A stretch of DNA of 27,847 bases, from the IMG/VR virus record IMGVR_UViG_3300044615_000948, positions 1 to 27,847 of that record. One strand, given 5' to 3'. This DNA comes from a virus. A program made the position numbers and the translations under genes. Positions 1-27,847 of the stretch are shown piece after piece. The notes below the pieces were generated by a model, which had not been told where the DNA came from, searched no databases, and saw nothing but the letters and a program-made list of their open reading frames with translations. Positions within the stretch are counted from its first letter, which is position 1; every line of letters starts with the position of its first letter.

Positions 1-22
1 TACACAGCCCCTAGTGAGGAAA

Positions 23-72
23 TTGAACAATTGAAGGTGAAATTGGGTCAAACAACGCTTGAACAATTGAAG
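23..72. repeat. AT-rich 14-bp direct repeats at left edge
   Basis: The 14-mer TTGAACAATTGAAG occurs twice, at 23-36 and 59-72, 36 bp apart start to start. The first 76 bases are visibly AT-rich against a GC-rich remainder. The repeat holds the palindrome CAATTG. The stretch lies just past the stop codon of the primase gene. It could be iterons, an operator, or the end of a plus-strand coding sequence: plus frame 1 is open from base 1 and reads EEIEQLKVKLGQTTLEQLKK. The window edge prevents a decision. Confidence 0.5.
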
Positions 73-76
73 AAAT

Positions 77-2344
77 TCAGGCGAGCCGATAGGTCGTTAG
101 GGGGCGTCCGGCACCCGCATGGCCGCTCACATCCATCACCACGCGGTTCGCCTGGGTCAGGTTGGCCAGCACCTCGTCACGTTCGCGCACGCTCATGCTC
201 TGCGTCGCCCTCGTCAGTTCGCCCTTCGTCGGGCTCCCCAACCTCTTGATCGCCCTCAACACCTCACCCTGACGCTTCGCGAACGGGGTATCTGCGATCC
301 AGTCGTCGGCCATCATCAGCACCCGGCGGGTCAGGTGGAGCACGACGTCCGCCGCCCATCGCGCCGCAGGCTCGTCGATGACGGGCTGCTGGCGGTCAGC
401 GGAGCACGCATAGATGAGGGCGAGGCGGAGGGCCTTCTCTTCGGCGCGAGCCCACACGGGGCCTCCGGGCTGATTGGGGCGAGCCTGCTCGGCGTCGGCG
501 ATGGCCACCAACTCATCGAACACCCGCTCGGCCTCGGGGGTCGTCGGCACCTCACGCGGCGTGGGGTGCTGGGCATTGAACGCCGTCGGGTATCCACCAC
601 CCGATGCGTCGGTCCACCACCTCGCGGCCTCGGTGATGCTTGCCGGCGGTTCGCGGTGGGGGGCCTTCTGGCGCTCGGGCTTCTCGGCCGGTGCGTTGAA
701 CACCAGCAGTCGGCCGATGAAGCCGTCGGCCAGGTTGTCGGCGGTCAGCGCCGAGAAGAACGTCTCGGGCGTGGTCGTTCCGTGGAGCACGACGCACGGC
801 TGGGCGACCTCGCGGTTCCGCTTGGCGTCGGAGTACGCCTTGCCCTTCCAAAGCCCCCGGGCGGCGCTGTAGAGTTTCATCAGGCTCGACACGATCTCGA
901 ACAGGTGCGGGTTCCGCGACTGGTCGCCGCTGTTCTTCAGGAACCTGCCGAGTTCGTCGACCTGAAACATGATCGCGGGGTTTTCTTGCACACTCGACGC
1001 GAGCCCGGCGGCGCTGGCGATCTCTTCGCCGCCCTCCAGTTCAACGCACCCCGCGGCGATGAGCACCTGCTTGGCGACGTGCCGAGCGTGGTCCTTGCCA
1101 GCGCCGGACGGGGCCAGGCCGACGATGTAGACGTTCGGTGCGTTTCCGCGGTACTCGCGGACCTTGCGCCCGGCGAGCACGGCCTGAAGGGCGATGGCAC
1201 CCGCCAGGGCGAGCACGGGTTGCGGGCGCGTGGCGGTCGCGAGGTTGTAGGCGACGACCTCACCGATGAAGCCCGGCACGTTGAGAAGGTGCTCGGGGAA
1301 CGGTTCGACCTTCGCCGCGGGCGCGGGTTCGTCGATCGGCTTGCCCCATTGGGAGAGGTCGACGCCGTAGTCGGGCTCGGAGCCCATGCCGAGTGACGCG
1401 AGGGAGCACGCGGCGGCGTGGTAGTCGCCGCCGTGCTCAAGAATGGCGAAGATGGCGAACGGGCTGTACGCCCGATTCGGTTCGAACGGGGGTGCGTTCG
1501 ACGAGAACACGTACAGGGTGCGATGCGTCGGGCTGAACGTGGCGGACATGCCGTCGGACTTGCCGGGGCGTCGCCAGTGTTCGTTGTTGCCGGCGTTGCG
1601 GATGTGCGTCCAACCGTGGCGCTCGAGCACGCCGCGCCACTCTTCGAGCCCGTTGTAGACGTCGCCCGGCCGCTCACCCGTCGCCTGAATGATCGGTGCG
1701 TGACGCTCGGGGGCGACGGTCGGGCGGGCCTCGTCAAGGGCCAGGGCCGACTCCAGCAGGATGACCCGCTCGGCCTCGGTGATCGTCGCGAGTTGGTCCA
1801 GACGCCCGTGGATGAGTTCGTACCCCGGCGTCGGGGCACAGAGGAAGAACCCCCCCTCGCCGCGCGTTTCGATGAGGCATGTCTCGGCGAACCACTGACC
1901 ATCGACCTGACGCGGGCGGAGGGTCTTGCCCGCGACGACGACCGAGTCGCCGTCGGGGCAAGGGATCGACCTCGCGGCGAGTTTCTCATTGCCGCAGACG
2001 GCGACCTGACATTGGTACACCACGTGCTTCCCGCCGCTGGGGGTGGACTCGATGACGAGCCGCTCCAGCAGGCCGGGGGCGCGTTCATTGACGATGGAGC
2101 ACCACGGCTCGAACGCTTCGCCCGCGGTGTCGAAGTCGATCATCTCCAAGTTGCCCGACACGCGGCCGCAGATCAGGCCGATCGCGGTTGCGGCGGGGAA
2201 CCAGTTCGCGACCTCGTCGGGTGAGGGCCGGAGTTCCTGGTACGGTCGCCACGATCGGAGGCTCGGCCGCTTGGCGGTCTTGTCCGCCGGCACGACCGAG
2301 AGCCCCGCGGCGAGATAGGCATTGGCGTAGTCGATCAGTGGCAT
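77..2344 (-). CDS. Primase-polymerase / helicase-like replication protein
   Basis: A 755-aa protein likely to start phage DNA replication by making primers and unwinding DNA in the cytoplasm. The N-terminal ~200 residues resemble the bifunctional primase-polymerase (Prim-Pol, AEP) domain: an opening YANAYLAAGLSVVPADKTAK, an acidic pair D70-x-D72 in EMIDFD, and a PSGGKH motif near 102-107. The second half looks like a DUF3987-type P-loop ATPase: Walker A GLAPSGAGKD at 409-418 and a Walker B-like FQVDE ending at D463-E464. The C-terminal ~80 residues look like a winged-helix module. The ATG at 2344 follows the beta-clamp gene by 24 bases, and its leader contains the repeated GAGTGTCTGA motif. 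The Shine-Dalgarno is weak. The fusion layout is common in phage replication proteins; polymerase activity is inferred. Confidence 0.8.
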   Translation of the reverse strand: MPLIDYANAYLAAGLSVVPADKTAKRPSLRSWRPYQELRPSPDEVANWFPAATAIGLICGRVSGNLEMIDFDTAGEAFEPWCSIVNERAPGLLERLVIESTPSGGKHVVYQCQVAVCGNEKLAARSIPCPDGDSVVVAGKTLRPRQVDGQWFAETCLIETRGEGGFFLCAPTPGYELIHGRLDQLATITEAERVILLESALALDEARPTVAPERHAPIIQATGERPGDVYNGLEEWRGVLERHGWTHIRNAGNNEHWRRPGKSDGMSATFSPTHRTLYVFSSNAPPFEPNRAYSPFAIFAILEHGGDYHAAACSLASLGMGSEPDYGVDLSQWGKPIDEPAPAAKVEPFPEHLLNVPGFIGEVVAYNLATATRPQPVLALAGAIALQAVLAGRKVREYRGNAPNVYIVGLAPSGAGKDHARHVAKQVLIAAGCVELEGGEEIASAAGLASSVQENPAIMFQVDELGRFLKNSGDQSRNPHLFEIVSSLMKLYSAARGLWKGKAYSDAKRNREVAQPCVVLHGTTTPETFFSALTADNLADGFIGRLLVFNAPAEKPERQKAPHREPPASITEAARWWTDASGGGYPTAFNAQHPTPREVPTTPEAERVFDELVAIADAEQARPNQPGGPVWARAEEKALRLALIYACSADRQQPVIDEPAARWAADVVLHLTRRVLMMADDWIADTPFAKRQGEVLRAIKRLGSPTKGELTRATQSMSVRERDEVLANLTQANRVVMDVSGHAGAGRPLTTYRLA

Positions 2345-2359
2345 TCAGACACTCACAAT
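2338..2359 (-). repeat. Copy C of dispersed TGTCTGA motif
   Basis: The minus strand reads ATTGTGAGTGTCTGAATGCC here. The ATG inside is the start codon of the primase-helicase gene. It matches four other copies at 8468, 14753, 15911 and 16085. Function unknown. Confidence 0.5.
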
Positions 2360-2368
2360 ATGGTCGTG

Positions 2369-3451
2369 CTAATGGGACAGGGGCATCACAACGGCGATGT
2401 ACTCGTGCCCACGGATGGCAACGGGCTTGCTGGCCGACACGATCTCGATGGATGTCTCGACGTTGGATGCGGGGATCGCATCGCGAATGAACTTGGCGTT
2501 GACCTTGACCGAGCCCTTGCCCTCGGACTTCGCGTCGGTGACGACCTCGGCCGATCCGACCTCGGGCGAATCGGCACGCACTTCGACGTGGTCGCCGACG
2601 TTGATCGTCACGCCGGGGTTCTCGTCTTCGGCGAAGATGCTCGCGGCCTTGATCGCGGCCAGGAGTGAGCCGGTGTCGCCGCTGATCGTGCAGGTGGGCT
2701 TGCCGAGCCCCTTGATGATGTCGGCGTAGGGCGGGAACGCGCCGGCGATCTGCGGACCCGAGATGCTCCAGTCGCCGACGTCGAAGCCGATCCGGGTCGG
2801 GCTCACGCGAACCGTGACGCGGTCGGAGGGGTCCGCGGCGCTGGTCGCACGGATGACCTCGGCGACAAGGTTTGCGGGGATGAGCGACTGGGCGGCGTCG
2901 TTCACCTCGGGGCCGACGACGACCAGCCGCCGGCCGTCGGTCGCGACGGTGCGGACCTCGTCCGGGCCGAACATGGCGAGCATGCCGTGGATGGCGTATC
3001 GGCTGTTCTCGGTGGACATCGCGTGCCGTGCCGACTTGAGGGCGTGCTCAAGCGTGCCCGCGGCGATAGTGATCGGCTCGGCCTTGTCGTCGGGGGGGAG
3101 TGTGGGGTAGTCGTTCGCGTCCATGCTCGCGTTGATGCGGAACCGGGAACCGCTCGCGGTGATCGTGGTAATCGTGTCGTCGACCGCCAGTGTGAGCGTC
3201 GGCGTGGCGATCGTCTTGACCGTGGCGGCGAGCCTGTCGGCATTGAGCACGGCGACGCCCTTCTGATCGACGAGGGCGGGGATCGCCTGCTCGGCCCACG
3301 TCTCGCCGTCGAACGCACGGACGGTCAGGGTGCTGCCCAGGGCGTGAATGCGGAGCGATTGGTGGAACGGATGCGGGGATCGGCTCGGGCAGGTGTGCGC
3401 GACGGCGGCGATCGCGGTGTTGAGTTGCTGAGTGTCAACGGTGATCTTCAC
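2369..3451 (-). CDS. dnaN: DNA polymerase III beta subunit (sliding clamp)
   Basis: A 360-aa protein close to the usual length of the bacterial beta clamp. The clamp encircles DNA and tethers the replicative polymerase. Clamp hallmarks are visible: MKIT-type N-terminus followed by LNTAIAAVAHTCPSR, the ASMDANDYPTLP segment, TENSRYAIHGMLAMF, TVATDGRRLVVV, and the C-terminal PVAIRG..YIAVVMPL stretch that forms the protein-binding cleft. The chosen start is the GTG at 3451, which overlaps the upstream stop by 4 bases (GTGA) behind an AGGAG sequence. It sits between small genes and the primase. No polymerase gene is visible in the window, so the clamp may recruit the host Pol III. Family assignment is strong; the role is inferred. 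Confidence 0.9.
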   Translation of the reverse strand: MKITVDTQQLNTAIAAVAHTCPSRSPHPFHQSLRIHALGSTLTVRAFDGETWAEQAIPALVDQKGVAVLNADRLAATVKTIATPTLTLAVDDTITTITASGSRFRINASMDANDYPTLPPDDKAEPITIAAGTLEHALKSARHAMSTENSRYAIHGMLAMFGPDEVRTVATDGRRLVVVGPEVNDAAQSLIPANLVAEVIRATSAADPSDRVTVRVSPTRIGFDVGDWSISGPQIAGAFPPYADIIKGLGKPTCTISGDTGSLLAAIKAASIFAEDENPGVTINVGDHVEVRADSPEVGSAEVVTDAKSEGKGSVKVNAKFIRDAIPASNVETSIEIVSASKPVAIRGHEYIAVVMPLSH

Positions 3452-3708
3452 TTCTTGCTCCTGATGTGGTCTAGGTAGCCGCTCACGAGGGCGGCGGGGA
3501 CTGCGTACGCCAACACGGCGACGATGATGGGTGTTTCCTTCAGCACGGCCGACACGCCGGCGACGACGAACAGCACGCGGAGGATGCACACGGCCAGCGT
3601 GCTGGCGAACGTGCCCGCGAACCGATGGGCCTGCGATGCCCGATAGCGCCACACGAACGCGACGGCTTCGAGGATGCCGATAAGGGCGAGGGTGAGGATG
3701 GGGGTCAT
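3448..3708 (-). CDS. Small three-pass membrane protein, unknown
   Basis: An 86-aa hydrophobic protein with about three membrane spans (near residues 2-20, 32-52 and 58-78) and a basic tail, DHIRSKK. The ATG at 3708 overlaps the upstream stop as ATGA and follows CAGGAG. Its stop overlaps the GTG of the clamp gene, so the two are probably translated together. Size and topology would fit a holin. Nothing beside it encodes an endolysin, however, and the location is in the replication block, so I do not assign that role. Confidence 0.6.
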   Translation of the reverse strand: MTPILTLALIGILEAVAFVWRYRASQAHRFAGTFASTLAVCILRVLFVVAGVSAVLKETPIIVAVLAYAVPAALVSGYLDHIRSKK

Positions 3709-3932
3709 GGGTGCTCCTGTTCGTTTCGTTGGTTCGTGTTGTCCCATGCGGGCTGCATGTGCATCTTGCGGCCGGTGTCTTCGGTGCCCAAGCGTGACAG
3801 CGTGCGGACGGAGGCGGCGTCGTAGTAGTCGTTGCGAATCTTCTGGACGATGATCTTCCTGCACGTCTTGCAAAATCGCTCACCCTCGATGCGTCCATCG
3901 CCGCCGCAGTGCTCGCACGGCTTCTTCTTCAC
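3705..3932 (-). CDS. Small zinc-ribbon protein, unknown
   Basis: A 75-aa protein. CEHCGGDG at about residues 6-13 and FCKTC ending at residue 24 form a CxxC...CxxC pair typical of a zinc ribbon; the rest is polar. The start is the GTG at 3932, sharing GTGA with the upstream stop; its own stop overlaps the next ATG. It is probably a nucleic-acid- or protein-binding accessory protein of the replication operon. Only the zinc-binding pattern is seen directly. Confidence 0.6.
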   Translation of the reverse strand: MKKKPCEHCGGDGRIEGERFCKTCRKIIVQKIRNDYYDAASVRTLSRLGTEDTGRKMHMQPAWDNTNQRNEQEHP

Positions 3933-4600
3933 TGCACCAACTCCTTCGCCAGCTCCGCCAGGGCCGCGGGGTCGATCGGGAACATGGCGACGTCTTGCCA
4001 CTCGGTTCCAGAAACGTGCGACAGATGAACCTCCCAAGCCATCGGACAGTTGAGCGAGGCCCACTCCGCGAACACGTGCACGGTGCTCGTGTTGACCCTG
4101 TCGCCGAGAAACTCTCGCGCGTACTCGAATGCGGCCTCCAGTGGGTGCTTGGATTGCACGTCGACGCCGGCGGAGAGCCTGCCTTCACCAAGCACGCCAC
4201 ACACCCGCCATTCGCTGTACCTTCGCGTCCTTGCGACGGCCCGGAGCGTCATCTCCCTGTCGATGATCGGCGCATACTCCACCTTCGCCGCGACCGCCTC
4301 CGCCTCCACCTTCCCCCCGCGGTCGAGTTCCTCCTGCCAGTCGTGCGCGAACTGCAACAGGTACACCGCCGCGTCGTCGTAGTTGTCGGCGTGAAACCTC
4401 AGCCGCATGCGGTTGATCTTCAGCAGCGCCATCATCATGGCGACGACGTGAGGCGGCAACGGCTTCTGGTCGCGGATTCGCTCCCAGTGCGGCTCAAGGA
4501 TGCTCGCCCACATCTGGGCGATGCCCTCGTGGTTCTTCTTCGGGTCGCCGTAGACCTTCTGGCGTTCGGCCTTGATGTTGTCGAGATGCTGGGGGTTCAT
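3929..4600 (-). CDS. DUF6378-type phage protein
   Basis: A 223-aa protein. The N-terminal third carries the pattern RQKVYGDPKKNHEGIAQMWA, then PPHVVAMMMALLKINRMR and HADNYDDAAVYLLQFAHDW. This matches the DUF6378 family, small helical phage proteins often found in replication modules and sometimes compared with all-alpha nucleotide pyrophosphohydrolases. The C-terminal half (about 120-223) is not recognised. The ATG at 4600 is preferred over the in-frame TTG at 4615 because AAAGGAG lies 5 bases before it. The biochemical role is unknown. A nucleotide-pool function is only a guess from the helical, acidic pattern. Confidence 0.65.
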   Translation of the reverse strand: MNPQHLDNIKAERQKVYGDPKKNHEGIAQMWASILEPHWERIRDQKPLPPHVVAMMMALLKINRMRLRFHADNYDDAAVYLLQFAHDWQEELDRGGKVEAEAVAAKVEYAPIIDREMTLRAVARTRRYSEWRVCGVLGEGRLSAGVDVQSKHPLEAAFEYAREFLGDRVNTSTVHVFAEWASLNCPMAWEVHLSHVSGTEWQDVAMFPIDPAALAELAKELVQ

Positions 4601-4611
4601 GCGTTCTCCTT

Positions 4612-6309
4612 TCAAAACGGGATTTCGTCTTCGGGGATCAACGCACCGTCGATCGCACCGGGCGTGTTCAACACCTGCTGCAACTTGCTCGGCTCGACGT
4701 CGTCTTCGCCGGGCTCGCGTTCGACTTGGAAGCCGATGATCTCTGGAAACTTCGAATCACCCTTTGTCCGCGTCTTGATCGCGACGACCTTGCGGAGTTC
4801 GCCCGTGCGGCTCAGGGCCTCTTCAACCGTCGCCGGGGCCGGATACCCGCCGCCGTGGTCACGCCACCACCCCTCGGCCTTGCGGCGCGGGAAGCCCGTG
4901 TGCTCGAAGCACACCCACTCCTTCTGCCACCATGCGTAGTTCAACTGATACTCGACGCGCATCGTCGGCGGGGCCGACGGGTCCGCCTTTTTCTCGTGGC
5001 GGTGGTACGTCACGCCCATCACCGGGTGTTCCTCGTCGATGACCTCGGTCGTCATTACCGGCGTGCTGTCGGCTTTGGGTGTGTGTGCCTTCTTCTCGGG
5101 CGGGGGGAACTCGTGACCACACTCGGGGCACAGACGGAACCCCGCGGCGACAACCTCCATGCACCCCGGGCATTCCTTCGCCGGTGCTTCACCGCCAGTG
5201 CCGGGTGTTCGCATGCGGAGGCTCATCGCGTCGATGGGTCCGTGTCGGAGCACGTTGCCGCCGAAGTCGAGCACAAGGCAATCGGCCTTGCCGGGCGAGA
5301 GCCGGAACCCGCGCCCGACCATCTGGTAGTACAGGCCCGGGCTCATCGTCGGGCGCAGCAGCGCCACGCAGTCAACGTGTGGGGCGTCGAAGCCCGTGGT
5401 GAGCACGTTCACGTTCGCCAGGTACTTTGTCGCTCGCGTCTTGAAGCGCTCGAGGATCGCCGCGCGTTCGGCGTCGGGGGTGCTGCCCGTGACGATCTCG
5501 CAGACGTGGTCACGCCGCTTGAACTCGTCGGCGATGTGCCCCGCGTGAGCGACGCCGGCGGCGAAGATGAGGCACCCGACACGGTCGGCGGTGCGTTGAA
5601 GGATCTCATCGACGGCCGACTGGACGAGAACAGCGTCATCCATCGCGGCCTCGACCTCGGAGGCGATGAACTCGCCGGCGCGGATGCCGATGCCGTCGGC
5701 GTCGATCTGCGCGAGTCCGCGCTTGGATCGCAGTGGAGAGAGGAACCCCTCGTTGACAAGGTCGCGGACACCGACCTCGTAGCAGATGTGATTGAGGATG
5801 TTCCCCGGCCCGCAGATGAGCCCGTCTTTCAGGCGGTAGGGGGTGGCGGTCAGTCCGACAACGCGGACGTCGGGGTTGACGGCTTTCGCACCGGCGATGA
5901 AGGTTCGATACATGCCGTCGTCTTCGGCGGGGACCATGTGGGCCTCGTCGATGATGATGAGGTCGAGTCGTCCGAAGTCGCACACCTTGCGGAAGACGGA
6001 CTGAATACCCGCCACGGTGACGGCGTACTCCATCTCTCGGCGTCCAAGTCCGGCCGAGTAGACGCCGACGGGGAGTTGCGGGGCGACGGCGCGGAGTTTG
6101 TCAACGGCTTGCTCCAGAAGTTCCTTGACGTGCGCGACAACCATGATGCGAGCGGTGGGGCTGGCATCGCAGACTTCGCGGCAGATGGTGGCGATGATCG
6201 GCGTCTTGCCGCCGCCGGTGGGGATGACGACGAGCGGGTTGTCGGCACGCTCGCGAAGGTGGTTGTAGACCGCGTCCACGGCGCTGCGCTGGTAGGGGCG
6301 GAGGTTCAT
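4612..6309 (-). CDS. SF2 DEAD/DEAH-box helicase with zinc ribbon
   Basis: A 565-aa superfamily 2 helicase. Visible motifs: Walker A PTGGGKT at 30-36, DEAH at 121-124, TATP at 155-158, TTGFDAP at 305-311 and QMVGRGFR at 330-337. A zinc ribbon follows (CPGC 381-384, CPECGHEF from 395). The C-terminal ~150 residues, with the WVCFEHTGFPRRKAEGWW signature, belong to the extension seen on many phage helicases. The ATG at 6309 overlaps the methyltransferase stop as ATGA. It probably unwinds or remodels DNA during phage replication or recombination. It lies next to a methyltransferase and a second helicase, an arrangement recurrent in phage genomes. Confidence 0.88.
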   Translation of the reverse strand: MNLRPYQRSAVDAVYNHLRERADNPLVVIPTGGGKTPIIATICREVCDASPTARIMVVAHVKELLEQAVDKLRAVAPQLPVGVYSAGLGRREMEYAVTVAGIQSVFRKVCDFGRLDLIIIDEAHMVPAEDDGMYRTFIAGAKAVNPDVRVVGLTATPYRLKDGLICGPGNILNHICYEVGVRDLVNEGFLSPLRSKRGLAQIDADGIGIRAGEFIASEVEAAMDDAVLVQSAVDEILQRTADRVGCLIFAAGVAHAGHIADEFKRRDHVCEIVTGSTPDAERAAILERFKTRATKYLANVNVLTTGFDAPHVDCVALLRPTMSPGLYYQMVGRGFRLSPGKADCLVLDFGGNVLRHGPIDAMSLRMRTPGTGGEAPAKECPGCMEVVAAGFRLCPECGHEFPPPEKKAHTPKADSTPVMTTEVIDEEHPVMGVTYHRHEKKADPSAPPTMRVEYQLNYAWWQKEWVCFEHTGFPRRKAEGWWRDHGGGYPAPATVEEALSRTGELRKVVAIKTRTKGDSKFPEIIGFQVEREPGEDDVEPSKLQQVLNTPGAIDGALIPEDEIPF

Positions 6310-7181
6310 GCGAAGAGGCTCGTTTCCGGGGTGACGGCGGACTCGCGGATCGCATCTTCGATGTTCGCGATCGCGGCCTTGTGGTACTCGTCTTTGAGTT
6401 CGCACCCATAGAACCGACGCCCACGCTTGACGGCGACGTACCCCTCGGAGCCAATGCCGGTGAATGGCGAGAAGACGACGTCGCCGGGGTTGGTGTAGAG
6501 GCGCACAAGCCGATCAATCACGCCGAGTTGAAGGGGGCAGATGTGCCGCGTGTCGTCGTCGCCCCGTCCCTCTTTAACGTTGAGCGTGTCGGTTTCGCGA
6601 ATGTCGGTCCACGCGGCCTCGGCCCATCCGATCCAGTCGTTGCGGCTGACCTGCCCGCCGGTGTCGATCTTGGTGTCGTTGTCGCCCGGTGCCCGGAACT
6701 TGATGAGGTAGTCGCCAAGTGCGCCGCGGGATCGCGCACGATCAGACTCCAGCCCCGCGAACTGCATCTCGCGTGACTTTGTGCGAATGGCCTGGGCCTG
6801 CGGGTTTTTGGTGACGAGCCAATCGTACTCGTACACCAGCCCCGACCGCTCGCCGAGCCGGATGTTGAGCCCGCGGAAGTCGAACAGGCCAACGCCGCCC
6901 GTCCGCTTCATGCGGGGAATCTGCATGACGTGAACGACCACGCACCGGCCCGGCTTGACGATGCGGGCCAGTTGTGCGTAGAAGAACCCGAGATGGAGTC
7001 GGGCCTCGTGCTTGAGGTCTTCGCTGTTGCCGATGTCCGCCGGCGACGACGTGTAGGCGTACAACGCCGGGAACGGCGGAGAGAACACAGAGAAGTCAAC
7101 GCACCGATCGGGCATGGTTGCCATGTGTTCGATGCAATCGCCGTGATGAACGTGATACGTCTGAGACTCAGAGAGAAGCAT
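6306..7181 (-). CDS. N4-cytosine/N6-adenine DNA methyltransferase
   Basis: A 291-aa SAM-dependent amino-methyltransferase. The catalytic motif is SPPF at 34-37 and the SAM-binding motif is FSPFTGIGSEG at 237-247, followed by GRRFYGCELKDEY. Motif IV precedes motif I, which is the beta-class order. SPP-type motifs occur in both N4-C and N6-A enzymes, so the modified base is undecided. The ATG at 7181 overlaps the helicase end by 14 bases, behind AGGAGG. No cognate restriction nuclease is adjacent. The likely role is protecting phage DNA from host restriction; the target sequence is not deducible. Confidence 0.85.
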   Translation of the reverse strand: MLLSESQTYHVHHGDCIEHMATMPDRCVDFSVFSPPFPALYAYTSSPADIGNSEDLKHEARLHLGFFYAQLARIVKPGRCVVVHVMQIPRMKRTGGVGLFDFRGLNIRLGERSGLVYEYDWLVTKNPQAQAIRTKSREMQFAGLESDRARSRGALGDYLIKFRAPGDNDTKIDTGGQVSRNDWIGWAEAAWTDIRETDTLNVKEGRGDDDTRHICPLQLGVIDRLVRLYTNPGDVVFSPFTGIGSEGYVAVKRGRRFYGCELKDEYHKAAIANIEDAIRESAVTPETSLFA

Positions 7182-8637
7182 GAAAGATGGCCTCCTGTTG
7201 CCGGGTGTCTGCGTCGATCTGCTTGGCCTTGCGGAGAACGGTCTCCACCATCGGGGCCTCGATCTCGGTGATCGGAATGTGAACGTTCAGCGGCTTGGTC
7301 GAGCCGATCCGATTGGATCGCTTGACGGCCTGGTAGTATGACTCGTAACTGTCCTGAAGCCCCGAGAAAACTTGTCGGGTGGCGATCTGGAGGTTCAGCC
7401 CGAACCCGAGTATCTTCGGCTTGCTGATGAGGATCTTGGTGCCGCCGGCCTTGAACCGCTCGACCATCGCGGTTCGATCTTCCTCGTCAGTCTCGCCGTG
7501 GATGCTGGCCGCGTCGGGGAAGCACCGCTCCATCGTGGTCTGTTCGGCGTTGAAGATGCACCATACCAGTGTGCTTTCATCACCGAACGACTCGATCAGA
7601 GACTTGATGAAGCCGGGCTTGTTCGTCTCGATCGGTTGCCCGTCGTACTCGCCCTTGGCGAGCCGCCCGAGTTTCTGGCGTGCGCCGATGCCGCCGATCT
7701 GGTCAACGAACATCGTGCCTTGCATGGTGCCCACGGCTTCACGCTGGGCCGGAGTCATCGCGATCTCGTGGATGTGAACGTGAATCGGCGGGAGGGTGCG
7801 GCAGTTGTCCTTCCAGCCATAGACCGCAGGATTCGACAGGAAGATGCACCAGTGAGAGAGTGCCTTGTAGAACGGCTTGAGGGCGTGCGGCTTGAGTTCC
7901 CACCGCTCGCCAGTCTCGCCGCGGTTCACGAAGAACCGGGCCAGAAACGAGTTGACCGTCGGGAAGTGATCCAGAAACACGGCATGGTTCGCGTACTCGA
8001 TGCGGTCGTTCGGTGCGGGCGTCCCGGTGAGGCAGAGTTTCCAATGGAGCCCGCGGCCGAGCCTGATGCATTCCTGCCCCCACTTGCCGTAGTGACTCTT
8101 GAGCATCGAAGACTCGTCAAGGATCAGTGCGCCGATGTTGCCCTGCGGGACGTCGGCATCGAGGGCGTCGTAGTTGGTGATGGCAATCTCGCCCCGCGTC
8201 GTCGCCGCCCACTGAGGCAGTTCGGCCGCTCGCACTCGGCGCAGGGTGCCCCCGTGGAATCTGGCGTACTCGGCCATCGTCTGAGGAACCACCATCGCCG
8301 GCGAGACGATGAGCACGCTCTTGTTGCCGATCGACGCCGCGGCGTGCTGGGCGAACTCAAACATGATCCTCGTCTTGCCAAGCCCGCAATCGGCGAACAC
8401 CGCAAACTTCCGCTTGCGGATTGCCATCTCGGCAATGTCACGCTGGTAGTCGTACAGGCCCGGGGACGGCTGATACTCAGACACTTGCAATGCGGGCGCG
8501 GAAGAAACGCCGACCGCGCCGGCATACTCGTCGGGGAACTCGGCGAACCCGCCGGCCATGCGGTACTTCGGCAGCGTCTTCACGCGAAGGAACCGGCGAT
8601 AGTCTTCGATGCTGTTCATGTTCAATGCGATCTTCAT
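7168..8637 (-). CDS. SNF2-like DEAD/DEAH-box helicase
   Basis: A 489-aa SF2 ATPase of the SNF2-like group. Motifs: YDYQRD Q-like motif near 62-67, Walker A ADCGLGKT at 82-89, DESS at 174-177 in place of DEAH, TGTPAPN at 204-210, GLNLQ, and QAVKRSNRIGS towards the C-terminus. Proteins of this type are commonly paired with a DNA methyltransferase in phages, as here. The ATG at 8637 overlaps the upstream stop as ATGA. It probably translocates on duplex DNA during replication or recombination. A copy of the repeated TGTCTGA motif lies inside its coding region around codons 49-57. Confidence 0.87.
   Translation of the reverse strand: MKIALNMNSIEDYRRFLRVKTLPKYRMAGGFAEFPDEYAGAVGVSSAPALQVSEYQPSPGLYDYQRDIAEMAIRKRKFAVFADCGLGKTRIMFEFAQHAAASIGNKSVLIVSPAMVVPQTMAEYARFHGGTLRRVRAAELPQWAATTRGEIAITNYDALDADVPQGNIGALILDESSMLKSHYGKWGQECIRLGRGLHWKLCLTGTPAPNDRIEYANHAVFLDHFPTVNSFLARFFVNRGETGERWELKPHALKPFYKALSHWCIFLSNPAVYGWKDNCRTLPPIHVHIHEIAMTPAQREAVGTMQGTMFVDQIGGIGARQKLGRLAKGEYDGQPIETNKPGFIKSLIESFGDESTLVWCIFNAEQTTMERCFPDAASIHGETDEEDRTAMVERFKAGGTKILISKPKILGFGLNLQIATRQVFSGLQDSYESYYQAVKRSNRIGSTKPLNVHIPITEIEAPMVETVLRKAKQIDADTRQQEAIFHASL
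8468..8491 (-). repeat. Copy E of dispersed TGTCTGA motif
   Basis: The minus strand reads ATTGCAAGTGTCTGAGTATC here, inside the SNF2-like helicase gene, where it encodes part of LQVSEYQP. It differs from the copy at 16085 at few positions. Being coding, it could be coincidence. Confidence 0.35.
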
Positions 8638-9059
8638 CCGAACACACTCCTCGATGCTTTCTCACGCTCGGCCCACACCCGCCCCCGCAGTTCACACGTC
8701 GCCCGCGCCATCACCAGCCGATAGATGCCCGCCACCATCGGCCGACACTCGGGGCGATTGGTGACGCCGTCGAGGCTCATCCACGCCGACACCGTCGTCG
8801 AGTGCCCGACACCGCCACCACGGATGGCGACGTTGATCTCTGGGAAGCTCGACGTCCGCCAGCGCCGCATGAGGTAGATCGCCACGCGGCGGGCGAGAAT
8901 GAAGTTCCAGTCGCGAAAGTCGGACTGCACGTCACCGAGCGTGCAGCCGCATGCCTTCGCCGCGGCTTCGACGCACATCCGGTCGGTGACACGCGGGAGG
9001 GGAAGCGGGCGACGCCCTCCACCGTGCTGGGCGCGGGGCCTGAGAGATGTGGCGATCAC
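8634..9059 (-). CDS. DnaA domain IV-like DNA-binding protein
   Basis: A 141-aa protein with a region (about 28-96) resembling the DNA-binding domain IV of the replication initiator DnaA: VEAAAKACGCTLGDVQSDFR, ILARRVAIYLMRRW, SFPEINVAIRGGG, then GHSTTVSAW. The last part parallels the GGRDHTTV signature helix that reads DnaA boxes. The AAA+ domain is absent, so this is a stand-alone binding module. The start is the GTG at 9059, sharing GTGA with the upstream stop. It lies next to a second protein of similar architecture. It may bind the phage origin or compete with host DnaA. The domain match is by eye only. Confidence 0.65.
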   Translation of the reverse strand: MIATSLRPRAQHGGGRRPLPLPRVTDRMCVEAAAKACGCTLGDVQSDFRDWNFILARRVAIYLMRRWRTSSFPEINVAIRGGGVGHSTTVSAWMSLDGVTNRPECRPMVAGIYRLVMARATCELRGRVWAEREKASRSVFG

Positions 9060-9403
9060 GACGTAGTCTCCACGTTGCCGCGGGGCGTGTTCACGACGGC
9101 GAGTGCGAACATCCACACATCCTCTGCGTCGATGGTGATGAGCCATGCCTTGCCGTTGCGCCGATGGGCGACGTACGGCACGCTCCCCACGGGGGCCTCG
9201 GTCTTCGCCTGGTCGATCGCCGCGTGGATGTTCAACGCCTCGCGGCGCTTGACCTCGCAATGTGTGTGTTGCCATCCACCGATGACGTCGGGCGAGTCCG
9301 CACCGCCCCGGTTCTGTTGCCCGCGGCGTGCGTCGAGCCCGCGGTTGCGGAGCCACTCGGCCCATTCGCGCTCGCCGACCTTGCCTTTTTCGCGTGAGTT
9401 CAC
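9056..9403 (-). CDS. Holliday junction resolvase-like PD-(D/E)XK nuclease
   Basis: A 115-aa protein with the layout of Hjc-like and related phage resolvases: GKVGEREWAEWLRNRG near 7-22, ARRGQQNRGGADSPDVIG with PD at 38-39, and the EVK triad at 50-52. These supply the acidic and lysine residues of the PD-(D/E)XK metal site. The GTG at 9403 forms a GTGA overlap with the upstream stop. It would resolve four-way junctions or branched DNA made during phage replication and recombination. It is shorter than typical cellular resolvases but within the phage range. Confidence 0.72.
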   Translation of the reverse strand: MNSREKGKVGEREWAEWLRNRGLDARRGQQNRGGADSPDVIGGWQHTHCEVKRREALNIHAAIDQAKTEAPVGSVPYVAHRRNGKAWLITIDAEDVWMFALAVVNTPRGNVETTS

Positions 9404-9738
9404 ATCGCCTCCAGTTCGTGTTCGATTCGCTCCCATCGCGTGCCGGTCAGCCCGTCCGGGTTCTCGCGACGCATCTTGAGAAGCCACTTGCACACGGCGT
9501 TTCGATCTGCGTTCGACACGTGCGGGCCGATCTGTTTCGTGTCGAGTCCGCACCACTTGGCCAGCAGGTACGCCGACACGGAGCGTGCGATCCGCGTTGC
9601 CCTGGTGCGATGACCACCACGCAGCAGAGCCTTCGTCGGCTCGTCAATCTCGGCAACGACCAGTTTGAGCACCGTGACAACGTCGCGACGCATGTACTCG
9701 GGGACGGGTTGCGGCCAGTCTGATTTCACGAACGGCAT
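9400..9738 (-). CDS. Helix-turn-helix protein, possibly DnaA domain IV-like
   Basis: A 112-aa helical protein. Residues about 44-92 (RTRATRIARSVSAYLLAKWC, then GLDTKQIGPHVSNADRNAVC, then KWLLKM) follow the pattern basic helix, hydrophobic helix, short HTH seen in DnaA domain IV and related initiator proteins, though the diagnostic D-H-(S/T)-T is replaced by NADRNAV. The ATG at 9738 follows a 30-base gap after the C5 methyltransferase gene and has GGAG upstream. Its neighbour, separated only by the resolvase gene, looks like a clearer DnaA-IV protein. It may be a divergent paralogue or an ordinary phage HTH regulator. Confidence 0.45.
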   Translation of the reverse strand: MPFVKSDWPQPVPEYMRRDVVTVLKLVVAEIDEPTKALLRGGHRTRATRIARSVSAYLLAKWCGLDTKQIGPHVSNADRNAVCKWLLKMRRENPDGLTGTRWERIEHELEAM

Positions 9739-9768
9739 GGGTGCTCCAGGGTGATGATGGGTGTTGAG

Positions 9769-10770
9769 TCACAGGTCACACTCCCTTATCACTTCCTCAA
9801 CGGCTCGGAGGAACCTCGCCGCGACTTGCGGCACGATGGCGTTGCCGTAACCGCGCAGTCGCACCACGCGGGCGGGTACCCCATCAACCAGCGGGCTAAT
9901 GCTGGGTTCAATACGCCGCGTTTTCCCGTCGGCGCATGGGACGAGGATGTAGTCATCCCAAGGGCCGTCGTTTGCAGGTCCACGCCCCCCGATCCCCGCT
10001 TGTCCTTGCTCTCCCGAGTCTCGGGTCCGCGCTCGGAGAGATTGGGCGTCGGGTAGCCCGCGAGCAACTGCGCCACCTCGCCCAGAATCGACCGCCCGTG
10101 ACCCTTGGCAATCTGTGCGGCCCGGCTCGGCCGATCGAGATTGACACCGGGGCCTGCGTCCCGCACTGTTGCGGTCGGGTAGCCCGCCAACAACGCATGC
10201 TCGCTCAACTGCCCGCGGCGTTGCCCGGGCTGCGCTGAGCCCTTGTGGTCGCTGGCCTGGGGCGATCCCCACCCACCACAACCGCTGTCGAATGTGCGGT
10301 GCGCCGACGCTCGCAGCGCACAAATCGGCGGCGACGACGACATATCCCATCGCTTCCAGGTCAGTGCGTACTCCGGCGAGCCATCCACGTCCAGCAGCAG
10401 ACGCAACCTGCTCTCCAACAACAACTGAGGGCCGACGCTCGGCGATGAGCCGCGCGAACTCGGGCCACAGGTGCCGCTCGTCAGCGATGCCCCGTCGCTT
10501 CCCGGCGTCGCTGAACGGCTGGCACGGGCATGATCCTGACCAAATAGTAAGCCCTGAACTTCCATTCCAGATACCTCCTGCCATCTTGAATGCGAGCGGC
10601 CAGCCGCCAATGCCCGCGAAGAAATGAACCTGTTCGTACTCGGCCACGTCGGCCAGGGTGAAGGACTCGATGCCAGCCGTGCGAACATCAGCGGCGGGAA
10701 GGTGCCCGGCCTTGACAAGTTCGCTGAGCCACGCACACACCTTGTCGTCGTGGTCGGTGTAGAGGTTCAC
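9769..10770 (-). CDS. dcm: DNA C5-cytosine methyltransferase
   Basis: A 333-aa C5-MTase. Motif I is FAGIGG at 51-56; catalytic motif IV is PCQPFS with nucleophile Cys83; motif VI reads GEQV at 119-122 where ENV is usual; motif VIII is the RQRLWWV region near 161-167; and the motif X-like RGYGNAIVPQVAARF lies near the C-terminus. The start is the GTG at 10770, overlapping the upstream stop as GTGA. The much longer upstream open frame would overlap other genes and is not used. It methylates cytosine at C5, probably to evade host restriction. No restriction enzyme is adjacent. The whole distal part is also open in another frame (see 9789-10736). Confidence 0.85.
   Translation of the reverse strand: MNLYTDHDDKVCAWLSELVKAGHLPAADVRTAGIESFTLADVAEYEQVHFFAGIGGWPLAFKMAGGIWNGSSGLTIWSGSCPCQPFSDAGKRRGIADERHLWPEFARLIAERRPSVVVGEQVASAAGRGWLAGVRTDLEAMGYVVVAADLCAASVGAPHIRQRLWWVGIAPGQRPQGLSAARATPRAVERACVVGGLPDRNSAGRRPRCQSRSAEPGRTDCQGSRAVDSGRGGAVARGLPDAQSLRARTRDSGEQGQAGIGGRGPANDGPWDDYILVPCADGKTRRIEPSISPLVDGVPARVVRLRGYGNAIVPQVAARFLRAVEEVIRECDL
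9789..10736 (-). other. Long overlapping ORF in +1 frame of the C5 methyltransferase
   Basis: A 315-codon open frame lies almost wholly inside the methyltransferase gene, one base shifted on the same strand. It is not random-looking: LTWKRWDMSSSPPICALRAS, LLAGYPT and LAGYPTPN repeats, and GVLNPALARWLMGYPPAWC near the end. From memory, proteins with the LNPxxxRWLMGxPxxWxxC ending are frequent in phage and metagenome sets beside or within dcm-like genes. It could be a real overprinted protein or a shadow kept open by codon use and family conservation. No start with a good ribosome site was identified. Confidence 0.35.
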
Positions 10771-11006
10771 GCAATCACTCCAAACAGATTCGGTTCCTCC
10801 ACCCTCTCCACCCTCGGCCTCCGCCTCGCCAGCGTGTCCGCCGCGTCGCCGTACGCTCGGGCTGCCGCCTCTACCCCGTCCTCGCCCCACCCGTAGCCGC
10901 CGATCCAGTCGGGCTTGCCCTTGAGCGTGTAGCCGATGATGACGTGAACGCCCATGCGTCCGTCGTGGTGGGGGCTGGGGAGGGTCTGGAGGAGGGAGAT
11001 GGTCAC
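10767..11006 (-). CDS. Small unknown protein
   Basis: A 79-aa protein starting at the GTG at 11006 (GTGA overlap) with GGAG upstream; its stop overlaps the GTG of the methyltransferase gene. The middle reads GYTLKGKPDWIGGYGWGEDG, a glycine/aromatic-rich stretch followed by an alanine/arginine helix. No family is recognised. Its fixed place in a chain of 4-base overlaps argues that it is translated. Confidence 0.55.
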   Translation of the reverse strand: MTISLLQTLPSPHHDGRMGVHVIIGYTLKGKPDWIGGYGWGEDGVEAAARAYGDAADTLARRRPRVERVEEPNLFGVIA

Positions 11007-11287
11007 GCCGCACCACCATCTGTTGAGAAGGGCAACGGCGCGGGAATCTCACGCTTGCGTCGAACCGGTCCCTTTGCCAGTGCCTCTAAAAACAGCTTGG
11101 CCCGCATCTTCCTGATGTGTTCGGCCGCGGCCGTCAGCGGGCTCGCGGCCTCGGCGATCGCGGGCTTGATCTTGGCGATGATGCGATCCGCCGCGGGAAT
11201 GTCACGCTTGAGCAGAAGCTCGACGACCAGCTCCGCTTCCTTCACGGTCAACCGTCGAGACCGACGCAGATCGACGAACCTTTTCAC
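11003..11287 (-). CDS. Small basic helical protein, unknown
   Basis: A 94-aa protein, mostly predicted helix, rich in Lys/Arg and Ala (KRFVDLRRSRRLTVKEAELV at the start, basic KGPVRRKRE near the end). The start is the GTG at 11287, sharing GTGA with the upstream gene. The basic N-terminus could bind nucleic acid, but no known fold is recognised. Context is the chain of small early genes. Confidence 0.55.
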   Translation of the reverse strand: MKRFVDLRRSRRLTVKEAELVVELLLKRDIPAADRIIAKIKPAIAEAASPLTAAAEHIRKMRAKLFLEALAKGPVRRKREIPAPLPFSTDGGAA

Positions 11288-11694
11288 GCTCCACCACCGG
11301 CCTTCGCGGCGGCTTGGGCGGCTTCGGGGGTGGAGTAGCACTCGTCCATCGCAAAGTACTTAGACAGCATTCCGCTGTTCTCATTGAACGCGACGACTTG
11401 CCTACCAAACCGAATAACAACTTCGCCTGTGCAGCCCATCGCTGGAACCCAAACCCGATCCGCCACGGCTGGCAACGTGCCGTCTTTGGTGAGAAGTCCT
11501 TGACTTCGGGCGGCGGTCTTGATGCTGTTAAGCCGCCCGAGTTCGTCCACCATCGCGTTGACTCGCTGCCAGTCGCTCAGCCCGTCAATCGGCGACGTTT
11601 CGGTGCCGTATTCACCAGCACACATACACACGCCGCTTGGGCATTGAATCGCGTGCTTGCCGGGACCGACCTTGACGATCCTGTACTTGTTCAC
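11284..11694 (-). CDS. Hypothetical early protein
   Basis: A 136-aa protein starting at the GTG at 11694 (GTGA overlap). The N-terminus has CPSGVCMC, a possible metal site with three cysteines in seven residues, and another Cys in AMGCTGEVV. The stretch VWVPAMGCTGEVVIRFGRQV suggests a small beta-barrel. The C-terminus is alanine-rich. Family not recognised. Tight overlaps on both sides support expression with the early operon. Confidence 0.55.
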   Translation of the reverse strand: MNKYRIVKVGPGKHAIQCPSGVCMCAGEYGTETSPIDGLSDWQRVNAMVDELGRLNSIKTAARSQGLLTKDGTLPAVADRVWVPAMGCTGEVVIRFGRQVVAFNENSGMLSKYFAMDECYSTPEAAQAAAKAGGGA

Positions 11695-12101
11695 TGCTTT
11701 GTCTCCTTCGCGGCGGCTTCGATCGCGGAGCGTGCGGTGGGGTTGGCGTTCACTTCATCGCTGGCGCAGTTGATCCACTCATTACCGTTGACGTGGCGGC
11801 ACATTGCGTACTCGGCCAGGTTCTTCGCCAACACCCGCACGGCCTCGCGGAGTTCGGCGTTCTGCTTCTGGATGCTCGCGGTGTCAAGATGATCCTCAAG
11901 CTTCCGCTCGCCGAGTTCCCGCTCCAATTCCCTCACCCGCTTGTTCGCGGCCTCAAGCGGGGCGGCGAGGGCGGCTGCAACGCCGTCGTCCCACCAGATG
12001 AGCGGACCTTCGGCGGTGTCACGGCCAGAGAGTCGCCTGTCGTCACAGGCATCCACGAGCGTGTCGTTCATGTGCGTCCATTCAGGTGTCCGCTCGCTCA
12101 T
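11691..12101 (-). CDS. Coiled-coil hypothetical protein
   Basis: A 136-aa protein. A long coiled-coil-like helix spans about residues 40-90 (ANKRVRELERELGERKLEDH, then QKQNAELREAVRVLAKNL). The ATG at 12101 overlaps the upstream stop as ATGA with AAGGAGG 7 bases before it, an excellent ribosome site. That is why the in-frame extension to 12212 is not used. Function unknown; probably oligomeric. Confidence 0.6.
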   Translation of the reverse strand: MSERTPEWTHMNDTLVDACDDRRLSGRDTAEGPLIWWDDGVAAALAAPLEAANKRVRELERELGERKLEDHLDTASIQKQNAELREAVRVLAKNLAEYAMCRHVNGNEWINCASDEVNANPTARSAIEAAAKETKQ

Positions 12102-12511
12102 TGCCCGGCCTCCTTCAGTTTCGCCAGCATCCAGAGCAGGTAGCGGTCGCGGATCTCGTCGTCGGTGCGTGGACACGACACGACAACAGCCTCGTTTTTG
12201 CGTGCCACCCACGACTCCTCAAACCCAACAGTGCCGTCGTCGTAGTACTTGATGAGTCCGGAAGTTTTCCACTCCCACCCCTCCAGCAACGCGGACGCGG
12301 CACCGTCGAGGGTCGCGGGGAAGGGGTGGCTCAAGCCACTCTGCTTGTTCTTTTTTCCGTGCTTATCCAATCTTCGGCAGTGCCCGTAATCGAAGAACTG
12401 CAAGGCCCATGTCATTTCAGACAGCGGCTTGCCGAGTTCGGCCAACGCCTTGCGTCGATAGTGCCAGTCGCGGATTGCGTCGAGGGGCATGGTGTGGGGG
12501 TCGATGGTCAT
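12098..12511 (-). CDS. Hypothetical early protein
   Basis: A 137-aa protein starting at the ATG at 12511, which overlaps the stop of the 40-aa membrane gene as ATGA and has AAGGA upstream. It is rich in aromatic residues (WHYRRKA, FFDYGHCRRL, WEWKTSGLIKYYDDGTVGFE). The family is not recognised. The ATG 45 bases further upstream in frame is rejected because it would overlap the membrane gene. Confidence 0.55.
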   Translation of the reverse strand: MTIDPHTMPLDAIRDWHYRRKALAELGKPLSEMTWALQFFDYGHCRRLDKHGKKNKQSGLSHPFPATLDGAASALLEGWEWKTSGLIKYYDDGTVGFEESWVARKNEAVVVSCPRTDDEIRDRYLLWMLAKLKEAGQ

Positions 12512-12630
12512 TCTCGGTCCTTGTTCCTCTTGTGCAGCCACTCGTTGACGGCCCACTCAACTTTGACGAACACCCACACCCCCACGATGCAACTCACAAC
12601 CCACACAATCCCAATCACCCACGGGCTCAC
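12508..12630 (-). CDS. 40-aa single-pass membrane protein
   Basis: A short gene of 41 codons including stop. It starts at the GTG at 12630, whose GTGA overlaps the upstream stop, and ends with a TGA that overlaps the ATG of the next gene (ATGA). AAGGGAG precedes the start. The protein is a single hydrophobic helix (WVIGIVWVVSCIVGVWVFV) followed by a charged, basic tail (NEWLHKRNKDRE). Both 4-base overlaps fit the operon's pattern exactly, which is the main evidence that it is real. It could be a small membrane regulator or a holin- or superinfection-exclusion-type protein; none is proven. Confidence 0.62.
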   Translation of the reverse strand: MSPWVIGIVWVVSCIVGVWVFVKVEWAVNEWLHKRNKDRE

Positions 12631-13025
12631 GCCTTCACTCCCTTGCGTTTCGCCCTGAGTACCTGGCGGTGGTGGTTATCCGCACGACCGAACGCCTCGG
12701 TGAGGTTGTCGTGATCCGTCTCCGACTCGTCAGGCTTGATGAGCACGTACAACTTCGCACGCTTGACCACGCGGTAGTGCAGCACCTCGCCGCGAACCTT
12801 CGCCGTCGCGGACCAGACCAACCGTCCGCGTGCTTCTTCCATCGCAAACTTCAGCATCATCGACTCCAGAGAAAAGTGCCCGTCTTTCCGGGCTGTCACA
12901 GGTTTGCTCACGTTTCCGCCCGGGCCTGTCGGTGCGTTTAGAAAGGTCGCCGTTGGCGATGAGCCCGGCGACCGCGACACGAGCCTGCGCGACTCATTCG
13001 TCAGCGTGCGCCGGGCGGCTTCCAT
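12627..13025 (-). CDS. Hypothetical basic early protein
   Basis: Up to 132 aa. The ATG at 13025 gives a 25-base overlap with the DUF669 gene and has no clear ribosome site. A GTG at 12911, giving 94 aa, is an alternative start. The C-terminal part is charged and basic (KRAKLYVLIKPDESETDHDN, then HHRQVLRAKRKGVKA). Family not recognised. The stop overlaps the GTG of the small membrane gene. The reading frame is well supported by that overlap, but the N-terminus is not. Confidence 0.5.
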   Translation of the reverse strand: MEAARRTLTNESRRLVSRSPGSSPTATFLNAPTGPGGNVSKPVTARKDGHFSLESMMLKFAMEEARGRLVWSATAKVRGEVLHYRVVKRAKLYVLIKPDESETDHDNLTEAFGRADNHHRQVLRAKRKGVKA

Positions 13026-13486
13026 GCCGCTGCGGCCGGGGGCGCACCCGTGGGCTTGAACGGCGGGGGTGCCGTCGGTGCCGTGCTCGTCAGCGTGCCG
13101 CGAGCCTTGAAGTCGGCGATGTCGTTGCTGAAGTCGCCGGGCTTGTCGTCGCGGGGCTTGACCTTCACGGCGATGTCGAGGCTCGCGTTCAGCAGGTCTT
13201 GCGGGCCGCTGGGCTTGAGCACCTTGACGGCGTGGCAGATGGCCGACAACTTGCCCTGTGCGATCCGCACGGCCTCGGCGCTGGGGTTCTCGAGCGCGAG
13301 GTACGCGAACACCTTGCGGCCGTCCTGTCCACCGCCGGTGATCGTGAACTCGATCTTGAGGTTCTTCCCCGTGCCGGCCTTGTTGGGGGCCTCCTCCGCG
13401 GCGGTGATGACGGCGGTGTAGTTGCCGGGGGGGATCGGTGACGAGCCCGTGTCAGGGGCGACTTGCGTTGCGTCGAACCAGGTCAT
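13001..13486 (-). CDS. DUF669-family phage recombination-associated protein
   Basis: A 161-aa protein. The pattern IPPGNYTAVITAAEEAPNKA, then GTGKNLKIEFTITGG, GRKVFAYLALENPSAEAVRI and GKLSAICHAVKV is typical of DUF669, a phage family usually next to RecA-like ATPases or annealing proteins and thought to bind DNA. The C-terminal ~35 residues are Pro/Ala-rich and ungapped, like an acidic-less linker tail. The ATG at 13486 overlaps the ATPase stop as ATGA. It likely works with the ATPase and the Gp157-like protein in phage recombination/replication. Confidence 0.8.
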   Translation of the reverse strand: MTWFDATQVAPDTGSSPIPPGNYTAVITAAEEAPNKAGTGKNLKIEFTITGGGQDGRKVFAYLALENPSAEAVRIAQGKLSAICHAVKVLKPSGPQDLLNASLDIAVKVKPRDDKPGDFSNDIADFKARGTLTSTAPTAPPPFKPTGAPPAAAAWKPPGAR

Positions 13487-14214
13487 GTGTTACTCCAGAA
13501 TGAGGCGAGAGCACCCTCGATTGACGCCCACGACAGGGGCATCTCAACAGGCATCGAGTAGCGGTTCTTCGCACAGATGAGGTTTGTTCCGGTGGTGATG
13601 AGCACACGCTCACCGTTTCGGCTTGTCGCGTAGAACACGCCGTCAGCCCACTCGCGGAAGATGGGCAGGATGTACGAGGGCAGGTCGGGCGCGGCCATCT
13701 TGACCGTCGCCCCCTCGGGCGTGAGCAACTTCTCATGCCCCGCGTGGGCCAGCAGCACGATCGCCAGGCCCCGCTCGTGGATCGCGTTGAGCATCGGCAG
13801 CACGTTCCGCTGGACAATGTTCACGACGATCTCACGGGCCTTGAAGTATCCGCCGTGCGACGAGCCCATCGTGCTGAGCATCGGGTCGCGCGACGGCTTC
13901 TTGGGGTCGGGCGGGTCGCGGTCGAGCACGTCCCGCTCGATCGCGGCGACGAGCCAATCGAGGGTGTCGATCGCCAGCACGCTCACGCCCTCGGGGGGCT
14001 CGGTGGCGATGCGGTCGAGCCACGTTGCCATCTCCGCCCACGTGCGGAGCGTCGGCGTGCGCTTCAGGCCCTTGATGCTGCTCGCGCCGCCTTCGCAGTC
14101 GATGAGGAACGCGCCGGCCTGAGCCGCGAGCGTGGTCTTGCCGACGCCGGGCTCGCCGTAGACGAGAAGTTTCGGGGGGCTGGGGTTCGTCGTGTCGATG
14201 ATCTGGTCGTACAT
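13483..14214 (-). CDS. RecA-like P-loop ATPase (AAA_24 / Sak4-like)
   Basis: A 243-aa phage nucleotide-binding protein. Walker A is GEPGVGKTT at 20-28 and Walker B is VLAIDT at 79-84; a central AHAGHEK region follows. Size and layout match AAA_24 proteins, some of which (Sak4 type) are single-strand annealing or RecA-like recombinases. The start chosen is the ATG at 14214 because AAAGGAGG ends 4 bases upstream; a GTG at 14235, in GTGA overlap with the Gp157-like gene, is the alternative. With DUF669 downstream this forms a familiar phage recombination pair. Confidence 0.8.
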   Translation of the reverse strand: MYDQIIDTTNPSPPKLLVYGEPGVGKTTLAAQAGAFLIDCEGGASSIKGLKRTPTLRTWAEMATWLDRIATEPPEGVSVLAIDTLDWLVAAIERDVLDRDPPDPKKPSRDPMLSTMGSSHGGYFKAREIVVNIVQRNVLPMLNAIHERGLAIVLLAHAGHEKLLTPEGATVKMAAPDLPSYILPIFREWADGVFYATSRNGERVLITTGTNLICAKNRYSMPVEMPLSWASIEGALASFWSNT

Positions 14215-14231
14215 CTGTCCTCCTTTGGTTG

Positions 14232-14765
14232 TCACTGAACTCGCAGGTGCTCACCGGCCTCGGTCAACACCACACCCTCGATCGCCACACCGGCGACGAG
14301 TGCGGTGCGAATGGCGACGCGATCGGCCTCAACCGTGACGCGGCGGTACTTCTCGGGCAGCGACTCGGGCGCGACCATGATGTCGAGGCCCGGCTGCGGG
14401 TTGCGTTGACGGCGGAACACAAACAGCGGCGTGTCGATCCGCTTCTTGTCCTGTCGCTGCATGTAGTCGAGCACGCGCCCCCTGAGGCGATCGACGCCAT
14501 TCTCGCGGACCTTGGCGAGTTGTGCGAGCCGCTGTGCCTCTTCCTTCGCGGTGACCGCGTCACCGGCAAGCCGCTTCAGCACGACGCCGATCCGCTGGAG
14601 CACGTCCTGCTCGTTGGCTTCCATCTCGCCGATCCATTCGTTGATCGTCGCCTCAACCTGGGCGTCGGTGACGTCGCCACCAATCTCACAGAGCAGGTCG
14701 TGCAGCGTCTGCTGCTCTTGCGTGAGGGCGAACAGGTTGATTCGGGGCTTGGTTTCGGATGACAT
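14232..14765 (-). CDS. Siphovirus Gp157-like protein
   Basis: A 177-aa protein with a long charged N-terminal coiled coil (about 15-110) and a beta-rich C-terminus. The sequence KKRIDTPLFVFRRQRNPQPG, then PESLPEKYRR, is the recognisable Gp157 signature (KIKTPxFxxxxxKNP...IPEEY). In streptococcal phages the family was linked to phage resistance when over-expressed; its molecular role is unclear. Next to an ATPase and DUF669 it probably belongs to the recombination module. The ATG at 14765 has GGAG 7 bases upstream, embedded in the repeated GAGTGTCTGA motif. Confidence 0.75.
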   Translation of the reverse strand: MSSETKPRINLFALTQEQQTLHDLLCEIGGDVTDAQVEATINEWIGEMEANEQDVLQRIGVVLKRLAGDAVTAKEEAQRLAQLAKVRENGVDRLRGRVLDYMQRQDKKRIDTPLFVFRRQRNPQPGLDIMVAPESLPEKYRRVTVEADRVAIRTALVAGVAIEGVVLTEAGEHLRVQ

Positions 14766-14774
14766 TCAGACACT
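14753..14774 (-). repeat. Copy A of dispersed TGTCTGA motif
   Basis: The minus strand reads AGTGTCTGAATGTCATCCGA, continuing AA. The ATG is the start codon of the Gp157-like gene and the preceding GGAG is its ribosome site. It is the copy most like the one at 16085; the two agree in TGTCTGA, TCA and CCGAAA. Confidence 0.5.
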
Positions 14775-14844
14775 CCAAAGATGTGCGTGGTTCGGGAAAC
14801 CCGGGCGAGGCTGTCGAGCCGTCACCCGGGGGAGAGAGAGATGT

Positions 14845-15543
14845 TCAGGTGGTCATCGCGTCGATCTTCGCGCGGAGTTCGGCGTTCGCGGCGTGGATCT
14901 CGGCGAGCTTGGCGGCGAGCGATTCGAGGGTGGGGGCGTCGGGCTCGGCGGACCTCATGTGCATTCTGACGATGTGCGGGCGGTGATACTCACGCTTGTG
15001 GGCACGCTCCCTGTCCCACTTGAGGTGCTGAATCGCCTGCTCACGGGTCGGGAACGCCATTGCGCCAGGCCCCCATTCGCCGTCGATCCAGTTCTTCCTC
15101 ATGTAGAGCAACACCCACACACTCTCAGGCATTGGCGGCACTTCGCACTTCGACTCGGGCACGGGCTCAGCGACGACGGGGGCGACGGTAACGGGTTCGG
15201 TGTTCATTGGTGGTCTTGTCCTTGAAACTGGCGGCGGGCCTGGTGGTGGTCGGTTCGGATTGACGTTGATGCAGCGGGATCCGCGGGGGTCTGGCGGTGC
15301 GGGTGGCGGGACAGGCTCGCGGCCACGAAAAACGCGATTGAAGATGCGTTCTCTGACTTCGGCCTCATCAAATCCAGCCTTTATCCGAATGGTCAGGAAG
15401 TTCGCCTTCACCCTGCCTACGCCGCAAAGCCTGATCCACCGACCTTTGCGGCTGGCCTCGACGAGTGGTCGCCAGCGTCGGATGCGGCGGACTCGTATGG
15501 CCGAGTTGATTCGGCCCACGATGAGTCGCCACGCTCGGCTCAT
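14845..15543 (-). CDS. Hypothetical protein, basic N-terminus and proline linker
   Basis: Up to 232 aa. The N-terminal ~70 residues are strongly basic (RAWRLIVGRINSAIRVRRIR). They are followed by a Pro-rich linker (about 73-112) and a C-terminal half with WVLLYMRKNWIDGEWGPGAM and a terminal helix. The ATG at 15543 shares ATGA with the upstream stop. An internal ATG at 15207 (MNTEPV) could start a separate ~120-aa protein, so two products or a two-domain protein are possible. No family is recognised. Confidence 0.5.
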   Translation of the reverse strand: MSRAWRLIVGRINSAIRVRRIRRWRPLVEASRKGRWIRLCGVGRVKANFLTIRIKAGFDEAEVRERIFNRVFRGREPVPPPAPPDPRGSRCINVNPNRPPPGPPPVSRTRPPMNTEPVTVAPVVAEPVPESKCEVPPMPESVWVLLYMRKNWIDGEWGPGAMAFPTREQAIQHLKWDRERAHKREYHRPHIVRMHMRSAEPDAPTLESLAAKLAEIHAANAELRAKIDAMTT

Positions 15544-15842
15544 CGTCCACCCCCACGCATGGCCTGCCTCTCAAAGTCGTTCACACGCTCCCACAGCGCC
15601 GCGTTCGCGGCCTTGAGTCGGTCGATCTCACCCTTGAAGGTGTGAGTGTCGCGGGCTCGTTGAACTTCAGACGTTTCGAGCACGTCCAAATGGGAGGCGG
15701 TCAACTCCTCAATCTCTTCACCGTGACGCCGGCGCTCGGCCCTGAGCCGGGCCTGAGCGATGCGTGCGCCGCTCCACCCCGCGGCGGGGACCAGGACGAT
15801 GAGCAAAGCAAAGCAAACGGCAAGCATGGCGTACAACATCAC
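15540..15842 (-). CDS. One-pass membrane coiled-coil protein, spanin-like layout
   Basis: 100 aa. A hydrophobic helix at about 3-22 (LYAMLAVCFALLIVLVPAAG) is followed by a long coiled-coil-like helix to the end. This is the layout of an inner-membrane spanin (Rz-like), but no overlapping outer-membrane lipoprotein or endolysin gene is seen here. The start is the GTG at 15842 (GTGA overlap, GGAGG 6 bases upstream) or the ATG directly after it. Function unassigned. Confidence 0.55.
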   Translation of the reverse strand: MMLYAMLAVCFALLIVLVPAAGWSGARIAQARLRAERRRHGEEIEELTASHLDVLETSEVQRARDTHTFKGEIDRLKAANAALWERVNDFERQAMRGGGR

Positions 15843-16075
15843 AGGACACCTCCCTGAAACGTGGCGAGCGCGGCAGCGACGGCGAGACGGCCGTCGGCGG
15901 TGTCATCAACGATGACACTCAGACACTGACAATGGGCGCGGAAAGAAGCCAGATCGGCGATCGCGGCCTCGTACTTCGCCTCAAGATCGGGGCGGGTCAG
16001 CACGACGGCGGCGAGCACGACCTCCAACTCAGTCACACGGACGCCCGAGAACTTTTCGGCACAGACGGTCTTCAT
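15839..16075 (-). CDS. Small hypothetical protein
   Basis: 78 aa from the ATG at 16075, chosen because AAAGG lies 8 bases upstream. Longer in-frame starts at 16105 (ATG) and 16111 (TTG) exist and would place the repeated motif inside the gene. Mostly helical (VLTRPDLEAKYEAAIADLAS) with CQC in the middle. No family recognised. The stop overlaps the next start. Confidence 0.45.
   Translation of the reverse strand: MKTVCAEKFSGVRVTELEVVLAAVVLTRPDLEAKYEAAIADLASFRAHCQCLSVIVDDTADGRLAVAAALATFQGGVL
15911..15933 (-). repeat. Copy D of dispersed TGTCTGA motif
   Basis: The minus strand reads ATTGTCAGTGTCTGAGTGTC, then ATC, inside a small hypothetical gene and about 70 bases before the start of the next one. 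It matches the consensus ATTGNNAGTGTCTGARTRTC exactly. Confidence 0.42.
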
Positions 16076-16084
16076 CGTTGGCCC

Positions 16085-16111
16085 TTTCGGGTGATACTCA
16101 GACATCCGCAA
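16085..16111 (-). repeat. Copy B of dispersed TGTCTGA motif
   Basis: The minus strand reads TTGCGGATGTCTGAGTATCA, then CCCGAAAG. It lies directly upstream of the preferred start (16075) of a small gene, and its AAAGG end forms part of that ribosome site. It pairs closely with the copy at 14753. Confidence 0.48.
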
Positions 16112-16179
16112 GGTCGGCGAGCGAATGCCCGCGACTGAGCCTTGCGAGTTTGTGGTGGTCAGTCGGCGGAGCAGAACGC

Positions 16180-17112
16180 TCAGGCCGGAACGCGAGATGC
16201 ACGGGCGAAGCGGTCGGCGATGGCCTCGGCAGCCATGCGGCCCGATTCGATCGGGACGGGGGCGTAGTGGGCGGTCATCGTCGGCGACTTGTGGCCGAGA
16301 AGGGCCTGGGCGGCGTCGATGCCGAACGCTTGGCGGACCTCGCGGGCGACGGCGTGACGCAGGGCGTGGGGCGAGAACAGGCGGGTGCCCTCAGTGTCAC
16401 ACGCCTTGGCGAGCGCCACGCGGAGGCGGTTCTTCGACCGAACCACGCCGCCGGCCCGAAGGGGCGGGAACAGACGAGCACCCGGCACGTTGTTGGCCTT
16501 GTCGCAGCGTCGGCGGATGATGGCCTGGGCCTCACCCGCGATCGGGATGAGTCGAAGGTGCCCGCGGTGTGCGTTCTTGTGCTGCGTCAGCCGCAGGTGA
16601 TCGGCGGCGACGTCACGCACGCGAAGGTCGATGATCTCGCCGAGCCGAGCGCCGGTGAGGGCAACCAGTGTGAGCACCTCGCGGTGCTCACGGGGCATGC
16701 GTCGGATGACGCGCCACGCGTCGGCAAGGCTGGGGACGTGACGCGGCTCGGGCTCGCGAGCACCACCGCGGACGGGCTGGACGCAGGGGACGTTCAGCAG
16801 CGGGGCGACGGCCTCGATGCCGATCATCTCGCGGTCGAGTGCCGCCCACCTGAGCATGTGCTTCACGCGGCGGAGTTGAGCGTTGGCGTAGCCGCGGCTC
16901 CAATCGTGGTCGCGGATGCCCGCGTCGATGAAGTCGACCAGGTCGCGGCGGTTAAGTTTGTTGAGGGCGGTGTGTCCACCGACGCGCTCGAGAAGGAATC
17001 GGAGCGTGCAGCGGATGTTCGCAGCCTCACCACTCTGTGAGCGGTCAGCGCGAACGTAGTACCTCGTCGCGTGTGCCGTGTATTCGGCGCACAAACGCAT
17101 GAGCGTTGTCAA
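16180..17112 (-). CDS. int: Tyrosine site-specific recombinase (integrase)
   Basis: A 310-aa integrase that would insert the phage into, and excise it from, the host chromosome by strand exchange at att sites. The N-terminal ~115 residues are a SAM-like core-binding domain. The catalytic domain shows R156 in ALTGARLGEI, K179 in the beta-hairpin, H249 and R252 in PHALRH, H274 in LLGHKS and the nucleophile Y283 in AHYAPV, so it looks active. The start chosen is the TTG at 17112, seven bases after a perfect AGGAGG. It lies about 200 bases from a truncated tRNA-Gly gene, the expected position for int beside attP. Confidence 0.92.
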   Translation of the reverse strand: MTTLMRLCAEYTAHATRYYVRADRSQSGEAANIRCTLRFLLERVGGHTALNKLNRRDLVDFIDAGIRDHDWSRGYANAQLRRVKHMLRWAALDREMIGIEAVAPLLNVPCVQPVRGGAREPEPRHVPSLADAWRVIRRMPREHREVLTLVALTGARLGEIIDLRVRDVAADHLRLTQHKNAHRGHLRLIPIAGEAQAIIRRRCDKANNVPGARLFPPLRAGGVVRSKNRLRVALAKACDTEGTRLFSPHALRHAVAREVRQAFGIDAAQALLGHKSPTMTAHYAPVPIESGRMAAEAIADRFARASRVPA

Positions 17113-17313
17113 GGGCCAGCCTCCTGTCGCGGTCTGATTCGGATGGTAGGGCAGCCGCGTTTCAGCCCCAGTCCGGTCGGGTAGTTAGGCCGACGGGTTG
17201 AGTGTAGCAATCGTCCGTGGTGCGTCAAGGGGCTTCGGCGTACTATTCCGCCGTCCAGACGTCACAGACGGAACCGTCGCGTGACATTCTCGGGCCTCGG
17301 ACAGATCCCGGTG
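17113..17313. other. Non-coding stretch between int and the tRNA fragment
   Basis: I see no gene here. It should contain the integrase promoter and, if attP is at 17314-17361, integrase arm-binding sites. A small inverted repeat (CCGTC...GACGG around 17251-17272) is the only structure noted. No convincing -35/-10 pair was found. Confidence 0.4.
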
Positions 17314-17361
17314 TTCAGATTCCCAAGCTGAATGTCGTCGGTTCGATTCCGATCGCCCGCT
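17314..17361 (+). other. 3' part of tRNA-Gly(CCC), probable attP core
   Basis: The sequence holds an anticodon arm with the 7-base loop TTCCCAA (anticodon CCC), a perfect T arm (GTCGG, loop TTCGATT, CCGAT) and the acceptor 3' strand CGCCCGC plus discriminator T. This is very close to the 3' half of bacterial tRNA-Gly(CCC). The matching 5' half (GCGGGCG and D arm) is absent upstream; the base at 17319 (A) breaks the anticodon stem, hinting where tRNA identity begins. CCA is not encoded. A 3' tRNA fragment beside an integrase is the classic attP (or attR) signature, restoring the host tRNA on integration. Confidence 0.85.
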
Positions 17362-17364
17362 CTC

Positions 17365-17393
17365 GCAAAACCCCTTTCCAGCAGGGGTTTTGC
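17365..17393 (+). terminator. Hairpin after tRNA-Gly fragment
   Basis: A perfect 11-bp stem, GCAAAACCCCT and AGGGGTTTTGC, with a 7-base loop, four bases after the tRNA end. The A-run/T-run flanks of the CCCC/GGGG core make it a likely Rho-independent, bidirectional terminator. It may be part of the region shared with the host tRNA locus. Confidence 0.75.
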
Positions 17394-17438
17394 ACGCATA
17401 TCGCCCATGCGGCATCCACTGAGTGCATCGCGGCGAAC

Positions 17439-17483
17439 CGCCGACCAAAGCCCCGGGCTAGTTACCCGGGGCTCGGCGTTTTT
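17439..17483 (+). terminator. Second strong hairpin with T-run
   Basis: The inner stem AGCCCCGGG/CCCGGGGCT (17449-17457 with 17465-17473) and the outer CGCCG/CGGCG are followed by TTTTT at 17479-17483. It is a strong plus-strand terminator, insulating the attP side from the membrane-protein gene downstream. Confidence 0.78.
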
Positions 17484-17509
17484 GGAGTCAACGGGGGCGG
17501 ACGATTTCT

Positions 17510-17521
17510 AGGGGTACCCCT
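17510..17521. promoter_or_regulatory. 12-bp palindrome, possible operator
   Basis: AGGGGTACCCCT is a perfect palindrome about 105 bases before the start of the plus-strand membrane gene. It could be a protein-binding site. An 8-bp palindrome (AGCATGCT) lies at 17559-17566. No clear promoter boxes were recognised beside either. Confidence 0.25.
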
Positions 17522-17625
17522 CGGAAGAAGCGGCTGGGTCGATGTGGAAAAGCGATGTAGCATGCTTTACGGATTATTCATCGGCCCGTTTGTGGGCGGG
17601 GTTGAGCCGCACTGGAGTAGATGTG

Positions 17626-18279
17626 ATGCCAGAGTGGAAAGTGGAAGTTATCAGTCCGCGTGACGGATCGGCGAACTTTGTCGAGGTCAAAGCCCCCGAT
17701 CCCGAGTCCGCGCGTCAGGCGGTCGCGATGACTGGCGCGGGCGTCGTCGGCGGCGCAACGCTCATGCGGATGGACACGCCGCCCGTGCTGATCGTGCCTG
17801 CCCGCACCGACGAATCGGAGCGTGAACTCGCGGACCTTCGCCCGTCGTGGTTGCTGCTGGCCCCGCCGATCGTCGGCGCGTGCTTCTGGGGCGGCGCTGG
17901 CGTGCTGATCGGTGTCGCGTCGCTGGGTACGCCGCTCGGCGTCATCGTCGCCCTGGTGCTGCTCGTGGTCGCCCTGTCGTATGTCGCGGCCACAATCGAC
18001 CGGCTCATCTACATCAAGCGGGCGCGGCTCATGCTCACGACGCAGCGGGTCATCGCACGCTCGGGCACGATGTTCACCACGCGGCGAACCGAGTCGCCGC
18101 TCCGATCCGTTGAGACTGTCGGGGTCGCTCAATCGTTCCTCGGGTCGATACTCGGCCTCGCGACGATCGGTGTTGCGTTCACGGGTGGAACCCGCGTGCA
18201 GGTTGCCGGGGTTCGCGATGCCGCGGTGTTGGCTGAACGGCTCAACCGCGAGATTGAACGCCACCGCCGGCACGGGTGA
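17626..18279 (+). CDS. bPH2-domain membrane protein (probable moron)
   Basis: A 217-aa protein and the only convincing plus-strand gene. A soluble N-terminal ~70 residues is followed by two membrane spans (about 75-100 and 103-124) and a bacterial pleckstrin-homology (bPH2, YdbS-like) domain at about 134-212, with LMLTTQRVIARSG, ESPLRSVETVGVAQS and GSILGLATIGVAF. The ATG at 17626 has GGAG 8 bases upstream, so the in-frame ATG at 17542 is not used. It sits just past attP behind its own terminator and is oriented against its neighbours. This suggests a cargo gene expressed in the lysogen. It runs 38 bases into the convergent last structural gene. Its role is unknown. Confidence 0.75.
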   Translation: MPEWKVEVISPRDGSANFVEVKAPDPESARQAVAMTGAGVVGGATLMRMDTPPVLIVPARTDESERELADLRPSWLLLAPPIVGACFWGGAGVLIGVASLGTPLGVIVALVLLVVALSYVAATIDRLIYIKRARLMLTTQRVIARSGTMFTTRRTESPLRSVETVGVAQSFLGSILGLATIGVAFTGGTRVQVAGVRDAAVLAERLNREIERHRRHG

Positions 18280-18694
18280 AGACTCGCCACCACAGATCAA
18301 CGTCGAGCGCCTGCCGCGCCCGCCGCTTCAGGCGGACGATGCACCCGCACCCGGGCACGCGAAAGAAGCCGCGGAGGGTCATCCCGCCGCGCGAGAGCAA
18401 CCAGAGTCGCGACCACATGGGCGAGTGGTGCGTCACTACCGCGTGACCGGCGACCGTCACCGTGACCAGCCCGTATCGGTTCGGGTGTCGGCCACGCGGG
18501 CAATGGGCACCCGTGAGGATGTGACGATCGGACCTGTGCCCGGTGATCGCACAGACGCCGTCGTCGTGCCGCTTGCCGCGTCGCTCAAAGTCCGGGCACG
18601 TCGCACACATGATCGCCCGCGTGACGACGAGCGGATGCACCACGCCACGCGAGCACGCGACACCGCCCTCAACCTTGCCGCAGCGACACGTCAC
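18242..18694 (-). CDS. Cysteine-rich protein at end of tail operon
   Basis: A 150-aa protein with nine cysteines, several in pairs (CRC at 3-5, CATC at 30-33, CGC at 116-118), so a zinc-binding fold is likely. The C-terminal part (RLWLLSRGGMTLRGFFRVPG) is basic and hydrophobic. The ATG at 18694 overlaps the stop of the preceding cysteine-rich gene as ATGA. It is the last gene of the structural block and overlaps the convergent bPH2 gene by 38 bases. A host-recognition accessory role is possible but unproven. Confidence 0.55.
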   Translation of the reverse strand: MTCRCGKVEGGVACSRGVVHPLVVTRAIMCATCPDFERRGKRHDDGVCAITGHRSDRHILTGAHCPRGRHPNRYGLVTVTVAGHAVVTHHSPMWSRLWLLSRGGMTLRGFFRVPGCGCIVRLKRRARQALDVDLWWRVFTRAGGGVQSRG

Positions 18695-19485
18695 GGAATG
18701 AACCCCCCGCCCGTCGTCGGGTCACAGAGTCGCGGCGTGCGGCACGTGTCGGGCGAATACGTGATCTGTGCGAAGGCTTGCGACTCGGAGTAGTTGTACG
18801 ATCCATCGGTGTAGTCGATGTTTTTTTGCGCGGACCAATAACTTCGCCGGCAGTCGCTGTACCCGGTCTCGGTTCTCGTGCTTGACCCCCCGCTAAAACT
18901 TTCCGCGTCCGACCTGCTATAGGCTCCGTGGCAGAGCCGCGACGGCGTGCCGGTGCCGCCGGTGAAAAGCACCGCGAACTCCGCCGGCACGGGGCACTCG
19001 TTCTCGGGCAGGTCCAGCGGCGTTGTGACATCCAGCACCGTCGTAGCGCCTTCGGTCCGCACCAGCCGATACGTGGCCGTGGTCGTGTCGCTCACGCCCG
19101 GAACGATCGTCCGCACGCCGCTCCACGTGTACGTTTCAACAAACAGCGGGCTGCCGATCACGTTGATCTCGGTGCGCAGCGACCCCGCGACATTGATCGT
19201 GATCGTGTCCGGGCTCTCCGGCGAACAGCATCGAATCGACAGGCCGTCGGAACGCGGATCGCACGGTGCTCGGCAGTCGCTGCACGCGACGCATCCGCTC
19301 GGGCATTCTCCAGAGGCTGGCGCGGGCTCAGGGTTCGGGTCCATCCACTCGGGCTCGTCACCGGGCGTCCACGGTGGGAACGGCGACGACGGACAGCATT
19401 CTTCAGACGGCGGGCACTCGGGCGTAAGCAACCGCCCCGACGAGTCCACCAGCGTCTCGCCCGTGCTCTTCTGGTAGACCGTCAC
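18691..19485 (-). CDS. Cysteine-rich probable tail-tip protein
   Basis: A 264-aa protein starting at the GTG at 19485, which shares GTGA with the upstream stop and has GGAG 8 bases before it; the long upstream extension is rejected. The first ~100 residues hold ten of about 15 cysteines (for example PPSEECCPSSPF and GECPSGCVACSDCRAPC) in a Pro-rich setting. The rest is Thr/Ser-rich beta-type sequence. No family recognised. Position after two tail-tip-like genes suggests a virion surface protein stabilised by disulfides or metal. Confidence 0.55.
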   Translation of the reverse strand: MTVYQKSTGETLVDSSGRLLTPECPPSEECCPSSPFPPWTPGDEPEWMDPNPEPAPASGECPSGCVACSDCRAPCDPRSDGLSIRCCSPESPDTITINVAGSLRTEINVIGSPLFVETYTWSGVRTIVPGVSDTTTATYRLVRTEGATTVLDVTTPLDLPENECPVPAEFAVLFTGGTGTPSRLCHGAYSRSDAESFSGGSSTRTETGYSDCRRSYWSAQKNIDYTDGSYNYSESQAFAQITYSPDTCRTPRLCDPTTGGGFIP

Positions 19486-20693
19486 TCTGCGCACTCCGTC
19501 ACGTCGAGCCGCTCGCGGATGAGGGCGTACCAGGTCATCGCGACGTTGTCGGAGTCCGGCGCTCGCACAAGGATCACAGTCGAGCCCACGTCGGCGGCGA
19601 TGATCTTGCCCGTCTCCACAACGGGCGTACCCCAGTGCGGACGAACGCCGGTGATGGTCTGGTTGCGCCCATGCACCTTGACCGAGTACGTCACGCTCGA
19701 AGCCGTCACAAGCCCGCTGGCGCTCGCCGCGCTGATGCGGCCCGTGAGGATCTGCGGCGTGGGCTCGTCGAACACGAACAGCGTCCGCCCGATCGAGTCG
19801 AGTTCCGGCCACGCCCGAACGATCGTGCCCTCGGGGATCGGTTCCCAAGGTTCCGTCGCCGCGTGCGTCGTGTCGCTGTGCAACGCCTCCGAGAGATTGA
19901 CCGCGCGGTAGGCGGGGAAGTCGGTCGAGTTGATGCCGCCGGGCTTGACAATCCACGTGCCGATTGTGCCGCTCGCCGGTGTCGCGTCGAGCCATGCCTC
20001 CGCGAACTCGTAGACCCGGCGATACGGTCGCGTCTCGGCCGGGTCCGTCTCCGGCTTGGGCCACTCGGCGGACGTGCCGATGCGAACCGTCAGGGCGTGC
20101 TGAGGCGGGGGCGCGAGATGCACCCACGCCCAGAGCGGGAGCGGGGCCTCGGGCGGGCCGTGCCCCGTGCCCGCGTCGCCGCTGAAGCCCGACTCACTGG
20201 TGACGACCGCGAACTCGCCAACGTGCCCGGAGTGCAGCACGCGAGAACCCGCTCGCGTGGTCGCGCGTGTGTCGCCCTCGCGGTACTTGAGCATCTGGAC
20301 CGGGGCGTAGCCGTAGACGATCACCTTGCCGATCTTGCCAGCGCCGATCGGTTCCGCGACGACACACGCCTTGCCCTGCAACGCGGCCGTCGGCTCGCCG
20401 ATGCTGAGCACCGGGCGATTCTGAAACAGGTTCGACTTCGCGACACTGATCGGGCTGCCCGAGCCCTCACGCACGGGAGCCCAGCCCGTGCCGTTGATGC
20501 ACATGATGTGCCCGACCTTGGCGAGCGTGCCGGTCGAGTTCTTCGCGAACACCATCCGCGGTGACTCGAACGCGCCGAACGGGTCTGCGCCGCTCGCCGC
20601 GCCGCGTGCGGCGCGTGTGGCTTCCTGCCAGCCGTTGAGCGTGTCGGCGTCGAGTCGGTACGCGGTGCCCTTGCGGAAGAACGTGCTGCTCAT
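19482..20693 (-). CDS. Large structural protein, probable tail tip/baseplate
   Basis: A 403-aa protein, no family recognised. Mostly beta-type sequence (KIGKVIVYGYAPVQMLK, SVTYSVKVHGRNQTITG, VGSTVILVRAPDSDNVAM) with no membrane segment or enzyme motif. The ATG at 20693 overlaps the previous stop as ATGA, and its stop overlaps the GTG of the next gene. In the standard order after tape measure, genes here encode distal tail, baseplate hub or receptor-binding proteins, so a tail-tip role is inferred from order alone. Confidence 0.55.
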   Translation of the reverse strand: MSSTFFRKGTAYRLDADTLNGWQEATRAARGAASGADPFGAFESPRMVFAKNSTGTLAKVGHIMCINGTGWAPVREGSGSPISVAKSNLFQNRPVLSIGEPTAALQGKACVVAEPIGAGKIGKVIVYGYAPVQMLKYREGDTRATTRAGSRVLHSGHVGEFAVVTSESGFSGDAGTGHGPPEAPLPLWAWVHLAPPPQHALTVRIGTSAEWPKPETDPAETRPYRRVYEFAEAWLDATPASGTIGTWIVKPGGINSTDFPAYRAVNLSEALHSDTTHAATEPWEPIPEGTIVRAWPELDSIGRTLFVFDEPTPQILTGRISAASASGLVTASSVTYSVKVHGRNQTITGVRPHWGTPVVETGKIIAADVGSTVILVRAPDSDNVAMTWYALIRERLDVTECAE

Positions 20694-21505
20694 CCGGGGA
20701 GCCCCAGAGAAGAGAAGGAAACGCGGCGATGCACCCGCTCAACGTGTGCGAGGTTCGGCACGACCTTGATGTACTGGCCCGTGCTGTCGGGCTCGCGGAC
20801 GTACGACACCCAGAGGTAGTCCCATCCCTCCTTGCTTGGCACGGTGATGACGCCGCCGACGTCGATGCTGGTGCGGTTCTCACTGACCGCGAATCGGCTG
20901 GTGATCTCGTAGTCGAGTTTGTCGGCCCGGTATTGAAACTGCGAACCGAGGTAGAGCAACTCGCCGGCGGCGAATCCCCGGAACGTGTCGGAGTTGACCG
21001 AGCCGGTCGCGCGGGCGAGCGTGCGAAAGTACGACGTCGTCGCCGTCGATGCGAGCACGTACCCCGTCTCGACAAACTGCAACGATCCCGTCTTGACCGC
21101 GACACCCTCGGGCTCGCCGTCATCGTTGACGTTGATCGCACCGAGGTATGGCGTCGAAACCGATCCGCCCGTGCCCCACGTACCGATGTGTGAGATGGCC
21201 TGCGTGAGCGTCACCTCTTCGCCGGTCGTATCGCCACTCAGGAAGAACGTGCCCGTTTCGGGCTGCACCGACAGTGATCCGCCACTGTCCGATGCCCACG
21301 TCACGCGGGCCTCGTACAGGCTCGGGGCGATGTGTTGGATGATCGGAGCACCACGCCTCAGCGAGCCGATTGTCGTCGGAGCCGTCGAAAGCACCGCCGT
21401 GATGATGTCCGCCTCAACGTCGGAGCCGGTCACTTGATAGACACGGTCTGAACGCTCAGGCCCGAACGTCGCGCCGTCTCCGAGTTCTGTCACGACGATT
21501 GGCAT
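20690..21505 (-). CDS. Probable distal tail/tail-tip protein
   Basis: A 271-aa protein directly after the tape measure gene, six bases from its stop. It is beta-rich with no recognised motif (SLYEARVTWASDSGGSLSVQ, LQFVETGYVLAS, YEITSRFAVSENRTSIDVGG). The Dit (distal tail) protein usually occupies this position in siphoviruses, but I see no sequence signature for it. The start is the ATG at 21505 with GGTGAG upstream. Confidence 0.5.
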   Translation of the reverse strand: MPIVVTELGDGATFGPERSDRVYQVTGSDVEADIITAVLSTAPTTIGSLRRGAPIIQHIAPSLYEARVTWASDSGGSLSVQPETGTFFLSGDTTGEEVTLTQAISHIGTWGTGGSVSTPYLGAINVNDDGEPEGVAVKTGSLQFVETGYVLASTATTSYFRTLARATGSVNSDTFRGFAAGELLYLGSQFQYRADKLDYEITSRFAVSENRTSIDVGGVITVPSKEGWDYLWVSYVREPDSTGQYIKVVPNLAHVERVHRRVSFSSLGLPG

Positions 21506-21511
21506 GCTGAC

Positions 21512-23332
21512 TCACCCCGCGATGATGTAACCGGGCTCGGTGTCGTCCACGCTCCGCTGAATCCGTTCGGCCACCTTGGCGATGCGCTCGAGAAGTTGTG
21601 CGGTCGGACCACCGCGAAGGCTCGCGAGTGCCGCGTCGGACGTCGCGAACGTGCCGCGTGAGCCCGCGGGGCCAAGGTTGGCGAAGACTTCTTCAATGGC
21701 TTGATCGGCGGCACGCGCCGCGGGGATTGCCGGCGACGTTGCACGCGATGGGGCGAACGGGTTGGACCCGCCGTTCTCGTAGAACGCCGCGAACGCATCG
21801 GCCTGAGCCTTGGCGAGCCGCTCCTGCGCCTTGGCGAGGTTCGTCTCCGCGTCGACGAGTGAGGGCGAGCGGTTGCGGTCGATCGCGTCGAACTGCCGAG
21901 CAAGGTCGGCGTCGGCACGCTGGACGATTGCCGACGGGCTGTCCGGTGTGCGGCGGTTCGCCGATTGCTGCAACGTCGTCGCGAGACTGCGAACGGAACC
22001 GTCGGCGATGCCGATCGCCGCGAGTCCGTCGGCAACAAGTTCAAGCCCCGCAGCGAACGTCTCCATCAGCGCCGAGATGACGCCGCTGATCTCGTTCATC
22101 GCGAGGTTGCCAGTCAGTTTGAGTGTGTTCCAGAGGTAGGCCCACACCTTCGCAAGCCCGCCCATCAGCGAATCCCACACGCCGAGAATGCCAACCGACG
22201 CCCGGCGGAACTGGATCTCAACCGCGGCCAATCCGACCTCTGCGGCGAGTGCCATGTCGCCACCCGACAGGGCCTGATTGATCGACTCCAGCACGCCCGA
22301 CACCCATGTGAAGGCGCTGCCGAATGCGTCACCGATCGCACCCGCGACCGTGCCCAGCGTGCCCGTGAAGTACAGCACCGCCAGCGCCGCCGCGGTGATG
22401 CCGCCGACGATGAGGAACACCGGGCTGGTCAACAGCCCGACCGCGATCGCCGCGACCTTGGCGGAGATCGCCACTCCAATCAGCCCCGCACCCAAAGCCG
22501 CCACGGCGCTGGCGGTTGCGCCGACGGCGAGCACAAGGGCGGGGTTCTGTGAGATGAACCGCCCGACCTGCACGATGAGCGGGGTGATCGCGTTGAGCGT
22601 CATCGTCAACGCCGGCGCGAACGCCTCGCCGATCTTCTGTGTCGCGCGGGCGGTCACCGCCGACAACTCGTCGAGCCGGTCGGCCAGTTGTGCGCCGCCC
22701 TTGGCGCTGGCCGTGGTCATCGTCAGCCCGAGTTCGCGTGCCCGGGCTCGCATCTCGGCGAGCCCCTTGGAACCGTTGGCGAGCAACGGGATGAGGTTCG
22801 CACCCGAGCGACCGAAGATGTTCATCGCCGCCGACGTCCGCTGGGCGGGGTCGGAGATGCCCGCGATGCCGTCGGCGATCGCCGCGAACTGGTCATCGGG
22901 GTTCATTCGCGACAGGCTCTCGACGCTCAGCCCGATCGCGTCAAGGGCACCGACCGCACCCGAGTCGCCGTTCGTCGCCGCTGCGATGACCCGTTGCATG
23001 CGGGCCACGCCGCCCGCCAGGTCATCCATCGAGATGTTCGCTTGCTTGACGCCGAGCGACAACTCCGACAAGGCCTCAACGCTCATGCCGCTCTTGGTCG
23101 CCATCGTGTCGAGGTCGTCCGCGGCGTTCGCGAACGCGCGAGACATCGCGGCGAGTCCGCCTGCAACGGCGGTGCCCATCGCCAGTGACGCGGCTCCGAC
23201 CTTGGCGACGCCCGACGCGAAAGCGTTCATCCGCTTTTCGGCCTCGCCCATGCCCTTTTTGAACTTGGCGTCCTTCACGCCGAGTTCGACGAACGCGCGA
23301 CCGGCGCGAATGGCTCCAGAGGAAACGCTCAC
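21512..23332 (-). CDS. Tail tape measure protein
   Basis: A 606-aa tape measure, which sets tail length and enters the host membrane on DNA ejection. The N-terminus (AFVELGVKDAKFKKGMGEAE, SMDDLAGGVARMQR, DPAQRTSAAMNIFGRSGANL) is typical of the phage TMP family. A hydrophobic block at about 250-320 (NPALVLAVGATASAVAALGA and following) contains likely membrane segments, and a helical, Arg-rich C-terminus follows. It is short for the family, predicting a short tail. The start is the GTG at 23332, in GTGA overlap with the preceding gene. Confidence 0.88.
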   Translation of the reverse strand: MSVSSGAIRAGRAFVELGVKDAKFKKGMGEAEKRMNAFASGVAKVGAASLAMGTAVAGGLAAMSRAFANAADDLDTMATKSGMSVEALSELSLGVKQANISMDDLAGGVARMQRVIAAATNGDSGAVGALDAIGLSVESLSRMNPDDQFAAIADGIAGISDPAQRTSAAMNIFGRSGANLIPLLANGSKGLAEMRARARELGLTMTTASAKGGAQLADRLDELSAVTARATQKIGEAFAPALTMTLNAITPLIVQVGRFISQNPALVLAVGATASAVAALGAGLIGVAISAKVAAIAVGLLTSPVFLIVGGITAAALAVLYFTGTLGTVAGAIGDAFGSAFTWVSGVLESINQALSGGDMALAAEVGLAAVEIQFRRASVGILGVWDSLMGGLAKVWAYLWNTLKLTGNLAMNEISGVISALMETFAAGLELVADGLAAIGIADGSVRSLATTLQQSANRRTPDSPSAIVQRADADLARQFDAIDRNRSPSLVDAETNLAKAQERLAKAQADAFAAFYENGGSNPFAPSRATSPAIPAARAADQAIEEVFANLGPAGSRGTFATSDAALASLRGGPTAQLLERIAKVAERIQRSVDDTEPGYIIAG

Positions 23333-23877
23333 AGGTCACCCCCTCGGTGCAGAATGTCGCGGAACTCCTGCGGAACCCTCTCGATGCCCGTGCGGAACGC
23401 GGGGGCCATGAATGGGCGCGGAGCGATGCGAGCCTGCTTTGTCTCTTTCACACGCACACGCTGGCCCGAGCGGTAGACGTTGCGGGTCGATGTGATGGTG
23501 ACGTTGCCGCCCCTCTCAAGCACCACCTGAGCCCCGCCGCTGCCGTTGAGCGGCGTGTTGCCCGCGACGCCGCTCTCCGTTCGCGTGTCGTACGCGGCGA
23601 ACAGAAGCCGCTTGAGCGGGCTCGAAGAACCGCGAACGGTGGGGGGTTGACCAGGTCGCGAGTATCGCGTCCGATCGACCCGCACATCCTGTCCACCCCG
23701 CTTGATCGTCACCACCCGGCGCGGACGCACGCGGAGTGATCGCTTGGCGATCGTCCGCGTCAGCAGCATCACACGTCGAATCGCACGCCCACGTTCCGTG
23801 GCCATGCGTTCGAGGATGCCGGCGCGGTCGAAAAAACCACGCTTCATCTGCTCAAGGGTGACGGTGGGGGTAATCAT
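23329..23877 (-). CDS. HK97 gp10-like tail/neck component (probable)
   Basis: A 182-aa, strongly basic protein. The ending ARIAPRPFMAPAF followed by a helix resembles the conserved RPFMxPA end of HK97 gp10-like minor tail/neck proteins; the remainder (KRSLRVRPRRVVTIKRGGQD) is positively charged. The ATG at 23877 overlaps the upstream stop as ATGA. Gp10-like genes normally lie before the tail tube gene, so its place just before tape measure is unusual. An alternative is an unrelated minor tail protein. Confidence 0.45.
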   Translation of the reverse strand: MITPTVTLEQMKRGFFDRAGILERMATERGRAIRRVMLLTRTIAKRSLRVRPRRVVTIKRGGQDVRVDRTRYSRPGQPPTVRGSSSPLKRLLFAAYDTRTESGVAGNTPLNGSGGAQVVLERGGNVTITSTRNVYRSGQRVRVKETKQARIAPRPFMAPAFRTGIERVPQEFRDILHRGGDL

Positions 23878-24206
23878 CGGCGTGAAGGCTCACCAGTCAA
23901 AGCGCCCTCAAGCCGCGACAGACGCTCGCGGGCGTCGGCGATGTTCGCTTGGATCTGAACGATGCCCGCCCGCGTCTCGGCGCGGAACTCGCGGAACTCC
24001 GACAGCAGCGTGTTGAGTTCCGGGGCCGGTGCCACCGCTGACGACGACTGGCCACCTCCGCCGGAAACGCTGAGCGTCAACCCCCCGCCAAGGGCAAAGG
24101 CACCGAGTGCAGTGGCGATCGGCTTCAGCCATTCGCGGGGCACGCGGATCGTCCCGGCATCATCGGCGCGAACCCTTCGCGTCGGGGTTGCATTCATGGT
24201 CGTCAT
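23874..24206 (-). CDS. One-pass membrane protein with coiled coil
   Basis: 110 aa. A basic N-terminus is followed by a hydrophobic segment at about 30-48 (IATALGAFALGGGLTLSV), a Gly/Ser hinge and a C-terminal coiled coil (FREFRAETRAGIVQIQANIA, DARERLSRLEGAL). The ATG at 24206 has AAGGAG upstream. It lies between a lipoprotein gene and tail genes. Together the two could be an inner-membrane/outer-membrane spanin-like pair, although the lipoprotein is larger than usual for that. The role is unassigned. Confidence 0.6.
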   Translation of the reverse strand: MTTMNATPTRRVRADDAGTIRVPREWLKPIATALGAFALGGGLTLSVSGGGGQSSSAVAPAPELNTLLSEFREFRAETRAGIVQIQANIADARERLSRLEGALTGEPSRR

Positions 24207-24236
24207 CGGTGCTCCTTCGGTGAGGGGAACGAATGG

Positions 24237-24824
24237 TCAGGGAACGCCAGAAGCGGTGCGGAGGGCCTGCCCGAGCAAGTCGCCGAGCGTCTTGCCGATC
24301 TCGCCTTGCGTCTCAAGTTGTGCCAGGACTCCAGCCCGCTGGTCGGCACTGAGCGCCGTCCAGTAGGTCACGAGCCGGTCGTAGGCTTCGTTCTGTGCGC
24401 GGATGGGCGTGCTCGCGTCGGTGCCGAACTGCACGTTCTTCATGGCGATCTTGAGGGTCGCCGGGTCGAAATCCACGCTCTCGGCCTTGGCCGTCACGTC
24501 CTTGCCGCTGCTGCTGTTGAGCGACACGCGGCCGTCGGGGTTGAGCAGCAGCGATACCTCGGTGCTCGCCTGACTGACCCGCCACGATCGGCTCTCACCG
24601 TCCGTGGTGACGGTGTAACTCGCTGGGCCGACGCCCCCGCTGCTGATCCGCTCGCCGACGTCGGCGGAACCGGCGTCGAACTGGAGCGTGTTCGGGCTCG
24701 CGTTGTCGATGCGGGTGCCCGCCCCGTCGATCGTCGCCCGCGTTCCCGGCGCGAGTTCAGTCTGGACGCACGCGCCCAGAACAGAGAAGACAAACACGGA
24801 CACTAGCAGGATCGTCAGTTTCAT
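24237..24824 (-). CDS. Phage-encoded lipoprotein
   Basis: 195 aa. The N-terminus MKLTILLVSVFVFSVLGAC is a lipoprotein signal peptide with lipobox LGAC, so Cys19 would be lipidated after cleavage. The mature part begins VQTELAPGTRATIDGAG, is beta-like to about residue 120 and ends in helices. The ATG at 24824 overlaps the stop of the tail chaperone -1 frame as ATGA behind AAGGGA. A lipoprotein in the middle of a tail operon is odd. Candidate roles are lysis (outer spanin), superinfection exclusion, or a membrane-anchored assembly factor; none is shown. Confidence 0.7.
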   Translation of the reverse strand: MKLTILLVSVFVFSVLGACVQTELAPGTRATIDGAGTRIDNASPNTLQFDAGSADVGERISSGGVGPASYTVTTDGESRSWRVSQASTEVSLLLNPDGRVSLNSSSGKDVTAKAESVDFDPATLKIAMKNVQFGTDASTPIRAQNEAYDRLVTYWTALSADQRAGVLAQLETQGEIGKTLGDLLGQALRTASGVP

Positions 24825-25099
24825 AGTGTTCCCTTCGTTGCGAGCGACACGAACTCGTGCATCGTCAGTTTCATGCGATTCGACTTCTTACCGGGCATGA
24901 AGTCTTCAGGCTTCGCCCGCTTGTTCCCGGCACACCGAGCGACCAGGGCCATAAGGCTGGCCGTGTGCCCCCACGCTGCCTCTCTCACGCCGTCGGCAAA
25001 CTCTCGGAGTTCCCAGAGTTGGAATGGACCGGGATCGACACCGGCCGCTCCGGCGAGTCGGTAGATGTGCCGCCAGGTATGAAGGTGCTCAGGGGCGCA
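24821..25099 (-). CDS. Tail assembly chaperone, -1 frame extension (T-like)
   Basis: An open frame lying -1 relative to the upstream chaperone gene. From about 25090 it encodes HLHTWRHIYRLAGAAGVDPG, LWELREFADGVREAAWGHTA, SLMALVARCAGNKR and a basic end. This matches the T-type region of siphovirus tail chaperones (Trp... DPxxF... L.E...A....AW.HTA). I found no usable start codon close before the domain, so it is probably made as a G-T fusion by programmed -1 frameshifting, as in lambda. The 5' limit given is only where the frames could join. The stop overlaps the lipoprotein ATG. Confidence 0.65.
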   Translation of the reverse strand, partial: CAPEHLHTWRHIYRLAGAAGVDPGPFQLWELREFADGVREAAWGHTASLMALVARCAGNKRAKPEDFMPGKKSNRMKLTMHEFVSLATKGTL

Positions 25100-25470
25100 G
25101 CGTCGATCTGATCCGCCAGCGCCTGCGCCTGAGCCGCGATCGTCTGATGGACCTGCTCCAGCTTCTTGCCCAGCGACCGGAGCAGCGGGCCGTGGGCCGT
25201 TGAGAAATCCGTGAGGGCTTCGATGAGTGCCCGCTGCGCCGCGACGACCGACTCCTCGGAGTCGAACATCTCGGCCCATTGCTCGGGGGTAATCGCCGAC
25301 GGCGCGATGATTGCGTACGTCGCCGTCACCGATCGCACGGGGTCTTCGGTCATCTTGAGGATGGCCGAAGGACCGCCGAGCAAGTCCACGCCCGCATCCC
25401 TCGCGCGTGCGAGAGATGCGACCGTGGCCCGAACCGTGAACGTCTGCCCCCCAAGCCTGAGCGTCGCCAT
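24985..25470 (-). CDS. Tail assembly chaperone (G-like)
   Basis: 161 aa. It starts at the ATG at 25470 with GGAG 9 bases upstream, immediately after the tail tube gene. The N-terminal region (TLRLGGQTFTVRATVASLAR, MTEDPVRSVTATYAIIAPSA, ITPEQWAEMF) resembles phage tail assembly chaperones that bind tape measure and recruit tube protein. The last ~45 residues overlap the T-like frame and lack helix signal (GGTSTDSPERPVSIPVHSN), as expected if that tail is only the non-frameshifted end. Confidence 0.65.
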   Translation of the reverse strand: MATLRLGGQTFTVRATVASLARARDAGVDLLGGPSAILKMTEDPVRSVTATYAIIAPSAITPEQWAEMFDSEESVVAAQRALIEALTDFSTAHGPLLRSLGKKLEQVHQTIAAQAQALADQIDAAPLSTFIPGGTSTDSPERPVSIPVHSNSGNSESLPTA

Positions 25471-25492
25471 TGTGCAGACTCCGTTGATTGTG

Positions 25493-25963
25493 TTAGGCGA
25501 TGACCGTCTGCCAGCCAGCGGTGAAGCCGGTCATCGTCGCGGGCTTCGCCTCGACGGCGATCGTTACGACATTGTTGAGCGGCTCGGACTGGCTGTATCC
25601 CGTGATGACAAAGCCCATGCGGAACCACTCGACGCCCGCCACGCCGCCGGATGCGACGGTGCCGCTCGTGCCGATCGCCCCAGTCGAGACGATCAACTCC
25701 ATCGGCGTGCCGGCGATGTGCGCGTCGCGGATCGTGGTGCGGTCGGTGTCGCTGGCGTTGAGCACCAGGTTGAAGGTCAGGCTCACATCGACCATGCCCG
25801 ATGCGTAGGTGCGGAACCGGCTCGCCCGGGTCGATGCCTCGGCCGCGTCCGCCGACGACGAGAACTCAACGTCCGCCACGTTGGCGATGACGTCGTAAAC
25901 CGGGCTCGCGCCGGTGCCAGTGTTGCGGGAGAGAACGTGGCTTTGGCCGATGCGTGCGGACAT
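25493..25963 (-). CDS. Major tail (tube) protein
   Basis: A 156-aa protein of the size and beta-rich character of siphovirus tail tube subunits: MVDVSLTFNLVLNASDTDRT, TIRDAHIAGTPMELIV, VEWFRMGFVITGYSQSEPLN and NVVTIAVEAKPA. The LNNVVT(I)xVExKPA ending is typical of tube proteins that form stacked hexamer rings. The ATG at 25963 has AGGAG 7 bases upstream. It lies between the tail-terminator-like and chaperone genes, the standard order. Strong by context plus pattern. Confidence 0.75.
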   Translation of the reverse strand: MSARIGQSHVLSRNTGTGASPVYDVIANVADVEFSSSADAAEASTRASRFRTYASGMVDVSLTFNLVLNASDTDRTTIRDAHIAGTPMELIVSTGAIGTSGTVASGGVAGVEWFRMGFVITGYSQSEPLNNVVTIAVEAKPATMTGFTAGWQTVIA

Positions 25964-25976
25964 GGAAATGCTCCTG

Positions 25977-26417
25977 TCAGATGGTGCTGATCTGGTACGT
26001 GGCGGTCATGTAGATCGCCCCGATGTTCTGTTCGCGGAGTGCGGTTGCGTCGAGTGCGCCGGCGAAGTCCGTCGACACGTACGACGCGACGCCCTCAGAC
26101 GTGGTCATGTTCTTGCGTGAGAGGTACCGGCGAACGTCGTCGGCCTCTTTGCCAAGATCCTCGGACGCGGTAAAGTCGTTGGCGATCCGTTTGAACAACG
26201 CGATGCCAACACCCACAGTGTGAAGGTCGGTGGTGCGGGTCAGGGGCTCGACGGCGTACGTCGCCGGAAACACAATGCACACGGTGCCCGCTGGCATCGC
26301 GTCTGCGGCCTCGATGTCCGGCGCGGCCTTCAGTCGCATCTCGAATGCGTTGCCGGGCGTCGCCGCGACGAGGTCGCGGCATGCCTTCGTCACGATGTGG
26401 GGGATGCTCACGCTCAC
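25977..26417 (-). CDS. Tail terminator/completion-like protein
   Basis: A 146-aa protein between head-joining and tube genes, the usual place of the tail terminator that caps the tail tube. The sequence is beta-rich (AGTVCIVFPATYAVEPLTR, LHTVGVGIALFKR, IGAIYMTATYQISTI). The start is the GTG at 26417, which shares GTGA with the upstream stop and has GGGGG a few bases before it; the longer upstream frame is rejected. Function rests on gene order and size, since no strict motif is visible. Confidence 0.5.
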   Translation of the reverse strand: MSVSIPHIVTKACRDLVAATPGNAFEMRLKAAPDIEAADAMPAGTVCIVFPATYAVEPLTRTTDLHTVGVGIALFKRIANDFTASEDLGKEADDVRRYLSRKNMTTSEGVASYVSTDFAGALDATALREQNIGAIYMTATYQISTI

Positions 26418-26794
26418 GCCTGCCCCCTCAGCGCCGTGCGCACTCGCACCGATGCACGTTCGCTGCTGGTGTAGGCCCAGCACGGAAGCCCGCTGTTCGG
26501 CATCACGCGATACGTCAACGTCACGCCGCCGATCGTCGTGGTGATCTCGTCGGCGGGTTGCGGGTCGAACCGCACACCGCCGAACACGAGAAGGCTGGTC
26601 AGGATGATGAAGTCGTGCGAACGCTTCTCGGTGACGACCCCCGATTCGCTCTGCTCGGTCCAGTCGGTGCGTCCCGACGTTGCACACACGGTGAGCGTGT
26701 TGCCGTTGAAGCGGCGGTAGGTGGCCGTCGACGCCATCTCGGCGTTGCGATCATTCGCCAGTGCGTTCAGGCCGTCGGCCAGAAGGTTGCTCAT
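26414..26794 (-). CDS. Probable head-tail joining/head completion protein
   Basis: A 126-aa protein just after the cement protein gene. An N-terminal helix (MSNLLADGLNALANDRNAEM) is followed by beta strands (ATYRRFNGNTLTVCATSGRT, FDPQPADEITTTIGGVTLTY, YRVMPNSGLPCWAY). This matches the small beta-barrel head-tail attachment proteins (gpFII-like) in size, layout and position. The ATG at 26794 has a weak GAGG upstream. Assignment is by context plus layout. Confidence 0.5.
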   Translation of the reverse strand: MSNLLADGLNALANDRNAEMASTATYRRFNGNTLTVCATSGRTDWTEQSESGVVTEKRSHDFIILTSLLVFGGVRFDPQPADEITTTIGGVTLTYRVMPNSGLPCWAYTSSERASVRVRTALRGQA

Positions 26795-26851
26795 TGGGAA
26801 ACCGCCTCCGCGACTCTCGTCACGGGCGGCGGCGGGCTGGGGCGGTGTGAC

Positions 26852-27559
26852 TCAGCGGTTCGGCAGGAGCTCGACAACCAGCGTGCCAGCGGGCGGGTTG
26901 GCGGTCGCGCCGTTGGTGATGCTCAGGCGGAACGTCTCGCCAGCGGTGAGCAGCGAGTGTGTCGCGTCAGGGATGCCGCACGTGTTGTAGCCGTTGTTCG
27001 TCGGCACGGTGACGGCGTTGTACGTCGTCGTGCAGATCGTGTTGCCCGCGCCGTCGGTCAGGGCGAGCACCATCGTATTGGAACCGTCGACGCCGGCGAA
27101 CGAGCCGTTGGCGACGAACCCGGCGGAGACGATCTGGCCGCCGCGGGGCAGAGCCGCGAGAACGCGGTCGGCGATGTCAGCGCCGGCGGCGAGGTCTTCG
27201 ACCGCGAACGTCAGCACCGTGGGGTTCGCGGCGTTGACCATGCGGGTGCGAACCAGAGTGTCGGTCGTCGCAGCCGCACGCGTGCAGATCCCGGCGAAGG
27301 GCTGCGCGGGGTCGCGGGTGGCCTGGTTGGTGCTGGTGTTGTACCGCACGATGTCACCGACCGCGAACGCGGTGCCCGCGCCCGTGGCCTTGGCGATGTC
27401 GAACGTGCCGTCCAGACGGAACGAACCGAGTTCGCTCGCGGCGACGTCGGCCTCGGCGAAGCCGATCAGCGGGCCGGCGACGGTCGGACGACCGGCGCTG
27501 ATCGCGGATGCGGGGGTGCTGTTCAGGTAACTCGGCGTGGCAATGTGCGTAGCGCTCAT
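26852..27559 (-). CDS. DUF2190-type capsid cement protein with C-terminal beta domain
   Basis: A 235-aa protein. Residues about 25-110 show the DUF2190 (capsid cement/decoration) pattern: PLIGFAEADVAASELGSFRL, DGTFDIAKATG, FAVGDIVRYNTSTNQATRD and GICTRAAATTDTLVRTRMV. The C-terminal half is a separate beta-rich domain (ALPRGGQIVSAGFVANGSFA, VDGSNTMVLALTDGAGNTIC, LVVELLPNR). Cement proteins stabilise the capsid shell from outside. The ATG at 27559 has AAGGAG 8 bases upstream and is preferred over the longer frame to 27595. It lies between capsid and head-tail genes. Confidence 0.72.
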   Translation of the reverse strand: MSATHIATPSYLNSTPASAISAGRPTVAGPLIGFAEADVAASELGSFRLDGTFDIAKATGAGTAFAVGDIVRYNTSTNQATRDPAQPFAGICTRAAATTDTLVRTRMVNAANPTVLTFAVEDLAAGADIADRVLAALPRGGQIVSAGFVANGSFAGVDGSNTMVLALTDGAGNTICTTTYNAVTVPTNNGYNTCGIPDATHSLLTAGETFRLSITNGATANPPAGTLVVELLPNR

Positions 27560-27634
27560 TCTGCGTGCTCCTTGGCGGCGTCGCGCAGACGCCATTGGTT
27601 GCGATGCAAGGGCCTCGCCCTCGCCTTTGGAATC

Positions 27635-27662
27635 CCACCGGGCCGACTTCTCGGCCCGGTGG
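27635..27662 (-). terminator. Hairpin between capsid and cement genes
   Basis: A perfect 11-bp stem, CCACCGGGCCG and CGGCCCGGTGG, with loop ACTTCT, lies 21 bases past the capsid stop. There is no T-run on the minus-strand side. It may be a partial terminator or mRNA stabiliser that raises capsid over downstream expression. Confidence 0.6.
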
Positions 27663-27683
27663 TTTGGTTCACTTCACTTAGGC

Positions 27684-27847
27684 TCAGGCCCCGGTGATCT
27701 TCACAGCACCGCGGGAATCGGCCGCGATCGCGCCGAACTCGTACGTGCCGCGGAAGCCCATGCCAAGCTGGTTGGCGTCGGACTCGACGGCCTCGATGGT
27801 CGGGGTCCGACGACCCTGGACATAGACCACCTCGAGCGCCGCAACCT
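27684..27847 (-). CDS. Major capsid protein C-terminus (partial)
   Basis: Only the last ~54 residues are in the window; the 5' end lies beyond the right edge. They read VVYVQGRRTPTIEAVESDAN, then QLGMGFRGTYEFGAIAADSR and GAVKITGA. This resembles the end of major head proteins (an LNGxxTPTxE strand followed by a FxVxxDxGxxAxDxRG strand), as in HK97-fold proteins fused to or paired with ClpP-type proteases. The position just before a DUF2190 cement gene agrees. It is called by a short C-terminal pattern, so moderately sure. Confidence 0.65.
   Translation of the reverse strand, partial: VAALEVVYVQGRRTPTIEAVESDANQLGMGFRGTYEFGAIAADSRGAVKITGA

Follow-up and report, generated by a model that had tools for sequence, protein, structure and literature searches.

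Temperate phages usually carry attP in mid-genome, beside the integrase gene, the anticodon loop is the standard crossover site, and the usual gene order of a free temperate phage is terminase–head–tail–attP–int–replication. Published cores derived from tRNA genes span 30–45 bp and include the 3' half of the tRNA, which is rebuilt upon integration (PMC10865867), and the anticodon stem-loop matches the core site of the integrase (PMC8371274). Boilgate has an attP of the mycobacteriophage type at tRNA-Lys, and in tRNA-dependent lysogeny a short core of ∼10 bp is accompanied by a phage-encoded complementing tRNA (both PMC10865867). Here we compare with these systems a 27 847-nt IMG/VR virus contig (hereafter the window, meaning the whole stretch that was analysed), in which half a tRNA gene lies beside an integrase gene. 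We consider it almost certain that this half gene is the attP of a tailed temperate phage that integrates at tRNA-Gly(CCC), and that the contig is the free form of this phage, be it virion, circularised or replicating DNA.

The segment between 17 320 and 17 361 on the plus strand, TTCCCAAGCTGAATGTCGTCGGTTCGATTCCGATCGCCCGCT, is exactly the 3' half of a tRNA-Gly(CCC) gene from the anticodon loop to the discriminator base: the anticodon loop TTCCCAA is followed by the 3' anticodon strand, a 5-nt variable loop, a T arm (GTCGG/TTCGATT/CCGAT), the 3' acceptor strand CGCCCGC and T as the discriminator. A generalised pattern of the tRNA-Gly(CCC) 3' half (up to three mismatches allowed; composed after the fragment sequence had been seen) has its single match in the window at this fragment, and none in 100 dinucleotide shuffles. 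The Rfam tRNA model (RF00005) gives a 5'-truncated match to the same positions (22.2 bits, E-value of 0.0055), which stays under the gathering score of 29 bits because the fragment is half a gene, as expected; other Rfam matches in the wider stretch (tRNA-Sec, Spi-1, Moco and P17) all lie far below their gathering scores. ARAGORN found no whole tRNA in the window, and the 5' half of a tRNA-Gly is absent. When a glycine 5' half is added at the anticodon stem, ARAGORN calls tRNA-Gly(ccc), and a chimera of the fragment with a tRNA-Gly 5' half aligns over its full length with an annotated Escherichia coli tRNA-Gly (82%). An earlier note on this DNA had claimed a tRNA-Gly(CCC) 3' fragment lacking its 5' half next to an intact integrase, and this is confirmed. 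We correct small details: the hairpin occupies 17 365–17 393, the tRNA portion starts at 17 320, and the preceding bases are TTCAGA. This hexamer resembles the left strand of the anticodon stem, yet it has A at tRNA position 31, so that TTCAG-N9-CTGAA forms a 5-bp palindrome enclosing the anticodon loop rather than a full tRNA stem. Within the common core of attP, the fragment is what the phage contributes, and it can restore the host tRNA.

The tyrosine integrase gene is intact, lies 207 bp from the fragment and encodes the full R/H/R/H/Y set of catalytic residues (PF00589), and its product is presumably active; the tRNA half is directed away from it. Phage DNA of one genome flanks the fragment on both sides, and no bacterial housekeeping genes were recognised next to it (Table 1). 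The clamp gene on the replication side encodes a DnaN-like protein with ∼150 additional N-terminal residues. In an annotated phage collection a DNA search found nothing, and the matches of the integrase there are distant only.

Table 1. Coordinates of features in the window
Feature	Position	Strand	Description
Replication/recombination side	77..15543	-	Gam-like 14232-14765, Sak4-like 13483-14235, methyltransferases, helicases
Primase	77-2344	-	replication side
Sliding clamp	2369-3898	-	replication side
Tyrosine integrase, 310 aa	16180..17112	-	PF00589; catalytic R156/H249/R252/H274/Y283 present
13-nt inverted repeat, one arm	17205..17217	+	partner 17498..17510 (+); pair brackets core
Putative integrase core	17314..17332	+	palindrome TTCAG-ATTCCCAAG-CTGAA; precedent PMC8371274, PMC10865867
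Hairpin	17365..17393	.	GCAAAACCCCT..AGGGGTTTTGC, perfect 11-bp arms, directly past tRNA end
Second, conventional intrinsic terminator	17449..17483	+	AGCCCCGGG-CTAGTTA-CCCGGGGCT CGGCGTTTTT
Cargo segment	17542..18286	+	membrane protein with bacterial PH domain (PF03703), 218 aa if start = 17626
Structural side	18691..27846	-	head/tail genes listed below and unidentified genes
Tape measure	21512-23332	-	structural side
Tail completion/neck protein	23329-23877	-	weak match
Head-tail joining	26414-26794	-	structural side
Cement/decoration	26852-27595	-	structural side

The site would work in the usual way. The tyrosine integrase would recombine attP with the host tRNA-Gly(CCC) gene, binding the TTCAG-N9-CTGAA palindrome, and strands would be exchanged across the anticodon loop (17 320–17 326), the most likely site, which would provide a 7-bp overlap; the 13-nt inverted repeat (17 205–17 217 and 17 498–17 510) is a candidate arm-type integrase site. 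The phage-borne 3' half would then rebuild a working tRNA at one end of the prophage, probably together with the hairpin at 17 365–17 393, the probable phage-carried transcription terminator of the tRNA, and the displaced host 3' half would remain at the other end. Read from the rebuilt tRNA, the prophage would continue with the hairpin, the PH-domain gene and the structural genes, with int at the far end. The PH-domain membrane protein gene, beside attP and on the opposite strand, is likely a lysogenic cargo gene.

Besides the window, a single IMG/VR contig has the exact 42-mer, namely IMGVR_UViG_3300046007_006748, of 38.4 kb (the count may omit records very close to that of the window). This relative carries the identical fragment between the same flanks, with the tail and head modules to one side and int plus the recombination and replication genes to the other; its integrase is identical at 309 out of 310 residues, and it is collinear with most of the window. 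It differs in having no PH-domain cargo gene: 17 542–18 286 is missing, with ∼103 bp of unrelated DNA there instead. Positions 14 212–17 541 are 99.6% identical between the two contigs, whereas the adjoining segments are ∼75–97% identical, and this contrast suggests that the int–attP module was exchanged recently. The relative's further 10.5 kb encodes a capsid–protease fusion, a lambda-family portal and a GpA-type terminase, one each, so that in total it has one terminase, portal, capsid, tape measure and integrase, and this gene content yields the map terminase–head–tail–attP–int–replication. Both contigs end 76–283 bp beyond the primase gene, and contigs from another sample, 3300046010, share both end points of the 38.4-kb contig. 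A 15-nt motif, AGTTCCCTATGGGCT, occurs at both ends of the latter (L005 7–19 and L006 19162–19174), by the shared contig stops, and may be a packaging site or a repeat located between the primase and terminase genes. All this points to one genome unit of ∼38–39 kb, with its ends or an assembly-breaking repeat between primase and terminase. Both contigs are linear assemblies, a point against our explanation; we searched for two nearby copies of CCCATAGGGAACT (the motif at both ends of the 38.4-kb contig) and found none, and circularity is therefore not proven.

More distant relatives show the same gene order, and one of them is integrated. In 3300017666_000012 the primase, terminase and tape measure genes stand in one continuous run, so in this group the terminase follows the primase side within the same genome, and both halves of the window come from a single kind of genome. 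IMGVR_UViG_3300021604_000052 (G019) is a prophage in a tRNA-Gly(CCC) gene: next to int the tRNA is complete, the opposite end carries a 3' half, and between these ends the order is int, primase, terminase, tape measure, which is the map of the window cut at attP. Its terminase (52%), primase (54%) and tape measure (40%) are homologous to those of the window, and it shares the tRNA-Gly(CCC) target and an identical 18-nt core start. Joining its host halves yields a whole tRNA-Gly(ccc), whereas the joined phage halves yield none, as in the window; the host 5' half of G019 joined in silico to the 3' half of the window also gives tRNA-Gly(ccc) with ARAGORN, so that a host tRNA is rebuilt in silico from this 5' half. 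The phage and host 3' halves of G019 share their first 18 nt; five out of 42 positions differ between them, yet the T stem remains paired, and the half in the window has the same 18 nt and 38 of the 42 positions in common with the G019 host. This 18-nt identity among the 3' halves speaks for strand exchange in or close to the anticodon loop. G019 differs from the window in its 495-aa integrase (only 26% identical), in the reversed orientation of its fragment relative to int, and in carrying BrxL and other cargo; the first two differences count against our explanation. The homologue of BrxL (BREX defence) lies near the far end of G019 (L160 2496–4553). Two further contigs of the group deserve mention: IMGVR_UViG_3300048930_001424 (90 256 bp) has two terminases (and two tape measure relatives), at ∼15.7 and 74.9 kb, with one primase homologue, and is either a pair of adjacent, related phages or a joined assembly; in 3300021604_000003 a 31-bp direct repeat at the two boundaries resembles the 3' end of a different tRNA (L162 1–31 and L163 5906–5936), and the group probably uses several tRNA sites.

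A free phage accounts for the fragment, and tandem prophages are thus not needed. The earlier note had offered, as one alternative, two tandem prophages sharing an att site. The pair would derive from one phage or from related ones, and the window would span their junction; the central junction of such a pair would indeed have the sequence of attP and be indistinguishable from it in one contig. We rate this arrangement as very improbable: the 38.4-kb relative, with its single set of terminase, portal, capsid, tape measure and integrase genes, speaks against it, no module is duplicated in either contig, the same attP recurs there in DNA that is 99.6% identical, and a host junction for the window phage is seen in no contig. 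A 3' tRNA half also remains at one end of integrated prophages, as in G019, and the fragment might accordingly be read as the distal end (an attR-like remnant) of a single prophage with unrelated DNA beyond; as the phage genes on both flanks belong to one genome and are arranged alike in two contigs, there is hardly any chance that this is so.

Many large phages carry tRNA-Gly genes, and the terminal 28 nt of the fragment are common to whole tRNA-Gly(TCC) genes in five IMG/VR contigs, which would fit a phage-encoded tRNA gene that has decayed and plays no part in integration. Against this, the break falls at the anticodon loop and 207 bp from the integrase gene, the T-stem pairing is kept, the half is identical in two phage genomes, and neither the window nor its 38.4-kb relative has a tRNA gene; we regard decay as extremely unlikely. 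The lineage might also be mainly extrachromosomal (phage-plasmid-like) and rarely use its attP, or the int–attP cassette and the cargo slot might be a hot spot swapped between phages as a unit, at which the high identity of 14 212–17 541 hints, readings that we hold to be improbable, if less so than the preceding ones. The attP of a free temperate phage thus stays our explanation, and the earlier note's claims that the fragment marks attP, with phage DNA on both sides, and that the contig is, in the simplest reading, non-integrated phage DNA are borne out. Its surprise at an attP in mid-genome was misplaced, such a placement being usual for temperate phages.

The same note expected the fragment to reveal the host directly, which it does not: a search of 84 980 species genomes at near-exact stringency returned no match to the 42-nt fragment, exact or slightly relaxed, and no host attB, attL or attR for the window phage, nor any contig with a host junction, was found, which counts against our explanation. 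Given the five differences out of 42 between phage and host halves in G019, an exact host match need not exist, and an exact search can fail. The tRNA-Gly(TCC) genes with the same last 28 nt as the fragment are whole genes, four out of five standing among other tRNA genes, and we discounted them as shared tRNA-Gly sequence.

In viral contigs, half a tRNA gene normally marks a free temperate phage, and this settles the apparent oddity of the window; the attP is ordinary, of textbook anatomy, although the phage itself is uncharacterised. What is gained is the prediction that an uncharacterised group of phages integrates at tRNA-Gly(CCC), and a modest point on integrase exchange, as the window and G019 share one tRNA target, with integrases that differ greatly and sites in opposite orientation. 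Of the described systems, tRNA-dependent lysogeny was considered and rejected, since the half is 42 nt long here and there is no tRNA gene in the window or its 38.4-kb relative. The Boilgate-type attP is closer: both have a core of ∼40 bp over the 3' half of a tRNA, by the 5' end of a central tyrosine integrase gene, with the tRNA rebuilt upon integration and a few mismatches tolerated. The window differs from Boilgate in its tRNA, which is tRNA-Gly(CCC) instead of tRNA-Lys, in its host, and in that its integration is predicted from sequence.
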